Below, in pieces: positions 1 to 64,000 of a DNA stretch of 64,000 nucleotides. Made by a program: the position numbers and the translations under genes. The stretch comes from an uncultured beta proteobacterium. GTDB taxonomy: Bacteria > Pseudomonadota > Gammaproteobacteria > Burkholderiales > Burkholderiaceae_C. The notes below the pieces were generated by a model that was given only the letters and a program-made list of their open reading frames with translations, did no database searches and had not been told where the DNA came from. The first letter of the stretch is position 1. Every line of letters starts with the position of its first letter. The DNA is taken from contig CAJCCO010000045.1 in NCBI GenBank assembly GCA_903960915.1, forward strand, positions 1 to 64,000. Reading direction: 5' to 3'.

Positions 1-395
1 CCATCGAGCGCACAGAACACGCCAATCATCAAACCGCTCAAGATCAGGAAAGCGCCCATGTACTGGTTGACGCGCTTGGTGATGACTTCCCAGCCAGCAA
101 TGACGACCACGACGTTGATGAAAGCGGTCAGCGGCACAAACCAGAAGGAGATACCATCCAGGCCCAGGTGGTAGTTGACGTTGAAGCGCTCGATCCAGGG
201 CGCTTTTTCAACAAACTGCATGCCCGAAGTGCCGAGTTTGAAGCCGTCATAAAGAGGCAGCGTGACCAGCAAACTGACCAGCGCACCAATCAATGCAACC
301 CAACGTACAGCACGTGCCTGTTCGTCACGACCCAGTGCCAACAGCAGGACACCGAAAACAATCGGCGTCCAGATAGCCAAGCTCAAAAATCCCAT
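1..395 (-). CDS. nuoM: NADH-quinone oxidoreductase subunit M, N-terminal part (cut by window edge)
   Basis: This is the first 131 codons of NuoM, an antiporter-like proton-pumping subunit in the membrane arm of respiratory complex I. The start ATG lies at 393-395 and is preceded in gene sense by AGGAG. The visible part begins MGFLSLAIWTPI and contains the NuoM-typical stretch LGLDGISFWFVPLTAF followed by hydrophobic helices. The rest of the gene lies beyond base 1. It follows nuoL by 13 bases, so it is the last visible gene of the nuo operon. The assignment rests on position after nuoL and on sequence style. Confidence 0.93.
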   Translation of the reverse strand, partial: MGFLSLAIWTPIVFGVLLLALGRDEQARAVRWVALIGALVSLLVTLPLYDGFKLGTSGMQFVEKAPWIERFNVNYHLGLDGISFWFVPLTAFINVVVVIAGWEVITKRVNQYMGAFLILSGLMIGVFCALD

Positions 396-408
396 TTTTC
401 TTATTCTC

Positions 409-2439
409 CTATTTGAGCCAGACGAAATACGTCATGAGCACAAAGATACCCAGGATCATCGCCAAGGCGTAGTGGTACAGGAAACCAGACTGCAGGCGGC
501 GCACCAAGCCTGCAAACCAGGCGACCAATTTCCAGGAACCATTGACCAAGGTACCGTCAATCAAGAACTGATCACCGCCCTTCCACAGTCCGGTTCCCAG
601 AGCACGCGCGCCACGGGCCAGCACGTTTTCATTGAACCAGTCGAGGTAGTACTTGTTTTCCAACAAGGTGTAGAGCGGCTGTACGCGGGCCTTGATGGCT
701 TTCGGCAAGGCCGGGTTGATCATGTACATGTAGTACGAACTCGCCACACCAGCAACCGCCAGCCAGAACGGCAAGGTAGTCAGGGCATGCCAGGCCATTT
801 GTGCGGGGCCGTGAAAGGCTTGGGTCAGCTCTTTCATCGCAGCGTGCTTTTCGTGGTCGATGAAGATGACGCCCTTGAAGAAATCGCCGTAAAGCATGGG
901 GCCGATCGTCATGTAACCAATCACCACCGAAGGAATCGCCAGCAAGATCAGCGGTACCGTCACCACCCAAGGCGACTCGTGCGGTTTGTCATGGCCATGG
1001 CCGTCTCCGTGATCGTTGTGGCCGTGGTGATCATCGTGGTGAGCATCCGGGTTCTGGTCGTAGCGCTCTGGGCCATGGAAGACCAGGAAGTACATGCGGA
1101 AAGAATAGAAAGCCGTGACAAACACCCCCGCCAAAACTGCGAAGTTGGCAAAGCCAGCGGCGGGCAAGGTGCTCAGGTGCACGGCTTCGATGATGCTGTC
1201 CTTGGAGTAAAAACCTGCGAACAGGGGCGTGCCAATCAAGGCCAGCGAACCCAGCAAGGAGGTGATCCAGGTAATGGGCATGTACTTACGCAAACCGCCC
1301 ATCCAGCGGATGTCCTGGTTGTGGTGCACGCCCATGATGACCGAGCCAGCCGCAAGGAACAGCAGGGCTTTGAAGAAGGCGTGTGTCATCAGGTGGAACA
1401 CCGCCACCGAATAAGCCGAGGCGCCCAGGGCCACTGTCATGTAGCCCAACTGAGACAAGGTGGAATAAGCCACCACGCGCTTGATGTCGTTCTGGATGAT
1501 GCCCAAAAAGCCCATGAACAAGGCGGTGATGGCACCAATGACCAGAATAAAGTTCAAGGCCGTGTCGCTGAGCTCAAACAGGGGTGACATCCGCGTCACC
1601 ATGAAGATGCCGGCCGTCACCATGGTGGCGGCGTGGATCAGTGCCGAAATGGGGGTTGGGCCTTCCATGGAGTCAGGCAACCAGACGTGCAGGGGAAACT
1701 GCGCCGATTTGCCCATGGCACCAATGAACAGGCAAATGCAGATCACGGTGATGAGCATCCAGTCGGTACCCGGGAAAGTCAGCTTGGCCAGCTCACCCGA
1801 CTTGGCAAAAGCTTCTGAATAGTTCAGGGTGCCGGTGTAGGCCAAAATCAGGCCAATGCCCAGGATGAAGCCGAAGTCGCCCACGCGGTTGACCAGAAAG
1901 GCCTTCATGTTGGCAAAAATGGCCGTTGGTTTGTTAAACCAGAAACCGATCAGCAGGTACGACACCAGGCCCACCGCTTCCCAGCCAAAGAACAGCTGCA
2001 GCATGTTGTTGCTCATGACCAGCATCAGCATGGAGAAGGTGAACAACGAGATGTAGGCGAAGAAGCGGTTGTAACCCTCGTCTTCTTGCATGTAGCCAAT
2101 GGTGTAGATGTGCACCATCAGTGACACAAAGGTCACCACGCACATCATCATCGCAGTCAGGCTGTCGACCAGAAAGCCGACCTCCATCTTGAGACTGCCC
2201 ACCTGCATCCAGGTGTAAAGCGTTTCATTGAAATAAGCGCCGTCGACGACCACGCTGTTGAGCGTCATGACCGACAAAATAAAGGCCACCAGTACGCCCA
2301 GAATGGTCAGGGAGTGCGACATGCGCCGGCCAATCCAGTTACCACCGAACTGGGTGCCCAGCACGCCAGCCAGAATTGCACCGGCCAATGGCGCCATGGG
2401 GACCGCAAGCAATGTGCTTGCTGAAAGGGTTTGACTCAT
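409..2439 (-). CDS. nuoL: NADH-quinone oxidoreductase subunit L
   Basis: NuoL is the distal antiporter-like subunit of complex I, an inner-membrane protein that couples quinone reduction to proton pumping through a long lateral helix. At 676 residues it is a little longer than the common ~610-residue form. It shows the conserved core FFGWEAVGLVSYLLIGFW and the HAATMVTAGIFMV helix. A loop at about residues 460-490 is packed with histidine and aspartate (nine His in about 22 residues), which accounts for part of the extra length. It sits 4 bases after nuoK and 13 bases before nuoM. Confidence 0.97.
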   Translation of the reverse strand: MSQTLSASTLLAVPMAPLAGAILAGVLGTQFGGNWIGRRMSHSLTILGVLVAFILSVMTLNSVVVDGAYFNETLYTWMQVGSLKMEVGFLVDSLTAMMMCVVTFVSLMVHIYTIGYMQEDEGYNRFFAYISLFTFSMLMLVMSNNMLQLFFGWEAVGLVSYLLIGFWFNKPTAIFANMKAFLVNRVGDFGFILGIGLILAYTGTLNYSEAFAKSGELAKLTFPGTDWMLITVICICLFIGAMGKSAQFPLHVWLPDSMEGPTPISALIHAATMVTAGIFMVTRMSPLFELSDTALNFILVIGAITALFMGFLGIIQNDIKRVVAYSTLSQLGYMTVALGASAYSVAVFHLMTHAFFKALLFLAAGSVIMGVHHNQDIRWMGGLRKYMPITWITSLLGSLALIGTPLFAGFYSKDSIIEAVHLSTLPAAGFANFAVLAGVFVTAFYSFRMYFLVFHGPERYDQNPDAHHDDHHGHNDHGDGHGHDKPHESPWVVTVPLILLAIPSVVIGYMTIGPMLYGDFFKGVIFIDHEKHAAMKELTQAFHGPAQMAWHALTTLPFWLAVAGVASSYYMYMINPALPKAIKARVQPLYTLLENKYYLDWFNENVLARGARALGTGLWKGGDQFLIDGTLVNGSWKLVAWFAGLVRRLQSGFLYHYALAMILGIFVLMTYFVWLK

Positions 2440-2443
2440 CTTA

Positions 2444-2752
2444 TTAACCCTTGAGCGAATTGAGTTCGTCCACGTTGATGCTGGACTTGTTACGGAACAG
2501 CAGCACCAAAATGGCCAGCCCGATAGCGGACTCGGCGGCCGCGACGGTCAGAATGAAAAACACAAAAATCTGTCCGTGCATGTCACCGAGGTAGTAGGAG
2601 AAGGCCACGAAATTGGTGTTGACCGCCAGGAGCATCAGCTCAATGGCCATCAACAGCACGATCAGGTTTTTTCGGTTCAAGAAAATACCGATCACCGACA
2701 TCGCAAACAGCATGGCGCCCAGTGTAAGAAAGTGTCCAAGAGTGAGCGTCAT
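2444..2752 (-). CDS. nuoK: NADH-quinone oxidoreductase subunit K
   Basis: This 102-residue, three-helix membrane subunit of complex I is homologous to MrpC/ND4L. It has the two membrane-embedded glutamates expected of NuoK, in [16 protein letters not shown] and in [18 protein letters not shown]. The length is exactly typical. The ATG overlaps the nuoJ stop by four bases (ATGA), which indicates translational coupling and fixes the start. Confidence 0.97.
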
Positions 2753-3399
2753 GCTTTTTTCTCCGCTTCTGGGGCAACGTCTGCCACTTGGGGCAGCGCG
2801 GCTTGGGTGGCATCCATTTTGAGCACGGACATCCGGTCTTTGGATCTCACGCGAACCTGGTCGCCCGGACTCACGTGCTTGCTGTCCTTGCGCTTGCGCA
2901 GTGTCAGGGCAATCGCGGCAATCATGGCCACCAGCAAAATCGCAGCAGCCACTTCAAGCGGGTAGAGGTATTTTGTGTACAGCAATATGCCCAAGGCTCG
3001 GGTATTGGTCATTTGCGCGCCGGCGGCAAGCGCAGCCTGGGGCTCTTCGCTGACGCGAAATCCACCCATCAGAACCGCGGCCATTTCCAAAGCGATGAGC
3101 ACACCCACCACGGCAGCGAGCGGAAAATGTTGCCAGAATCCTTCGCGAATGCTGTCGACGTTGATGTCCATCATCATCACGACAAAGAGGAACAGCACCA
3201 TGACGGCGCCGACGTACACCAGCACCAAGGTGATGGAAAGAAACTCGGCTTTGAGCAACATCCAGATCAAAGAGGCTTGAAAGAACGCCAGCACCAAAAA
3301 CAAGACCGCATGCACCGGATTGCGGGCGGTGATCACCCGGAAAGCGGCAAACAGCATGACCACTGAAAATACGTAAAAGAGACCCGTTTTGACATCCAT
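2749..3399 (-). CDS. nuoJ: NADH-quinone oxidoreductase subunit J
   Basis: NuoJ (ND6 homologue) is a membrane-arm subunit of complex I with five predicted helices. The helix containing [19 protein letters not shown] has the family's conserved Tyr-Val-Gly-Ala pi-bulge region. The protein is 216 residues. Its last ~45 residues form a charged, alanine-rich tail ending EAEKKA that lies outside the membrane core. The gene overlaps nuoK by four bases and follows nuoI by 26 bases. Confidence 0.95.
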
Positions 3400-3425
3400 G
3401 GCTTTTATAACTTTCTTGCAGCGGG

Positions 3426-3947
3426 TCAGCGGTATTTGGCGTCAGCGGCTTTGCTGGCGGAAATTTCGTTTTCGTAACGATCGCCAACGGCCAGCAACAT
3501 TTCTTTGGTGAAGTACAAGTCACCGCGCTTTTCGCCGTGGTATTCCAGAATATGCGTCTCCACGATGGAGTCCACCGGGCAGCTTTCTTCACAGAAGCCA
3601 CAGAAAATGCACTTGGTCAGATCGATGTCGTAGCGACTGGTGCGGCGTGAGCCGTCATCGCGCACTTCGGATTCGATGGTGATGGCCATGGCTGGGCATA
3701 CTGCTTCGCACAGCTTGCAGGCAATACAGCGCTCTTCCCCGTTGTCGTAACGGCGCAGCGCATGCAAGCCACGAAACCGCGGAGACAAAGGTGTTTTCTC
3801 TTCTGGGAACTGAATGGTGACCTTGCGTTTGAACGCATAGCGTCCAGTTAAGGCCATGCCCTTGAACAGTTCGAGCAACAAGAAGCTGCTGAGAAAGTCC
3901 TTTAAGGAAAAGGGCGTGCGTGAGGTGGCTGAAGTCATAGTAGACAT
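3426..3947 (-). CDS. nuoI: NADH-quinone oxidoreductase subunit I (2x[4Fe-4S])
   Basis: NuoI (TYKY) carries the N6a and N6b tetranuclear clusters in the peripheral arm of complex I and passes electrons towards N2. Two full CxxCxxCxxxCP motifs are visible, at C74/C77/C80/C84 and C113/C116/C119/C123. The 173-residue length is slightly longer than the usual ~160 because of a short Ser/Thr-rich N-terminus before [18 protein letters not shown]. It lies 12 bases after nuoH in the operon. Confidence 0.97.
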
Positions 3948-3959
3948 GCTCGATTCCTT

Positions 3960-5042
3960 TTACTTCCAGATGTTGAAGGGCGTCTGCATCCAGACCCCCA
4001 CAACAACCAGCCAAACCAAAGTGACTGGAATAAATACTTTCCAGCCCAAGCGCATGATCTGGTCATATCGGAAGCGCGGGAAGGTAGCGCGCACCCAGAT
4101 GAACAGGCTGACGATAAAAAAGGTTTTGATGCCGAGCCAGATCCAACCTGGAATCCAGTTGAGCAGCGCACTGTCAACCGGCGAGATCCAGCCCCCCAGG
4201 AACATGATGGCCGCCAGGATGGAGATCAGCCACATGTTGGCGTATTCGGCCAGGTAGAACATGGCATACGACATGCCGGAATATTCAACCATGTGCCCCG
4301 CCACAATTTCAGCTTCGCCTTCGACCACGTCAAAGGGATGGCGGTTGGTTTCAGCCAAGCCAGAAATAATGTAGACCACAAAGATGGGCAGCAGCGGCAG
4401 CCAGTTCCAGGACAGGAAATTCAGTCCCATCTGCGCAAAATGCCCTTTACCCTGACCGGTCACGATGTCGGTCATATTCATGCTGGCAGACACCATCAGC
4501 ACGATCACCAGACAAAAGCCCATGGCAATTTCATAGCTGACCATTTGTGCCGATGCACGCAGGGCACCCAGGAAGGCGTATTTGGAGTTGGAGGCCCAGC
4601 CTGCAATCACCACACCATAGACTTCCATCGACGTGATGGCCATAACGAACAGGAGACCGGCATTGATATTGGCCAGCGCCACATCGGGCCCGAAGGGAAT
4701 GACAGCCCAGGCGGCCATGGCCGGCATGATGGTCAAAATAGGTCCGATAAAAAACAGACCTTTGCTTGCCGCTGTAGGCACCAAAATTTCTTTGGTCAGC
4801 AACTTCAGGGCGTCGGCAATGGGTTGCAGCAAACCCATGGGGCCCACTCGGTTGGGGCCAATGCGAACCTGCATCCAACCCAGGAACTTTCGCTCCCAAA
4901 GCGTCAGGTAGGCGACCGCGCCCATCAAGGGCAGAACCACCACCACAATTTTGAGCAGCGTCCAAAGCACAGGCCAGGCCAGGTCTACCCACCAAGTGGC
5001 ATCGACCAGGCCACGGCCAAAGGAAGCAATGGCGTCAATCAT
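3960..5042 (-). CDS. nuoH: NADH-quinone oxidoreductase subunit H
   Basis: NuoH (ND1) is the eight-helix membrane subunit that forms the quinone chamber and joins the peripheral and membrane arms. Diagnostic stretches are the quinone-site segment around [14 protein letters not shown] and the acidic loop [20 protein letters not shown]. There is also an [19 protein letters not shown]-type N-terminal motif. Its 360 residues are typical for betaproteobacteria. The ATG overlaps the nuoG stop by four bases. Confidence 0.97.
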
Positions 5043-7162
5043 GGGGTGGCCTCCTGCACTTTGGCATCTGCGGTGAGTTGCAAGGAGCTGGCGCGACGCA
5101 CCATGCCGTCAAGGGCATAAATGCTGGCGGTCACAGGCTGCTTCACAGCGGGCGTCAGATCCACCGAATGATGTGAGGCGTTGCTGAGCAAATGGGCATC
5201 TGCATGGCTGGCATCAGCCGGCATGGCACCACGGCTCTGCGCCAATACCTCTTGCGTCGACTCAAAATCGAATCCGGGCAAGTTGAGCAGATTGGCCAAC
5301 ACACGCAGAACTTTCCAGGCCGGACGGGTTTCACCCAAAGGCTTGACCACGGCGTGGAAACTTTGCACCCGGCCTTCGGCATTGACAAAAGTGCCGGGGG
5401 TCTCAGTGAAAGGTGCAATCGGCAAGAGCACATCGCTGAAGGACATATTGGCCTTGAACGGACTCAAGGTGACAACCATCTGGGCTTGGGTCAGGCCAGC
5501 TTTGGCCTGGGCACCGGCCGCTGAATCGAACTCAGGTTCGGTATTGAGCAAAATGACGGCTTTGAGAGCACCCGCCAGCATTTGCCCGGCGTTCAGTCCG
5601 TTGGCACCGGGCGTGGCACCCGCCAGCTGCGCGCCAACGGTGTTGGCGGCTTCAGACAAATAGCCCACCGTCGCGCCGGTCTGCGCACCAATCCAGTTGG
5701 CCAAAGCCAGCAGGCTGCTGGAACGCTCATGGTGGGCCGCGGCATTGCCCAGCAAAATGGCTTTGCGCTCACCGCCGAGCAACGATTTGGCAATGGCTTG
5801 GGCTTCAGCGCCGGGCGTTGCTTGAACGGGCGCGGCCACATCTTGCGCTTGGGCAACAGCGGCGGCCACTTCGGCCAGTGCTTGCACCCATTGCGATGAA
5901 TCGCGCAACAGGCGTGTGGCCACGGGAATGGCCCAGTCCTGGGCTTGCGAACCAATCGCGTGCACCGCACAACCTTTGCGGTTGGCCTGGCGAATGCGTT
6001 GTGCAAACAAGGGGTGGTCTTTGCGCAGGTTGGAGCCAATCACCAATACGCGCTGTAGTTCTGACAAGGCGGCCACTGAAGTGCCGAGGTAACGCACACC
6101 TTCTGCTGCCGGAAATTCGGCATGACGCAGGCGGTAGTCAATGTTCTGGCTGCCCAGAGCGCGCACCAGGCTATTGGCCAGGAACAACTCTTCGCAGGTG
6201 CTGTGCGGGCTGACCAGTGCGCCTATGCTTTGCGCGCCGTGGTCGGCCTTGATTTGCGACAGGCCGTTGGCCACGTATTCGAGGGCTGTTTGCCAGTCAA
6301 CCACTTTCCATTCACCACCCTGCTTGAGCATGGGGCTGGTGAGGCGCTCGTCGCTGTTCAAGGCCTCGTAGGAGAAGCGGTCGCGGTCGGCAATCCAGCA
6401 CTCGTTGACGGCCTCGTTTTCCAAGGGCACAACGCGCATCACGCGGTTGTTCTTGACCTGGACAATCAGATTGGTCCCGGTGGAGTCGTGCGGACTCACG
6501 GACTTGCGGCGTGACAACTCCCAGGTACGCGCGCTGTAGCGGAAGGGTTTGCTGGTCAAGGCACCCACGGGGCAGATGTCAATCATGTTGCCCGACAACT
6601 CGGAGTCTACCGACTGGCCCACAAAGGTTTCAATCTCTGCATGCTCACCACGGTGCGACATACCCAGCTCCATCACGCCAGCCACTTCCTGGCCAAAGCG
6701 CACGCAACGGGTACATTGAATGCAGCGGCTCATTTCCTTCATGGAAATCAACGGGCCAACGTCTTTGGGTGCGACCACGCGCTTTTCTTCTTCATAGCGT
6801 GAAGAGGTGCCACCGTAACCGACTGCCAAATCTTGCAGCTGACACTCGCCACCCTGGTCACAAATCGGGCAATCCAGGGGGTGGTTGATCAACAGAAATT
6901 CCATGACCGACTGCTGGGCCTTGATGGCCTTGTCGCTCTTGGTGCGCACAATCATGCCTTGCGTCACTGGGGTGGCGCAGGCCGGCATGGGCTTGGGCAT
7001 TTTTTCCACATCCACCAGGCACATGCGGCAATTAGCCGCAATGCTGAGTTTCTTGTGGTAACAAAAATGAGGGATGTAGGTGCCTGCTTTTTCGGCCGCA
7101 TGCATGATCATGCTGCCTTCAACAATGTCCACCTTCTTGCCGTCGAGTTCAATTTCAATCAT
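5039..7162 (-). CDS. nuoG: NADH-quinone oxidoreductase subunit G
   Basis: NuoG is the large Fe-S subunit of the complex I peripheral arm. The N-terminal ferredoxin-like domain has a [2Fe-2S] set (C34, C45, C48, C62). It is followed by the His-Cys3 [4Fe-4S] site (H94, C98, C101, C107) and a further [4Fe-4S] site (C147, C150, C153, C197). The remainder is a molybdopterin-oxidoreductase-like domain that no longer binds Mo in this family. The extra N7 cluster cysteines found in E. coli NuoG were not identified. Length is 707 residues. Four-base overlap with nuoH; 12 bases after nuoF. Confidence 0.96.
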
Positions 7163-7174
7163 TTGGTGACTCGC

Positions 7175-8527
7175 TCAGACGTAAGCTGGGACCATACAGG
7201 TCTTGTGCTCTACGTGGTATTCAAATTCATGCCGGAAATGCTTGATCATGGCGCGCACCGGCATGGCGGCGGCATCGCCCAGGGCACAGATGGTGCGCCC
7301 CTGAATGTTGTCGGCTACCGAGTTCAACAGGTCCATGTCTGTGGGACGGCCATGGCCGTTTTCAATACGGTCCACCATGCGTGACAACCAGCCTGTGCCT
7401 TCACGGCAGGGCGTGCACTGACCGCAGGATTCATGCATGTAGAAGTAGCTCAAACGTTGCAGGCTTTTGACCATGCAGCGGGAGTCGTCCAGCACAATCA
7501 CTGCGCCAGAACCCAACATGGAGCCCGCCTTGGCGATGGAGTCGTAGTCCATCGTGCAGTCCATCATGACGTTGGCCGGCAAAATGGGCGATGAAGAACC
7601 GCCAGGAATCACGGCCTTGAGTTGCCGGCCTTTGCGGACACCACCGGCGATTTCGAGTAATTTCGAAAACGGCGTGCCCATCGGAATTTCGTAGTTGCCT
7701 GGCAACTCCACATCACCACTGATGGAGTAGATTTTGGTGCCGCCATTGTTGGGCTTGCCACACTCAAGGTAGGCCTGCCCGCCGTTGCGGATGATCCAGG
7801 GCACCGCCGCAAAAGTTTCGGTGTTGTTGATGGTGGTGGGTTTGCCATACAAACCGAAGCTGGCCGGGAAGGGTGGCTTGAAACGTGGTTGGCCTTTTTT
7901 GCCCTCCAGGGATTCAAGCAAGGCGGTTTCTTCGCCGCAAATATAGGCGCCAAAACCGTGTGCGGCATGCAACTGGAAACTGAATTTACTGCCCAGAATA
8001 TGGTCGCCCAACAAACCGGCGGCACGGGCCTCTTCCAGGGCTTCTTCAAAACGCTCGTAGCTTTTGAAAATCTCGCCGTGAATGTAGTTGTAACCCACGC
8101 TGATGCCCATGGCGTAGGCAGCGATGATCATGCCTTCAATCACGATATGCGGATTGAATTGCAAAATATCGCGGTCTTTGCAGGTGCCGGGTTCGCCTTC
8201 GTCGGAGTTGCACACCAGGTATTTTTGACCCGGGAACTGCCGCGGCATGAAGCTCCATTTAAGCCCAGTGGGAAAGCCCGCACCGCCGCGCCCGCGCAGA
8301 GCAGATTCTTTGACTGTGGCAATGACCTGGTCTTGCGTCAGGCCTTCGCCACCGTCTTTAGCCAAGATTTTGCGCAAGGCCTGGTAGCCGCCGCGCGCTT
8401 CGTAATTTGACAGGTTCCAGTTGGTGCCGTTCAAGCCCGCATAAATCTGTGGGTTGATGTGGCGGTCATGGAAGCAGGTTTCTACCCCTGATGCCTGAAA
8501 CTGTTCAAGAACTTTTGCAGCCTGCAT
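7175..8527 (-). CDS. nuoF: NADH-quinone oxidoreductase subunit F (NADH/FMN binding)
   Basis: NuoF oxidises NADH through FMN and passes electrons to its [4Fe-4S] cluster N3. The nucleotide-binding loop [13 protein letters not shown] lies at residues 79-91 and is followed by the [14 protein letters not shown] segment. The cluster ligands are in the C-terminal third, in [12 protein letters not shown] plus a distal cysteine in [12 protein letters not shown]. The protein has 450 residues. Its start shares one base with the nuoE stop region. Confidence 0.97.
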
Positions 8528-9027
8528 TATTTATCTCCTGCTGCGCGCAGACCATCGACCAACTGGTCGAGCCGGTCGTTGCTCATTAAGCTGCACATGG
8601 TGAGGTCATTGACCAGCATCACCGGCGAATCCGCGCAAGCACCCAGACATTCCGATTGCTGCAAGGTGAACAGGCCATCGGCGGTGGTCTCACCCATTTT
8701 GACGCCGAGCTTGTGCTCGAGATGGGCCAAGGCCTTGCCGCCATCGCGCAACTGACAAGGCAAATTGGTGCAGACATTGAGCTTGTACTTGCCAACGGGT
8801 TGTTGGTTGTACATGTTGTAGAAAGTGGTGACCTCGTGCACCGCAATAGCGGCCATACCCAGGTAATCAGCGATGATTTTTTCACTGGCCGCACTGACAA
8901 AACCCAGCTCATGCTGAACAATGGTTAAACAGGCCATGACAGCAGATTGCTTTTGATCCGCAGGGTATTTGGCGACTTCCTTGGCGAAGCGGGCCAGCGC
9001 CGCTTGTGAAATTACTTCAGAAGTCAT
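8527..9027 (-). CDS. nuoE: NADH-quinone oxidoreductase subunit E ([2Fe-2S])
   Basis: This is the thioredoxin-fold [2Fe-2S] subunit of the NADH dehydrogenase module, carrying cluster N1a. The four ligands are C86, C91, C127 and C131, in the arrangement Cx4C...Cx3C. It has 166 residues, which is standard. The preceding helical domain contains [10 protein letters not shown], a family signature. It overlaps nuoD by four bases and abuts nuoF. Confidence 0.97.
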
Positions 9028-10277
9028 CGGTCGATCTCTCCAAACACAATATCCATCGTGCCAATCACAGCCACTGCATCGGCAATCATGTGGCCACTGG
9101 CCATCTCATTGAGCGCGGCCAGATGGACGAAGCCCGGCGGACGAATTTTCAAACGGTAAGGCTTGTTGGCGCCATCGCTCACCAGGTAGATACCAAACTC
9201 GCCTTTGGGGTGCTCCACAGCCGCGTAGGCTTCGCCTTCTGGCACATGGAAACCCTCGGTGAAGAGTTTGAAATGGTGAATCAACTCTTCCATGTTGGAC
9301 TTCATGGATTCACGATCAGGCGCAGCCACTTTGTGGTTATCGGTGATGACTGGGCCAGGATTGACCCGCAACCAGTCCACGCACTGCTTGATGATGGCGT
9401 TGGACTGCCTCATCTCTTCCATGCGGACCAGGTAACGGTCGTAACAGTCACCGGTTTTACCGACTGGAATATCGAATTCAAGTTGGCTGTAGACATCGTA
9501 GGGCTGCTTCTTGCGCAAGTCCCAGGCAACGCCTGATCCGCGCAACATGGGGCCCGTGAAGCCCATGTTCAGGGCCCGCTCGGCGCTGACAACGCCAATG
9601 CCAACGGTACGCTGTTTCCAGATACGGTTTTCAGTGAGCAGGGTATGGTATTCGCCCAAGTAGGTGGGGAAGCGCTGCGTGAAGTCGTCAATGAAGTCCA
9701 GCAGCGAGCCTTGCCGGTTGCTGTTGAGTTCAGCCATACCTTTGGCATTGCGAATCTTGTTGGCCTTGTACTGGGGCATGGTGTCGGGCAAGTCCCGATA
9801 GACACCGCCCGGACGGAAATAGGCCGCATGCATGCGTGCACCACTGACCGCCTCGTACATGTCAAACAAGTCTTCACGCTCGCGGAAGGTGTAGATCAGG
9901 ATAGTGGAGCTGCCGCAGTCGTTGCCATGCGAACCCAGCCACATCAAATGGTTGAGCAAACGCGTGATCTCTGCAAACATCACACGGATGTACTGCGCGC
10001 GCACCGGAACTTCTAATCCCAGCAACTTTTCTATGGCCAGGCAGTAGGCGTGCTCATTGCACATCATGGACACGTAATCGAGCCGGTCCATATACGGGAG
10101 CGACTGGATATAGGTCTTGCTTTCCGCCAGCTTTTCAGTCGCGCGGTGCAGCAGGCCGATGTGCGGATCAGCGCGCTGAATCACCTCGCCGTCAAGCTCA
10201 AGCACCAGACGCAAAACGCCGTGGGCCGCCGGGTGCTGCGGTCCAAAATTGAGTGTGTAGTTTTTTATTTCAGCCAT
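9024..10277 (-). CDS. nuoD: NADH-quinone oxidoreductase subunit D (49 kDa)
   Basis: NuoD forms the quinone-reduction site of complex I together with NuoB. The 417-residue protein begins with [20 protein letters not shown], the family's hallmark N-terminus; the HPAAHG histidine lies at the quinone site. It ends IVFGEIDR, the typical C-terminus. It is a separate gene, not fused to nuoC as in E. coli. It starts 11 bases after nuoC and overlaps nuoE by four bases. Confidence 0.98.
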
Positions 10278-10288
10278 GGCAAAACCGC

Positions 10289-10897
10289 TTAGTGCAGGCC
10301 TCCGTAGTTGTCTTCACGGATGATGCGAGGCGTGATTTCGCGCGGCTCAATGGTGACCGGTTGGTAAACAACACGCTTGCTTTCAGCGTCGTAACGCATC
10401 TCGACATGCCCTGTCGTGGGGAAATCTTTGCGAAACGGGTGACCAATAAACCCGTAGTCTGTGAGGATGCGGCGCAAATCGTTGTGACCCTCAAAAACAA
10501 TGCCGAACAGATCAAACGCTTCACGCTCGAACCAATTGGCGGAATTCCAAAGCTCAGTGATCGACGGCAAGACGGGCATGTCATCGTCTACGGCAAATAC
10601 CTTGAGTCGAACACGCTGGTTCAAGCTGACAGACAGCAAATGCAAGGCCACACAGAAGCGAGGACCCTCACGGCCGACGCCTTTGTAATCAGAATAATCG
10701 AGGCCGCACAAGTCCATCATCTGCTCAAAACGACAGGCCGGCGCATCGCGCAAAATTTGAGCAGCTTGAAGGTAGTTTTCAGCCGAGACTTCTACCGTGA
10801 CCTCACCCAAAGCCACCGTAATTTTGGCAGCCTTATCTCCCAGCGCTGCTGCGATATTTTCTTTGAGAACCAGGGGGTTAATTGCAAAATCAGACAT
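10289..10897 (-). CDS. nuoC: NADH-quinone oxidoreductase subunit C (30 kDa)
   Basis: NuoC is a peripheral-arm subunit that packs against NuoD. The 202-residue protein contains the 30 kDa-subunit signature region [21 protein letters not shown] followed by [19 protein letters not shown]-like sequence. Like most betaproteobacterial versions it is encoded separately from nuoD. It lies 10 bases after nuoB in the operon. Confidence 0.96.
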
Positions 10898-10907
10898 CAG
10901 CTAATCC

Positions 10908-11387
10908 TCAAGCCCGCGCAATGGTTTGGGTGCGGCGAATTTTTTGCTGCAATTGCATGATGCCGTACAACAGGGCTTCTGCAGTGGGAGGGCATCCCGG
11001 CACGTAAATATCAACCGGCACAATGCGGTCACAGCCCCGGACGACTGAATAACTGTAGTGGTAATAGCCGCCACCATTGGCGCATGAACCCATGCTGATA
11101 ACCCAGCGGGGCTCAGACATTTGATCGTACACCTTGCGCAAGGCGGGAGCCATTTTGTTGCATAAGGTACCCGCAACAATCATCAAATCAGATTGACGAG
11201 GGCTGGCACGAAACACTTCAGCACCAAAACGGCTAATGTCATAACGGGCTGCAGCCGCGTGCATCATTTCGACCGCGCAGCACGCCAGACCAAAGGTCAT
11301 GGGCCACACCGAACCGGTCTTTGCCCAGTTCATCACCGAGTCGTAACTGGTGGTGACGAAGCCTTCTTTCAATACGCCTTCAATCAT
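10908..11387 (-). CDS. nuoB: NADH-quinone oxidoreductase subunit B (cluster N2)
   Basis: NuoB holds cluster N2, the last Fe-S centre before quinone. The unusual vicinal ligand pair C36-C37 (in [10 protein letters not shown]) and the partners C102 and C132 (in [11 protein letters not shown]) are all present. The length of 159 residues is typical. It lies between nuoA (14 bases upstream) and nuoC (10 bases downstream). Confidence 0.98.
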
Positions 11388-11401
11388 TGCATTGCTCCGA
11401 G

Positions 11402-11797
11402 TTACTCCCAGTCAAGGGCGCCTTTTTTCCACATGTAGATAAAGCCGATGACCAGAATTCCAACAAATTCCATCATGGCGAAAAATCCGAGCATGCCAAT
11501 ATCCTTGATAGATACCGCCCAGGGAAACAAGAAGGCAATTTCCAGGTCAAACAGAATGAAAAGAATAGCCACGAGGTAGTAGCGCACATCAAACTTCATG
11601 CGCGCATCTTCAAATGCCTCAAAGCCACATTCGTAAGGGGAATTTTTTGCCGAATCGGGCCGGTTAGGGCCCAGGATGTAGCCCAGAATCTGCGGAACGA
11701 TGCCTACGGCAACGCCAACCAGAATGAACAAGAGAACTGGCAGGTACTGATCAAGGTTCATCTGGATGTTCTGATCAAAGTCATTGCGCGCCACCAC
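11402..11797 (-). CDS. nuoA: NADH-quinone oxidoreductase subunit A
   Basis: NuoA (ND3) is a small three-helix membrane subunit and the first gene of the nuo operon. The conserved loop [21 protein letters not shown] contains the Ser-Pro-Tyr-Glu-Cys-Gly motif near the quinone channel. The protein is 131 residues long. The ORF begins at an ATG at 11795-11797, but [16 protein letters not shown], twelve residues further in, is the more typical NuoA start. The true start could therefore be about 36 bases downstream in gene sense. The tRNA-Leu gene lies only 25 bases upstream. Confidence 0.95.
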
Positions 11798-11822
11798 TGA
11801 AAATAGCGCGCATATTATTGTT

Positions 11823-11907
11823 TGGTGCCGTCGGCGAGACTCGAACTCGCACAGCTTTCGCCACTACCACCTCAAGATAGCGTGTCTACCAATTTCACCA
11901 CGACGGC
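11823..11907 (-). tRNA. tRNA-Leu (anticodon GAG)
   Basis: In gene sense the transcript begins GCCGTCG and ends CGACGGC-A-CCA, giving a perfect 7-bp acceptor stem with an encoded CCA. The anticodon arm is CTATC/GGTAG around the loop TTGAGGT, so the anticodon is GAG. A long class II variable arm follows. The T arm is GCGAG-TTCGAGT-CTCGC. The long variable arm and GAG anticodon identify leucine. The gene lies between secG and nuoA on the same strand. Confidence 0.96.
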
Positions 11908-12023
11908 GGCTTTCAGTTGTCTAAATTGCTTGAGGTACCTTGCGGTTTTGCTTTCCAGACAGACTTAGAGTTTACCCTGAAATGAAGCCAATCTCCGGGG
12001 TAGGGAGGCAATTTCAGATGCAA

Positions 12024-12377
12024 TTATTTTGTTGGAATTTGGGCTGCTCCAGATGCGGGCGCTGCCGGCACAGAAGTAGCAGGCACAGGCTGCGCCACAG
12101 ATGTATTTTCAAGCACGCTGCCAGAGCTGGCGACCGGACGAGCCGTCCCGAAGTAAGCCAAGGACAAAGTGGCCAAGAAAAATACGGTGGCCAACACGGC
12201 CGTGGTACGGGATAGAAAATTGGCGCTGCCTGTGGCGCCAAACAGGCTGCCCGATCCGCCGCTACCAAAGGCTGCGCCCATGTCAGCACCTTTGCCATGC
12301 TGAATCAAAATCAGACCAATCATGACCACGGCCGAAATCATCTGAACGGCGAGAAGTGCGGTGAGAAAAAATTGCAT
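12024..12377 (-). CDS. secG: Preprotein translocase subunit SecG
   Basis: SecG is a small two-helix subunit of the SecYEG translocon. The 117-residue protein has the family pattern: a first helix, the conserved [20 protein letters not shown] region, then a second hydrophobic helix ([18 protein letters not shown]). A Pro/Ala/Ser-rich tail ends [11 protein letters not shown]. It lies 39 bases downstream of tpiA and about 115 bases upstream of the tRNA-Leu gene. Confidence 0.96.
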
Positions 12378-12416
12378 TGAATACTCCTGAATTTGTGATG
12401 CCCGTTGCGCCTGGTG

Positions 12417-13160
12417 TCAGCGGGCTGCGTCAATAATTGTTAAGAAATCAGCGGCTTTGAGGGCTGCGCCTCCAATCAAACCGCCATCGATATCGGGTTG
12501 GGCCAGCAACTGAGCGGCATTGACTGCGTTCATGCTGCCACCGTAAATAATTTGAATGCGCTCTGCCTGTGAGGAAGCCGCCTTCAACTGAGCGCGCAGT
12601 ACAGCATGCACCTGCTGCGCTTGCTCAGGACTTGCCGTTTTACCTGTGCCAATAGCCCAAACGGGCTCGTAAGCCACCACAATTTCACTGATGCAGTGCC
12701 CGTTTTCATGAATGACTGCGGCAAGCTGACGTTTGACAACCTCTTCGGTCTTGCCCGCCTCACGATCAGCCAGTGTTTCACCGACGCACACAATGGGCGT
12801 GATGCCACTGGCCAAAGCGCGCTGGGTTTTGCTAGCCACCAGGGCATCAGACTCGGCGTGGTACTGGCGACGCTCGGAATGTCCCACGATGCAATAGCGC
12901 ACACCAAATTCTTTGAGCATGGCGCCAGACACTTCACCGGTGAAAGCGCCTGCCTCATGGGCTGAAATATCCTGTGCCCCCAAGTCAATAGGGTGACCGG
13001 CCAGCAAGTGCTGTATTTGAGCCAGATAGACAGAAGGTACGCATACCGCAACAGTAGCCACTGGTTGCTGGACTGCTGCCAACAAAGCCCGAATCAAGCT
13101 TTCATTGGCTGCCAGGTTGCCGTTCATTTTCCAATTACCGGCAATCAGCTTTTGTTTCAT
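12417..13160 (-). CDS. tpiA: Triosephosphate isomerase
   Basis: TpiA interconverts dihydroxyacetone phosphate and glyceraldehyde 3-phosphate in glycolysis and gluconeogenesis. All catalytic residues are present: N9 and K11 in GNWKMNG, H94 in IVGHSERR and E165 in [15 protein letters not shown] chose the ATG at 13158-13160 (247 residues, protein [11 protein letters not shown]). It has GGGGGAA upstream and overlaps the preceding gene's stop as ATGA; a start four codons earlier is open but lacks this support. Confidence 0.97.
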
Positions 13161-14158
13161 GTATTCCCCCAAGTCAGGACAATCTTGCCCACATGCTGGT
13201 TGGACTCCATTAAGACGTGCGCTTTAGCCGCGTCGTGTGCGGCAAATGTGCTGTGAATCACCGGTTTGATATGGCCAGAAACCAGTAGCGGCCAGATGTT
13301 TTTCAAACAGGCTTGCGCAATTGCCGCCTTGAAGGCTGTAGAGCGCTGACGCAAGGTGGAACCGGTCACCGTCAAGCGGCGGCGCAGCACCAAGCCGGCA
13401 TTGAATTCACTTTTAACGCCACCTTGTACGGCAATGATGACCAATCGGCCATCTTCACTCAGACATTCCACCTCTTTCGCCACATAGCTACCAGCAACCA
13501 TATCCAGAATGACATTAACACCCTGGTTATTTGTCAAACGCATCGCTTCTTCTTTGAAGTCATGCGTTTTGTAATTGATTGCCGCATCTGCGCCCAAGGC
13601 CAGACAAGCCGTGCATTTTTCATCGCTGCCCGCCGTCACCAAGACCCGCGCACCCATCGCCTTGGCCATCTGTATCGCGGCGACGCCAATGCCGCTTGAG
13701 CCACCTTGAATCAACAAGGTCTCACCACGCTGGAGTTGACCACGGTCAAACACATTACTCCACACGGTAAAAAAGGTCTCAGGCAAGGACGCTGCCTCGA
13801 TGTCGCTCAGGCCTTCTGGCACCGGTAGACACTGGGCAATAGGCGCCACGCAAAATTGGGCATAACCGCCGCCCGCCACCAAGGCGCACACCCGGTCTCC
13901 CAACTTGAAGCCGGCGCTGGCCAAGGCCAGCGCATCGCCCTGCTCAATCACTCCGGCTACTTCTAAGCCAGGAATATCGGAGGCACCAGGCGGCACCGGG
14001 TAATTGCCGGTGCGCTGCAACACGTCTGGCCGGTTGATGCCACTGGCCGTCACACGAATGAGCAGCTCGCCCGCACCCAGCACGGGTACAGGACGGTCAA
14101 CTTGCCGCAAAACGTCTGGGGCGCCAAACGCGCTGATTTCAATGGCTTTCATGGTCAT
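13157..14158 (-). CDS. NAD(P)H quinone oxidoreductase, zinc-free MDR family (PIG3/QorA-like)
   Basis: This is a 333-residue medium-chain dehydrogenase/reductase. It has the N-terminal GroES-like fold ([15 protein letters not shown]) and a Rossmann domain with [19 protein letters not shown]. The structural-zinc cysteines of alcohol dehydrogenases are absent, which matches quinone reductases of the PIG3/Qor type that transfer hydride from NADPH to quinones. The start could be the third codon (MKAIEIS). The stop overlaps the tpiA start by four bases, so the two are probably cotranscribed. The physiological substrate cannot be read from sequence. Confidence 0.88.
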
Positions 14159-14246
14159 TTCAGAAGATAGCCTTGCTTCACACAGAGGCCGTGAAACAAG
14201 AACTATCTATTTTGATAACGTGGCTGATTTGATAACAAAAGGCGGT

Positions 14247-16367
14247 TTATGCCTGATCAGAACCGTTGTGCACGGGACGATCCAGCAAGGCCTTCATGGA
14301 CAACTTAATGCGGCCTTTCTCGTCGGTTTCCATGACCTTGACCTTGACGATCTGGCCTTCCGACAAATAGTCTGTGACTTTTTCGACCCGCTCGTGAGCG
14401 ATCTGGCTGATGTGCAGCAAACCGTCTTTACCAGGCAGCAAGTTGACCAACGCGCCGAAGTCCAGAATCTTAGTGATCGGGCCTTCGTAGACTTTGCCAA
14501 TTTCAACCTCAGCAGTGATCTGCTCAATGCGGCGTTTGGCTTCTTCAGCCTTGGCCGGGTCAGACGAAGCGATGGTGATGGTGCCATCTTCATCAATGTT
14601 GATCTGGGTACCGGTCTCTTCGGTCAGCGCACGAATCACCGAACCGCCCTTGCCAATCACATCACGGATTTTGTCGGGGTTGATCTTCATGGTGAACAGG
14701 CGCGGCGCGAAGTTGGACACTTCAGTTTTTGCTTCAGCCATTGCCTCTTGCATCTTGCCCAGGATGTGCATGCGCGCTTCTTTGGCCTGAGCCAACGCCA
14801 CTTGCATGATTTCCTTGGTGATGCCCTGGATTTTGATGTCCATCTGCAGGGCCGTAATACCGTTGGTGGTACCCGCCACCTTGAAGTCCATGTCACCGAG
14901 GTGATCTTCATCGCCCAGAATGTCAGTCAGCACGGCAAAGCGGTTGTCTTCTTTGATAAGACCCATGGCAATACCTGCCACGTGCGCTTTCATGGGCACG
15001 CCAGCGTCCATCAAGGACAAGCAGCCGCCGCAAACCGATGCCATGGAAGACGATCCATTGGACTCGGTGATTTCCGACACGACACGCATGGTGTAAGGGA
15101 AGTCTTCTTTTGAAGGCAACACCGCTATCAAAGCACGCTTGGCCAGACGACCATGGCCGATTTCACGGCGCTTGGGCGTACCGACGCGGCCGGTTTCACC
15201 GGTGGCAAACGGAGGCATGTTGTAGTGCAGCATGAAGCGGTCTTCATAGTCGCCGGACAAGGCATCAATACGCTGCGCATCACGCTCGGTGCCCAGCGTG
15301 GTAACCACCAGGGCCTGGGTTTCGCCACGGGTAAACAGGGCCGAGCCGTGGGTACGGGGCAGCACGCTGTTGCGGATTTCAATGGCGCGCACGGTGCGTG
15401 TGTCGCGGCCGTCAATGCGTGGTTCGCCAGCGAGAATTTGGCTGCGCACGATCTTGGCTTCAATGTCAAACAACATGCCTTCAACGGCAACGCTGTCAAA
15501 CGCCACGCCTTCCATTTTCAGATCGGCCATGACGACGGCGTAGGCTTCACGGCAAGCGCGTGTGCGGGCTTGCTTGTTGCGAATTTGGTAAGCAGCAACC
15601 AGTTTGTCTTTGGCCAGTGCGCCAACTTTGGCGATGAGCGCTTCATCCTTGGCAGGGGCTTTCCAGTCCCAAGCCGGTTTGCCTGCATCACGCACCAGTT
15701 CATGGATGGCGTTGATGGCGATATTGCCTTGCTGGTGGCCAAAGACCACAGCGCCAAGCATGATTTCTTCGCTGAGTTGCTGGGCTTCGGACTCCACCAT
15801 CAACACGGCCGATTCAGTACCCGCCACCACCAGATCCAGAATGGAATCTTTGCGTGCTGTCTGGCCTGGGTTCAGGACGTATTCGCCGTTGACGTAGCCC
15901 ACGCGGGCTGCACCGATCGGGCCACTGAAAGGAACACCACTCACCGACAGAGCCGCGCTAACGGCGATCAAGGCAGCAATATCAGCATCAACTTCGGGGT
16001 TGAGTGACAAGGTGTGAACCACCACGTGCACTTCATTGAAGAAACCTTCGGGGAAAAGTGGGCGGATAGGACGGTCAATGAGGCGGCTGGTCAGCGTTTC
16101 AAACTCGCTGGGGCGACCTTCGCGCTTGAAGAAGCTGCCAGGAATCTTGCCTGCAGCGTAGGTTTTCTCAAGGTAATCGACGGTCAGCGGGAAGAAGTCT
16201 TGCCCGGCTTTACCTTCAGTCTTGGCAACCACTGTGGCCAACACCACGGTGCCGTCCATGTCGAGCAGCACGGCGCCGCTGGACTGACGGGCGATTTCGC
16301 CGGTTTCCATCGTGACCGTGTTCTGGCCCCACTGGAAGGTTTTAGTAACTTTGTTGAATATGCTCAT
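14247..16367 (-). CDS. pnp: Polyribonucleotide nucleotidyltransferase (PNPase)
   Basis: PNPase degrades RNA 3' to 5' with phosphate and is a core part of the degradosome. The 706-residue protein contains two RNase PH-like domains (the second with [14 protein letters not shown] and the [19 protein letters not shown] active-site segment). These are followed by a KH domain ([20 protein letters not shown]) and an S1 domain ([19 protein letters not shown]). It lies downstream of rpsO on the same strand, the classic bacterial arrangement. A long perfect hairpin lies in the gap before its start. TTTCTCCTGTTG around 16370 supplies an AGGAG ribosome-binding site in gene sense. Confidence 0.98.
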
Positions 16368-16453
16368 ATTTTTCTCCTGTTGATTTCGGAAATTGCATGG
16401 AAGGTAAAGGCCACCTCACCCAAGCCCGGATTCAGCATTACGGAACACGATGC

Positions 16454-16498
16454 CATTCCAGAGAAAGTCGACGAATCGGCTCAAATTTCTCTGGAATG
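16454..16498 (-). promoter_or_regulatory. Perfect 13-bp hairpin in the pnp leader
   Basis: CATTCCAGAGAAA at 16454-16466 is repeated as an exact inverse complement at 16486-16498 with a 19-base loop. It lies about 90 bases upstream of the pnp start and downstream of the rpsO terminator. It would form a stable stem in the pnp leader RNA. In E. coli an RNase III-cut leader hairpin mediates PNPase autoregulation. Equating this stem with that role is inference from position only. Confidence 0.6.
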
Positions 16499-16533
16499 AC
16501 ACAGCTTCGCTCCGCTTTTGCCTTCTCCGAAGT

Positions 16534-16569
16534 AAAAAACGCCTGAGCTAGGAACCTAACTCAGGCGTT
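16534..16569 (-). terminator. Rho-independent terminator after rpsO
   Basis: In gene sense CGCCTGAG pairs with CTCAGGCG (16540-16567 on the plus strand) and is followed directly by a run of six T. It lies about 20 bases after the rpsO stop. It would end or attenuate rpsO transcription before pnp. Confidence 0.85.
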
Positions 16570-16587
16570 CGTCATTTGTTTAAGCGC

Positions 16588-16854
16588 TTACTTACGCAGG
16601 CCCAATTTGGCAATCAGTGCGGTGTAACGGTCAGCATTTTTGGACTTGAGGTAGTCCAGGAGCTTACGGCGACGACTCACCATGCGCAGCAGGCCGCGAC
16701 GACCGTGGTGGTCTTTGGCGTGCGTTTTGAAGTGGGGAGTCAGTTCGTTGATACGAGCGGTCAGCAGTGCAACTTGCACTTCTGGGCTACCTGTATCGCC
16801 GGCTTGGCGTGCGTTGTCTTTGACGACAGCGGCTTTGATGCTGGATGCGATCAT
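16588..16854 (-). CDS. rpsO: 30S ribosomal protein S15
   Basis: S15 is a primary 16S rRNA-binding protein of the small-subunit platform. The 88-residue product shows the conserved [20 protein letters not shown] and [20 protein letters not shown] segments. I chose the ATG at 16852-16854, preceded by AGGAAA. The open frame continues 33 codons upstream but that extension has no S15 similarity. It is followed by a strong terminator and then pnp. Confidence 0.98.
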
Positions 16855-16959
16855 TTTATTTCCTGTAAATATAAAACTTGCGTCAGGCGCTGGAACTGCC
16901 CCTGACGTGCGCTGATGCAAAATGCACAGCCTCGGAATTATAGCCCGTAACACCTGGCC

Positions 16960-18120
16960 TCAAGCTTGTTTGGCCAGCCATGCCTTCAGGCGATCTACGC
17001 CCAGCTCAAGACGCTGCAGGTCTTTGGAGGCAAAACACCAGCGCAACCAGCCCTTGGCCTCAGGCGCAAAAGCATCGCCTGGGGCCAGTCCCAGGCCGGC
17101 CTCGACCACCAGTCTTTTGGCGGTTGCCAACGAGTCTTCATGCCCTTGCAGCTTGAAAAAGGCGTACATACCACCCAAAGCTGGCGCCACTTGCACCCCT
17201 GGAATAGCTTGCAACAAGGGAATCAGCGTGTCACGGCATTGTTTGAGGTGCGCCACGACCTGCGGCGTCACCGCGTCAGTGCCTTTCAGGGCCGCCACGC
17301 CGGCGCGCTGGGTGAAGACACTGGCACAAGAAGTGTTGAATTCAAGCAGTTTGCTCATGTGGGGCGTCATGGCGGGGGGCATGACCAGCCAGCCCAGCCG
17401 CCAGCCGGTCATGAGAAAGCTTTTGGAAAAACTGTGAACCACCACCAAGCGGTCATCGGCTTGCGCGACATCCAGAAAACTCGGGGCGCAGCCGTTGGCG
17501 GTGGGCTCGTAGTACAGCCGCTCATACACCTCGTCAGCCAGAATCCAGGTGCCGGTACGACGGCAATGGTCCAAAATCTGTTGCTGCTCTGCGCGGCTAA
17601 GCGTCCAGCCGGTCGGGTTATTCGGGGCGTTAAGAATCAGAAGCTTGGTTGATGCCGTGACGTTGCCCAGCAACTGAGCCATATCCAGCACCCAGGCGCC
17701 ATTGACCGGCTGCAACGCCACACAGGTGACACGGGCCCCCATGATGGCGGGCTGGGCGGTCAAATTGGGCCAAACCGGCGTCACGGCCACCACCTCGTCG
17801 CCCGCATCCACCAACTGCTGCATGGCCAGCATCAGCGCATTGACGCCACCGCTGGTGACAGCCAGCCGTTCTACGCCAATCGGGCCGTGACGGGCACTCA
17901 TGTAATCGGAGATGGCCTCGCGCAGCTCCCGCAAGCCCAAGTTGTGGCTGTAAAAAGTCTCGCCCTTATTCAGCGAGTCAATGGCAGCCTGGCGAATGAA
18001 GTCTGGCGTGACTTCATCGCTCTCGCCAAACCAGAACGCCAGCACATCGGCGCGACCCATGCCGGCATTGGCCACCTCGCGAATGCGGGACTCTTCCAGG
18101 TTCAAAATGACTTGGCGCAT
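16960..18120 (-). CDS. PLP-dependent aminotransferase (class I/II)
   Basis: This 386-residue fold-type I aminotransferase carries the motif NAPNNPTG at 164-171, the PLP lysine K233 in SFSKSFLMTGWRLGW and a downstream arginine in WLRWCF for substrate carboxylate binding. It resembles aspartate/aromatic aminotransferases in the broad class I/II family, acting in the cytoplasm. The exact amino donor cannot be told from sequence. It is transcribed towards rpsO but is separated from it by about 105 bases. A possible ABC-type binding protein gene lies 48 bases upstream on the same strand. Confidence 0.88.
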   Translation of the reverse strand: MRQVILNLEESRIREVANAGMGRADVLAFWFGESDEVTPDFIRQAAIDSLNKGETFYSHNLGLRELREAISDYMSARHGPIGVERLAVTSGGVNALMLAMQQLVDAGDEVVAVTPVWPNLTAQPAIMGARVTCVALQPVNGAWVLDMAQLLGNVTASTKLLILNAPNNPTGWTLSRAEQQQILDHCRRTGTWILADEVYERLYYEPTANGCAPSFLDVAQADDRLVVVHSFSKSFLMTGWRLGWLVMPPAMTPHMSKLLEFNTSCASVFTQRAGVAALKGTDAVTPQVVAHLKQCRDTLIPLLQAIPGVQVAPALGGMYAFFKLQGHEDSLATAKRLVVEAGLGLAPGDAFAPEAKGWLRWCFASKDLQRLELGVDRLKAWLAKQA

Positions 18121-18168
18121 GGGATCCTTTGTTTTTTACTGGGTTAACTTTATGCAAGCTAGTCGATG

Positions 18169-19446
18169 TTAGCGTTGCATTTTGCAACTGCTGGGCAACT
18201 CGGCCTGCGCGGCGGTCAGCGTCTTGATGACTCGAAAGCCATAACCGGAGCCTTCCACATCAAACTTGACCCCCGCAGTGCCCACCTTGTCCATCAAGCC
18301 CACCACCAGCGTTTGCTGAAATTGATGGTCGGCTGCGCGCATGGCGCCACTTTGGCCGGCCACCGTTACGCGGGCTTTTTCCAACTGGCCAGCCACCGCC
18401 AGCGGTTCACTGCTGCCCGCCTTCTCTAACGACTGCACCAGCGCCTCCACCATCAACTGCATGCGCATGTGCACGTAATCGTCGGTGGGTTTGGGAAAGC
18501 GCTGGCGGAACGACTGGTAGAACGCCTCGCTAGAGGCCGTGGCCACATTGGGCAGCCAGTCGGCCACTGCCACCACTTTGCCGATACCGGAGTCGCCAAT
18601 GGCAGCAGGCGCGCCCAGTGCATTGCCATAAAAAGTGTAGAACTTACCCTCAAACCCCACCTCTTTGGCGGCCTTGACCAGCAGCGTCAAGTCATTGCCA
18701 AAGTTACCTGTGATGACCGCCTGCGCACCGCTGGCCTTGATTTTTGCCGCATATGGCAAAAAGTCTTTGATGCGGCCCATGGCATGCAGTTCGTCGCCCA
18801 CCACTTGCACATCGGGGCGCCACTGCGCGAGTTGGCGTTTGGCTTCACGCGCCACAGCCTGACCAAAGCTGTAGTCCTGCCCCAAGATGTAGACGCTTTT
18901 CAGGGCCTTGTCGTCCTTGAGCACAGACATCAGGGCGCTCATGCGCATGTCGGCGTGGGCGTCGAACCTGAAGTGCCAAAAGCTGCATTTCTCGTTGGTC
19001 AATATCGGATCGACCGCCGAATAGTTCAAAAACAACACGCGCTGGGTCGACTCTCGTTCATTGTGTTTATTCACCGCGTCTATCAGTGCCGCCGCCGTAG
19101 CCGACGAGTTGCCTTGCAAGATATATTGCGCGCCGTTGTCGATGGCTGATCTGAGCGCTGACAAGGCCTCCTCGTTTTGCCCTTTGCTGTCATAGCGCTC
19201 CAGCGTCATCAGCCGGTTGCCGCCCGGCATAGCCACCCCACCCCGCGCATTGACGCGCTCCACCGCCCAAATCAGGTTGCGAAACACCGCCTCCCCCGTG
19301 TTGCCAAACGGACCGCTCAAGCTCTCTATCATGGCCAGTTTGATCGGCGGTGGGGCCGCCTGCGCCGTTGGCAAGGTCAACAGAAATAGCGCCTGAAATA
19401 GCGCCAAAGTCACCCATTTCAAGAGCTGGCGTTGAAGAATAAACAT
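18169..19446 (-). CDS. Periplasmic substrate-binding protein, branched-chain amino acid ABC type
   Basis: This is a 425-residue type I periplasmic binding protein (LivJ/Leu-Ile-Val-binding family). It starts MFILQRQLLKWVTLALFQAL and has a signal peptide ending near PTAQAAPPP. The mature start KLAMIESLSGPFGNTGEAVF is the family signature. I chose the ATG at 19444-19446; an upstream in-frame start adds 37 residues without a signal peptide. No permease or ATPase genes adjoin it, so its partner transporter would be encoded elsewhere. The ligand is unknown. Confidence 0.82.
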   Translation of the reverse strand: MFILQRQLLKWVTLALFQALFLLTLPTAQAAPPPIKLAMIESLSGPFGNTGEAVFRNLIWAVERVNARGGVAMPGGNRLMTLERYDSKGQNEEALSALRSAIDNGAQYILQGNSSATAAALIDAVNKHNERESTQRVLFLNYSAVDPILTNEKCSFWHFRFDAHADMRMSALMSVLKDDKALKSVYILGQDYSFGQAVAREAKRQLAQWRPDVQVVGDELHAMGRIKDFLPYAAKIKASGAQAVITGNFGNDLTLLVKAAKEVGFEGKFYTFYGNALGAPAAIGDSGIGKVVAVADWLPNVATASSEAFYQSFRQRFPKPTDDYVHMRMQLMVEALVQSLEKAGSSEPLAVAGQLEKARVTVAGQSGAMRAADHQFQQTLVVGLMDKVGTAGVKFDVEGSGYGFRVIKTLTAAQAELPSSCKMQR

Positions 19447-19540
19447 GCGGAAATTTCTCTTGAAAAAAGTTGTTTGAGACACAGCTTGAGTACATGCGGC
19501 GACCATGTCGGACGCCGCGCAGTGTACTAGGAGCCACACC

Positions 19541-19921
19541 ATGTTTTTTGCCACCACAACACCCGCCAGCTTCAGCCGTCAAGCCTTTCCCACCGCAGGC
19601 CGCTCGCTGGAACGCTTCATTGAAGAAACCCAACGCGTGAGCCGTCAGGGCGCCAGCGTTGTCAGTCAGGACGAGACCTCTTTTACGCTGTCTTTTGACG
19701 TGCCTGGCATTGCCAAGGACCAGCTCAGCATCGGCGTTGAGGGCAGCATTGTGCGGATCGAGTCCAAGGAAGGCGCGCCGCGCCAGTACAAAAAAGCCTA
19801 TGAGTTGCCGCAGGACATTGATGCGAGCAGCAGCCAGGCCAAGCTAGAAAACGGCGTGCTCACGCTGAAACTGGGCAAGCTGGTGCCGCAAAGCCGTGTC
19901 ACCGAATTGACGATTGCTTGA
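19541..19921 (+). CDS. Small heat shock protein, Hsp20/alpha-crystallin family
   Basis: This is a 126-residue sHsp chaperone that would hold unfolded proteins in a refoldable state. The alpha-crystallin domain begins at about residue 40 (ETSFTLSFDVPGIAKDQLSI), and the closing LENGVLTLKLGKL contains the conserved G-x-L type element. The C-terminus lacks a clear I-x-I/V motif. The start at 19541 is chosen because GGAG lies 6 bases upstream; a start 12 codons earlier is open. It is divergent from the binding-protein gene and convergent with tsaD. Confidence 0.9.
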   Translation: MFFATTTPASFSRQAFPTAGRSLERFIEETQRVSRQGASVVSQDETSFTLSFDVPGIAKDQLSIGVEGSIVRIESKEGAPRQYKKAYELPQDIDASSSQAKLENGVLTLKLGKLVPQSRVTELTIA

Positions 19922-19924
19922 ACC

Positions 19925-20989
19925 TCACAGTGCATCAAGCGGCCAGCGGGGTTTGACGTCAAAAGCGTAAATACCGCTGGCTTCTTGTTGGCCGCTTTGC
20001 AAGCGCATGGCGCCCGCCATGGCAATCATGGCGCCGTTGTCGGTGCACAAATGCAGCTCCGGGTAATGCACCCGAACCTGCCGAGCGCTACAAGCGCTGT
20101 TCAGTTGCTCACGCAAAGATTGATTAGCGCCCACCCCACCGGCCACCACCAGGCGCTTGAGCCCAGTTTGCGCCAGTGCCGCCAGTGATTTTTTGAGCAG
20201 CACCTCCACAATCGCGGCTTGCGTAGACGCTGCCAGATCGGCCAGCACCGACATCGGCAAGCGCTCCACAGCAACTTCCTGCACTGCGGCCAGTTTCTTG
20301 GCCTGCACCATCACCGCAGTTTTCAAACCCGCGAATGAAAAATCCAGGTTGCCGCTGTGCAGCAATGGTCGGGGTAATTTGAAGGCGGCAGGGTTGCCCT
20401 GGGCCGCCAGCTTGGAGAGTGCCGGCCCGCCGGGATAACCCAAGCCCAGCAACTTAGCCGACTTGTCAAACGCCTCGCCTGCAGCGTCATCAATGGTTTC
20501 ACCCAGCAGCGTGTAGCGCCCTACCCCGTCTACCCGCATCAGCTGTGTATGCCCGCCCGACACCAGAAGGGCAACAAATGGAAATTCCGGTGGATCGGCG
20601 CTTAAAAATGGCGACAGCAAATGACCCTCCAGGTGATGCACGCCCAAAACTGGTTTTTTCAAAGCAGCCCCCAGCGCGCAGGCCACGCCTGCCCCCACCA
20701 GCAAAGCGCCGGCCAGCCCGGGACCACGCGTAAAGGCCACCACATCCACCTCTGACAGCGTGCGACCGGACTCGGCCAACACTTGCTGAGTAAGCGGCAA
20801 GACGCGGCGAATATGGTCGCGGCTGGCCAACTCGGGCACCACGCCACCAAAAGCCTGGTGCATCTCGATCTGGCTGTACAAAGCATGCGAAAGCAACACC
20901 GGCAGCCCCGTGCTGGCCATGGTGACCAAGGCCACCCCGGTTTCATCACACGAAGATTCAATTCCTAACACCAGCATTTGTTTCGACAT
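19925..20989 (-). CDS. tsaD: tRNA N6-adenosine threonylcarbamoyltransferase TsaD
   Basis: TsaD transfers the threonylcarbamoyl group to A37 of tRNAs that read ANN codons. The 354-residue protein has the Kae1/TsaD signatures: [13 protein letters not shown] near the N-terminus, the metal-binding HHLEGH with H119 and H123, and SGGHTQL. The ATG at 20987-20989 is used; a TTG three codons upstream is an alternative. Neither has a strong ribosome-binding site. It converges with hsp20, whose stop is four bases away. Confidence 0.97.
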
Positions 20990-21208
20990 AGTGGGCAAGT
21001 TTATCTGGCGTTATTTCCAGCTGAATTTCTTCAACCATGCCCCTCCCCCACTACCCAGCACGGTTCATGACTGCCCTGTTCTGCCCTGTTTCCAGCGCTG
21101 GTACAAGGCCATCCTGAAGCCTGGTAAGAACACCTGACATGCTCAATGTAGGGGCGCACCGCATAAGCTCATAGCGCCAAGTCATCTGGATTCACAGACA
21201 ATTCAGAC

Positions 21209-22120
21209 ATGGGCATTGGCAACTACATCAAAGAAATTGGGCGCGGCAAAGACGGCGCCCGGGCTCTCTCGCGCGAACAAGCCAGCGACCTGTTCGGCCA
21301 GGTACTGGACGGCGCCGTGACCGACCTGGAAGTCGGTGCGTTTTGCCTGGCCATGCGTATCAAGGGCGAAACGCCGGCTGAAATGGCGGGCTTTTTGGAT
21401 GCCACCGCGCTTCGGATGCACCACATTCCAAGCGCTGGCCCTGCCGTGGTGCTGCCCAGCTACAACGGCGCGCGCAAACTACCCGTCTTAACCCCCCTGC
21501 TGGCGTTGCTGCTGGCGCGTGAAGGTTTGCCCGTGCTGGTGCACGGCACGGCCACCGAATCCAGTCGCGTTACTTCACAGCAAGTGCTGAGCGCCCTGGG
21601 CCTGGCGCCCCAGACTGCGATCAAGCCTCTGGCCAGCGGCACGGTGCAGTTGGTACCCACCGAACTGCTGTGCCCTGGGCTGCAGCGCCTGCTGGACGTG
21701 CGTCGGGTGGTGGGTTTGCGTAATCCAGCGCACAGCCTGGTCAAGTTAATGAACCCCTGCCAAGGGCCTGCGCTGATTGTGAGCAGCTATACGCACCCTG
21801 AGTACGCACTATCCATGGCCGCCACGCTGGCGCTGGTGCAAGCCCATGCCCTGCTGTTGCGCGGCACCGAAGGCGAACCTGTGGCCGACCCCAGGCGCAC
21901 GCCGGCGATGGACGCATTTGCCAACGGCACGCTGACCCGGGTGCAGGACATGCAGGCGGGTTCCCTGGCATCGGTGCCCGGCTTGCCCGCGCCTGATGCG
22001 CCCAGCACCGCCCACTGGATTGATGCCGTGCTGCGTGGCCAGGCCGCGGTTCCCGCGCCTATCGCCCTGCAAGTGGCGCACATCGTGCGCTTGGCCAACG
22101 CTATTCCCTCCGCACCATGA
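21209..22120 (+). CDS. ybiB: YbiB-type protein, glycosyl transferase family 3 / TrpD-like fold
   Basis: This 303-residue protein resembles anthranilate phosphoribosyltransferase in fold. It has the helical N-terminal domain (LSREQASDLFGQVLDGAVTDLEVGAF) and the segment LVHGTATESSRVTS. The TrpD substrate motifs are not conserved. In the YbiB family the protein binds nucleic acid instead of making tryptophan precursors; that role comes from the family, not from this sequence. Its stop overlaps the cobA start by four bases, so the two are cotranslated. Confidence 0.83.
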   Translation: MGIGNYIKEIGRGKDGARALSREQASDLFGQVLDGAVTDLEVGAFCLAMRIKGETPAEMAGFLDATALRMHHIPSAGPAVVLPSYNGARKLPVLTPLLALLLAREGLPVLVHGTATESSRVTSQQVLSALGLAPQTAIKPLASGTVQLVPTELLCPGLQRLLDVRRVVGLRNPAHSLVKLMNPCQGPALIVSSYTHPEYALSMAATLALVQAHALLLRGTEGEPVADPRRTPAMDAFANGTLTRVQDMQAGSLASVPGLPAPDAPSTAHWIDAVLRGQAAVPAPIALQVAHIVRLANAIPSAP

Positions 22121-22920
22121 CAAGCCACACCTCTTCCAATTTGACAATGGGTAGCTGCACACTGGTCGGCGCCGGGCCGGGCGACCCGGAGTTGCTGACC
22201 ATCAAAGCGCTCAAAGCCATCCAGGCCGCTACCGTGCTGCTCGTAGACGACCTGGTCAGCGACGCCATCGTGGCGCTGGCCTCTCCCACAGCACGCATCG
22301 TCCATGTCGGCAAGCGCGGGGGCTGTAAGTCCACGCCTCAGGCCTTTATTGAAAAGCTCACCCTTCAGGCCGTGCTAGAAGGCCAGCGCGTCGTGCGCCT
22401 CAAAGGCGGAGACCCATTTGTGTTTGGCCGGGGTGGCGAAGAAGTTGCCAATTTACAAGCGGCGGGCGTGGCGGTAACGGTCGTCAACGGCATCACGGCC
22501 GGGTTGGCGGCTGCAACCTCATTGGGCGTACCGCTGACACACCGCGAGCATGCCCACGGTGTGGTGTTCGTCACTGGCCATGCCAAACCCGGCGACAGCG
22601 GCACCGACTGGCGCGCCCTGGCCGCTACCGCCAACAACGCGCGCCTGACGCTGGTGATTTACATGGGCGTACGCGGCGCCGCCACCATTCAAGGCGAACT
22701 GCTCCATGGATTGCCTGGGCACACGCCAGTGGCCATTATTCAAAGTGCCAGCCTGCCCACGCAACGCCATGCGCTGTGCACCCTGGGTGAACTGCAAGCC
22801 ACCATCCTGCGAGAAAAATTGGCCAGCCCCAGCGTGATCGTGGTGGGCGATGTGCTGCAAGGCTTGCTGGCTTTGCAGCGGCCCCTGGCACAAGACTCAC
22901 CCCAGGCGCGCCAGGCCTGA
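22117..22920 (+). CDS. cobA: Uroporphyrinogen-III C-methyltransferase (SUMT)
   Basis: SUMT uses S-adenosylmethionine to methylate uroporphyrinogen III to precorrin-2, the branch point to sirohaem and cobalamin. The 267-residue protein has the GAGPGDPELLTIKAL motif, VVRLKGGDPFVFGRGGEE and GVPLTHRE, all SUMT signatures. The segment after the first motif reads LLVDDLVS, where Tyr-Asp is more usual. The functional start may be the second Met (residue 11). It is coupled to ybiB by an ATGA overlap. No other sirohaem or B12 genes are nearby. Confidence 0.92.
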   Translation: MTSHTSSNLTMGSCTLVGAGPGDPELLTIKALKAIQAATVLLVDDLVSDAIVALASPTARIVHVGKRGGCKSTPQAFIEKLTLQAVLEGQRVVRLKGGDPFVFGRGGEEVANLQAAGVAVTVVNGITAGLAAATSLGVPLTHREHAHGVVFVTGHAKPGDSGTDWRALAATANNARLTLVIYMGVRGAATIQGELLHGLPGHTPVAIIQSASLPTQRHALCTLGELQATILREKLASPSVIVVGDVLQGLLALQRPLAQDSPQARQA

Positions 22921-22973
22921 CCGCGCAGGCCAACACGAGGCCGCCCAACCGAGTGGGCGTCTAAACTGCAGGC

Positions 22974-24239
22974 ATGGAAAAATATGATGTTGTCGTCTTG
23001 GGCGCTGGTGCAGCCGGGCTTTTTTGTGCCAGTGTGGCCGGGCAATTGGGGCTCAAGGTACTGGTCATTGACCACAGTGAGAAGGTGGCGGAGAAAATTC
23101 GTATCTCTGGGGGCGGCCGCTGCAACTTCACCAACCTAGACACCGGGCCGGCCAATTTTTTAGGCAACAACCCGCACTTTTGCCGCTCTGCCCTGTCGCG
23201 CTACACCCCGCGCGACTTTGTGGCACTGATGCAGCGCCACCAGATTGCTTTTCACGAAAAACACAAGGGCCAGCTCTTTTGCGACCGCTCGGCCGAAGAC
23301 ATCATCGAGATGCTGTTGGCCGAGTGCGGTGCAGGCGGCGTGACGCGCTGGCAACCCTGCAGCGTGAAATCCATTCACTATGCGGTCGAGCCCACGGCTC
23401 CCTCAGCTCCCACGTCTTACGACAGCTATACCCTGGCTACCGACCGCGGCCCCGTGGCGTGCGAAGCCCTGGTGGTGGCCACAGGCGGGCTGTCGATTCC
23501 GAAAATTGGCGCGACTGATATGGGCTACAGAATTGCCCGCCAGTTTGATCTGCCCGTGGTCGAGCCGCGTCCGGCCCTGGTCCCCCTGACTTTTGATGCG
23601 GATGCGTGGGCGCCCTTTGCCGACCTATCCGGTTTGTCGCTACCGGTCGTGATAGAAACTGGCAGCAAAAAAACCCGCATGGCTTTTACCGAAGACCTGC
23701 TGCTCACGCACCGGGGCTTGAGTGGGCCAGCCGTCTTGCAAATTTCAAGCTACTGGCAGCCCGGCACCCCCATTCGCCTCAATTTAACGCCGCAAGGTCA
23801 CTTGTCGGAGCGCTTGACCCAAGCCAAAGCCACCTCGCGCAAGCTCATTGCCAATGAACTGGCCAGCTGGGTACCGGCGCGCCTGGCCGACACCTGGACT
23901 GCGCTGGGTCCGGCTTGCGGCCACAACTGGCAACGCCCCATTCACGAAGCCACCGACAAGTCCCTGGCAGCGTTGGCCGACCGCCTGGCCAGCTGGGAAC
24001 TCACGCCCACCGGGTCTGAAGGCTACCGAAAAGCCGAGGTCACCGCAGGCGGCGTGGACACCAAAGCCTTGTCCAGCCAGACCATGGAATCGCGCCAAAG
24101 TGGCCTGTATTTCATTGGTGAAGTGGTCGATGTGACGGGCTGGCTAGGGGGCTACAACTTCCAATGGGCCTGGGCCAGCGGTTTCGCCTGCGCCCAGGGC
24201 CTGGCGGCCAAGCGTCAAATCCGTGCCTCTGCCGCATAA
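22974..24239 (+). CDS. NAD(P)/FAD-dependent oxidoreductase, BaiN/YhiN (HI0933) family
   Basis: This 421-residue flavoprotein starts with the FAD dinucleotide motif VVVLGAGAAGLFCASVAGQLG. It has the family signature SGGGRCNFTNLD near residue 42 and the C-terminal GEVVDVTGWLGGYNFQWAWASG that closes the FAD site. Members of this family are widespread and mostly uncharacterised; some reduce steroid double bonds. No substrate can be proposed here. It lies 53 bases after cobA. Confidence 0.88.
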   Translation: MEKYDVVVLGAGAAGLFCASVAGQLGLKVLVIDHSEKVAEKIRISGGGRCNFTNLDTGPANFLGNNPHFCRSALSRYTPRDFVALMQRHQIAFHEKHKGQLFCDRSAEDIIEMLLAECGAGGVTRWQPCSVKSIHYAVEPTAPSAPTSYDSYTLATDRGPVACEALVVATGGLSIPKIGATDMGYRIARQFDLPVVEPRPALVPLTFDADAWAPFADLSGLSLPVVIETGSKKTRMAFTEDLLLTHRGLSGPAVLQISSYWQPGTPIRLNLTPQGHLSERLTQAKATSRKLIANELASWVPARLADTWTALGPACGHNWQRPIHEATDKSLAALADRLASWELTPTGSEGYRKAEVTAGGVDTKALSSQTMESRQSGLYFIGEVVDVTGWLGGYNFQWAWASGFACAQGLAAKRQIRASAA

Positions 24240-24279
24240 AATGCTTGGGGAAGTTCGGCAAGGCGCCCAGAAGAAGGTC

Positions 24280-24285
24280 TATAAT
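24280..24285 (+). promoter_or_regulatory. Candidate -10 element for rpsU
   Basis: A perfect TATAAT occurs at 24280-24285, about 130 bases upstream of rpsU. No good -35 hexamer sits at 17 bases. A second candidate pair begins with TTGACA at about 24375. Either could drive rpsU. Confidence 0.35.
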
Positions 24286-24410
24286 CCGTGGCTTTGCTGG
24301 CAAACCCCCGCTGCCTGATCAACTTTTTAGCGGGGAACTTCGCAAGATATTCGTCAACTGGCCCGATCTTCCATTGACAGAAGTCTGCACCTTTTGGACA
24401 ACATTACGTA

Positions 24411-24623
24411 ATGACAACTATCCGTGTTAAAGAAAACGAGCCGTTTGACGTCGCTCTGCGTCGCTTCAAGCGCACCATTGAAAAACTCGGCCTTCTGACC
24501 GACCTGCGTGCTCGCGAGTTCTACGAAAAACCCACTGCCGAGCGCAAGCGCAAGAAGGCTGCTGCCGTGAAACGCAACTACAAGCGTATCCGCGCCATGC
24601 AGTTGCCCAAGAAAATGTACTGA
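24411..24623 (+). CDS. rpsU: 30S ribosomal protein S21
   Basis: S21 is a small, highly basic ribosomal protein needed for initiation. The 70-residue sequence [20 protein letters not shown] and the Arg/Lys-rich second half ending QLPKKMY match the family over its full length. It is a monocistronic-looking unit with a clear terminator 27 bases after the stop, and precedes yqeY. Confidence 0.98.
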
Positions 24624-24650
24624 TCCAGTACGGCTCTCAAGGCCAAAACA

Positions 24651-24683
24651 AGCTCGCCGGGGACGCTCAGGCGGGCTTTTTTT
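24651..24683 (+). terminator. Rho-independent terminator after rpsU
   Basis: AGCTCGCC at 24651-24658 pairs with GGCGGGCT at 24670-24677 (8 bp, one G-U), followed by a run of seven T. It separates rpsU from yqeY and argues against the upstream start of the yqeY frame. Confidence 0.88.
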
Positions 24684-24716
24684 ATGTCAAAAATTGAAAC
24701 CTTTAAGGAATACGCC

Positions 24717-25178
24717 ATGTCACTCAAAGACCAAATCACCGAAGACATGAAAAATGCCATGCGGGCCAAAGACAGCGAACGCCTGGGCACCATCCGGTTG
24801 TTGTTGGCAGCGGCCAAACAAAAAGAGGTGGATGAGCGCGTGGTGCTAGACGATGTAGCCATGGTGGCCATTGTGGACAAGCTCATCAAACAGCGCAAAG
24901 ACTCTGTGGCGGCCTTTGAGTTGGCCAAACGCCAGGACCTGGCCGACAAAGAGGCTGCCGAGATCAAGGTATTGGAGGCCTACCTGCCCCAGCGCCTGAG
25001 CGCCGAAGAAGTCAGCACAGAGGTCAAGCAAATCGTGGCCGATTTGAGTGCAGAATTAGGCCGCGCCGTAGCCCAGGGCGATATGGGAAAAGTCATGGGC
25101 GCGGTTAAAACCCGGCTGGCAGGCAAGGCCGACATGGCACTGGTCTCAGCTGCAGTCAAGGCCGCTTTGGCCAGCTAA
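24717..25178 (+). CDS. GatB/YqeY domain-containing protein
   Basis: This 153-residue protein is the stand-alone YqeY/GatB tail-like domain. It starts MSLKDQITEDMKNAMRAKDS and contains the typical AYLPQRLSAEEV segment. In GatB this helical domain contacts tRNA; the free form has no settled function. I chose the ATG at 24717 because AAGGA lies 8 bases upstream; a start at 24684 falls inside the terminator T-run. The position after rpsU is conserved in many proteobacteria. Confidence 0.92.
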   Translation: MSLKDQITEDMKNAMRAKDSERLGTIRLLLAAAKQKEVDERVVLDDVAMVAIVDKLIKQRKDSVAAFELAKRQDLADKEAAEIKVLEAYLPQRLSAEEVSTEVKQIVADLSAELGRAVAQGDMGKVMGAVKTRLAGKADMALVSAAVKAALAS

Positions 25179-25208
25179 TCTTTAACAGCTTGATAAGAGG
25201 AGTACGTC

Positions 25209-25652
25209 ATGGCCATCGACTGGACCCACTTCACGCCTTGGACTGCGCTGGCTGGCGGCGTCCTGCTGGGTGTCGCCTCAGCCATGTTCATTTTGTTGAA
25301 CGGGCGCATTTTGGGCATCAGCGGCATCCTGGGCGGTTTGCTCCCACCTCGCAGGGGTGATAGCGGCTGGCGCATCTCTTTCTTGTTGGGCACCATGGCC
25401 GCGCCGTTGGCTATGTCGTGGCTGTTGCCAGGCGCCAGCAGCCTGTTGCCCGCACCCCGTATAGATGCCAGCGTTGTGCTCGTGGTGGTGGCTGGCCTGT
25501 TGGTCGGAATCGGCACGCGTTACGCCTCAGGCTGCACCAGCGGACACGGCGTTTGCGGACTGTCACGCTTGTCTGCCCGATCGCTGGTGGCCACCCTGTC
25601 CTTCATGGGCGCCGGGTTTGCCACGGTGTATGTCATGCGCCACGTACTGTAA
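25209..25652 (+). CDS. YeeE/YedE family membrane protein, first half
   Basis: This 147-residue protein has four predicted membrane helices and the motif GTRYASGCTSGHGVCGLSRL, a YeeE/YedE signature with two cysteines. The family imports sulfur compounds such as thiosulfate (YeeE/TsuA). Here the protein is split over two adjacent genes. It is followed 10 bases later by the second half. Sulfur transport is a family inference; the substrate is not shown. Confidence 0.88.
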   Translation: MAIDWTHFTPWTALAGGVLLGVASAMFILLNGRILGISGILGGLLPPRRGDSGWRISFLLGTMAAPLAMSWLLPGASSLLPAPRIDASVVLVVVAGLLVGIGTRYASGCTSGHGVCGLSRLSARSLVATLSFMGAGFATVYVMRHVL

Positions 25653-25662
25653 GGAGCTAGAA

Positions 25663-26100
25663 ATGCAACGTATTTTTGAATTCCTCGCCGGCTTGCTTTT
25701 TGGTCTTGGCCTCATGCTTTCGGGCATGACTGACCCGTCCAAGGTTCAGGGTTTTCTAGACCTGTTTGGCCTTTGGGACCCGTCACTGGCCCTGGTTATG
25801 GGTGGCGCCATTGCCGTTGGATTTTTTGCCTTTGCCATCGCCAAAAAGCGCACCCGCTCCTTTTTAGGTCATCCCTTGGAGCTGCCAGCTACTGAAACCA
25901 TTGACAAACGCTTGGTGATCGGTAGCGCTGTATTTGGTGTGGGTTGGGGTTTGGCCGGGTTTTGCCCGGGGCCGGGCCTGGTTTCCATGGCCAGCGGCCA
26001 GGAAAAAGCGGCGGTCTTTGTGCTGGCCATGGTGCTGGGCATGGTGGGCTTTGAGCTGCTGAACCGCCTGATTCATAAGCCGCGCCACCAGGCGGGTTGA
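25663..26100 (+). CDS. YeeE/YedE family membrane protein, second half
   Basis: This 145-residue partner starts MQRIFEFLAGLLFGLGLMLS. It has four predicted helices and the mirrored signature GLAGFCPGPGLVSMASG with one cysteine. An AAGGAG ribosome-binding site (25651-25656) overlaps the end of the first-half gene and lies 6 bases before the ATG. The open frame extends upstream, but that part overlaps the first gene and has no membrane character. The two proteins together match one full-length YeeE-type channel. Confidence 0.88.
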   Translation: MQRIFEFLAGLLFGLGLMLSGMTDPSKVQGFLDLFGLWDPSLALVMGGAIAVGFFAFAIAKKRTRSFLGHPLELPATETIDKRLVIGSAVFGVGWGLAGFCPGPGLVSMASGQEKAAVFVLAMVLGMVGFELLNRLIHKPRHQAG

Positions 26101-26117
26101 GTCCACAGCAGACCACC

Positions 26118-26144
26118 GGCTGACGTCAGTACTTGTCAGCCTTT
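26118..26144 (+). terminator. Hairpin between converging genes
   Basis: GGCTGAC at 26118-26124 pairs with GTCAGCC at 26135-26141, followed by TTT. A second short inverted repeat, GCGGC-TAGA-GCCGC, overlaps the end of the next gene. The T-run is short, so this is a weak terminator candidate. Confidence 0.35.
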
Positions 26145-26160
26145 GGGCGGCTAGAGCCGC

Positions 26161-26409
26161 TTACTTGTAATAGGCCTCGACTTTGCCTTTGAGCTTGATC
26201 AACAAGGGATGCCCCTTGCGGTCCAGCGTCTTGCCTGCGGGCACCTTGACCCACCCCTCGCTGATGCAGTATTCCTCCACGTCAACCCGCTCTTTGTCAT
26301 TGAAACGGATGCCCACGTTGTGTTCAAACACAGCGGCATGGTGGTGCGGGCTGCGCACGTCGGCCGACAAATGGTCTGGCAGCGCTGGGCGTTGAGTGGC
26401 GTCGTTCAT
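26161..26409 (-). CDS. DUF3297 family protein
   Basis: This 82-residue soluble protein contains GIRFNDKERVDVEEYCISEGWVKV and TLDRKGHPLLIKLKGKVEAYY, which match the small DUF3297 family (sometimes mislabelled as glutathione peroxidase). No function is established. The ATG at 26407-26409 has AAAGG upstream; the frame stays open 45 codons further up without similarity. It converges with the YeeE pair. Confidence 0.8.
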   Translation of the reverse strand: MNDATQRPALPDHLSADVRSPHHHAAVFEHNVGIRFNDKERVDVEEYCISEGWVKVPAGKTLDRKGHPLLIKLKGKVEAYYK

Positions 26410-26603
26410 GAATACCTTTGAAAATTGATTTGGTTTTGTGGTTTGGATTGACCCGCCATTTTCCCGTATTTTTTCAGGTATTTCGCAGGCCCTGCGCTTC
26501 ACGTTCACCCAGGCAGCCAGCAGGTGACGAGCACTGCAAAACACCGGGTTAGGATACGGCAGCCTCCCGTTTGACCCTCTCCAACGAACCCGCCCTGAAA
26601 TAC

Positions 26604-27539
26604 ATGAACGCTCTGCCCGCTCCAGCCAGCACCCAATCGGCCAACATCATGTGCATGCTCTCCATGCTGATTTGGGCCATGGGTCTGCCGGCGGCCGATC
26701 TGCTGATAGACGTGGTACCGCCCCTTCCCTTGAATGCCGCCCGCATGGTGATGGCCGCTGCGTGCTTGCTGCCGCTGTGGTGGTGGCTGGAAGGGCGTGA
26801 CGCCCTCACCAGCGCCAATTGGCTCAAAGGATTATTGATTGGCGGGGGCACCATCGGGCTGGGGGCTTTCATGTTGCTGCTTGGGCAAGGCATGACCAAT
26901 GCCGTCACCGTGGCAGTCATCTCCGCCACCATGCCGGTGATGGGCATTGCGATTGAAGTCGTCCTCGATGGAAGAAAAATCACACCGGGTCTGGTCATTG
27001 GCTTACTGCTCAGCCTGGCCGGCGGCGTCATGGCACTCGGGGGCTTCAAGGATGGTATTGGCCTAGGCTTGGGCGCTCTGCTCTGCTTCGGCTCCATCAT
27101 GCTGTACACCTTGGGTTCTCGCATGACAGTCACCTCCTTCCCGCAGCTCACGGCCTTGGGACGGAGCACCATCACCTTGGTGGGCGCCGCCCTCGCCACC
27201 ACCCTAGCGGCAACAGCAAGCGCCATGTGGGGCGGCCCCGGTCCAGACTGGCAGACGCTTGGCCTGAAGGAACTCGGCGCCTTGGCGATTTTTTCTATTG
27301 GCGGTCTGGCCATCAGCCAGTTGCTCTGGATTCTGGCCATTGGCAGCCTAGGCATTGCGCTGTCTTCTCTGCACATCAATGCCACACCGTTCTACGTCAT
27401 GGTCATCCTGTTTGCACTGGGCGGCGAATGGAATTGGATACAACCCTTGGCCGCCACCATCGTGGGGCTTGGCGTGCTGATTGCGCAGGGAATCATTCCC
27501 GTTTGGAAGACTTCGGTGACGCCAGCAAGCACCGAGTAG
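26604..27539 (+). CDS. EamA/DMT-family transporter
   Basis: This 311-residue protein has about ten predicted membrane helices in two repeated halves, the layout of EamA drug/metabolite exporters. Each half shows the family's small-residue helix edges, for example PLPLNAARMVMAAACLLPLW. The substrate is unknown. I used the ATG at 26604; a TTG at 26571 adds 11 residues. It lies 134 bases upstream of rcoM on the same strand but is probably not part of the CO regulon. Confidence 0.83.
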   Translation: MNALPAPASTQSANIMCMLSMLIWAMGLPAADLLIDVVPPLPLNAARMVMAAACLLPLWWWLEGRDALTSANWLKGLLIGGGTIGLGAFMLLLGQGMTNAVTVAVISATMPVMGIAIEVVLDGRKITPGLVIGLLLSLAGGVMALGGFKDGIGLGLGALLCFGSIMLYTLGSRMTVTSFPQLTALGRSTITLVGAALATTLAATASAMWGGPGPDWQTLGLKELGALAIFSIGGLAISQLLWILAIGSLGIALSSLHINATPFYVMVILFALGGEWNWIQPLAATIVGLGVLIAQGIIPVWKTSVTPASTE

Positions 27540-27673
27540 CTTGCTTGGCCAACGCGCGTGGCAAATAGTTGGTAAAGTCGTCCCCGGCTAATCCATGCCC
27601 TTGAAAGCGGACTGGCAGCCCAAGTTACCCCCCCCAAAAAGCCGCAACATAGTGGCGCAAGAGGCAACAAACG

Positions 27674-28417
27674 ATGGATGCCAAGATCGCTCCCAACCCG
27701 AGCCTTTACTTGTTTGAGAAGTTCGACATCGGCGTCATTCACCTCGATGCGAAACGCCATGTGGTGGCGATGAACGACTTTGCGCGGCGGGTCTTACCGG
27801 TTGATAAAAAGCAACCGTTTGACAAACTCGTCACCTCTTTTCACTCAGAGCGCTCCAAACCTAAGGTCAAATTTTTGCTGGACGAAGCATCCGGTTGCCC
27901 CATGTCCAATGCGGGGCCGATGACGATGATCATCAACATCCCCGAGCAGGTGCTGTTGATCAAAGTCAGTCGGTTGGGCAACGAACAAGGCAAAACCACC
28001 GGCTTTGTGCTGGTTTTCTACGACGTCACCCAAGTGGTGGGGCAGGAGCAGCCCCCTGCCGAGGCGCCGGTCAGAAACGTGCGCTTGTCCCGTATCCCTA
28101 TGGTGGCCAACCAGAAGGTGTCTTTTGTAGACACCCAAGATGTGCTCTGCCTGGAGTCGCAAGCCCACTCCACCCGAGTACTGACCCGGGACGGTTACCA
28201 CTTTTGCAACTTGAGCATTGGTGATCTGGCCTTGCGCCTGGACCCCGCACAGTTCATGCGGGTGCATCGGCGCTTCATTGTCAACCTGCGAGCGGTGCAG
28301 GAACTGGGCCGCGACGGCAGCAAGACACACCTGGCGCTCAAAGGGAAAAAAACGCCGCTTATCCCTGTATCGCGCAGCGAAGTGGGGCGCTTGCGCGCAG
28401 CTCTGGGCTTGGGTTGA
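27674..28417 (+). CDS. rcoM: RcoM-type CO-sensing transcription regulator (PAS-haem + LytTR)
   Basis: This 247-residue protein has an N-terminal PAS domain (about residues 10-115) and a C-terminal LytTR DNA-binding domain (about 145-247, with PAQFMRVHRRFIVNL). Recalled alignment with Burkholderia xenovorans RcoM-1 places its haem ligands on matching residues: H74 to H57 (in TSFHSERSK), C94 to C75 (in SGCPMSN) and M104 to M85 (in MTMIINIP). RcoM binds CO at haem and activates cox genes. It lies 275 bases upstream of coxM in the same direction. The alignment was made from memory and by eye, but the ligand spacing fits well. Confidence 0.9.
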   Translation: MDAKIAPNPSLYLFEKFDIGVIHLDAKRHVVAMNDFARRVLPVDKKQPFDKLVTSFHSERSKPKVKFLLDEASGCPMSNAGPMTMIINIPEQVLLIKVSRLGNEQGKTTGFVLVFYDVTQVVGQEQPPAEAPVRNVRLSRIPMVANQKVSFVDTQDVLCLESQAHSTRVLTRDGYHFCNLSIGDLALRLDPAQFMRVHRRFIVNLRAVQELGRDGSKTHLALKGKKTPLIPVSRSEVGRLRAALGLG

Positions 28418-28540
28418 GGTCTGCAGGCGCAGACATAACGCCCCGACGACCCACTTCCAAGGCTTGACGGCCTTCATTTCAAGGGTAACTACCAGTGCCA
28501 GCCGGCCTAAGGATATTCCCTGATTGCGCACATCCAGAAA

Positions 28541-28583
28541 TTTGAGCAACGCATTTCATGCGCGAAAAAAAGCGTTTGATGCG
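28541..28583 (+). promoter_or_regulatory. Candidate RcoM operator: direct repeats upstream of coxM
   Basis: GCATTTCATGCG (28551-28562) and GCGTTTGATGCG (28572-28583) are direct repeats spaced exactly 21 bases apart, two helical turns. A partial copy, TTTGAGC, lies at 28541. Tandem direct repeats at about this spacing are what LytTR regulators bind. The site is 110-140 bases upstream of the coxM start. Binding by the adjacent RcoM is inference. Confidence 0.6.
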
Positions 28584-28692
28584 AAAAATCGACCAAAAAA
28601 TGACCTATGGGATGAATGCCGTACTAAAAAATAGGAAAAGGACTCTACCCAATACTGATTGCTGTTTTCAAACAAAACCACAGGAGACCTCG

Positions 28693-29556
28693 ATGATTCC
28701 ACCGCGTTTTGAATACCACGCGCCTAAAACCGTGGGTGAGGCTGTTGCCTTGCTTGGCCAATTAGGCGGCGACGCCAAGTTGCTCGCAGGTGGGCACAGC
28801 CTGCTGCCCATGATGAAACTGCGCTTTGCACAACCCGAGCATCTGATCGACATCAACCGCATACCCGAACTCAAGGGCATTTGTGAAGATGGGACAACGG
28901 TGGTCATTGGTGCCATGACGGTGGAAAACGACCTGATCACCTCCCCCATTCTGCAAGCCAAAGTACCTTTGCTGTGCGAAGCGGCCAAGCTGATTGCTGA
29001 CCCACAAGTACGCAACCGCGGCACCATTGGCGGCGACATTGCCCACGGCGACCCCGGCAACGACCACCCTGCCCTCTCGATTGCGATAGAGGCCTCCTTT
29101 GTGCTCGAAGGCCCGAATGGCCGCCGCACCGTGGCAGCCGACGGGTTTTTTCTGGGCACCTACATGACGCAGCTCGAAGAAAACGAGGTCATGTGTGCCA
29201 TTCGCGTGCCTGCCTTTGCGCAGGGCACAGGCTACGCCTACGAAAAACTCAAGCGCAAAACCGGCGACTGGGCCACGGCCGGTTGTGCGGTGGTCATTCG
29301 CAAGCACGGCGACCAGGTTTCCCACGTGCGCATCGCCCTGACCAACGTAGCGCCCACCGCATTGCGCGCAGAAGCTGCTGAAACAGCCCTGCTCAATAAG
29401 CCGTTCAACGCCGCCAATGTGCAGGCTGCCATGGAGGCCGCCATTGCCGTTTGCGACCCCGCCGAAGACTTGCGCGGAGACATTGAATACAAGACTGCCA
29501 TGGCCGGTGAGATGGTCAAACGCGCTTTGAACAAAGCCTGGTCACGTTGCTCATAA
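28693..29556 (+). CDS. coxM: Aerobic CO dehydrogenase medium subunit (FAD)
   Basis: CoxM is the flavoprotein subunit of Mo-Cu CO dehydrogenase and passes electrons from CoxS to the quinone pool. The 287-residue protein has the FAD motifs [10 protein letters not shown] (residues 32-41) and [15 protein letters not shown] (about 108-122). The ATG at 28693 has AGGAG 7 bases upstream; the frame is open 45 codons further but that part has no similarity and covers the candidate operator. It begins the cox operon, with coxS 19 bases downstream. Confidence 0.96.
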
Positions 29557-29575
29557 AACAAACAAGGAACCTCAC

Positions 29576-30061
29576 ATGTCTAAAAAACTCGTCACTGTTT
29601 CTGTCAACGGCAAGAAGGAAGAAAAAGCTGTTGAACCGCGCACCCTGCTGATCCATTTTTTGCGCGAAGAACTCAACCTAACCGGTGCCCACATCGGCTG
29701 CGAAACCAGCCACTGCGGTGCCTGCACCGTCGACGTGGACGGGCAGTCCATCAAGTCCTGCACCCACCTGGCGGTGCAGTGCGATGGCTCTGAAGTGCTC
29801 ACCGTGGAAGGCCTGGCCAATAAAGGCGTGCTGCACGCCGTGCAAGAAGGTTTTTACAAAGAGCACGGCCTGCAATGCGGCTTTTGCACCCCGGGCATGC
29901 TGATGCGTGCTTACCGCTTTCTGCAAGAGAACCCCAACCCGAGCGAAGACGAAATACGGCACGGCATGAGTGGCAATTTGTGCCGCTGCACTGGCTACCA
30001 GAACATCGTTAAAGCCATTCAGTACGCCGCTAAAAAATTGCAAGAGCCCGTTGCGGCTTGA
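29576..30061 (+). CDS. coxS: Aerobic CO dehydrogenase small subunit (2x[2Fe-2S])
   Basis: CoxS carries the two [2Fe-2S] clusters that link the Mo-Cu site to FAD. The plant-type cluster ligands are C42, C47, C50 and C62 in [10 protein letters not shown] and onward. The all-helical second domain has C101, C104, C136 and C138 (QCGFCTPG and LCRCTGY). The length of 161 residues is typical. It lies between coxM and coxL with short gaps. Confidence 0.97.
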
Positions 30062-30089
30062 AGCACCCCCTATTTGATCGGAGACACAC

Positions 30090-32501
30090 ATGAACGCACC
30101 GGTACAAACTGTTGAGGCCCGCGAACTCGCGCTGGCTGGCATGGGCGCCTCGCGCCTGCGCAAGGAAGACGCCCGTTTCATTCAGGGCAAGGGCAACTAC
30201 GTTGACGACATCAAGATGGCTGGCATGCTGCACATGGACATCGTGCGCTCACCCATTGCCCATGGCCGCATTATCAGAATCAACAAAGAGGCCGCGCTGG
30301 CTATTCCCGGCGTGCACGCCGTGTTGACGGCTGACGACCTCAAACCCCTGAAACTGCACTGGATGCCCACCCTGGCCGGTGACGTGGCCGCCGTGCTGGC
30401 CGACCAAAAGGTTCACTTCCAGATGCAGGAAGTGGCCATCGTGATCGCCGACGACCGCTACATTGCCGCCGATGCGGTGGAAGCGGTCGAGGTCGAATAC
30501 GAAGAGCTGCCTGTGGTGATGGACCCCTATGCAGCCTTGCATCCCGACGCACCCGTTATTCGTGACGACCTGGCGGGCAAGACCGAAGGCGCTCACGGCA
30601 AGCGTGACCACCACAACCACATCTTCACGTGGGATGCGGGTGACAAATCAGCTGCAGATGCCGCTTTCGAAAAAGCCGAAGTGACTGTTTCGCAGCACAT
30701 GTACTACCCCCGGGTGCACCCCTGCCCGCTGGAAACCTGTGGCTGCGTTGCTTCGTACGACCCGGTCAGGGGCGACCTGACCACCTTCATCACCTCGCAG
30801 GCGCCGCACGTGGTGCGCACCGTGGTGTCCATGTTGTCAGGTATTCCTGAGTCCAAAGTGCGCATCGTCAGCCCCGACATCGGTGGTGGCTTTGGCAACA
30901 AGGTGGGCATCTACCCGGGCTATGTGTGCGCCATCGTCGCCTCCATCGTGCTGGGCCGTCCGGTCAAGTGGGTTGAGGACCGTATTGAAAACATTTCCTC
31001 CACCGCCTTCGCCCGTGACTACCACATGGACGGCGAACTGGCCGCCACGGCCGATGGCAAGATCACCGGCCTGCGTGTGAACGTGGTGGCTGACCACGGT
31101 GCGTTTGACGCCTGTGCCGACCCCACCAAGTTCCCGGCCGGCATGTTCCACATCGTGTCTGGCAGCTACGACATTCCCGCGGCACACGCCAGCGTGAAAG
31201 GTGTTTACACCAACAAGGCGCCTGGCGGCGTGGCGTACCGTTGCTCGTTCCGCGTGACCGAAGCCGTGTATTTGATTGAGCGCATGGTCGATGTGCTGGC
31301 GCAAAAGCTGGGCATGGACAAGGCCGAGATTCGGGCCAAGAACTTCGTCAAAAAAGAACAGTTCCCGTACACCAGCGCCTTTGGTTTTGAATACGACTCG
31401 GGCGACTACCAAACCGCGCTGGACAAAGTGCTCGAAGCCGTGGACTACAAAGGCTTGCGTGCCGAGCAAGCGGCCAAACGGGCGGACCCCAACAGCCCCA
31501 CACTGATGGGCATTGGCCTGGTCACCTTCACCGAGGTGGTTGGCGCTGGCCCTTCCAAGATGTGCGACATCCTGGGTGTGGGCATGTTCGACTCCTGCGA
31601 AATCCGCATTCACCCCACCGGCAGCGCCATTGCCCGCATGGGCACCATCACGCAAGGACAAGGCCACCAAACCACCTACGCGCAGATCATTGCCACCGAG
31701 TTGGGCATTCCGTCTGAGGTGATTCAGGTTGAAGAAGGTGACACCTCCACCGCCCCCTACGGCCTGGGCACCTACGGTTCTCGCTCCACACCCGTGGCTG
31801 GCGCAGCCATTGCCCTGGCGGCCCGCAAAATCCACGCGAAAGCCCGCAAGATCGCTGCCCACATGCTTGAAGTCAATGAAAACGACCTCGACTGGGAAGT
31901 GGACCGCTTCAAAGTCAAAGGGGACGACAGCAAGTTCAAAACCATGGCCGACGTGGCCTGGCAGGCCTACCACCAGCCGCCAGCCGGCCTGGAGCCTGGC
32001 CTGGAAGCCGTGCATTACTACGACCCGCCAAACTTCACCTTCCCCTTTGGTATCTACCTCTGTGTGGTGGACATCGACCGGGCCACGGGCGAAACCAAAA
32101 TTCGCCGCTTCTACGCGCTGGACGACTGCGGTACCCGCATCAACCCGATGATCATCGAAGGCCAGATTCATGGCGGCCTGACCGAAGGTTTTGCCGTGGC
32201 CATGGGCCAGCAAATGCCGTTTGATGCGCAGGGTAATCTGTTGGGCAACACGCTGATGGACTACTTCCTGCCCACCTTCGTCGAAACCCCCCATTGGGAA
32301 ACCGACCATACCGTGACCCCTTCGCCCCACCACCCGCTGGGTGCCAAAGGCGTGGCCGAGTCGCCTCACGTTGGCTCAATTCCCACCTTCACCTCGGCCA
32401 TGGTCGATGCCTTCGCTCACCTGGGTGTGACCCACCTGGACATGCCGCACAACGCGTTTCGAACCTGGAAGGCACTGCGCGCGCACGGCGCTGCCTTGTA
32501 A
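30090..32501 (+). CDS. coxL: Aerobic CO dehydrogenase large subunit, form I (Mo-Cu)
   Basis: CoxL is the catalytic subunit that oxidises CO with water to CO2 at a Mo-S-Cu site bound to molybdopterin cytosine dinucleotide. The diagnostic form I motif AYRCSFR lies at residues 382-388, with C385 as the copper-binding cysteine. This separates true CO dehydrogenases (AYxCSFR) from form II enzymes (AYRGAGR). It has 803 residues. The catalytic glutamate region GAKGVAESP is present near the C-terminus. Upstream coxS ends 28 bases away; coxG follows. Confidence 0.98.
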   Translation: MNAPVQTVEARELALAGMGASRLRKEDARFIQGKGNYVDDIKMAGMLHMDIVRSPIAHGRIIRINKEAALAIPGVHAVLTADDLKPLKLHWMPTLAGDVAAVLADQKVHFQMQEVAIVIADDRYIAADAVEAVEVEYEELPVVMDPYAALHPDAPVIRDDLAGKTEGAHGKRDHHNHIFTWDAGDKSAADAAFEKAEVTVSQHMYYPRVHPCPLETCGCVASYDPVRGDLTTFITSQAPHVVRTVVSMLSGIPESKVRIVSPDIGGGFGNKVGIYPGYVCAIVASIVLGRPVKWVEDRIENISSTAFARDYHMDGELAATADGKITGLRVNVVADHGAFDACADPTKFPAGMFHIVSGSYDIPAAHASVKGVYTNKAPGGVAYRCSFRVTEAVYLIERMVDVLAQKLGMDKAEIRAKNFVKKEQFPYTSAFGFEYDSGDYQTALDKVLEAVDYKGLRAEQAAKRADPNSPTLMGIGLVTFTEVVGAGPSKMCDILGVGMFDSCEIRIHPTGSAIARMGTITQGQGHQTTYAQIIATELGIPSEVIQVEEGDTSTAPYGLGTYGSRSTPVAGAAIALAARKIHAKARKIAAHMLEVNENDLDWEVDRFKVKGDDSKFKTMADVAWQAYHQPPAGLEPGLEAVHYYDPPNFTFPFGIYLCVVDIDRATGETKIRRFYALDDCGTRINPMIIEGQIHGGLTEGFAVAMGQQMPFDAQGNLLGNTLMDYFLPTFVETPHWETDHTVTPSPHHPLGAKGVAESPHVGSIPTFTSAMVDAFAHLGVTHLDMPHNAFRTWKALRAHGAAL

Positions 32502-32513
32502 TCAGGAATAAGC

Positions 32514-33146
32514 ATGGAAGTCAAACTCGACAAACAATACCCGCTGGATGTGGATGCCGCACGGGCATGGGCCCTGCTCACCGACCTCAAGGCGGTGGCC
32601 AGTTGCATGCCTGGGGCTGCCATCACTGAGCAGCTGTCAGAGACCTCGTACAAAGGCGGAGTGAAGGTCAAGGTGGGGCCGGCGGTCGCACAATTTGGCG
32701 GCACGGTAGACGTTATCGAGGCAGTCATTGCCGAGCGCAAGATGGTCTTGCGCGGCAAAGGTGCCGACAAAGGCGGCTCGTCTGCCTCCATGGACCTGAC
32801 CGCCATCATCACCCCCGACCCGACCAACCCGGCGCATTGCGTGCTGAATGGTCAGGCCGCCGTGATTGTGAACGGCAAGTTTGCACAGTTTGGTGGCCGC
32901 ATGATGGTGCAGGTGTCCGACATGCTGCTGGCGCAGTTTGTAGAAAACTTTCGCCAGACCGCCCTGACCTTGCCGGCCGCTGATGGTTCGACCAGTGCTG
33001 CGGCACCAGCTGAAGGCTCTGCAGCTTCTGCGGGTCAGACCACTTCTGCGGCAGCACCTGTGGTGGCCCGCGAGATCAATGGTCTGGCTATTTTTTGGGC
33101 CTTGATCAAGAGTTGGTTCAGCGGTTTGTTCGGCAAACGGGCCTGA
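32514..33146 (+). CDS. coxG: CoxG, SRPBCC-family CO dehydrogenase membrane anchor
   Basis: CoxG (210 residues) recruits CO dehydrogenase to the membrane and is thought to carry quinone between it and the respiratory chain. The first ~150 residues are an SRPBCC domain (starting with LDKQYPLDVDAARAWALLTD). An Ala/Ser/Thr-rich linker follows, then a short amphipathic C-terminal helix (GLAIFWALIKSWFSGLFG) suited to membrane attachment. Here it follows coxL directly, whereas in the Oligotropha megaplasmid order coxG lies after coxF. Confidence 0.92.
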   Translation: MEVKLDKQYPLDVDAARAWALLTDLKAVASCMPGAAITEQLSETSYKGGVKVKVGPAVAQFGGTVDVIEAVIAERKMVLRGKGADKGGSSASMDLTAIITPDPTNPAHCVLNGQAAVIVNGKFAQFGGRMMVQVSDMLLAQFVENFRQTALTLPAADGSTSAAAPAEGSAASAGQTTSAAAPVVAREINGLAIFWALIKSWFSGLFGKRA

Positions 33147-33148
33147 AC

Positions 33149-34117
33149 ATGTCCAAGCCAGACCTGTCTGGGCAGCCTGCCACCGAAGAGCGCTTGCTGC
33201 GCGAAAGGTTGCAGCGCTCGGGCTATCTGGTTGACGAAGACCTGGCCACCACCGTGTGGCTGGCCTCTGCCTTGCAGCGACCTTTGCTGATTGAGGGCGA
33301 CGCCGGGGTCGGTAAAACGGCGCTGGCTACGGCGCTGGCCCACTCTCAAAGTGAGCAAGGTGCCACGCTGGTTAGGCTGCAATGTTTTGAAGGCCTGGAC
33401 ATGGCGCAGGCCGCTTACGAGTGGAACTACGGCCGCCAGTTGATGGCCATCCGCTTGAGTGACGCGGCGCCATCGGGGGCGGCCAAAGTTCGTGAGTCCG
33501 ACGTCTTCAGCCGCGCGTATTTGTTGGAGCGACCCCTGCTTCGCGCCATCAGCCAGACCGGCCCCTGCGTGCTGCTGATTGACGAAATAGACCGTGCCGA
33601 CGAAGCCTTTGAAGCCTTCTTGCTCGAAGTGCTTGCCGACTACCAAATCACCGTGCCCGAGATTGGCACCATCCGCGCCACACACATTCCTCAAGTGATT
33701 CTGACCAGCAATGGCACCCGTGAACTGTCTGACGCCTTGCGCCGCCGCTGCCTCTACCACTACCTCGATTACCCGACGCTGGCGCGAGAGATCGCCATCG
33801 TCAAAAGCGCCTTACCCGAGGCCGACACCCGGCTGGTGGAAGACGCCGTGCAGTTCGTCCAACGCCTTCGCCGGGAAGACCTGGCCAAAATTCCCGGCAT
33901 CGCCGAAACGCTGGACTGGGTGCGCGCGCTCTTTCTCCTGCGCCACGTCTCTCTGCCCGAAGACATGTCGGCGGTGCTGGGCACCTTGGGCTGCTTACTC
34001 AAAACCCGTGAAGACCGCTTCATGATGGGGGCGGACCGGTTGCGCCAACTGGTTGAAGGGCGTCGCTCGGTGGGCGTGGCTGAAAAGGGTGCGGGCCAGA
34101 CTCAGGCGGTGGCATGA
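33149..34117 (+). CDS. coxD: CoxD, MoxR-type AAA+ ATPase for CO dehydrogenase maturation
   Basis: CoxD is an AAA+ chaperone needed to insert sulfur and copper into the CoxL active site. The 322-residue protein has Walker A GDAGVGKTAL at 50-59, Walker B VLLIDEIDRAD near 142-152 and sensor SNGTRELSDALRRRC. The start at 33149 lies 2 bases after the coxG stop; an upstream in-frame start would overlap coxG. It overlaps coxE by four bases. Confidence 0.94.
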   Translation: MSKPDLSGQPATEERLLRERLQRSGYLVDEDLATTVWLASALQRPLLIEGDAGVGKTALATALAHSQSEQGATLVRLQCFEGLDMAQAAYEWNYGRQLMAIRLSDAAPSGAAKVRESDVFSRAYLLERPLLRAISQTGPCVLLIDEIDRADEAFEAFLLEVLADYQITVPEIGTIRATHIPQVILTSNGTRELSDALRRRCLYHYLDYPTLAREIAIVKSALPEADTRLVEDAVQFVQRLRREDLAKIPGIAETLDWVRALFLLRHVSLPEDMSAVLGTLGCLLKTREDRFMMGADRLRQLVEGRRSVGVAEKGAGQTQAVA

Positions 34118-35298
34118 ACGACACCCCAGCCACTGCGCCCTCAGAGCGTCTGGCTGGTTTCGCCGCGCTGCTGCGCGAACACGGCTTGACCGTGGGCGTG
34201 GCCGAGCAACAAGCCATGCTGCAAGCGGCCGTGCGCTTTGGCCCCCTGCAAGAGCGTTCGCTGCAGGCCGCCTGGCGGGCCATTGCCTGCCACAGCCACC
34301 GCGAATGGAAGCTCTGGCCCGACGTGTACGAGCGCTTTTGGCACCCCGACAAATTACGTGGCGGTGTCAAAGTAAGCGGCCAGACCCGCGCCAGCCACAA
34401 CCTGCGCCAAAGCGTGCAAGCCCTGCACGACCGGATGAACGAACAGCAAGACACGGCAAGCCAGCCCGGCGCGCAGCCAACGTCAACCCATACGGCAGGC
34501 GATATGCCAGCCGTCAGCCACAACGAGCAAGATGCGGCCAGCTCGCGCGCGCAAGGGGGTGCTAGCCGCACCGAAGCGTTGCACCAGCGCGATGGCCAGA
34601 TGTGGATGCCGCAAGAACTGAGTGCCCTGCAAAGCCTGGCCCGCCAAATTACCGCCAAGCTGCAACCGCGCAACACCCGGCGCTGGCGCGTGGCCCTGCG
34701 TGGCCCGCGCCTGGACTTGCGCCAGACGCTGCGCCGCAGTGTGGGCTGGGGCGGTGAGCTGATGCAACCGGCCTGGAAAGTGAAACGCCAAGAACCGCCC
34801 CGCCTGTTCATCCTGGCCGATGTCAGCCGCTCCATGGAGTCGCATGCTGCGCTGTTTTTACGCGTGGCACGGGCTTTCGCGCTGGAGGCGCAAGCCCGGG
34901 TCTTCGTGTTCCATACCCGCCTGGCAGAAGTCACGCCGCTCATGCAGCGCGACACACCGGTTATTCAGGAAAAGGTCAATGCCGTGACGGCCGGGTTTGG
35001 CGGTGGCACGCGCATCGCGGCCAGCTTGCAGGACTTTACCCGCCACGAGGCACGCGTGCAGCTCAACCGGGGCTCACGTGTGTGGGTGTTTTCGGACGGT
35101 TTTGACACCGACGAGCCTGACCGTCTGGCCGCCGCCCTGCAAGCGCTGCGTGCTCGCGGCGCGCGCATCACCTGGTTCCACCCTACCCTGCAAATCCCAG
35201 CTGCTGCAGCCCTGCAACGTGCCCGCGGCAGCATTGAGCGCTTTGTACCACTGGCCAGCCTGGCCGACCTGGCCGCTGCCCGTGCTGTATTGCAATGA
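34114..35298 (+). CDS. coxE: CoxE, von Willebrand factor A domain protein
   Basis: CoxE (394 residues) works with the ATPase CoxD to mature CO dehydrogenase. The C-terminal half is a VWA domain with the metal-ion MIDAS motif D236-V-S238-R-S240. The N-terminal half is a DUF/CoxE helical region (GFAALLREHGLTVGVAEQQAM) with a low-complexity Gln/Thr/Ala stretch near residues 110-150. The ATGA overlap with coxD shows translational coupling of the ATPase-VWA pair. Confidence 0.94.
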   Translation: MNDTPATAPSERLAGFAALLREHGLTVGVAEQQAMLQAAVRFGPLQERSLQAAWRAIACHSHREWKLWPDVYERFWHPDKLRGGVKVSGQTRASHNLRQSVQALHDRMNEQQDTASQPGAQPTSTHTAGDMPAVSHNEQDAASSRAQGGASRTEALHQRDGQMWMPQELSALQSLARQITAKLQPRNTRRWRVALRGPRLDLRQTLRRSVGWGGELMQPAWKVKRQEPPRLFILADVSRSMESHAALFLRVARAFALEAQARVFVFHTRLAEVTPLMQRDTPVIQEKVNAVTAGFGGGTRIAASLQDFTRHEARVQLNRGSRVWVFSDGFDTDEPDRLAAALQALRARGARITWFHPTLQIPAAAALQRARGSIERFVPLASLADLAAARAVLQ

Positions 35299-35347
35299 CG
35301 TATTGCCAAGACGTGTTACACAAACATTTGAATTCAAGGAGATCACC

Positions 35348-36229
35348 ATGAACCGAAACGAATGGATCACCCAAGCCGCCCGCTTGCAAAGCGCTGAGCA
35401 AGCGTTTGCCCTGGTCACCGTGCTGAGCGCCCAGGCCCCCACGTCCGGCAAAGCGGGCGACAAAGCCGTAGTCACGGCCGATGGCCAGATTCACGGCTGG
35501 ATTGGTGGCGGTTGCGCGCAGCCCGCAGTGATCAAAACCGTGCGCCGCGCCCTGATGGATGGTCAACCGCGCAAGATCCGCATTTCACCTGCGGATGAAA
35601 GTGCCGAACGTGATCTGGGTGACGTGCTCGAATTTGGCATGGCCTGCCATTCAGGGGGAACGCTGGAGTTGTTTGTTGACCCAGTCTTACCCTCGGCCAC
35701 CTTGACCGTGGTGGGCGACTCGCCTGTGGCCCGTGCGCTGGTCAGTTTGGCTCCCCGCGTGGGCTTGCGTGTGGCGCTGGTAGCGCATGGCGCAGTAGCC
35801 GCAGATTTTGCAGATGCCGATACGGTGCTGGCCAGCGACGAGGTGGACGCCGTCTTGGCTCAACTGCCCTCGACCCCGTTTGTGGTGGTGGCGACCCAAG
35901 GACGGCGTGACTTGCAAGGCCTCAAGGCTGCGCTGGCCCTGCAGCCTCAGACCCTGTGGTTTGTCTCCAGTGCCAAGAAAGCCCTGGTGCTACGCGGCAC
36001 CTTGGTGGCCAGCGGTGAAGACGCCGCGGCCGTGGCCCGTATCGTGGCCCCAGCCGGAGAATTTATTGGCGCTCAAACGCCGGAAGAAATTGCCTTGTCG
36101 GTGCTGACCTCGGTGGTGGCTGCGCGCCGCGGCCGTGAGCCTCAAGTGGCCATGGCACCGCTGGAAGCGCCGGCTCTTGCTGCCCTGGCTGTGGCACCAT
36201 CGGCCAAATCATCTTGCTGTGGAGGTTGA
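35348..36229 (+). CDS. coxF: CoxF, XdhC/CoxI-family maturation protein
   Basis: CoxF (293 residues) belongs to the XdhC family, which binds the Mo cofactor and helps install it, with sulfuration, in Mo hydroxylases. It has the N-terminal XdhC_CoxI segment around GWIGGGCAQPAV and a Rossmann-like C-terminal half (LTVVGDSPVARALVSLAP). It ends in SSCCGG. The start at 35348 is supported by AGGAGATC 7 bases upstream; the frame runs 117 codons further back through coxE and is a shadow. mocA begins 2 bases after its stop. Confidence 0.92.
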   Translation: MNRNEWITQAARLQSAEQAFALVTVLSAQAPTSGKAGDKAVVTADGQIHGWIGGGCAQPAVIKTVRRALMDGQPRKIRISPADESAERDLGDVLEFGMACHSGGTLELFVDPVLPSATLTVVGDSPVARALVSLAPRVGLRVALVAHGAVAADFADADTVLASDEVDAVLAQLPSTPFVVVATQGRRDLQGLKAALALQPQTLWFVSSAKKALVLRGTLVASGEDAAAVARIVAPAGEFIGAQTPEEIALSVLTSVVAARRGREPQVAMAPLEAPALAALAVAPSAKSSCCGG

Positions 36230-36231
36230 AC

Positions 36232-36912
36232 ATGGGGTGCATTCTCAAGGGCGGTGGCGGCTTGTACAGCCGTGTGGCAGTCGGTGCTGTGTTGTTGGCC
36301 GCCGGGTCAGGTTCGCGCATGGGCCATCGCCCCAAAAGCTTGCTGGAGCTTGGGGGGGTGCCCCTGATTCGGCGTCAGCTGATTGCGCTGTCGGGCGCGG
36401 GTGTGGACGAGGTGGTGGTGGTGCTGGGGCATTACGCCGACCGCATTGAAGAAGCCGTCCGAGAGTTCCCGGTCACCCTGGTGCGCAACCCCGACCCGGA
36501 TGCGGGGCAAGTTTCTTCGCTGCGTTTGGGACTGAGCGCGCTGTCCCCCAAACTCGATGCGGTGCTGGTGGCCCTGGCCGACCAACCGCTGATCAACTCG
36601 CAAGACATCAATGACCTGATCGGGGCCTACAAAAAGCGCCCGGCCAACACCCAAGTGGTGCAGCCCATGGTGAATGGCTTGCCGGGCAACCCGGTCATGT
36701 TCAGCGCCGAGGTGCGTGAGCAAATTCTGGCGGGCGATGCGAATGTGGGCTGCCGCCAATGGCAGTCAGCCCACGCCGACCAGGTGCACCCGTGGGTCAG
36801 CAGCAACAACCGTTACCGAACCGATGTGGACACCCTCGAAGACATAGAGGCGCTGGCCGCGCGCACCGGACACCGCCTGAAATGGCCCGCCGAATGGGTC
36901 GAAGTGGCCTGA
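36232..36912 (+). CDS. mocA: MocA/MobA-like molybdenum cofactor nucleotidyltransferase
   Basis: This 226-residue NTP-transferase has the nucleotide-binding loop LAAGSGSRMG (residues 22-31), the usual lysine a few residues later, and ALADQPLI and GLPGNPVMF in the catalytic part. The family makes molybdopterin cytosine dinucleotide from CTP, the cofactor form used by CO dehydrogenase. This fits its place in the cox operon. GGAGG lies 6 bases before the ATG at 36232, which decides the start over an upstream TTG. The gene symbol is by family and context. Confidence 0.87.
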   Translation: MGCILKGGGGLYSRVAVGAVLLAAGSGSRMGHRPKSLLELGGVPLIRRQLIALSGAGVDEVVVVLGHYADRIEEAVREFPVTLVRNPDPDAGQVSSLRLGLSALSPKLDAVLVALADQPLINSQDINDLIGAYKKRPANTQVVQPMVNGLPGNPVMFSAEVREQILAGDANVGCRQWQSAHADQVHPWVSSNNRYRTDVDTLEDIEALAARTGHRLKWPAEWVEVA

Positions 36913-36940
36913 AGTCGCCTGAATTCATCGCAGTCAAACC

Positions 36941-37636
36941 ATGCTCCAGCCCGACCCCTTGCACGCGTTTTGGCACACGCCCATTGGCGTGCACCGCCTG
37001 GCACAAGCCGATGCGGTGAACGAGGTGCTGGTGCGGGTGTTCCAGACCCTGCGGGCGACCGATGCCACAGCGCCAACCGCTCAACCCTTTTATGCCAGCC
37101 GCGACGATTTGCTGCAGCGCATTCGGCTGCCCGAGTGGGAGCAATTGGTGCGCTTCATTGTGGACAGCGTGCGCCAGACCGTGGTGCTGGCCAACCAGGG
37201 CGCTTGGCATGAGGCCAAGCCAGGTTTTCAAATTGCCATGCGCGGTATCTGGTTCCAAATCTCCAGCCAAGGCAGCCACCACGACGTGCACACCCACGGC
37301 AATTGCTCATGGTCGGGGGTCTATTGCCTGCAGGTCGATCCGACCGAACAACGCAGCCAGCACCCGGTGCTGGGCGCGGCCAACGGCGTCACCCGTTTTT
37401 ACGGCCCGCACTTCAACCGCTTGGGCGGGGCCGCCATGGATTTTGGCAACGCCTATTTGCAAAACGCCCACCTCGATGTGCCGCCTGTGCCAGGTCAATT
37501 GGTGGTATTTCCCTCGTGGCTGGCGCACCAGGCCATGCCCTACCATGGCTCGGCTGATCGGGTCATCGTGTCCTTCAATGTGAGCGTGCATGCGGCCGGT
37601 GGCTCGGACGAGTTGCACAGTTATGCCCATGTCTGA
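36941..37636 (+). CDS. Putative 2-oxoglutarate/Fe(II) dioxygenase (TIGR02466-like) in the cox cluster
   Basis: This 231-residue protein has a double-stranded beta-helix metal-site pattern: SHHDVHTHGNCSWSGVYCL around residues 113-130, with H117 and H119 as candidate ligands beside D115, and the distal H196 with R207 in FPSWLAHQAM...RVIVSF. This matches the TIGR02466 family of putative 2OG-Fe(II) oxygenases (PF13759 type). The reaction is unknown. It follows mocA by 28 bases and overlaps the next gene, so it is part of the cox transcript. It could modify a Cox protein, but nothing in the sequence shows a substrate. Confidence 0.72.
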   Translation: MLQPDPLHAFWHTPIGVHRLAQADAVNEVLVRVFQTLRATDATAPTAQPFYASRDDLLQRIRLPEWEQLVRFIVDSVRQTVVLANQGAWHEAKPGFQIAMRGIWFQISSQGSHHDVHTHGNCSWSGVYCLQVDPTEQRSQHPVLGAANGVTRFYGPHFNRLGGAAMDFGNAYLQNAHLDVPPVPGQLVVFPSWLAHQAMPYHGSADRVIVSFNVSVHAAGGSDELHSYAHV

Positions 37637-38750
37637 AACGAAACGCGTGTCACCCTCAGCACCCCGTGGCTTGGCCCATGCGGGCGAGGTCGCGCAGTGG
37701 ACCGTTCTTTTGCTGGGCTGGCTCTGGTTGGGTGAACAGGGCATGCGGCTCGGTTGGTCAATGGCCAGCGGCGTGCTAGCGGTGGCGGTGTGGTGGACAG
37801 TTCGCATTGTCTTGCGGGGCAGCACCTGGGCTTTTCAGTGCGCGCCTGCAGTGATGGGCTTTTGCGGCCTGTTGACCGCCTGGGGCGTCTTCATGCCCGA
37901 ACTCTTGGTCAACCCCGCAGCGGCCCATGCCTGCCTGCTGGGCCTTGCGGTGGTCTGGGGCCTGTGGAGTGCCTTGATGGAGACGCGCACCCAGGTCAGC
38001 ACATTTCAGCTCGCACCCATGGCCTGGCATCCCTTGCTGGCTGCCGGATTGGTGGTTGGCGCCTGGCACATGCCCGGCGTTCAACAATTTGCACCCTTGG
38101 GTACTGGTCTCTTGCTGGCCTTGTGTGCGCTTATTTTGTACATGCGTGACCGTTGTCAGGCCTTGCGCGCACCCCAGTGCCGCGGACCGCGTGCCAGCCT
38201 GCCCAACTTGCTGGCGCCCTCGGCCATGGGGGTGATGATGGGCAGCCTGTGGCTGGGCAACGCATGGTGTGACAGCCTGGGTATCAGCACCGATCAGCGG
38301 GTGGTGGCACACCTGGTTCTGATGGCGGGTTTGCCCGCCCTGATGGACTGGGTGCTGCGCTTGCCCGGCCCCTCCAAGTTGCCGGGCATGCCCGATCTTC
38401 GAACATATGCCGGTCTAGGTTTATTGGCGCTGGGGACGCCCCTTTTTCTGGGTGATAGCCCTGTGCATAGTGTGTTGGCCATGCTGCTGCCCTCGCTGGC
38501 CTGGGCTGTGCACTGCAGCCGATACCGTACACCCCAGGGGTTGGCTGGTGCCGTCTCGTCTCGGCCTACAAAAAGCCTGGCCGTGCTGCTGGGGCCTGTT
38601 TTACTGGTGTTGGTGGGGGTGGCCAGCCCATTGCATGGGCCTGCGGCCTTGCAGTCGGCGCTGTCTTTGCTGGGCGGGCTGGCAGCTTGGCATCTGATCC
38701 ATGTTTGGCGGCGTACGCAAGCTGCCAGCAACGCGCTGTCCGTCACCTGA
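37629..38750 (+). CDS. Multi-pass membrane protein of unknown function in the cox cluster
   Basis: I do not recognise this 373-residue protein. Hydrophobicity suggests about 10-12 membrane helices over the whole length, with short polar loops. It contains scattered cysteines (for example near RDRCQALRAPQC) and several histidines in or near helices. It resembles in size but not in clear motifs the NnrS-like haem-copper proteins. The start at 37629 overlaps the preceding stop by 8 bases; 37623 is an alternative. Its position between the 2OG-oxygenase-like gene and coxI implies a role in CO dehydrogenase assembly, metal or cofactor transport, or CO/quinone coupling; this is inference. Confidence 0.7.
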   Translation: MSETKRVSPSAPRGLAHAGEVAQWTVLLLGWLWLGEQGMRLGWSMASGVLAVAVWWTVRIVLRGSTWAFQCAPAVMGFCGLLTAWGVFMPELLVNPAAAHACLLGLAVVWGLWSALMETRTQVSTFQLAPMAWHPLLAAGLVVGAWHMPGVQQFAPLGTGLLLALCALILYMRDRCQALRAPQCRGPRASLPNLLAPSAMGVMMGSLWLGNAWCDSLGISTDQRVVAHLVLMAGLPALMDWVLRLPGPSKLPGMPDLRTYAGLGLLALGTPLFLGDSPVHSVLAMLLPSLAWAVHCSRYRTPQGLAGAVSSRPTKSLAVLLGPVLLVLVGVASPLHGPAALQSALSLLGGLAAWHLIHVWRRTQAASNALSVT

Positions 38751-38799
38751 TCGACATCCCCTATCGCGACCCCTGATCAATCCATAATTCCCCTGACCT

Positions 38800-39801
38800 A
38801 TGAACAGCATTGACATCGACGTGATCCGCACCGCCCTGGACTGGCAAAGCCGGAACCACCGCGTGGTGCTGGGCACCGTGGTGCGCACCTGGGGCTCGGC
38901 CCCGCGCCCCCCCGGCTCGCTCATGATCATTCGCGACGATGGACAAGTGGCCGGATCGGTCTCAGGCGGCTGCATTGAGGACGACCTGATTCGCCGGGTG
39001 GCCGCCGGTGAGCTGGCCATGCACACACCCGAAACCACCACCTACGGCCAGACAGCCGAAGAAGTGCGCCGCTTTGGCCTGCCCTGTGGCGGCACCGTGC
39101 AAGTGGTACTTGAGCCTTTATCGCCCCAGTCGCAACTGCATGAATTGCTGCACCAGATAGAGCAGCACCAGCGCGTAGAACGGCGCCTGGACATGGCCAC
39201 CGGGAAGGTCCGCATGGCTGCTGCCACGCAGGGCGACAAACTTCAGTTTGACGGCCAAAGCCTGACCACCGTGCATGGTCCCAGGCTGCGCTTGCTGATT
39301 GTTGGGGGTGGCCAACTCTCACGCTACCTCGCGGCCATGGCCGTCATGCTGGACTACCAGGTGACGGTGTGCGAGCCGCGCGCCGAGTACCACGAAGGCT
39401 GGGATACCTTGGACGGCGTGACCTTGTCCACCCAGATGCCCGACGACCTGGTGTTGGCCATGCACTTGGACCACAACAGCGCCGTGGTGGCCGTCACCCA
39501 CGACCCCAAGCTAGACGACCTGGCCCTGATGGAGGCGCTGCACACCCCCGCGTTTTATGTGGGTGCATTGGGCTCGCGCCACAACAACGCCCAGCGCCGC
39601 AAACGCCTGCTTGAATTTGACGTGTCCGAGGCAGAAGCAGCACAACTGCGTGGCCCGGTAGGTCTGAACCTGGGCGCCTTGACGCCTCCAGAAATTGCCA
39701 TGAGCATCGTCGCCGAAATGACCGCCATGCGCCGTGGCGTTGACCTGAGCCAGGCGCTCAGTAGCTGGGAGAGCTCCAAGACGGTTTGCGGGTTGGCTTG
39801 A
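38800..39801 (+). CDS. coxI: CoxI-type XdhC-family protein (full length)
   Basis: This 333-residue XdhC/CoxI protein has the N-terminal domain (GTVVRTWGSAPRPPGSLMII, then SGGCIEDDLI and GLPCGGTVQVVLEP with a conserved cysteine). Its C-terminal Rossmann domain has RLLIVGGGQLSRYLAAMA and FYVGALGSRHNNAQRRKRL. The family hands molybdenum cofactor to Mo hydroxylases. The cox cluster thus encodes two XdhC-type proteins, this one and CoxF. It is the last gene of the cluster. The assignment as CoxI is from length and context. Confidence 0.9.
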   Translation: MNSIDIDVIRTALDWQSRNHRVVLGTVVRTWGSAPRPPGSLMIIRDDGQVAGSVSGGCIEDDLIRRVAAGELAMHTPETTTYGQTAEEVRRFGLPCGGTVQVVLEPLSPQSQLHELLHQIEQHQRVERRLDMATGKVRMAAATQGDKLQFDGQSLTTVHGPRLRLLIVGGGQLSRYLAAMAVMLDYQVTVCEPRAEYHEGWDTLDGVTLSTQMPDDLVLAMHLDHNSAVVAVTHDPKLDDLALMEALHTPAFYVGALGSRHNNAQRRKRLLEFDVSEAEAAQLRGPVGLNLGALTPPEIAMSIVAEMTAMRRGVDLSQALSSWESSKTVCGLA

Positions 39802-39883
39802 TTCGTTGAAGCGGCGCGGGAGAAAGCTGTTTTTACTTCTAACGCCTATGGTTCTAGGGGACGATTACCGGAACTGACCCATA

Positions 39884-41011
39884 CTATTTTGAAGCCGGTG
39901 GATGTGACGCACCAGCAAACAGTGTCTCAGCGCGAAAACCCAGGCCGGGCAAGTGCATAGCGTGTTCTCCCTTGATAGGCCAGTTTTGCAGACTGCCATT
40001 GTCTAGGCCTTCTTTTACGGCCTGACCCAAGTTGCGAACCCAAGCTGCTGGGACCTTGGCGGCGTTAAGACGCTCTTCGAGATCCAGGACACTTTCATTG
40101 CGCATAGCAGTTGCCAGCAAATGGCGAAATTTTTGCAAATGGACGTTGCTGACGAAACCCCGTGTTTGGCCTTCGAGAAGAGGCAATATTTGCGCCTCTA
40201 TGTTGAGTACACGCGCCAACGCAATCATTTGCTGTGGCGTGTTGGCTCCTAGAGCGATACATCCGTCCTTACATTGCACTATCTCGGCACCGGGACTGCC
40301 GGTAAATCCAACGTTGCCCATGCGGGGGGGAGCTTCACCACTGTCCATCGCCATAACCGTCATGGGATACATCAGTTGCATCGCTGCACCGAACATTGAA
40401 GCATCCAGGGACTCACCTAGCCCGGTGAGGTCACGCCTACGTATGGCAGCAATGATGGCGAGCGCGCCCACCATGCCGGTCGCACAATCAATCACTGGGA
40501 AGCCCACTTTGACCGGTCCCCCATCTGGCAATCCAGACATCATTGCCATCCCTGAGGCTGCTTGAATTACATGATCGTACGCGGGCCTTTTCGACCACTC
40601 ACTTTTAAGGCCATAGGCACTGATATTGCAATGAATCAAGCTTGGCTTGATGGCCCGCACCTGCGACTGACCAAATCCAAATTTTTCCATTACCCCTGGA
40701 CGCATGTTGTCCACCATCACGTCACACTGTTCAAAAAGTTCCCACGCCTGTTTTCGACCTGCTTGCGATGACAGATCAATCGATAAAATTTCTTTGCCGT
40801 GGTTAAAGGCCTGGAAATTTTTTGGCTTATTTCTTAATGAATCGCCCCGCAAAGGGTTTTCTATCTTGACGACCCGAGCGCCCAGCATAGCCAGATAAAA
40901 GGTCGCAAAAGGCCCTGCCATGACATGCGAAAAGTCAAGAACAGTCACCCCGTGCAAGGCAGCCGTATCGGCAGGAAATGAGCCTGGGGTTTGATTCGAA
41001 GTCATAGGCAT
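39884..41011 (-). CDS. CoA transferase, CaiB/BaiF (family III)
   Basis: This 375-residue family III CoA transferase begins with LHGVTVLDFSHVMAGPFATF. It has the catalytic aspartate D146 in RPAYDHVIQAASGM and the GKEILSIDLSSQAGR segment. It would move CoA between acyl-CoA and a free carboxylic acid. The start shares a base with the esterase stop (TAATG arrangement), so both are in one operon with the Bug-type protein gene. The acid substrate is unknown. Confidence 0.9.
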   Translation of the reverse strand: MPMTSNQTPGSFPADTAALHGVTVLDFSHVMAGPFATFYLAMLGARVVKIENPLRGDSLRNKPKNFQAFNHGKEILSIDLSSQAGRKQAWELFEQCDVMVDNMRPGVMEKFGFGQSQVRAIKPSLIHCNISAYGLKSEWSKRPAYDHVIQAASGMAMMSGLPDGGPVKVGFPVIDCATGMVGALAIIAAIRRRDLTGLGESLDASMFGAAMQLMYPMTVMAMDSGEAPPRMGNVGFTGSPGAEIVQCKDGCIALGANTPQQMIALARVLNIEAQILPLLEGQTRGFVSNVHLQKFRHLLATAMRNESVLDLEERLNAAKVPAAWVRNLGQAVKEGLDNGSLQNWPIKGEHAMHLPGLGFRAETLFAGASHPPASK

Positions 41012-42030
41012 TAGGGTCGAGTTCTTGGGAACGGGAGGTGCAACGGCGCCGGATCTACACCCGTTGCCTTTTTCATTTGGTTGATGCGTTCACGATTAGC
41101 CAATTGACTGCTATCTTCATCTTGAGTCGCAAAAACCTGTCGTGTCAGAAAGCGCATGCCGTCTCGAAAACGAGGGGGTACGGTCCGACCCCAGTGATCA
41201 CCACCGCGTACAACTCGATATTCGTGATCAACGCCATGGTCCCACATGACCCGATGCAGAAACTCAACGCCGTCGAATGTATTGAGAATGTCGCGATCAC
41301 CAACGTCCAGATATATTTGGAGCCCCGAGGCTTGTATTTGTGCAGCACGCGCTACCAAAATGTTGGCTGGATTATTTGCTTCCCAGTAAGCCGTGTCGAC
41401 AGGCTTACCGAAGAAAGACTCCATCAATGCAGGTGGCCGGAAAAAACTGTTGCGGACATGGATGTCGGCATAGTTGAAGGCGGGTTCTATCGCTGACTCA
41501 AGTGCCGCGACCCCACCGAACTGATCAGGGTACTTGAACGCCAGTCGCAGGCCACCGAGACCACCCATCGAATGACCAATTAAAGCCGTTTTACTAGCGG
41601 TCTTGCCCACCTTAAACGTGGTTCTCAAGTGGGGAATAAATTCCTTGATCATGAAGGTTTCCCACTTTTGTGTGCCATCTCGCCAGTCAAGCCAAAACGA
41701 ACGACCTGAGTTGGGGATGACCACCACGCACGGGGCGAGCTCACCTGACGCCCAAGCCGCCTGTACGGTGGCTTGTATGAATGCAAAACCACCTATGCCA
41801 TCGCCACCATGAAGCGCCAATAGAAGCGGCAGGTCCTGCGCATTCTCATACCCTAGGGGCAGCATGGCGGTGTAGGCCACAGGAGAGGGCACCAGACCCG
41901 AGTTGAGCTGGCCTTTGACCTCAGTGCCATTGGCCGTCATTGCACTGGATTGTGCAGCGCTGGTGCCATGAATAGCCATAAGTCCAGCCAACCCAGCTAA
42001 GTAAATTGCCTCGCGGCGCGTATTTTTCAT
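41011..42030 (-). CDS. Exported alpha/beta-hydrolase, esterase D-like
   Basis: This 339-residue alpha/beta-hydrolase has the nucleophile elbow GHSMGG with S154 and a likely acid/base pair in VGDRDILN and RGGDHWG. The N-terminus MKNTRREAIYLAGLAGLMAI looks like a signal peptide with a twin-arginine-like RR, so export is likely and Tat is possible. The catalytic domain resembles the esterase D/PF00756 group that hydrolyses acyl esters. It sits between the Bug protein and the CoA transferase, suggesting release and activation of an imported acid or ester. Confidence 0.8.
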   Translation of the reverse strand: MKNTRREAIYLAGLAGLMAIHGTSAAQSSAMTANGTEVKGQLNSGLVPSPVAYTAMLPLGYENAQDLPLLLALHGGDGIGGFAFIQATVQAAWASGELAPCVVVIPNSGRSFWLDWRDGTQKWETFMIKEFIPHLRTTFKVGKTASKTALIGHSMGGLGGLRLAFKYPDQFGGVAALESAIEPAFNYADIHVRNSFFRPPALMESFFGKPVDTAYWEANNPANILVARAAQIQASGLQIYLDVGDRDILNTFDGVEFLHRVMWDHGVDHEYRVVRGGDHWGRTVPPRFRDGMRFLTRQVFATQDEDSSQLANRERINQMKKATGVDPAPLHLPFPRTRP

Positions 42031-42057
42031 GTTTGTCTCCTTGATGGTTTTTGACGA

Positions 42058-43035
42058 TTACTGCTCGGGCTTAATTCCGGTTTCCTCGATGTATTTTTTC
42101 CAGCTGACTACCTCTCGACTAACGAAGCGTTTACCACCGGCCAGATCCATCACCATGGCAGTGCTGCCAGCTTTACCTCGCAGCTGGACCATTTCCGGGA
42201 AGTCGGTAATCTTGTTGATCGCAGCATTGAGTTTTTCGGCGATCGCCGTCGGCGTACCTGCGGGAGAAAAGACGGCTGTCCACGCGGTGAATTCAAAGTC
42301 TTTCATGCCCTGCTCAGAAAAGGTCAGTACATCCGGTGCCACTGAGTTTCTCTTTTCACCTGCGCTGGCCAACGGGCGTACTTTTTTTGTGGCAACAAAG
42401 ACCTGCGCTGCGGTTGAATCAGAGAAAGCAAACGACAGTTGTGCGCCTGCCAAGTCAGTCAATGATTGAGAATTAGATTTATACGGGACAGTGACTACAT
42501 CTACACCGGCCCTTCGCTTGAAGTATTCGCAAGCCACCTGAGTGACTGCATTGCCGCTACCACAGCTCAGAGTACCCGGATTCTTTTTCGCAGCTGCAAT
42601 GAGTTCGTTTATGTTTTTCCAAGGCTGTGAACTGTTGATGTACATAGAGACATCACTTGAACCTAGGCCACTGATGAAATCAAAGGACGAAGAGTCATAG
42701 CCGAGCTTGCCTGGATAAAAAGCGTAATTCACAGCATTGGTTGTTGCGCTACCCAACAACAAGGTATAGCCATCGGGCTTGGCGCGGGCTACAGCCTGCG
42801 CGCCCAGTGCGCCATTTGCGCCAGGCTTGTTCTCCACCACCACAGTAGCTTTGATGGTTTCACCAAGCCCTTTGGCAATGATCCTTGCAACGATGTCTGA
42901 TCCGCTGCCCGCTGTAAATGGGACCACAAGCGTGATCGGCTTATCCGGATAAACGGACTGTGAATGCGCAGGCCATGAGCAAAACAGTGCGCAAGCAATC
43001 AGTGCAAAAAAGTTTTTTGAAAAAGGGGTTCGCAT
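42058..43035 (-). CDS. Tripartite tricarboxylate transporter substrate-binding protein (Bug family)
   Basis: This 325-residue Bug-family protein has a signal peptide ending near CSWPAHSQS and the mature start YPDKPITLVVPFTAGSGSDI, the family hallmark. The segment VVENKPGANGALGAQAVARA is also characteristic. Bug proteins bind carboxylates, often aromatic or di-acids, for TctAB-type importers; no TctA/TctB genes lie in the window. It is first in a three-gene operon and has a 22-bp palindrome about 80 bases upstream. Confidence 0.9.
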   Translation of the reverse strand: MRTPFSKNFFALIACALFCSWPAHSQSVYPDKPITLVVPFTAGSGSDIVARIIAKGLGETIKATVVVENKPGANGALGAQAVARAKPDGYTLLLGSATTNAVNYAFYPGKLGYDSSSFDFISGLGSSDVSMYINSSQPWKNINELIAAAKKNPGTLSCGSGNAVTQVACEYFKRRAGVDVVTVPYKSNSQSLTDLAGAQLSFAFSDSTAAQVFVATKKVRPLASAGEKRNSVAPDVLTFSEQGMKDFEFTAWTAVFSPAGTPTAIAEKLNAAINKITDFPEMVQLRGKAGSTAMVMDLAGGKRFVSREVVSWKKYIEETGIKPEQ

Positions 43036-43116
43036 GGCAGCTCCTTGAGATGTGCGGGTCGGGCTTCTCGCCCGTTACTGAAGTTCCCACAAATCGTAAG
43101 ACAGGGCTAACTGCTG

Positions 43117-43138
43117 AAATGTCAATGGTTTGACATTT
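43117..43138. promoter_or_regulatory. 22-bp palindrome, candidate Crp/Fnr operator
   Basis: AAATGTCAA-TGGT-TTGACATTT is a perfect 9-bp inverted repeat. Read as TGTCA-N6-TGACA it has the architecture of Crp/Fnr operators. It lies between the Bug gene start (43035) and the Crp/Fnr gene stop (43192), which makes the local regulator the obvious candidate binder. Confidence 0.65.
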
Positions 43139-43191
43139 AATGAAATATCGATTGGCCCAAATCTAGCAAGGCACTGCGGCCTGATTTGGAC

Positions 43192-43911
43192 CTATTGGGA
43201 TTCACTCTCAGCAATCACCTTGCGCAAGGAATTGATGTCGTTGATCCTGATGCGACCGTACTCCAACTGCAACGCGCCGCATTCTTCAAGTTGTTGCAAC
43301 AAAGCATTCGTTCTTTGTCGTGAGAGGCTGATCATTGATGCAAGATGGGCTTGCGTCAGGGTCACTTCAAAGGCTGAGCTGACCAAACCGGTTGCATCTA
43401 CAGTCCTGTTTTGCAGGACGTGAACCAACAATCGATGAGCCAATCTAGCGATCCCTGAATTCAGGTTCGAGAAGGTGAGTGCTTCAAGAGCACCGCCAAG
43501 GCGCATAGCAATAATTGAGATGACTGCATCCTTGAGCTCTGGGCATGTATCCGTAATTAGCAACCAGTCTCGCGTTGGCACGATCAAAACCTCACATGAC
43601 GTGCGCGCCACCAGATTGCTACTGTGGGGGTCTGGGTGATAGATGTGAAGAAAACTATACGGCTGTCCAAGTCTCAAAATATTTATGATCAACTCTTTGC
43701 CTGAAGGGCGAAGGACAGTCACGTCAGCTTGACCAGCAAGCAAAATATGCAAGCCCTTGGAGGCCGAGCCTTGCCTTGCAATGACAGATCCGGCCTCGAA
43801 TTTCGCCACCCGACCGAACTGCAGCAACAGGTCAACGGCATTTTCTGTCAGATCTACAGGCCAAGCCTTGAGCATGACTTCCATGACATCTTTGACACCC
43901 CAACGAGCCAT
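43192..43911 (-). CDS. Crp/Fnr-family transcription regulator
   Basis: This 239-residue protein has a cyclic-nucleotide-binding-like domain (about residues 20-130, GSVIARQGSASKGLHILLAGQADV). It ends with a winged helix-turn-helix (about 175-205, TLTQAHLASMISLSRQRTNALLQQLEE). No Fe-S cysteine cluster of the Fnr type is visible, so the ligand is unknown. I chose the ATG at 43909-43911 with AAAGG upstream; a GTG 10 codons earlier is open. It probably controls the operon to its left, see the 22-bp palindrome. Confidence 0.85.
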   Translation of the reverse strand: MARWGVKDVMEVMLKAWPVDLTENAVDLLLQFGRVAKFEAGSVIARQGSASKGLHILLAGQADVTVLRPSGKELIINILRLGQPYSFLHIYHPDPHSSNLVARTSCEVLIVPTRDWLLITDTCPELKDAVISIIAMRLGGALEALTFSNLNSGIARLAHRLLVHVLQNRTVDATGLVSSAFEVTLTQAHLASMISLSRQRTNALLQQLEECGALQLEYGRIRINDINSLRKVIAESESQ

Positions 43912-44224
43912 TTTTTTACCTTTAAAAGGGGAGCAATTCACCCTGCAAACATAGGTGCAATAGCACTCGATGGATACCTTCTCTCTCTTATGCTGATCGC
44001 ATTGGAGTCAACTTGGTAGGTCGCATGATAGCCAATGCTTCTCTTACAGCATGGAGGTTTGAGACTCCTGTGCTTGGCCTTAGCGGGAAGCCGCAGTCAG
44101 GAGCCCAAAGCAAAAAGCCCACGTGGTGCAGGGCCTTGGGACTGCCTCAAGGCCTGATGCAACGGCTTCAATAGCTGCTTATGCATCGTTGATGGGTACA
44201 AGTAGCTCCTGGAGCCCACAAACA
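43912..44224. other. Intergenic stretch, no gene seen
   Basis: About 310 bases between the Crp/Fnr regulator and pirin. A 63-residue frame at 44123-44314 on the plus strand overlaps pirin and shows no family signature. I see no clear promoter, terminator or RNA. Confidence 0.5.
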
Positions 44225-45079
44225 CTACAGCCTACCCTGCGCCCTCAGCAGCTGCGCCCGCTCCCGGATGCCGTGCTCGCCCAGCTGCAACGCCTGGTTG
44301 CTGGTGTGCACTGAGTAAGAGCCCATGTGCATCTCGTGCGGGTGCGGCACTGCAGAGCCAAGTACGAAGGATGTGTCTTCCAGCGCCGTGAACGTGATGT
44401 CTGCGCCGTTGCGGTCAAACACAACCAGCTCGCCCGTGTTCAATTCGGCTGGGGCGGACAAACTGCCTTCGCCTATGGCAGCCCAGACCACCGTATGGCC
44501 CTGCGGTGATTCAAACTGCCACTGCTCGCCGGCCTTCAGGTGCACGCCCAGGTAGGTCATCTCAGAAGGCGCAGTTATCGGACTGCTTTGGCCACCATAG
44601 CTGCCCAGCAGGACGCGCGCGGGGCCAGCACGCGGAATGTCTGCCGGGTCCAGGTAGCGGCTGAAGGCTGTGGCCAACTCCAGTTCAGGCGGCATGGCCA
44701 CCCACAGCTGAAACCCCAGCACGCGCTCGGCATTGACCGGGCCTCCACGGTGCCATACACCACCACCGGCCATCATCCACTCCACACCTCCAGTGAGCAA
44801 CACGCCGCGCTCGCCATGCGCGCCGGAGGTGTCTTCGTAGTTGACGCGGCCGTCTATCAGGTACGTGAGGGTGGCAATGCCCGAATGCGGGTGCATGCCG
44901 AACTGCGGGGGGCGCCCGCCGGCCGGCGACTCAAACCGGTCCAGAAAGATGAACGGTTTAAGCACCTCGCCCAAGTCGCCGGGGCTCACCAGCCGGGTGA
45001 TAGGGCCGTGCGCACTGCCACGGGTGCGGTGAACCAGGGTGCGTTCGTCAGGGAGTTTAGAGACAGTTGATGTAGTCAT
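44225..45079 (-). CDS. Pirin family protein
   Basis: This 284-residue bicupin contains the pirin metal-site region FGMHPHSGIATLTYLIDG, with two histidines and a later conserved acidic/His cluster in VEWMMAGGGVWHRG. Pirins bind iron; some bacterial forms act as quercetinases, others regulate pyruvate dehydrogenase. No clue here decides between them. The LysR stub divergent from it suggests it once paired with a LysR regulator. Confidence 0.9.
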   Translation of the reverse strand: MTTSTVSKLPDERTLVHRTRGSAHGPITRLVSPGDLGEVLKPFIFLDRFESPAGGRPPQFGMHPHSGIATLTYLIDGRVNYEDTSGAHGERGVLLTGGVEWMMAGGGVWHRGGPVNAERVLGFQLWVAMPPELELATAFSRYLDPADIPRAGPARVLLGSYGGQSSPITAPSEMTYLGVHLKAGEQWQFESPQGHTVVWAAIGEGSLSAPAELNTGELVVFDRNGADITFTALEDTSFVLGSAVPHPHEMHMGSYSVHTSNQALQLGEHGIRERAQLLRAQGRL

Positions 45080-45463
45080 GGAAGACGCCTATTGCCCAAG
45101 GCCTCATTGGTTTTTGAAGTAGGTAGTGTCTGCTCATTCGTTGCTAAATTGCGCGGGGCGGTTGTGCCACACGACCAGCGCACACAGCAAGCCCAACACC
45201 ATGGTGCAAAGTTGTTGGTAATACCTGTAGCTTAGGATCAGCGATATGACTTGTCTATAAGCAATAATTCCAGTTGACCATGCTAATTTTGAAAGTAATA
45301 ACATGCTCGATCTGAACCAGATGGCGCTGTTTGTGCAGGTGGTGCAAGTCTGTTGACGCCGACCGAAAATTACACCGCATCCCCAGTTTGCCGATATGTA
45401 CGGCATGGACCCGCGTGATGTGGCCTATGCCCTGGAGCGGGTCAAAGGAACGACCGGTTCGGT
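45080..45463. other. Intergenic stretch with gene remnants
   Basis: About 380 bases between pirin and the diguanylate cyclase. It contains the stub of a LysR gene (45303-45356) and the tail of another gene (45384-45467), described separately. A 90-residue minus frame at 45134-45406 is the antisense of these remnants and shows no signature. Confidence 0.6.
45303..45356 (+). pseudogene. LysR-family regulator, truncated after 17 codons
   Basis: The reading MLDLNQMALFVQVVQVC then stop matches the first residues of LysR-type regulators, where Phe-Val-x-Val-Val begins helix one of the HTH domain. The stop comes right after, and no LysR sequence follows. The gene was probably cut by a deletion whose far end is the fragment at 45384. 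It is divergent from pirin, a common LysR-pirin layout. Confidence 0.6.
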
Positions 45464-45467
45464 CTAA
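45384..45467 (+). pseudogene. C-terminal remnant of an unidentified gene
   Basis: An in-frame stretch reading QFADMYGMDPRDVAYALERV and a few more residues ends at TAA (45465-45467). It has protein-like composition and begins right after the LysR stub, without a start codon or ribosome-binding site. I do not recognise the family. It overlaps the stop of the diguanylate cyclase on the other strand. Confidence 0.4.
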
Positions 45468-46435
45468 TCAGCGCAGACCGTGCGGTTGCGGCCTGAGGCC
45501 TTGGCTTCATAAAGCGACTTGTCCGCTTGGTGAGTCAGGGCACCCAGGAGGTCTGAACCCGGGGTGTTGTACGCTGTCGCTACCCCGATGCTGACGGTGA
45601 TGGACTTCCCCGCTACTTGTACCTGGCGAACATTTTCATGGACCCGTTGCGCGGCTTTGCCTGCAGCCTTGCGGTCGGCCAGAGGCAGCCACATCACAAA
45701 CTCCTCACCGCCATAGCGCACGGCCAAGTCACTGCTGCGCATGCTCAAACGCAGTTGCTCGGCCAACGCGCAAAGGACCTTGTCGCCCTCGCCATGACCG
45801 TATAGGTCGTTCACAGTCTTGAAGTGGTCCACATCCACCATCAATAAGGCTGCGCAAGCCTCGGAAGGCGCTTGCGCGCACCAATGGTTGACCGCGGTGT
45901 CCAAGGCGCGGCGGTTGGAGAGACCGGTCAAGGCATCGGTTCGGCTCAAGTCAGCGAGTTCACGGTTTTCGGATTGAATCACCACGGTGCGCTGTTCAAG
46001 TTGCTGGTGCAATACTTTTAGCTCGGCGTGGGCTTGTTCAAGATGCCTACTGATCTGTTGTGCCTGGGTTCGTGCGAGCAGTAGCTCGGCTTCATAGCAG
46101 CTTCTTTCTTTGGCTACAAAAATGACCCAGTAAAAATGAGAGCTACCGTTAAAGTCACGTTTTTGGCAATTCACCATGACCGGTATTTTTAGCTTTTCGG
46201 CATCCGAGAAATCCAGATAAATTTCATTGATGCGCCCGGTGTGAAGCAGCAAGGGCCAAACATGGGTTTGCAGGAATATCCGGCCCGCTGGTGTCAGTAA
46301 TGTCGTCATGGGCTGGGCATGGCATTGCAAAGAACTTTGCCCCACAAGCGCCAATAACTCAAGATTGGTATTCAGAATTTGTCCCGTGCTGTCAGTGATC
46401 AGCAGGGCGCAAGGTAGTTCGTTAATCTGGATCAT
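45464..46435 (-). CDS. PAS-GGDEF diguanylate cyclase
   Basis: This 323-residue cytoplasmic protein has a PAS sensor (about residues 5-110), a coiled-coil helix (about 115-160) and a GGDEF domain with the active-site GGEEF at 242-246. An RxxD inhibitory I-site (RSSD, 233-236) lies five residues before it, so product inhibition by c-di-GMP is likely. It is 17 bases downstream of the RsbQ-like hydrolase and cotranscribed with it, which suggests the hydrolase delivers a signal to the PAS domain. Confidence 0.93.
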   Translation of the reverse strand: MIQINELPCALLITDSTGQILNTNLELLALVGQSSLQCHAQPMTTLLTPAGRIFLQTHVWPLLLHTGRINEIYLDFSDAEKLKIPVMVNCQKRDFNGSSHFYWVIFVAKERSCYEAELLLARTQAQQISRHLEQAHAELKVLHQQLEQRTVVIQSENRELADLSRTDALTGLSNRRALDTAVNHWCAQAPSEACAALLMVDVDHFKTVNDLYGHGEGDKVLCALAEQLRLSMRSSDLAVRYGGEEFVMWLPLADRKAAGKAAQRVHENVRQVQVAGKSITVSIGVATAYNTPGSDLLGALTHQADKSLYEAKASGRNRTVCAD

Positions 46436-46452
46436 GCCGAGATTTATGGAGA

Positions 46453-47265
46453 TCAGTCAGACAGGGGTCGCGAAAAATAGTCTTGCATGGCCTCAATGAC
46501 CAGCAAATGGTTGCTCATGTGCGCACAATGCCCAACAACGTCAAGTACCTTGAGGGTGCTGCCCACTAACTGCTGGTGAAAAAAGTCCCCTACACCCAGA
46601 GGGGCCAACGCATCATGGAGGTGTTGCAGTACCAGGCATGGATGCGTTATTTTGCACAGATCTTCCCGGATATCCGAGAAAAAAGTGGCTTGTGCAAACA
46701 AGCGCGCGGCCACGGGGTCCGTGCTGCAAAAACTTTTTTCGAGTGCGTTGGCGTAGACACCGCCCTGCGCTTCTCCGGCAATCACGGGCGCCAGGGTGCT
46801 GGCCCAGCCCATGTAGTTTTGGTCCATCAAGGCGAGTAAACCTTCCAGGTCTTCGCGCTCGAAGCCGCCCAGATAGTGGGGTGGGAGATTGAGAAAACAA
46901 GGGGAGGGGCCGAGGAGGACGAGCTGTTTGAAGAGCGCAGGGCGCTTGAGGCAAGCCAGTAGTCCAATGCTGCAGCTGACCGAATGACCCACAAAGGTCA
47001 CGCCGTTTGTCAAGTCAAGCGCATCGCAGACGTCCAGCAGGTCCTGCGCATAGCCTTCCAATTGGGCGTATCGTTTCTCATCGAAAGCTTGCAGGTCGGA
47101 TTGACCGGTGCCGACATAGTCAAACAAAACCTGGGTGTGGGTCGTCGAAAACGCCGGGGTGATGCGGTCCCACATGGTTTGGTTGCAGCCAAAGCCATTG
47201 CCATAAATAAGAACCGGGCCGCCTTCGCCCGTGACCTGCACGTTGTTGCGCTTAAGATTATTCAA
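46453..47265 (-). CDS. RsbQ-like alpha/beta-hydrolase (partner of PAS-GGDEF)
   Basis: This 270-residue alpha/beta-hydrolase matches B. subtilis RsbQ in its triad positions: S95 in VGHSVS, D218 in HLHDALAP and H246 in VGHCAHMSN (RsbQ uses S96, D219, H247). RsbQ is needed with the PAS protein RsbP for energy-stress signalling, and the fold is shared with plant strigolactone/karrikin receptors. Here the partner is a diguanylate cyclase. The start is a TTG at 47263-47265 with GGGGAA upstream; no in-frame ATG lies nearby. Confidence 0.85.
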   Translation of the reverse strand: MNNLKRNNVQVTGEGGPVLIYGNGFGCNQTMWDRITPAFSTTHTQVLFDYVGTGQSDLQAFDEKRYAQLEGYAQDLLDVCDALDLTNGVTFVGHSVSCSIGLLACLKRPALFKQLVLLGPSPCFLNLPPHYLGGFEREDLEGLLALMDQNYMGWASTLAPVIAGEAQGGVYANALEKSFCSTDPVAARLFAQATFFSDIREDLCKITHPCLVLQHLHDALAPLGVGDFFHQQLVGSTLKVLDVVGHCAHMSNHLLVIEAMQDYFSRPLSD

Positions 47266-47745
47266 GTCATTTCCCCATGAGGGGCCCCGGTCACACAGGC
47301 CAAGTGAGGGTAGCGCTATATTGCAAATTTAATCATTGCCATATTCGCTATTTTATTTGCGAATTTACCGCGAGGTCAAGGTAATGATGATTGGCGGCGG
47401 GGCCGAAGAGATCATGAAGGAGTTGGCGGCGCGTCAGTTGGTGAATGGCTGAGGCGGCGATTTTGACTTGCTGCCGGCTAGGCCTGCGCCCGACGCATCC
47501 GTCGAAACGCTATGGGTTCTGCTCACGGTGAATTTCCATGGTGAACCTGCCACACGGGCAGGAAATCCAGGGTTCGCTTGGGGTTGGATGCCTGTAAGAG
47601 GTCTATACTGCCGCGCGTGCGGTTGAATGGCTTATCCGTGGCCGCCGTCGATCACGATGCGACGTCAGCTCGGCGTCGCTCGATCTCGTGAAGAAACAGG
47701 AATGCCGTTCAGCGGCGATAAGTCGTCTCCAACTCACCGAGAGGT
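47266..47745. other. Intergenic stretch with an acyl-CoA dehydrogenase remnant
   Basis: About 480 bases between the RsbQ-like gene and the Rid-family gene. It holds the remnant at 47361-47452. Bases 47285-47360 are AT-rich, while the rest is GC-rich without an open frame I can support. Confidence 0.55.
47361..47452 (+). pseudogene. Acyl-CoA dehydrogenase, C-terminal remnant
   Basis: An in-frame stretch reads RIYREVKVMMIGGGAEEIMK and continues ELAARQLVNG to a stop at 47450-47452. Gly-Gly-x-Glu-Glu-Ile-Met-Lys near the C-terminus is typical of acyl-CoA dehydrogenases. Nothing of the preceding ~350 residues is present, so this is a deletion scar and not a gene. Confidence 0.7.
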
Positions 47746-48186
47746 ATGAACGTGACATCCAAAACCGCAGTCTCCACTGACTTTTTCAAGCGACCAATCC
47801 AATATCCCGGATCTCAGGCGCTTGTGGTGCCGTCCGGTCGGGCGCTGTTGTTCACTCAAGGGATGACCGCTCGAGACGCTAAGGGCGACCGGGTGGCACC
47901 CCACGATGCCGCAGGACAGGCCGCTCAGATCTTCCAGCAGATCGGTGCCCTCGTCGAGGAGGCAGGCGGAACGATCGCCGACGTGATCTACATGACGGTC
48001 TTCGTGACCAATATGAACGATGTGCCGGCCATTCAAGCCGAGCGCGATCGAATCTGGGATCCACTCGATGCCCCACCGGTGTCATCGACCATCGAGATTC
48101 AGCGGCTCGTTACGGACGATGCGAAGATCGAGGTTCATGCGATCTGCTCGGTCCCTGATCGGCCCCAGACGATCCGCTCCAGCTGA
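47746..48186 (+). CDS. Rid (YjgF/YER057c/UK114) family protein
   Basis: This 146-residue protein contains the Rid-fold segment ALLFTQGMTARDAKGDRVAP and, near the end, VIYMTVFVTNMNDVPAIQAE and APPVSSTIEIQRLVTDDAKI. In archetypal RidA the arginine of PARS is the catalytic imine-deaminase residue; here that position reads PPVSS, so enamine/imine hydrolysis by that mechanism is unlikely. The gene stands alone among remnants and its base usage, rich in GATC-like words, differs from its neighbours. It could be a later arrival. Confidence 0.8.
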   Translation: MNVTSKTAVSTDFFKRPIQYPGSQALVVPSGRALLFTQGMTARDAKGDRVAPHDAAGQAAQIFQQIGALVEEAGGTIADVIYMTVFVTNMNDVPAIQAERDRIWDPLDAPPVSSTIEIQRLVTDDAKIEVHAICSVPDRPQTIRSS

Positions 48187-48904
48187 GGGCAGTCATGGCC
48201 ACCAAGGGACAACAGCAGCAATCCGCTCTTCGACGTACTGTGTTCGGGGACCAACTCCACCGACACGCCGCCAGTCGCCTACAAGAGCGCTTCCCTCGCT
48301 TACTGCCCCAAACATCACATACTTTTGTTCAAAGCAAGTACGAATCTCTGCTATCAGTCAGAAAGGACTGTACGGAATCTAATTGATGGAGGGTAAATTG
48401 GTGGGCAGAAATGAAAAACGCCCCGCGAGGGGCGTCTTTGCTGGGTCACTGGCGGAACGGAGTCGTTCACATAAGGTCTCAAAACCCTTTTAAATACTAG
48501 CTTTCAAGATTTTAAAAATGGCTGGTACCCCCAAAAATACCCTCAGCACGTTTGGAGGTCCTATTTTCAAGGGCTTTATCAAATTTTGCGTCGAGCAAGC
48601 GACAAAAGAATCAGCTCTACTTGTCGCGACAATGTTACAGCGCCGTAATGCAAAAAGTGAATCCTACTCACAGCATGGCCTGTCATTCATTCTGATCGAG
48701 GTGCCCACTATCGCTTGCCGGGTTGGCTAGAACGGGTACAAAACGCCAAACTGATTTGTTCGATGTCGCGAAAAGGGTGTTCGCCAGACAAATCCGCATT
48801 CGAAGGCTTCTTCGTAAGATTAAAAACGGAACTGTTCTATCCTCAGTGCCTTGGAATCGCTGCATAAACCAGTCCAAGTATTTCGTCGCACCTCCATTTA
48901 AACG
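48187..48904. other. Non-coding or degenerate stretch
   Basis: About 720 bases of lower GC than the surrounding genes. Short frames at 48195-48386, 48518-48730 and 48683-48910 show no family signature and no convincing ribosome-binding site. One hairpin (48418-48435) is described separately. It looks like decaying DNA next to the IS remnant. Confidence 0.5.
48418..48439 (+). terminator. Hairpin resembling a terminator
   Basis: ACGCCCC (48418-48424) pairs with GGGGCGT (48429-48435) around GCGA, followed by CTTT and preceded by AAAAA. It could end transcription in either direction, possibly downstream of the Rid gene 230 bases away. The T-run is short. Confidence 0.4.
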
Positions 48905-49598
48905 CAACAAATAGGCTCGAGGGCAGGGCTAAGCGATTGGACGTGCTGGCGCAGGTCCTGCACATTCTTCTCCACCCGTCCTTTCTCCCAGCCAGCGGCG
49001 AGGTTGCAGAACTCGGCCTCGAACAGGTAGTGGCCATCAAGGATTCAAACCGGGCGTTGACACTGCGCTCCTTTACTTTACCCATCTTGTCAACGGCGGT
49101 GCGCATGTTGCCATAGATACCGCGCTTTGGAATGCCACCTAAAACCGTAAAGGCACGGGTGTGGGCGTCAAACAGCATTTCGTGCGACTAGGTGAAGTAA
49201 GCCACCAGCACGTAGGCCAGACCGGCAGCGAGCTTGGTATGCGCCACCTCCAGATGCCTGCGCAATCCGTCAATGACCACGTATTCGCAGATCCAGTCAA
49301 ACTGGAAGGTTTCGCCGAGCTCAAAGCTCAAGGGGACGAAGCCGGTGTGGCGTGGATCGTTGTCCAGAGACTGCCTGAAGTTACAACAGTAGATGTAGAC
49401 CTGGGTTGGGCCACCGCTGTAGCCCATGGCCTGGATGTTCGCGTCAAGCCCCTCATTCTCGAGGGGGATGTACCGAGCCCGTCGCGACTGCCTGGCTGCT
49501 GCACGTTCCACAAACGCTGGCCGCTAGTGCAGCCAATCTGTAGAACGCAGCGGCCCGAACTGCGCGAGGTGGCTCATGGCCAGAATGCGGCGTGTCAT
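48905..49598 (-). pseudogene. IS21-family transposase IstA, inactive remnant
   Basis: In gene sense MTRRILAMSHLAQFGPLRST begins the remnant, followed by IstA-like FVPLSFELGETFQFDW (the catalytic-core DDE region), LRRHLEVAHTKLAAGLAYV and FDAHTRAFTVLGGIPKRGIY. It is broken by a TAG after STDWLH, by a CAG-to-TAG change just before SHEMLF, and by a frameshift after NARFES. It stops around 48905 without its C-terminus. No istB or end repeats were found. It lies near the left edge of the catabolic cluster. Confidence 0.85.
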
Positions 49599-49747
49599 TT
49601 TGCGGCAGCTAATCCCATTCCAGCGTAAATGGTCCGCGCAATAGCCGAAGCATATTTCTTAGTCATCAGGCCTGAGACCGCACAGACAACGCCTGGTCAA
49701 TGTTGAGTTTGCACTTAGTATAAGAAATAGACGGTTTATTGTTGCTA

Positions 49748-49765
49748 ACTTTCCGGCCGGCAAGT
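49748..49765. promoter_or_regulatory. 18-bp palindrome upstream of the Bug gene
   Basis: ACTTTCCGGCCGGCAAGT is an inverted repeat with one mismatched pair. It lies about 40 bases upstream of the next gene. Its AAGT arms recall the AAGTAA of the monooxygenase operator, but the core and spacing differ, so it may bind a different or related regulator. Confidence 0.4.
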
Positions 49766-49807
49766 AGAATTTTAAATACCTTAACAATGACAAATGGAGA
49801 TGCCCCT

Positions 49808-50794
49808 ATGAACAGCAACTTGCTGAATCGACGCGCCGCATTGGCCGGAATTGCTCTGTTGACATCCCCTGGCGCCTTTGCCCAGGCGGTTGATTGGCCT
49901 GCCAGGCAGCCAATTCGTCTTGTGATTCCAGGCCCCCCGGGTGGCGCCATGGACATCTATGCGCGGCTTATCCAGGTGCCGCTCCAAACGGCGCTGAAAC
50001 AGACCCTGGTCCTTGATTTCAAGCCCGGAGCAAACAGCATCATTGGAATAGATGCCGTCGCGAAAGCGGCGCCAGACGGTTACACCCTGGTCATGGCGCC
50101 GTCATCCGCTATCGCGATCAATCCAGTCATCCTTCCCAAGATGCCGTTCGACGTCAAGACCGACCTCGTGCCGGTGGCCCAGTTAGGGGCTGCTGGCATT
50201 TTGCTCGTCAGCAACCCGGCATCGGGGCTCAAGAACCTGCAGGACATGGTGGCCTATGCAAAAGCCAACCCCGGAAAACTGGCTTATGGCTCTTGGGGTA
50301 ACGGGTCAACCGGCCACTTGGTGATGGAGGGCATCAAGGCCCACTACGGACTTGACATGCCCCACATTCCCTACAAGACGACAGCCCAGGAAATCAACGA
50401 CCTGCTTGGCAATACCTTGAGTGTGGCGTTCACAGACATCGCCTCGCCTGTGCCACATATTCGCTCCGGCAAACTGGTAGCCCTTGGGGCGACCGGTTCT
50501 GCCCGTGGCCCGGCCCTGCCCGAGCTACCGACCGTAACCGAGCAAGGGTTCAAGTTCGACTCGGATGGCTGGTTCGGCATTTTTGCGCCGGCTGGAACAC
50601 CCCCTGCGATCGTCGCTCGCCTGAACCAGGAAATTGGCAAGGCGGTGGCGCTTGAAGAAGTCCGGCAGAGGTTCAATCAACAAAATATGGTGATCCCGCC
50701 GCACAAGAATGCACCGCAATTTGCGGCTACAGTTCGTTCAGACATTGACCTCTGGCAGTCGCTTGCCAAGAAGGCCAATCTCAAAATGGATTGA
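49808..50794 (+). CDS. Tripartite tricarboxylate transporter substrate-binding protein (Bug family)
   Basis: This 328-residue Bug protein has a signal peptide (MNSNLLNRRAALAGIALLTS, cleavage near AFAQAVDWPARQ). Its mature start PIRLVIPGPPGGAMDIYARL has the GG-x-D pattern of the family. The twin Arg in NRRAALAG is Tat-like but the context is weak. I chose the ATG at 49808 with GGAGA upstream; an earlier start lacks a signal peptide. It overlaps the alkylsulfatase start by four bases, so it probably binds that operon's substrate or product. Confidence 0.88.
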   Translation: MNSNLLNRRAALAGIALLTSPGAFAQAVDWPARQPIRLVIPGPPGGAMDIYARLIQVPLQTALKQTLVLDFKPGANSIIGIDAVAKAAPDGYTLVMAPSSAIAINPVILPKMPFDVKTDLVPVAQLGAAGILLVSNPASGLKNLQDMVAYAKANPGKLAYGSWGNGSTGHLVMEGIKAHYGLDMPHIPYKTTAQEINDLLGNTLSVAFTDIASPVPHIRSGKLVALGATGSARGPALPELPTVTEQGFKFDSDGWFGIFAPAGTPPAIVARLNQEIGKAVALEEVRQRFNQQNMVIPPHKNAPQFAATVRSDIDLWQSLAKKANLKMD

Positions 50795-52695
50795 GGGTGA
50801 AACCAGCCCACACCAGCACGCGCAAGGTCCATGCGCAGGCACTGGAAAACCTGGACTTCACCGACACCCGGGATTTTGACGATGTACGTCGCGGGTTTAT
50901 TGGCACACTACCAGATGCGCAGGTTCTGACAGCCCGTGGAGACGTCGCGTGGACGATGCGAGACCATGCATTTGTGGAGGGTGAGGCGCCAGAAACGGTG
51001 CACCCCAGCTTGTGGCGAATGGCCAGGCTCAACACCGTACATGGACTATTCAAGGTCACAGATCGTATCTACCAGGTGCGCGGATTCTGCCTCGCTAACG
51101 TCACCTTCATCGAGGGCGACACCGGCTTGATCGTCATCGATCCGTTGACCTTCGTTGAACATGCGCAGGCAGCGCTGCAGCTTTATCGTGCGCACCGCGG
51201 CGAGCGTCCCATCCGCGCGATCATCTATACCCATAGTCACCGGGACCACTACGGTGGAGCCAAGGGTATGGTGTCGTTGGAGGAGGTCCGCACACAGGCG
51301 GTACGAGTGATCGCACCTGCCGGGTTTCTCGAGGAGGCGTTCTCCGAGACCATCCTGGCCGGCGTGCCGATGCGCCGTCGCTCCCTGTTCCAGTTTGGGA
51401 CCACGTTACCGCCGGGTCCCATGGGTCACGTCGACAGTGGTCTGGGCAAAGCGGTGGGGCGCGGCAGCGATGGCTTGATTCCACCTGAATGGCTAATCGC
51501 TGAGCCTATCGAGAAACACGTCATCGACGGTGTCGAGATCGTGTTCCAGCTCACGCCGGGCGCAGAGGCGCCGGCGGAAATGAATCTGCTGTACCCCGGC
51601 TTGCGTGCGCTGAATCTGGCAGAGAACGCCTGCCACACCATGCACAACCTCTGCCCGCTTCGAGGGGCCAAAACGCGCGATGCGCTGGCCTGGTCACGTT
51701 ACCTTGACACGGCCTTGCAGGATTTCGTGCCCTATGTCGATGTGGTCTTCGCACAGCACCACTGGCCGGTGTGGGGCGCGCAGCGAATCCAGGAGTTTGT
51801 GGCTGGACAGCGCGACCTGTACCGCTACCTGCATGACCAGACCCTGCGCCTGATGAGCCATGGGCTAACGGCGACCGAAATCGGTGAAGCACTGATGCTG
51901 CCCAACCACCTATCGCGGCAATGGTTTGCGCGCGGCTACTACGGCGCCATCACCCACAACGTAGCGGCCATCTATGCACACTACATGGGCCCGTACGACG
52001 GCAACCCCGCCAATCTAAATCCACTGCCACCTGTGCAGGCCGGCACCAAGTATGTGGACTACATGGGAGGCGCCGACGAGGCTGTGGCAAAGGCCAGGCT
52101 GGACTTTGCAGCCGGCGAGTTCCGCTGGGTGGTTGAGGTGATGAAACATGTCATCTTCAGTGACCCGGGGCACGAGGCGGCACGGGCATTGTCCGCCGAT
52201 GCGATGGAGCAACTGGGGTACCAGGCCGAGTCAGCCACCTGGCGCAACGCCTATCTGCTAGCGGCGCGCGAGTTGCGCAATCGTCGGCCGGCAGGTGCGC
52301 CGGGCAGTATTCCAATCAGTGCGGACATGCTCACCCTGTTGCCCCTGGGGAGTTTTCTGGAGTATCTGGCCATCCGGCTCAAGGGCGAGAAGGTGCAGGA
52401 TCTAAAGGCACGGTTTGACTGGTCACTGCGCAATGATGATGGTCAAGCCGAGCAGCAGCGCCTGACGCTTTCCAATGGCGCCTTGAGCCACCTTGCAGGT
52501 CAGCATGAAGGTAGGGTTGACGCGGGTATCGTCATGTCACGCGCCGAGCTGGCCACATGGCTTGCCACACCCGACGGCCTGTTGCAAGCCCTTGATACGG
52601 GCGCGATGGACATTCGGGGCAACAAGCCCTTGTTCCGCCAGTTGCTCGCTGCGCTCGATCAGTTTGATCCGATGTTCAATGTCGTGGAGCCCTGA
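50791..52695 (+). CDS. Alkylsulfatase, metallo-beta-lactamase fold (SdsA-like)
   Basis: This 634-residue enzyme has the zinc-binding motif T147-H-S-H-x-D-H153 (THSHRDHYGGAKG), an MBL core, a middle dimerisation domain and a C-terminal SCP2-like domain, the layout of SdsA1/Pisa1-type alkylsulfatases. They hydrolyse alkyl sulfates to an alcohol and sulfate. It has no signal peptide, so it should act in the cytoplasm. The start is TTG at 50791 or GTG at 50797; neither has a strong ribosome-binding site. It is coupled to the Bug gene and followed 11 bases later by the DUF1254 gene. Confidence 0.9.
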   Translation: MRVKPAHTSTRKVHAQALENLDFTDTRDFDDVRRGFIGTLPDAQVLTARGDVAWTMRDHAFVEGEAPETVHPSLWRMARLNTVHGLFKVTDRIYQVRGFCLANVTFIEGDTGLIVIDPLTFVEHAQAALQLYRAHRGERPIRAIIYTHSHRDHYGGAKGMVSLEEVRTQAVRVIAPAGFLEEAFSETILAGVPMRRRSLFQFGTTLPPGPMGHVDSGLGKAVGRGSDGLIPPEWLIAEPIEKHVIDGVEIVFQLTPGAEAPAEMNLLYPGLRALNLAENACHTMHNLCPLRGAKTRDALAWSRYLDTALQDFVPYVDVVFAQHHWPVWGAQRIQEFVAGQRDLYRYLHDQTLRLMSHGLTATEIGEALMLPNHLSRQWFARGYYGAITHNVAAIYAHYMGPYDGNPANLNPLPPVQAGTKYVDYMGGADEAVAKARLDFAAGEFRWVVEVMKHVIFSDPGHEAARALSADAMEQLGYQAESATWRNAYLLAARELRNRRPAGAPGSIPISADMLTLLPLGSFLEYLAIRLKGEKVQDLKARFDWSLRNDDGQAEQQRLTLSNGALSHLAGQHEGRVDAGIVMSRAELATWLATPDGLLQALDTGAMDIRGNKPLFRQLLAALDQFDPMFNVVEP

Positions 52696-52706
52696 GGCCA
52701 CTGAAG

Positions 52707-53984
52707 ATGCTTGAAAGCCTGGTCGAGTCCGCGTTCGAATACGCGTACCCCTTGTTTGCCGTCGCCCACACGCGCTTCCGGGCGGTGCAGGATCCGGGCA
52801 ACACGCAGCGGCACCCGCCCAATACGGTGCGACACGAGCGTCATTTGAGCGACCATCATTCCCGCTGGATCACAGCGCCCAACAATGACACGCTGTACTC
52901 GAATGCGTGGCTGGACCTCTCTCATGGGCCGGTACAGGTTCGCGTTGCTACCCTGCCGGCGGGGCGCTACTGGTCGGTGGCGTTCATGGACGCTTTCACG
53001 AATCACATTGCAATGCTTGGGCAGCGCCTGGATGGCATCGGCCCTGCCGACGTCACCTTGGTGGGACCGGGTCAGCATGACGCCAGTTTGCCGGGTAGGG
53101 TCATTCGCGCGCCCGGCAACGACGTCTGGCTGTTCGGCCGCTGGCTCGTTGACGGTGCCGAAGATCTCTCCTATGCGTATGCCATGCAGCGCCAGCTGGA
53201 AGTGTTAGCTCCCGCCAGCACGGGTCAGGCGTTGCGCGTGGCGCCCGGCGCGGCCACCGATGCACGAAACTTCCTGGCCGTGGTCAACGAGTCGCTGGCG
53301 CACAACCCACCTCCTGCTCATGAGAGCGAACTTTGGCGGTGTTGGGAGATCATTGGTTTGCGTCCGGGGGCTGTAGACGCCTGGAGCACAGTCAGCGAGG
53401 ACGCGCGTACGGCCTGGACGATAAATATTGTCGCGGCTTTTGAGCGCCTGCGCATCGCGGGCGCGAGCGGTCGGACAAATATCCATGGCTGGGTCGCATC
53501 CGGTCCGGAGATCGGCAACTTCGGAGCAAACTTTGCATTGCGAGCCTCGGTCGCACTAGGTGGGCTCGGAGCCCTCGAACCCGTGGAAGCGAGGTATTTC
53601 GTCAAATTTCACGACCAGGCAATGCACGGGCTTGACGGGCGCAATCGTTATGTGTTGCGCGTACCGCCTGCGGGCATCCCTACCGATTCGTTCTGGTCGT
53701 TCTCCATGTACGCGCCCACCGCTGACGGTAAGCGGGTCTTCGTCGAGAACCCGATTCGCCGCTATTCCATCGGGAATCGCACGCCTGGTCTTGTGTCGAA
53801 TGCCGACGGGTCGCTCGATATCTCTCTGCAGCACAAGGCCCCGGGGGACCCCCGAAGGCTGGCAAACTGGCTCCCAACGCCTGCCGGTCCATTCCAGATA
53901 TCTCTTCGGGCTTACCTGCCGAGCCAAGCGTTGCTCGATGGGAGCGTAGAAATGCCCACGGTCATTTTTATCGATGGTCCGTAG
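52707..53984 (+). CDS. DUF1254/DUF1214 domain protein
   Basis: This 425-residue protein starts with the DUF1254 part (EYAYPLFAVAHTRFRAV, then TAPNNDTLYSNAWLDLSHGP) and ends with the DUF1214 part (near residue 320, SFWSFSMYAPTADGKRVFVE). The two domains often occur together. No function is assigned, and there is no clear signal peptide. It sits between the alkylsulfatase and the monooxygenase and shares their direction, so it may belong to the same pathway. Confidence 0.85.
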   Translation: MLESLVESAFEYAYPLFAVAHTRFRAVQDPGNTQRHPPNTVRHERHLSDHHSRWITAPNNDTLYSNAWLDLSHGPVQVRVATLPAGRYWSVAFMDAFTNHIAMLGQRLDGIGPADVTLVGPGQHDASLPGRVIRAPGNDVWLFGRWLVDGAEDLSYAYAMQRQLEVLAPASTGQALRVAPGAATDARNFLAVVNESLAHNPPPAHESELWRCWEIIGLRPGAVDAWSTVSEDARTAWTINIVAAFERLRIAGASGRTNIHGWVASGPEIGNFGANFALRASVALGGLGALEPVEARYFVKFHDQAMHGLDGRNRYVLRVPPAGIPTDSFWSFSMYAPTADGKRVFVENPIRRYSIGNRTPGLVSNADGSLDISLQHKAPGDPRRLANWLPTPAGPFQISLRAYLPSQALLDGSVEMPTVIFIDGP

Positions 53985-54048
53985 CAGCGAAGATGCCGGG
54001 CGCGACCCAGATTTTTGATGAATACAAGGGTTTTCACTTACATTTATT

Positions 54049-54066
54049 TTACCGGTCGACAAGTAA
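54049..54066. promoter_or_regulatory. Candidate repressor operator upstream of the monooxygenase
   Basis: TTAC-CG-GTCGAC-AA-GTAA is an 18-bp palindrome with two central mismatched pairs. The same pattern recurs at 55899-55916. It lies 38 bases before the monooxygenase ATG. A weak -35/-10 pair (TTGATG, TACATT) lies just upstream, so a bound protein could block transcription. Confidence 0.6.
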
Positions 54067-54103
54067 CATTCGGATGCGTATCAAACAATTTCGAGGAACC
54101 AGC

Positions 54104-55756
54104 ATGAGCAATACAGATCAAGCACACATCAGAAGTGTGGCCACCCATCGGGTGGATGTGGTCGTGGTCGGTGCCGGCTTTGGTGGCATGTATGCGATCT
54201 ACAAGTACCGACAGATGGGGCTCAAGGTTCAGGGTTTTGAAGCCGGTGGTAACGTTGGCGGGGTATGGTACTGGAACCGCTATCCAGGGGCTCGCGTTGA
54301 CCTGCAGAGCATTGACTACAGCTACTCGTTCTCCCCCGAAATAGAACAGGAATGGACCTGGCCTGAGGAGTTCTCCGGACAGCCTGACGTGCTTGCGTAC
54401 CAAAATTTTGTCGCTGACCGTCTCGACTTGCGTAAAGATATTCGGTTCAACACGCGTGTGACGGGTGCTGTCTGGAATACCGATCGCGCACTTTGGACCG
54501 TAGTGACTGATCAAGGTGACACTTTCGAGGCGACCTATTGCGTCATGGCCACCGGCCCTTTGTCTATCCCCAAGGACCCCGACATTCCCGGCCTCAACCG
54601 ATTCAAGGGTCAGTTGCTTCGCGCTGCCAAATGGCCCCATGAGCCCGTCAACCTCGCTGGAAAGCGTGTGGGTGTCATTGGTACCGGATCGACCGGCATC
54701 CAGATTGTGCAGGAGCTGGGCCCGAAGGTGGGGGATCTGTACGTCTACCAGCGTACGCCGAGCTTCACGATGCCCATGCGCAACCGCAAACTCGAGCCCG
54801 ACTATGTGGCGGAGGTCAAGCGCAACTATGCCGGCATCCGGGAGGTAGCCCGCAACAGCCCTATCGGCGGTACGCGACCGCAATCCACCCGGGCCTTCTT
54901 CAGTGTGACCCGGCAACAGCGCCGCCAGCTTCTCGAAGATGGCTGGCGCAACGGTGGGCTCGCCCTGCTGGGCACCTTTGCCGATCTGCTAATCAATCCG
55001 GAGGCCAACGAAGAGGTCGCCGAGTTCATTCGAGACAAGATAAGTGAAGTGGTGAGAGACCCGGTGACCGCCGAGAAGCTCAAGCCACGCGGATATCCAG
55101 TCTTCGCTCGCCGCCCCTGCCTAGACACGGGCTACTACGAGACCTACAACCTGCCCAATGTCCACCTGATGGATTGCCTGACCGATCCGATCCTAGAGGT
55201 CACCGAAAGGGGGGTGAGAACACAGGCTGGCGAAGTAGAACTGGACACATTGATACTGGCTACTGGTTACGACGGGCTCACGGGAGCACTGCTCGCCTTT
55301 GATGTCATTGGCCGTGACGGGCGCAAGTTGAACGAACACTGGAAAAATGGTGCCCGCTCCTACCTGGGCCTCATGATGGAAGGATTCCCCAACCTTTTCA
55401 TGACAACCGGACCCAACGGCCCTGCCGCTCTGGCGAACATCATCCGAATCAGTGAACACGATGTCGACCTGGTTGCAGGCGCCATCACGCATATGGATAA
55501 GAATGGGCTCGAGACGATTGAGCCGTCAAAGGACGCGGAAGACAACTGGATGTCCCTCGTCGCCACACTCGCCCAGCGCTCGTTGGTCTCCAAGGCCAAG
55601 ACTTGGTATGTCGGGGCCAACGTCAGGGACAAGCCCCAGGGGCTCACGCTTTTCACGGGAGGCTTCGGCAAGTACCGGGAACTTTGTTCCGCGGCCGTTC
55701 AGGATGGATACCGAGGTTTTGTATTCGGACAAAAAAAGAGGGCCGGCTCGGCTTAA
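54104..55756 (+). CDS. Baeyer-Villiger-type flavin monooxygenase
   Basis: This 550-residue protein has two Rossmann motifs, GAGFGG at 23-28 for FAD and GTGSTG at 193-198 for NADPH. Between them lies the BVMO fingerprint at 167-178. The fingerprint reads F-K-G-Q-L-L-R-A-A-K-W-P, so the usual His (FxGxxxHxxxW) is Arg173. A BVMO would insert oxygen next to a ketone carbonyl to give an ester or lactone. The start at 54104 follows CGAGGAACC; 37 codons upstream are open but cover the operator. Cyclohexanone or steroid-type substrates are possible; the sequence does not decide. Confidence 0.88.
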   Translation: MSNTDQAHIRSVATHRVDVVVVGAGFGGMYAIYKYRQMGLKVQGFEAGGNVGGVWYWNRYPGARVDLQSIDYSYSFSPEIEQEWTWPEEFSGQPDVLAYQNFVADRLDLRKDIRFNTRVTGAVWNTDRALWTVVTDQGDTFEATYCVMATGPLSIPKDPDIPGLNRFKGQLLRAAKWPHEPVNLAGKRVGVIGTGSTGIQIVQELGPKVGDLYVYQRTPSFTMPMRNRKLEPDYVAEVKRNYAGIREVARNSPIGGTRPQSTRAFFSVTRQQRRQLLEDGWRNGGLALLGTFADLLINPEANEEVAEFIRDKISEVVRDPVTAEKLKPRGYPVFARRPCLDTGYYETYNLPNVHLMDCLTDPILEVTERGVRTQAGEVELDTLILATGYDGLTGALLAFDVIGRDGRKLNEHWKNGARSYLGLMMEGFPNLFMTTGPNGPAALANIIRISEHDVDLVAGAITHMDKNGLETIEPSKDAEDNWMSLVATLAQRSLVSKAKTWYVGANVRDKPQGLTLFTGGFGKYRELCSAAVQDGYRGFVFGQKKRAGSA

Positions 55757-55898
55757 GGGGACCACGCAAGGCTGGGCGTACGTCCGGTGTGCCGGCTTTA
55801 CACCTCAAAACGGAGCCCTAGTGCAAGCCTGATTTCCCCTAACACTTTTCAATATTTTCGAACTTTAGAAAGCGTAAAAACTGTTATTCTTAATTTAC

Positions 55899-55916
55899 TT
55901 ACCTGTCGACATGTAA
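55899..55916. promoter_or_regulatory. Second copy of the palindromic operator, upstream of the ligase
   Basis: TTAC-CT-GTCGAC-AT-GTAA repeats the pattern of 54049-54066 in an AT-rich gap; one extra matching base on each side extends it to CTTAC...GTAAG. It is 90 bases before the acyl-CoA ligase gene. Same regulator is likely for both. Confidence 0.6.
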
Positions 55917-56006
55917 GCATCTTATTGATCAGATGATTGACATGCATTTTTGGCGTGCTACGAGGCATGTAGTTCGTGAACCGCGACCCGCAACAAACGT
56001 GAGACG

Positions 56007-57659
56007 ATGATGACATTTAGAGGTTTAATGCAGCAGCAGCCGCTGCTCATATCGGGACTGATAGAGCACGTTGCCATGAACCATGGCCGTGTGAACATCG
56101 TTTCGCACCTGTCAGAAACGCACGTAAACCGGTCCACATGGGGCGATGTGCGCACCCGGTCCAAGCGCCTTGCCAATGCCCTGGAAACGCTCGCGGTACA
56201 GCCGGGTCAACGGATTGCCACCCTGGCATGGAACACCCACCGGCATCTGGAGCTCTATTTCGGTGTCTCTGGCATGGGTGCGGTGCTACATACGGTCAAC
56301 CCGCGTTTGTTTGCCGAACAAATCGTCTACATCATCAACCATGCAGCCGACGAGTACGTGTTCTTCGATGTTTCGTTTGCCGACCAGCTAGTCGCCATTG
56401 CCGATGAGTTGCCCTTGGTTAAGGGTTTCGTGGCATTGTGCGATCGCAGTGAATTGCCTCAGTTGGCCTTGCCCAACCTGCTGTGCTACGAAGACTTGTT
56501 AGCGGCTGCCTCGCCTGACTACCTGTGGCCGGAGCTGGATGAAAACACGGCATCGTCGCTTTGCTATACATCAGGCACAACAGGCAACCCGAAGGGCGTG
56601 TTGTACAGCCACCGTTCGACCGTTCTGCAGGCCTGGGCGGCCTGCACGGTCGATGGGCTGGGTCTTTCTGCACGCGACAGCGTGCTGCTTGTAGCCCCCA
56701 TGTTCCACGTCAATGCCTGGGGGGTTCCCTATGCATCGGCCATGTGTGGTGCCAAACTTGTGATGCCTGGTCATGATGTCAGCGGCCCTCGCCTTTTCGC
56801 CCACTTGCGGGACGAGGGTTGTACTTTCTCGCTGGGGGTGCCAACCGTCTGGCTCGGTTTCTTCAACTACGTCGAGTCTAACCTGGCAGTGCTCGATTTA
56901 ACCAACATCCGGCTTGCCCGGGTTGTCGTCGGAGGCTCCGCCGCACCCCGCGCTATTGTCGAAAAATTCCACCAACTTTTCGGTACCTTCGTGATCCATT
57001 CCTGGGGCATGACTGAGACCAGCCCGGTAGCTCTGGTGTGTAACCTGCTGCCCGCTCATGAGGGTCTGCCACTAGACAAGCGGATTGACATACAGACCAA
57101 GCAGGGCCGGGCAATTTTCGGCGTCGAGATCGACATCTTCAGCCCCGATGGCCTGCGCCTGCCACACGATGGTACGACTGTCGGCGAGATGAAGGTGCGC
57201 GGTCCGTGGGTGGCCTCGGCCTATTTCGGCGATGCACCCGGCTCGGCAACGGACGAGCAAGCCTGGTTCAGCACAGGTGATGTGGCGCTGATCGATAGCG
57301 AGGGTTTTGTCCAGATTACCGACCGCACCAAGGACGTGATCAAGTCCGGCGGCGAATGGATATCTTCCATTGACCTTGAAAACGCTGCGGTGGGGCACCC
57401 CAAGGTCAGCGAGGCGGCCGTTATCGGCCTAGCGCACAGCAAGTGGCAGGAGCGCCCGCTCCTATTGGTTGTGACAAAGCCCGGCGAGTCCCTCACGCGT
57501 GACGAGATACTAAGTTTTCTGAGTGAGCGCGTTGCGCGTTGGTGGTTGCCCGACGACGTGGTTTTTGTGGATGCGTTGCCACACACGGCCACGGGCAAGT
57601 TGCTCAAGACGAAGCTGCGTGAACAGTTTCGCGAGCACCGCCTGCCGACTGAGGTTTGA
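56007..57659 (+). CDS. Acyl-CoA synthetase (AMP-forming, fatty-acid ligase-like)
   Basis: This 550-residue ANL-family enzyme has the ATP-binding P-loop [16 protein letters not shown] (about 187-202), the motif WGMTETSP, the hinge [15 protein letters not shown] and the C-terminal catalytic lysine in [11 protein letters not shown]. It would activate a carboxylic acid as acyl-CoA. The length matches medium/long-chain ligases of the FadD3/AlkK type. The gene is alone between two gaps; the operator at 55899 lies upstream. It would accept the hydroxy acid from the lactonase step. Confidence 0.92.
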
Positions 57660-57771
57660 CAGATACAGAGAAATTATTGGTTTGAATTGATTTGATTGGA
57701 GCCACCGTAGGTGCGGGGGTCCGATCAAGTTTTGTAGGTGGTTCGGTAACTAAAACACAGGAGTCAAAAGT

Positions 57772-59013
57772 ATGAAAGCATTCACTACAGTCCCTCAATT
57801 TCCCCGGCTCGCCCTTGTGGCAGCAGGTATTGCCGCCATGCTGGGTGCAGCGCCAGCGCAGGCCCAACTCAGCGATGGTGTGGTTCGCATCGGCGTGATG
57901 ATGGATATGTCGGGCCCTTACTCCGGCGCGGGCGGGGCGGGCAGTGTATTGGCCGTGAAATTGGCCGTGGAAGACATCGGCGGCACCGTGTTGGGCAAAC
58001 CCATCGAGGTGATTGAGGCGGATGACCAGAACAAACCCAATGTGGGCATCAACCTGGCCCGCCAATGGATCGAGAATGAAAAAGTGGACACTATCGTCAC
58101 CGGCTCTGCGTCGTCCATCGCGCTGGGTATCCAGACCATGATGAAAGAGAAGAAAAAGCCGGTCCTGTTCGCAGGTCCTGTCGCCTCAGACCTCACAGGC
58201 AAGAGCTGTTCGCCAATGGGTATTCAGTACGTGCTGGACACCTTTGCGCTGGCTAATGGCAGCGTGTCTAACCTGCTCAAGCAGGGTGTGAAGACGTTCT
58301 ACTTCGTCGTGGTGGATTACACTTTCGGCGCATCCTGGCAGGCTGATGCAACCAAATTCATCGAAGCGGCGGGCGCCAAGGTGATCGGCTCGGTGAAACA
58401 CCCGCTGGGCGCAACCGACTACTCGTCCTACCTGCTGCAGGCGCAAGCCAGCAAGGCGGACGCCATCGTATTCCTGAATGCCGGCTCCGACACCACTAAC
58501 GCACTCAAACAGGCAGCCGAATTCAGGCTGACCCAAAAGGGACAGAAAATTGCCGTGTTCGGTCTTAATCTCAACGTGGTGACTGCCACCGGCCTGGAGG
58601 TAGCACAGGGTCTTCAGTTCACCGCTCCGTTTTACTGGGACCGAGACGAGGACAGCCGTGCGTGGGCCAAGCGCTTTATGGCGCGTAACAAGGGAGTTGC
58701 CCCAGACTACAACCAGACCGCCTCATACAGCGCCGCATACCACTACCTCAAGGCTGTTCGGGATGCAGGCACTGACGAAGGCGTGGCAGTCATGGCGAAA
58801 ATGAAGGCGACGCCTATCAATGACTTTGAAATGAAAAACGTGAAGATCCGTGAAGATGGCCAAGTGATGCGCCCCACCTACGGGGTCATGATCAAGACAC
58901 CTGCCATGTCGAAATATGCGAACGACTTCTACGCCCTCAGTGGTGAAATCCCGGGCGACAAAATCCATCGGCCATTGTCCGAAGGTGGTTGCGACTTCGT
59001 TAAATCCAAGTAA
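57772..59013 (+). CDS. ABC transporter substrate-binding protein (branched-chain amino acid type)
   Basis: This 413-residue type I periplasmic binding protein has a signal peptide ending APAQAQLSD. The mature start VRIGVMMDMSGPYSGAGGAG is the LivK-like signature, and IDTIV-type ligand-pocket residues follow. Related proteins bind aromatic acids, short amides or amino acids, so the ligand cannot be named. An ACAGGAG site lies 7 bases before the ATG at 57772. The matching permeases and ATPases (livH, M, G, F) follow after the lactonase and SDR genes, so the six genes form one uptake unit. Confidence 0.93.
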   Translation: MKAFTTVPQFPRLALVAAGIAAMLGAAPAQAQLSDGVVRIGVMMDMSGPYSGAGGAGSVLAVKLAVEDIGGTVLGKPIEVIEADDQNKPNVGINLARQWIENEKVDTIVTGSASSIALGIQTMMKEKKKPVLFAGPVASDLTGKSCSPMGIQYVLDTFALANGSVSNLLKQGVKTFYFVVVDYTFGASWQADATKFIEAAGAKVIGSVKHPLGATDYSSYLLQAQASKADAIVFLNAGSDTTNALKQAAEFRLTQKGQKIAVFGLNLNVVTATGLEVAQGLQFTAPFYWDRDEDSRAWAKRFMARNKGVAPDYNQTASYSAAYHYLKAVRDAGTDEGVAVMAKMKATPINDFEMKNVKIREDGQVMRPTYGVMIKTPAMSKYANDFYALSGEIPGDKIHRPLSEGGCDFVKSK

Positions 59014-59120
59014 CGGTTGCTGGTCATGCTGTCTTCCCGAGTCCAATTGCTGCAGGCTAAGCCGCCCAGGCAAGCTGATTCAGCGTTAGCTGGCATGACC
59101 ACCCTTGCGGAGCAAGATGG

Positions 59121-60008
59121 ATGACCCACATCGACATCGTGACCGACGAGCGTGACGCGCTGGGCGAATGTCCTTTGTGGGATGAACGCAGCCAATCGGT
59201 ACTGTGGATCGACTCGCACCGGCAACTGGTGCGGCGTTACAAACTGTCCACTGGCGCAGGCGAAGCGTGGAGTCTTCCCTCCGCCATCGGCTCCATGGCC
59301 TTGTGTGATAGCGGGCGCCTGATGGTGGCGCTGGCCAATGAATTTGTCTACCTTGACCTCGCCACAGGCACGCTGGAACCCATTAGCTCGGTAACCCATG
59401 TGGCGTCACGCATCCGTCTGAACGACGGGCGTACCGACCGCCGTGGGCGCTACCTAGTAGGCTCGGTAGTGATGGGCCGTGTCGACAAGCTCGGCGCCCT
59501 GTACCAATTAGAGGCTGGCCCGCAGATTCGCCAATTGGACGCGGGGTTTTCCTGCGTCAACGCGATCTGCTTCAGCCCCTCCGGCGACTGGTTCTACTAC
59601 ACCGACAGTCACAGCCGAAAGATCATGCGCCGTGCCTACGACACAGCGACAGGGGCCTGCGGCGATCCAGAGATCTTCGTGGATACCAACCCCCTGGGCT
59701 CCGGCGCGGACGGCGCTACCGTGGACAGTGAAGGCTGTCTGTGGACGGCACTCGTTGAAGTCGGCAAAGTGGCCCGCTTCGCGCCAGATGGCCGTCTCGA
59801 GCGGCTCATCGACATGCCGGTGCGGTATGTCACCTGCCCGTGTTTTGGTGGACCGGATCTCGATATTCTTTTTGTTACCAGCATCAGCAACAGCGGCAAC
59901 GCACTGAAGGACAGCCATCCGGATGCTGGTGCCCTGTTTGCCGTTCACGGCACGGGCGTGCGGGGGCTGCCCGAAGTGCGTTTTGCCGATAGACCAACAC
60001 CTACATAG
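59121..60008 (+). CDS. SMP-30/gluconolactonase/LRE family protein
   Basis: This 295-residue protein is a six-bladed propeller of the SMP-30 family. Likely metal ligands are E15 in ALGECPLWD, the Asn in RLNDGRTDRRGRY and the Asp in ADGATVDSEG. The family hydrolyses lactones (gluconolactone, other sugar or cyclic lactones) to hydroxy acids. It is 11 bases upstream of the SDR and 107 bases after the binding protein. In this cluster the lactone from the monooxygenase is a plausible substrate; this is inference. Confidence 0.88.
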   Translation: MTHIDIVTDERDALGECPLWDERSQSVLWIDSHRQLVRRYKLSTGAGEAWSLPSAIGSMALCDSGRLMVALANEFVYLDLATGTLEPISSVTHVASRIRLNDGRTDRRGRYLVGSVVMGRVDKLGALYQLEAGPQIRQLDAGFSCVNAICFSPSGDWFYYTDSHSRKIMRRAYDTATGACGDPEIFVDTNPLGSGADGATVDSEGCLWTALVEVGKVARFAPDGRLERLIDMPVRYVTCPCFGGPDLDILFVTSISNSGNALKDSHPDAGALFAVHGTGVRGLPEVRFADRPTPT

Positions 60009-60019
60009 AGGAATAAAAA

Positions 60020-60772
60020 ATGGCTAAACGCCTGGATGGAAAAGTGGCGCTGGTGACCGGTGGAGCGCGGGGTATTGGACGCAGCATCTCCAGTGCTCTG
60101 GCCGCCGAGGGCGCGGTGGTCGGCGTGCTCGATCTGCGCGAAGACTTGGCGCAAGTTGCTGTGGACGGGATTCTCGCCGCTGGCGGCACGGCCATGGCGT
60201 TCGGGGGGGACGTTGCACAGCGCGAGACCTTCGATAAAGCGGTGCAGGCACTCAAGCAGGCACATGGTCGGTTCGATATCCTGGTGAACAACGCCATCTG
60301 GGTGCGTTATGGCCCTATTGCGGCCATCACCCCGGAGATGCTTACGCGCATGGTGGGAACCGGTTTCAACTCGGTCGTCTGGGGCATCCAGGTCGGCTCA
60401 GAAGCCATGACCGAGGGCGGCAGCATCATCAATATCGCATCGGCCGCTGCCTTCGTGGGGGTGGCCGAGGCCATGGTCTATGGCGGTGTTAAGTCGGGTG
60501 TCTTGGGCCTGACCCGTTCGTCGGCGGTAGAACTGGGCCCGCGCGGGATCCGCGTCAATGCCGTTTGCCCAGGCTCCGTTCCCACGGACGGCATGAAACT
60601 CAACGTAGACCCCGACATGATGGCCACACGTATTGCCCGCACGCCACTAGGTCGCCTTGGCGAAGTAGAGGATATCGCCCAGGCGGCACTGTTCCTGGCC
60701 TCGTCTGACAGCAGTTGGATTACCGGAACGTCCATTTTGGTTGATGGCGGCGCCACGCATGCGATACGGTGA
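60020..60772 (+). CDS. Short-chain dehydrogenase/reductase
   Basis: This 250-residue classical SDR has the cofactor motif TGGARGIG (13-20), the catalytic S141, Y154 and K158 (in ASAAAF and VYGGVKSG) and the usual NNA at 90-92, though followed by Ile instead of Gly. It would oxidise an alcohol or reduce a ketone with NAD(P). The length and the C-terminal LVDGGATHAIR match typical SDRs. It sits between the lactonase and livG, suggesting it supplies the ketone for the monooxygenase. Confidence 0.92.
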   Translation: MAKRLDGKVALVTGGARGIGRSISSALAAEGAVVGVLDLREDLAQVAVDGILAAGGTAMAFGGDVAQRETFDKAVQALKQAHGRFDILVNNAIWVRYGPIAAITPEMLTRMVGTGFNSVVWGIQVGSEAMTEGGSIINIASAAAFVGVAEAMVYGGVKSGVLGLTRSSAVELGPRGIRVNAVCPGSVPTDGMKLNVDPDMMATRIARTPLGRLGEVEDIAQAALFLASSDSSWITGTSILVDGGATHAIR

Positions 60773-60815
60773 CGGCATCGCCATGCACGTGACTCAGAAG
60801 AAACGGAGACAGGCA

Positions 60816-60872
60816 ATGAAAAGGCAATTTTTCCTGAGGCCGCAGTGGCACATGGGAGCAACCCATGCGTGA
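60816..60872 (+). other. Possible 18-codon leader ORF before livG
   Basis: MKRQFFLRPQWHMGATHA begins at an ATG with GGAGA upstream. Its stop overlaps the livG start (CATGCGTGA). It could couple livG translation or be chance. No function can be claimed. Confidence 0.25.
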
Positions 60873-61620
60873 GGACTACATCCTGGAGGCCACCAGCCTG
60901 TCCAAGCAGTTCCGCGGTTTTTATGCGGTGAAGAATGTTGATCTGCGTGTACGGCGACACACCATACATGCCTTGATTGGACCCAATGGCGCTGGCAAGA
61001 CGACCTGCTTCAACCTGCTGACGACCTTTCTGCCGCCGACTGCAGGCAGCATCCTGTTCAATGGCGAAGAAATCTCGGCCAGCGACCCTGCCACAGTCGC
61101 CGCCAAGGGGCTGGTGCGCTCGTTTCAGATTTCAGCGGTGTTCGGTCAGATGACAGTGCTGGAGAACGTTAGGGTAGCTTTGCAGCGTAAGGCCGGCATG
61201 ACCTATGCCTTCTGGCGCCGCGATAGCAGCCTCAAGGTGCTAAATGACCGCGCTCTGGAACTCATCGAGATGGTGGGCCTGACGCGTTACGTCGACACCC
61301 TTGCAGTTTCGCTGTCGTATGGCCGCAAGCGTGTGCTGGAACTGGCCACCACGATGGCACTGGAGCCCGAGATGCTGTTGCTCGATGAACCGATGGCGGG
61401 TCTAGGCCATGAAGACATTGGCCCGGTTATACAGATCATTCGCGACTTTGCCAAGGGCCGCACCGTGCTGATGGTGGAACACAACATGAAGGTGATCGCT
61501 GAGTTGTGTGACCGGGTCACCGTGCTGCAGTCGGGTGAAATACTAGCCGAAGGCACTTATGCGGAGGTCTCGCGCGACCCTGCCGTGATTGAAGCCTATG
61601 TGGGAGGTGCGAATGACTGA
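60865..61620 (+). CDS. livG: Branched-chain amino acid-type ABC transporter ATP-binding protein LivG
   Basis: This 251-residue ABC ATPase has Walker A GPNGAGKTT (about 38-46), the signature VSLSYGRKRVLEL in place of LSGGQ, and Walker B MLLLDEPMAGL. The N-terminus YILEATSLSKQFRGFYAVKN and the GHEDIG segment are LivG-like. It energises the LivHM channel. livF overlaps its end by 8 bases. The ligand is set by the binding protein at 57772. Confidence 0.93.
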   Translation: MREDYILEATSLSKQFRGFYAVKNVDLRVRRHTIHALIGPNGAGKTTCFNLLTTFLPPTAGSILFNGEEISASDPATVAAKGLVRSFQISAVFGQMTVLENVRVALQRKAGMTYAFWRRDSSLKVLNDRALELIEMVGLTRYVDTLAVSLSYGRKRVLELATTMALEPEMLLLDEPMAGLGHEDIGPVIQIIRDFAKGRTVLMVEHNMKVIAELCDRVTVLQSGEILAEGTYAEVSRDPAVIEAYVGGAND

Positions 61621-62347
61621 ATTGAATCCAACCGCTGGCACTGCCCAACCGCTGTGCCTGTCAATCAAGAACCTGGTCGGGCACTACGGCGAGAACCTGG
61701 CGCTGCACAACATCAATCTCGAGGTGCGCAAGGGAGAGGTGGTGTGTCTGCTCGGCCGCAATGGCGCCGGCAAAACCACAACCCTGCGCGCGGTGATAGG
61801 ACTGCTGACCAAGCGTCAGGGCCTGATCGAGATCGATGGACAGCAAACCACTGGCATGCTGCCCGAGGCGATTGCCAGGCTGGGAGTTGCCTATTGCCCG
61901 GAAGAGCGGGGCATCTTCTCCAGCCTGAGCACCGAAGAGAACTTGTTGCTGCCACCTGTGCTGCGACCGGGGGGGCTGAGCATCGACGAAATTTACACTT
62001 TATTTCCCAATCTCAAGGAACGCCGCCACAGCCAGGGCACCAAGCTATCGGGCGGCGAGCAGCAGATGCTTTCCATTGCACGAATCCTGCGTACGGGCGC
62101 CAGTTTTCTGCTGCTGGACGAATGCACCGAGGGGCTGGCCCCAGTGATCGTGCAAAAGATCGGTCAGATCATCGGCCTCCTCAAGGCGCGTGGTTTCACA
62201 GTGCTGATGGTGGAGCAAAACTTTCGCTTTGCATCCAAGGTGGCGGACCGTTTCTATGTCATCGAGGAAGGCATGGTGGTGGACCATTTCCACCGGGACG
62301 ACATCGCCGGGAACCTGGCGCGCATCGAAAGCCTGCTAGGACTATGA
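61613..62347 (+). CDS. livF: Branched-chain amino acid-type ABC transporter ATP-binding protein LivF
   Basis: This 244-residue ABC ATPase is the LivF partner: Walker A GRNGAGKTTTLRAV, signature LSGGEQQML, Walker B FLLLDECTEGLAP and the C-terminal VMVEQNFRFASKVADRFYVI. I chose the ATG at 61613, which has GGGAGG upstream; a start eight codons earlier is open. It overlaps livG by 8 bases and is followed 57 bases later by livH. Confidence 0.93.
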   Translation: MTELNPTAGTAQPLCLSIKNLVGHYGENLALHNINLEVRKGEVVCLLGRNGAGKTTTLRAVIGLLTKRQGLIEIDGQQTTGMLPEAIARLGVAYCPEERGIFSSLSTEENLLLPPVLRPGGLSIDEIYTLFPNLKERRHSQGTKLSGGEQQMLSIARILRTGASFLLLDECTEGLAPVIVQKIGQIIGLLKARGFTVLMVEQNFRFASKVADRFYVIEEGMVVDHFHRDDIAGNLARIESLLGL

Positions 62348-62404
62348 AACCCATCACCCGCTACATCACACGTTGCCGCGCATTACTTATCTGGGGGATA
62401 TGCC

Positions 62405-63289
62405 ATGGATGATCTTTTCGGAATACCGATGGCAGCTTGGATCGGCCAGCTGGTCATTGGCTTGATCAACGGCTCTTTCTACGCCCTCATGAGCCTGGGC
62501 CTTGCCATTATTTTCGGGCTGCTGCACGTCGTGAATTTCGCCCATGGCGCGCAGTACATGGTGGGTGCATTCGTGGCCTGGATTTTGCTGGAATACTTTG
62601 GCATCGGGTACTGGCCAGCGCTGCTGATCACGCCAGTGGTGGTGGGGGCCTTTGGCCTATTGATCGAGCGCCTCATGCTACGCAGGCTGTATGGCATCGA
62701 CCATGTCTACGCCTTGTTATTGACTTTTGGCCTGTCGATCCTGATGGAAGGCGTGTTCCGGCTGAAGTATGGTGCCACCGGCCAGCCCTACCCCAACCCG
62801 ATATCAGGCGGGCTGGATGTTGGTGTCACGTTCATTCCGGGATATCGCCTGTGGGTGATTGTTGTCTCGCTGGTTTTGTGCCTCACCACATGGTTTGTGA
62901 TTGAGCGCACCAAGCTGGGTTCGTACCTGCGTGCAGCAAACGAGAACGCCGCGCTGGTTCGTACATTCGGCATCAATGTACCGCGCCTTCTAATGCTGAC
63001 CTATGGACTTGGCGTGGGTCTGGCCGGATTCAGTGGGGCCATGGCCGCGCCGATCTACCAGGTCAATCCACTGATGGGCACCGGCCTGATCACGGTGGTG
63101 TTTGCCGTGGTGGTGATCGGCGGCATGGGATCCATCATTGGCGCCATCATTTCAGGGTTTGCTCTGGGCGTGGTGGAGGGGTTGACCAAGGTAATCTACC
63201 CCGAGGGCGCCTCTGTGGTCATCTTTGTCGTGATGATCATCACGTTGGTCTTCAAGCCCAATGGTCTTTTTGGTCAGGAGGCTAAATGA
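62405..63289 (+). CDS. livH: Branched-chain amino acid-type ABC transporter permease LivH
   Basis: This 294-residue membrane protein has about eight helices and the LivH signature LVIGLINGSFYALMSLGLAI and GLLHVVNFAHGAQYMVGAF. The EAA-like cytoplasmic loop SYLRAANENAALVRTFGINV is also present. It overlaps livM by four bases (ATGA). It would form half of the inner-membrane channel. Confidence 0.94.
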   Translation: MDDLFGIPMAAWIGQLVIGLINGSFYALMSLGLAIIFGLLHVVNFAHGAQYMVGAFVAWILLEYFGIGYWPALLITPVVVGAFGLLIERLMLRRLYGIDHVYALLLTFGLSILMEGVFRLKYGATGQPYPNPISGGLDVGVTFIPGYRLWVIVVSLVLCLTTWFVIERTKLGSYLRAANENAALVRTFGINVPRLLMLTYGLGVGLAGFSGAMAAPIYQVNPLMGTGLITVVFAVVVIGGMGSIIGAIISGFALGVVEGLTKVIYPEGASVVIFVVMIITLVFKPNGLFGQEAK

Positions 63290-64000
63290 AATATCTTTCA
63301 CCACGCACGGTGCAGGTGCTGATGCTACTTTCGGTCTGTGCTCTGCTCGCCGCACCTTTTGTCCTATACCCGAATTTTCTGATTGAGGTATTGTGCTTTT
63401 CGCTGCTAGCTGCAGCCCTGAATCTACTGGTGAGTTATGCCGGCCTGTTGTCGTTCGGGCATGCCATGTTTTTCGGTGCGGCAGGTTATGTTACGGCACA
63501 TGCAATCAAGGTCTGGGGTTTCGAACCCGCGCTGGGCATTGTGGTTGGTGTAGCAGTCGCCGCAGGGGTGGGGGCTGTCACAGGCGCGTTGGCCATCCGT
63601 CGCCAGGGCATCTACTTCTCGATGATCACACTGGCGTTTGCACAATTGTGCTACTTTCTCGCACTGCGCATGCCGTTCACTGGTGGCGAGGATGGGCTGC
63701 AGGACGTACCCCGGCGCGCCCTGTTCGGCTTCATCAACATGGGCAATTCCTTGGTGGTGTATTTCGTGGTTTTGGCCATTACGGCGTTTGGCTTTTTCGC
63801 CATTTACCGCATCGTTTATTCGCCGTTTGGGCAGGTGCTGCGAGCGATCCGCGACAACGAGGCACGCGCCATCTCACTCGGTTACCGAGTCAACAACTAC
63901 AAGCTGATGGTCTACATCTTGTCGGCCACCCTGGCGGGTCTGGCCGGTTCAATCAAGGCGGTGGCATTTCAGGTCGTCACGCTGTCCGATCTGAACTGGG
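63286..64000 (+). CDS. livM: Branched-chain amino acid-type ABC transporter permease LivM (cut by window edge)
   Basis: The first 238 codons of LivM are visible, starting MKYLSPRTVQVLMLLSVCAL. The motifs LNLLVSYAGLLSFGHAMFFG and the loop GQVLRAIRDNEARAISLGY are characteristic. The gene continues past base 64000. The ATGA overlap with livH shows coupling. Confidence 0.93.
   Translation, partial: MKYLSPRTVQVLMLLSVCALLAAPFVLYPNFLIEVLCFSLLAAALNLLVSYAGLLSFGHAMFFGAAGYVTAHAIKVWGFEPALGIVVGVAVAAGVGAVTGALAIRRQGIYFSMITLAFAQLCYFLALRMPFTGGEDGLQDVPRRALFGFINMGNSLVVYFVVLAITAFGFFAIYRIVYSPFGQVLRAIRDNEARAISLGYRVNNYKLMVYILSATLAGLAGSIKAVAFQVVTLSDLNW

Follow-up and report, generated by a model that had tools for sequence, protein, structure and literature searches.

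Genes and Organization of the Cluster

The window (the whole 64,000-nt stretch of DNA analyzed) contains most of a cluster of 21 genes that occupies positions 49808–73741 of contig C45 and outruns the window by another 9.7 kb (Table 1). The alkylsulfatase, Baeyer-Villiger monooxygenase (BVMO), SMP-30, SDR, CoA ligase, DUF1254/1214, Bug and Liv families named in the original prediction are all recognized there by Pfam, all on the + strand. The "full Liv-type importer" of that prediction holds in that the HAAT components LivK, LivH, LivM, LivG, and LivF are all found, but LivM is incomplete in the window and becomes whole only past its end. The open reading frame at 61654–62412, overlapping LivF, has no Pfam match, and among the 21 genes Pfam found neither a zinc alcohol dehydrogenase nor an aldehyde dehydrogenase nor a thiolase. 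The island is bounded by transposase relics, the two copies agreeing at 78.6% over 168 bp (blastn) and 77% over 56 aa (tblastn); the right-hand copy sits inside an rve/HTH transposase ORF.

Table 1. Features of the cluster and its edges; positions beyond 64000 are those of contig C45.
Feature	Position	Strand	Comment
Transposase relic, left edge	48677–48844	+	Inverted match to transposase at contig 74722–74889
Weak candidate operator	49750–49767	+	40 bp before Bug1-sulfatase-DUF1254
Bug1, TctC-family substrate-binding protein	49808–50794	+	PF03401; start 49808 likely
Alkylsulfatase	50791–52695	+	PF00753/PF14863/PF14864 (Lactamase_B, Alkyl_sulf_dimr, Alkyl_sulf_C)
DUF1254/DUF1214 protein	52707–53984	+	Pfam
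Candidate TetR operator before BVMO	54049–54066	+	TTACNNGTCGACNNGTAA
Type I BVMO-like monooxygenase (FMO-like), 550 aa	54104–55756	+	ORF 53993–55756; likely start 54104
Candidate TetR operator before CoA ligase	55899–55916	+	Pattern
AMP-forming (AMP-dependent) acyl-CoA ligase	56007–57659	+	PF00501/PF13193
LivK, ABC substrate-binding protein	57772–59013	+	PF13458; best PDB match 3i09
SMP-30 family hydrolase, putative lactonase	59121–60008	+	PF08450, 242.8 bits
SDR1	60020–60772	+	PF13561
LivG	60865–61620	+	PF00005/PF12399
LivF	61613–62347	+	PF00005
LivH	62405–63289	+	PF02653
LivM	63286–64272	+	PF02653; window stops at 64000
SDR2	64269–65120	+	
SDR3	65168–65947	+	
SnoaL	65993–66538	-	
ADP-forming CoA ligase	66552–68645	-	
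ACAD2	68655–69785	-	
ACAD1	69791–71029	-	
Bug2	71078–72055	-	
Operator-like site	72116		
TetR	72228–72932	-	
ECH	72968–73741	-	
Operator-like site	73828		

The BVMO Subfamily

The best PDB match of the BVMO is phenylacetone monooxygenase (PAMO, 1w4x), followed by steroid monooxygenase (4ap3); it shares 47.8% identity with L065, a T. fusca protein. It falls in a distinct clade of its own with 63 sequences. Type I BVMOs carry the fingerprint FxGxxxHxxxW[P/D] and a second one, [A/G]GxWxxxx[F/Y]P[G/M]xxxD. The second is present (GGVWYWNRYPGARVD) in the form GGxWxxxxYPGxxxD, a likeness to PAMO and steroid monooxygenase that extends to the equivalents of PAMO Arg337 and Asp66, which we take to be active-site residues and which are each kept in 63/63 clade members. 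The first fingerprint reads FKGQLLRAAKWP, with Arg instead of His; the 63 clade sequences have R (43), L (8), H (7), Y (3) or M (2) at this position vs H in 22 of the 24 outgroup sequences. The clade also differs from PAMO in that G334-T335-K336 becomes F-A-R in all 63 sequences (Arg for Lys336), and the H220 position is Ser in all 63, His being rare there in the outgroup as well (3/24).

Other Enzymes

The SMP-30 protein has the family domain, and its E16, N101, D102, N147, and D197, corresponding to the Glu, Asn, Asp, Asn, and Asp presumed to form the metal site of SMP-30/gluconolactonase proteins, are conserved in ≥95% of 39 sequences. Well-known SMP-30 proteins are mostly lactonases. The nearest NCBIfam model for the AMP-forming ligase is 3-(methylthio)propionyl-CoA ligase, at 776.7 bits and thus under the cut-off of 822. 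The model of the SnoaL protein (pLDDT 93.5) matches LinA, the scytalone-dehydratase-like 3ef8, and bile-acid 7-alpha-dehydratase (TMq 0.71 for the last). The DUF1254 protein was modeled at a mean pLDDT of 65, and none of the five open-access papers listed as mentioning DUF1254 is, as far as the listing goes, a functional one.

Two adjacent acyl-CoA dehydrogenase (ACAD) genes match partner chains of one steroid complex, the match of ACAD2 being weak. ACAD1 is closest to 4x28_A and Tcur3483 (6wy8/6wy9). The top match of ACAD2, at 63.6 bits, is the Tcur3481 chain from that 6wy8/6wy9 complex, with isovaleryl-CoA dehydrogenase nearly equal at 60.9 bits and 4x28_D ranking 15th. We take 4x28 to be ChsE4-ChsE5. 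The pair resembles steroid heterotetrameric ACADs in having two adjacent, unequal genes whose closest PDB structures are chains of such complexes, but both proteins are distant from them in sequence, and a heteromeric complex is here a prediction. The steroid heteromeric ACAD (ChsE4-ChsE5, T. curvata) is described as α2β2 with the catalytic Glu in one subunit only (PMC8399759).

Conservation around the BVMO Clade

Sixty loci around relatives of the BVMO (57–79% identity) were compared with 24 loci around BVMOs at 43–48%, the identity thresholds having been chosen after the data were seen and the flanks being mostly 10 kb, some shorter. Homologues occur at the related loci for SMP-30 (35/60), SDR1 (35/60), the CoA ligase (27/60), LivK (25/60), SnoaL (27/60), and ACAD1 (37/60), vs 0, 0, 0, 0, 0, and 2 of the 24 more distant loci. 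The core around the BVMO clade is thus more than chance, and its genes form a conserved unit; BVMO and SMP-30 co-occur in more than half of the related loci. All ten scored core genes are found together at 6/60 related loci, and none of the ten in the flanks read at 7/60.

Within the bacterial family, a BVMO match at E ≤ 1e-150 is found in 7 of 150 genomes, own included, and near-clade proteins (75–79%) in only two of them (G044 and G082). The further BVMO homologues of the same genome, on contigs C43 and C116, are merely 27% identical. At three loci (L024, L025, and L027) a DUF1254/DUF1214 homologue at 58–60% is found only a few kb from the BVMO. Locus L025 has both sulfatase and BVMO; SMP-30 and Liv homologues are absent from its 21.6 kb.

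Candidate TetR Operator

An 18-bp palindrome, likely the operator of the TetR protein, is conserved upstream of BVMO, CoA ligase, Bug2, and ECH-TetR. The initial pattern was derived from the sites at 54049 and 55899. Only four places within two mismatches of the consensus exist in 3.72 Mb, all inside the cluster. The matrix built from these four sites finds a site of at least 20 bits in 8 of 16 related stretches, whereas 25 Markov shuffles per stretch (first-order Markov resamplings) yield nothing that good. Strong operators were not found at the sulfatase-bearing loci L016, G194, and G376, nor at L018, L020, and L006. Since the candidate operator is common to several operons of the cluster, co-regulation, as originally predicted, is likely.

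The site at 49750, before the sulfatase operon, has three mismatches by pattern. It scores 17.1 bits with a matrix from the relatives' sites alone, although these were first found via matrices that included sites of this contig and 49750 had previously been spotted by eye; none as good occurred in 40 Markov-shuffled contigs (again first-order). Pattern search was rejected as a means of finding such weak sites: three mismatches or fewer give 16 places in the genome vs 24 for the reversed pattern, so this level is noise.

The Alkylsulfatase and Its Distribution

The sulfatase (best PDB matches 7tl5, 4av7, and 4nur) has MBL, dimerization and C-terminal domains and an HxHxDH motif from residue 148, the architecture of Pisa1, SdsA1, and YjcS, which we take to be alkylsulfatases. 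Its start overlaps the Bug1 stop by 4 bases and the open frame is just 648 codons, which leaves no room for a signal peptide; it differs from these enzymes in this respect and in forming a subfamily of its own (63–67%) tied to the pathway.

Apart from its own locus, the flanks read contain the sulfatase at 2 of the 60 related loci; at a third (L027) it lies about 18 kb away, via the contig twin G356:C6. The count is therefore at least 3/60, the remaining 57 loci having been read to 10 kb at most. As a member of the standard cluster the sulfatase was rejected; it is a minority add-on. The claim that it belongs to the pathway stands only in part: it is absent from the usual cluster, but is recurrently tied to pathway genes. 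Homologues at 65–67% exist in 3 of 398 other family genomes, the next being at 54% (three candidates scored per genome), and the 40 kb read for these three includes homologues of Bug1, SMP-30, ACAD, the ADP-ligase, and ECH. Sixteen of 32 further sulfatase places below 55% served as controls (47–53%; 6 of them cut by contig ends). Homologues of SMP-30, the BVMO, the ADP-ligase, and DUF1254 are absent from the 11 kb around all 16; weak matches (26–38%) to Liv, SDR, ECH, CoA ligase or Bug occur at some. This contrast between close kin and distant controls weakens chance as an explanation of the sulfatase's presence. A 17th control, on contig C95 of the same genome, was not counted, as tblastn found no sulfatase match there that qualified. 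The distant sulfatase on C95 has Bug, ADP-ligase, and two DUF1254 neighbors, so neighbors of this kind are not confined to the close kin. Across the six genomes with the subfamily, five have an SMP-30 homologue, four the BVMO, and five a Bug1 of at least 61%. Bug1 homologues at 61–64% lie near the sulfatase in G356, G194, G376, and L025; in G376 Bug1 and weak matches are all that was found within 11 kb.

Proposed Pathway and Alternatives

From the observed families, synteny, motif, and catalytic residues we infer what each protein does, in which sequence the steps run, what part the regulator plays, and what is degraded, as follows. Bug1 and the Liv importer would take up the compound, and the cytoplasmic alkylsulfatase would remove sulfate inside the cell. 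An SDR could convert the alcohol to a ketone, beside whose carbonyl the BVMO could insert oxygen to form a lactone (Baeyer-Villiger ring expansion). The SMP-30 protein could open this lactone, and further SDRs could oxidize the freed hydroxyl. The AMP- and ADP-forming ligases would make CoA esters, and β-oxidation-type steps would fall to a heteromer of ACAD1 and ACAD2, the dehydratase-like SnoaL protein, and ECH. TetR would probably repress the operons until an intermediate binds. There is, in our estimate, an even chance that the locus is a TetR-controlled catabolic island for a bulky, charged alicyclic secondary alcohol or ketone, here extended to a sulfate ester. Several results speak against this reading: the missing zinc alcohol dehydrogenase, aldehyde dehydrogenase, and thiolase, the Arg in the first BVMO fingerprint, the 7/60 loci lacking all ten core genes in their flanks, the weak or absent operators around the sulfatase, the gene content of L025 and G376, the pathway-like neighbors of the distant C95 sulfatase, and the weak ACAD2 match. 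The predicted scheme of desulfation, ketone and lactone formation, and acid activation fits the genes, but a bulky acidic substrate appears likelier than a simple cyclohexanol analogue: the importer, the two CoA ligases, and the ACAD pair near steroid enzymes argue for a larger, acidic, imported compound, probably a carboxylic acid.

The chn and cpn pathways for cyclohexanol and cyclopentanol use an ADH, a BVMO, an α/β-hydrolase lactonase, and an AraC-type regulator, and the chn type includes 6-hydroxyhexanoate and 6-oxohexanoate dehydrogenases. The island shares the logic by which an alcohol becomes a ketone, then a lactone, and then a hydroxy acid. It differs in having SMP-30 for the α/β-hydrolase, which Pfam did not find among the 21 genes, and TetR for the AraC-type regulator; in place of the two chn-type dehydrogenases, only SDRs are found among these genes, and a Liv importer, CoA ligases, an ACAD pair, SnoaL, and a sulfatase are added. 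The combination was said to be unfamiliar from described pathways, and the open-access literature searched indeed gave no paper joining Baeyer-Villiger oxidation with SMP-30 and, judged by title and abstract start, none on a sulfatase-BVMO route.

The same toolkit of CoA ligase, ACADs, ECH, BVMO, and hydrolase could run in another order, in which an imported acid carrying a ring is first activated with CoA and trimmed to a methyl ketone, which the BVMO turns into an acyl ester for cleavage by SMP-30 or another hydrolase. The nearest BVMO structures, PAMO and then steroid monooxygenase, are consistent with this, but Pfam recognized no retro-aldolase in any cluster gene, and the lactonase activity of most well-known SMP-30 proteins also makes this order rather unlikely. 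It has a precedent in Comamonas testosteroni KF-1, where 3-C4-SPC leads to 4-sulfoacetophenone, which the BVMO SAPMO turns into an acetate ester that is then cleaved by a carboxylester hydrolase (PMC3746432); this enzyme belongs to another family, which speaks against the parallel. That 4-sulfophenylcarboxylate pathway also shares an acidic substrate and insertion elements framing the genes, but concerns a sulfonate instead of the proposed sulfate ester and differs from the Liv- and SMP-30-containing island (PMC3746432).

Other readings concern the sulfate and the ring system. The Bug1-sulfatase-DUF1254 operon could be a separate neighbor picked up as the island grew, with no sulfate ester ever reaching the core pathway: the subfamily is missing from the flanks of 58/60 related loci and takes 4 changes on the BVMO tree, transposase relics lie at both ends, and the operon's operator is weak. 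We consider this improbable, given the company of SMP-30, BVMO, and Bug1 across the six genomes vs 0/16 controls, and an operator that by matrix is common to sulfatase operon and cluster. Linear, surfactant-like secondary alkyl sulfates, passing through secondary alcohol (sulfatase), ketone (SDR) and ester (BVMO) to hydrolysis and β-oxidation, are suggested by the sec-alkylsulfatase 4av7, second to 7tl5 among the sulfatase's PDB matches, and by "diesel" in the contig name of L025; they are very unlikely, since they leave the Liv importer, SMP-30, SnoaL, and ACAD pair unexplained in many sulfatase-free related clusters. Least probable, and in our view hardly to be expected, is a steroid or bile-acid/bile-alcohol side-chain or ring pathway, e.g., for a bile-alcohol sulfate. 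The ACAD pair is closest to steroid ACADs, steroid monooxygenase is the second-best kind of BVMO match, the modeled SnoaL fold lies near bile-acid 7-alpha-dehydratase, and 5α-cyprinol sulfate is a bile salt excreted by fish (PMC8399759). Against it stand the large sequence distance to the steroid enzymes and KshA_C, the sole 9,10-seco marker searched, which has no match in the genome, although none of the 14 controls passed the cut-off either, so the search may lack sensitivity.

Biological Significance

Beyond this locus, the lactone route for an acidic substrate may tentatively, and with considerable doubt, be extended to an undescribed, widespread route by which Proteobacteria associated with plants and algae degrade natural keto or hydroxy acids with a ring. 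It would have its own BVMO subfamily, and some lineages would repeatedly have gained a dedicated intracellular sulfatase for using the sulfate conjugates. Jasmonate-type acids and the plant metabolite 12-hydroxyjasmonate sulfate would suit every gene in the set, offering an acid group, a cyclopentanone, a side chain, and an alkyl sulfate, though no result points to them specifically; no catabolic gene cluster was among the matches listed from the open-access jasmonate/rhizosphere literature.

If true, the proposal would provide a set of regulated genes, widespread and open to testing, that open rings via lactones, and a BVMO subfamily with an altered motif beside the active-site Arg. It would also give a context for assigning function to DUF1254/DUF1214 proteins and Bug receptors, and the operator, together with the sulfatase coupling, would make inducer and substrate directly searchable.

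Gene content and extent of the cluster

Contig C45, whose first 64 kb make up the window, is 76,050 bp long and belongs to a draft genome of 3.72 Mb. By Pfam, each of the families named in the original prediction is present on the + strand. The genes of the Liv-type importer, described there as full, are present as well, but the window edge falls inside LivM, the end of which lies beyond it. The cluster continues past this edge and is bracketed by a transposase relic and its inverted copy (see table). The mechanical ORF of the Baeyer-Villiger-type monooxygenase (BVMO) is overlong; most homologues start aligning at about residue 38 or later, where an ATG lies at 54104.

Features of contig C45 in and beyond the window. 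ACAD, acyl-CoA dehydrogenase; Bug, TctC-family binding protein; SDR, short-chain dehydrogenase type.
Feature	Position	Remarks
Transposase relic, 168 bp	48677-48844	Inverted counterpart in transposase ORF at 74722-74889
Stretch full of stops	48880-49640	Resembles another decayed transposase
Weaker operator-like site	49750	40 bp upstream of Bug1
Operator-like site	54049	Before BVMO
Operator-like site	55899	Before CoA ligase
Long ORF across LivF	61654-62412	Different frame; no Pfam match; mechanical ORF only
Rest of LivM, SDR2, SDR3	Past window edge	
SnoaL, ADP-forming CoA ligase, ACAD2, ACAD1, Bug2, TetR, ECH	Past window, to 73741	Opposite strand
Operator-like site	72116	Upstream of Bug2; three mismatches to motif
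Operator-like site	73828	Upstream of ECH-TetR; one mismatch to motif

Conservation around the monooxygenase

A genome collection of 84,980 species was searched with an alignment of five BVMOs. At least 80 loci exist; the best 80, together with four plasmid loci, comprise 60 near loci (57–79% identity) and 24 outgroup loci (43–48%). The 63 near BVMOs (those of the 60 loci, the window's, that of genome G044 and one from genome G082) are set apart from all others by a branch with an SH-aLRT support of 100 in a quick-search tree of 87 sequences, for which the program warned of long branches in the outgroup.

Neighbours of the BVMO recur in the near loci. Among the best loci listed, SMP-30 is present in 35 of the 60 near loci and in none of the 24 outgroup loci. 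The near loci also hold SDR1 (35), ACAD1 (37), CoA ligase, SnoaL and ECH (27 each), LivK (25) and ADP-ligase (21); of these, the outgroup has only ACAD1, in two loci. All ten scored core genes are present in 6/60 near loci, and none of them was found around the BVMO in 7/60. The full core occurs with the sulfatase absent from the stretch read in Comamonas antarctica (L005), Variovorax sp. CF313 (L010), G044 and a record labelled Pantoea sp. 18069 (L063). Cluster proteins of the last are, SDR2 aside, 61–87% identical to those of C45, and its gene order is nearly that of C. antarctica; either gene transfer or a mislabelled or contaminated assembly would account for this.

Candidate operator and regulon

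The candidate TetR-binding motif TTACnnGTCGACnnGTAA was derived from the sites before BVMO and CoA ligase. In the whole genome, sequences with at most two mismatches to TTACCKGYCGRCMGGTAA occur at four places only, the four stronger sites of the table. With a scoring matrix built from these four, 16 related stretches were tested against 25 Markov shuffles each. Sites of at least 20 bits, beating all shuffles, are found in eight (L005, L063, L010, L023, L026, L064, L025 and G044), mostly upstream of CoA ligase, ECH, Bug2, BVMO and TetR, as in C45. The L027 site reaches 13.6 bits (0.08 expected in the longer stretch of its contig twin, G356), and the same matrix gives no site under 0.16 expected in L016, L018, L020, L006, G194 or G376.

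The sulfatase operon probably, though not certainly, shares this regulon. Scored with a matrix derived from relatives, the weaker site upstream of Bug1 surpasses every one of 40 shuffled contigs, and in L025 the interval from Bug1 to DUF1254-sulfatase contains two weak sites (0.12 and 0.36 expected). In C. antarctica, an operator-like site lies upstream of a porin gene (L005:1674), possibly an outer-membrane component of the regulon.

The monooxygenase and other enzymes

The nearest PDB match of the BVMO is phenylacetone monooxygenase (PAMO), followed by steroid monooxygenase. As in PAMO, Arg337 and Asp66 are retained in all 63 clade BVMOs; unlike in PAMO, F-A-R replaces G334-T335-K336 in all of them. 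Outgroup BVMOs have Lys336 in 24/24 and Gly334 in 21/24. The fingerprint His is retained in 7/63 clade members versus 22/24 outgroup members, and the position of PAMO His220 is Ser in 63/63, the outgroup being also variable here (His in 3/24). Some of these positions belong to the NADPH site, so that cofactor use may differ in the clade.

Clusters of G194, G376, L007, L024 and L028 contain a luciferase-like monooxygenase, 63–88% identical to two query copies, which is accompanied by a flavin reductase in four of the five, and found so in G194. It may substitute for the BVMO in G194 and G376, because no homologue of the window-type BVMO was found in the 40 kb read there. Close to DUF1254 and BVMO, both L024 and L025 encode a PhaC-like alpha/beta hydrolase together with an AMP-dependent ligase. 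An NADH:flavin oxidoreductase of the old-yellow-enzyme family, additionally present in L024, could point to an enone substrate.

The SMP-30 protein retains its metal-site residues. The best PDB matches of ACAD1 are 4x28_A and Tcur3483, and that of ACAD2, barely ahead of other ACADs, is Tcur3481, the partner of Tcur3483 in one complex; ACAD heterotetramers of this kind are described in PMC8399759. By sequence, the only PDB match of SnoaL, a weak one, is a ring-hydroxylating dioxygenase beta subunit. Its predicted model is similar in structure to LinA, and also to a scytalone-dehydratase-like protein and to bile-acid 7-alpha-dehydratase; the protein is thus likely a lyase.

The alkylsulfatase

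The sulfatase gene shares four bases with Bug1, and its open frame (648 codons versus 634) leaves no space for a signal peptide, so that a sulfate ester would need import. Among 399 family genomes, its own included, homologues above 60% occur in only three others (65–67%), the next being at 54%. The sulfatase forms a single block with full core, BVMO and DUF1254 in G356, and adjoins BVMO in L016 and L025. In G194 and G376 it is accompanied by homologues of Bug1, SDR, ACAD, ADP-ligase, ECH and SMP-30, and by the luciferase-like monooxygenase. Six genomes in all carry this sulfatase; Bug1 (at least 61%) is present in five of them, an SMP-30 homologue in five and the BVMO in four. A PhoD-like phosphatase lies close to the sulfatase in two genomes (L016:15957-17936 and L137:18128-19936; 67% identical to each other).

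Around 16 more distant sulfatases (47–53%), no homologue of SMP-30, BVMO, ADP-ligase or DUF1254 was found within 11 kb. The split between close and distant sulfatases is not clean, because contig C95 of the same genome (L111:431-11915) carries a second, shorter alkylsulfatase (428 aa, without a C-terminal-domain match), near which lie one gene each for Bug, TetR and ADP-forming CoA ligase and two for DUF1254; these gene types of the cluster are found together again. On the BVMO tree, four changes are needed for the sulfatase and four for DUF1254, which would mean either addition or loss on several occasions.

Proposed pathway

The original prediction had desulfation, oxidation to a ketone, oxygen insertion, lactone opening and acid activation follow one another, which is the simplest order. 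The main rival is that beta-oxidation precedes the Baeyer-Villiger step, and this is the sequence described for Comamonas testosteroni KF-1, a 4-sulfophenylcarboxylate degrader, in PMC3746432. The combination, which the prediction did not recognise from a described pathway, was looked for in open-access papers: none of those covered joins 'Baeyer-Villiger' with 'SMP-30', and the ones found for sulfatase with Baeyer-Villiger show, by title and opening part of the abstract, no pathway of such kind. Our reading of the cluster is a regulated island, built around lactone chemistry, for a putative ring compound that is both bulky and acidic; here, a sulfate ester would be an added entry point.
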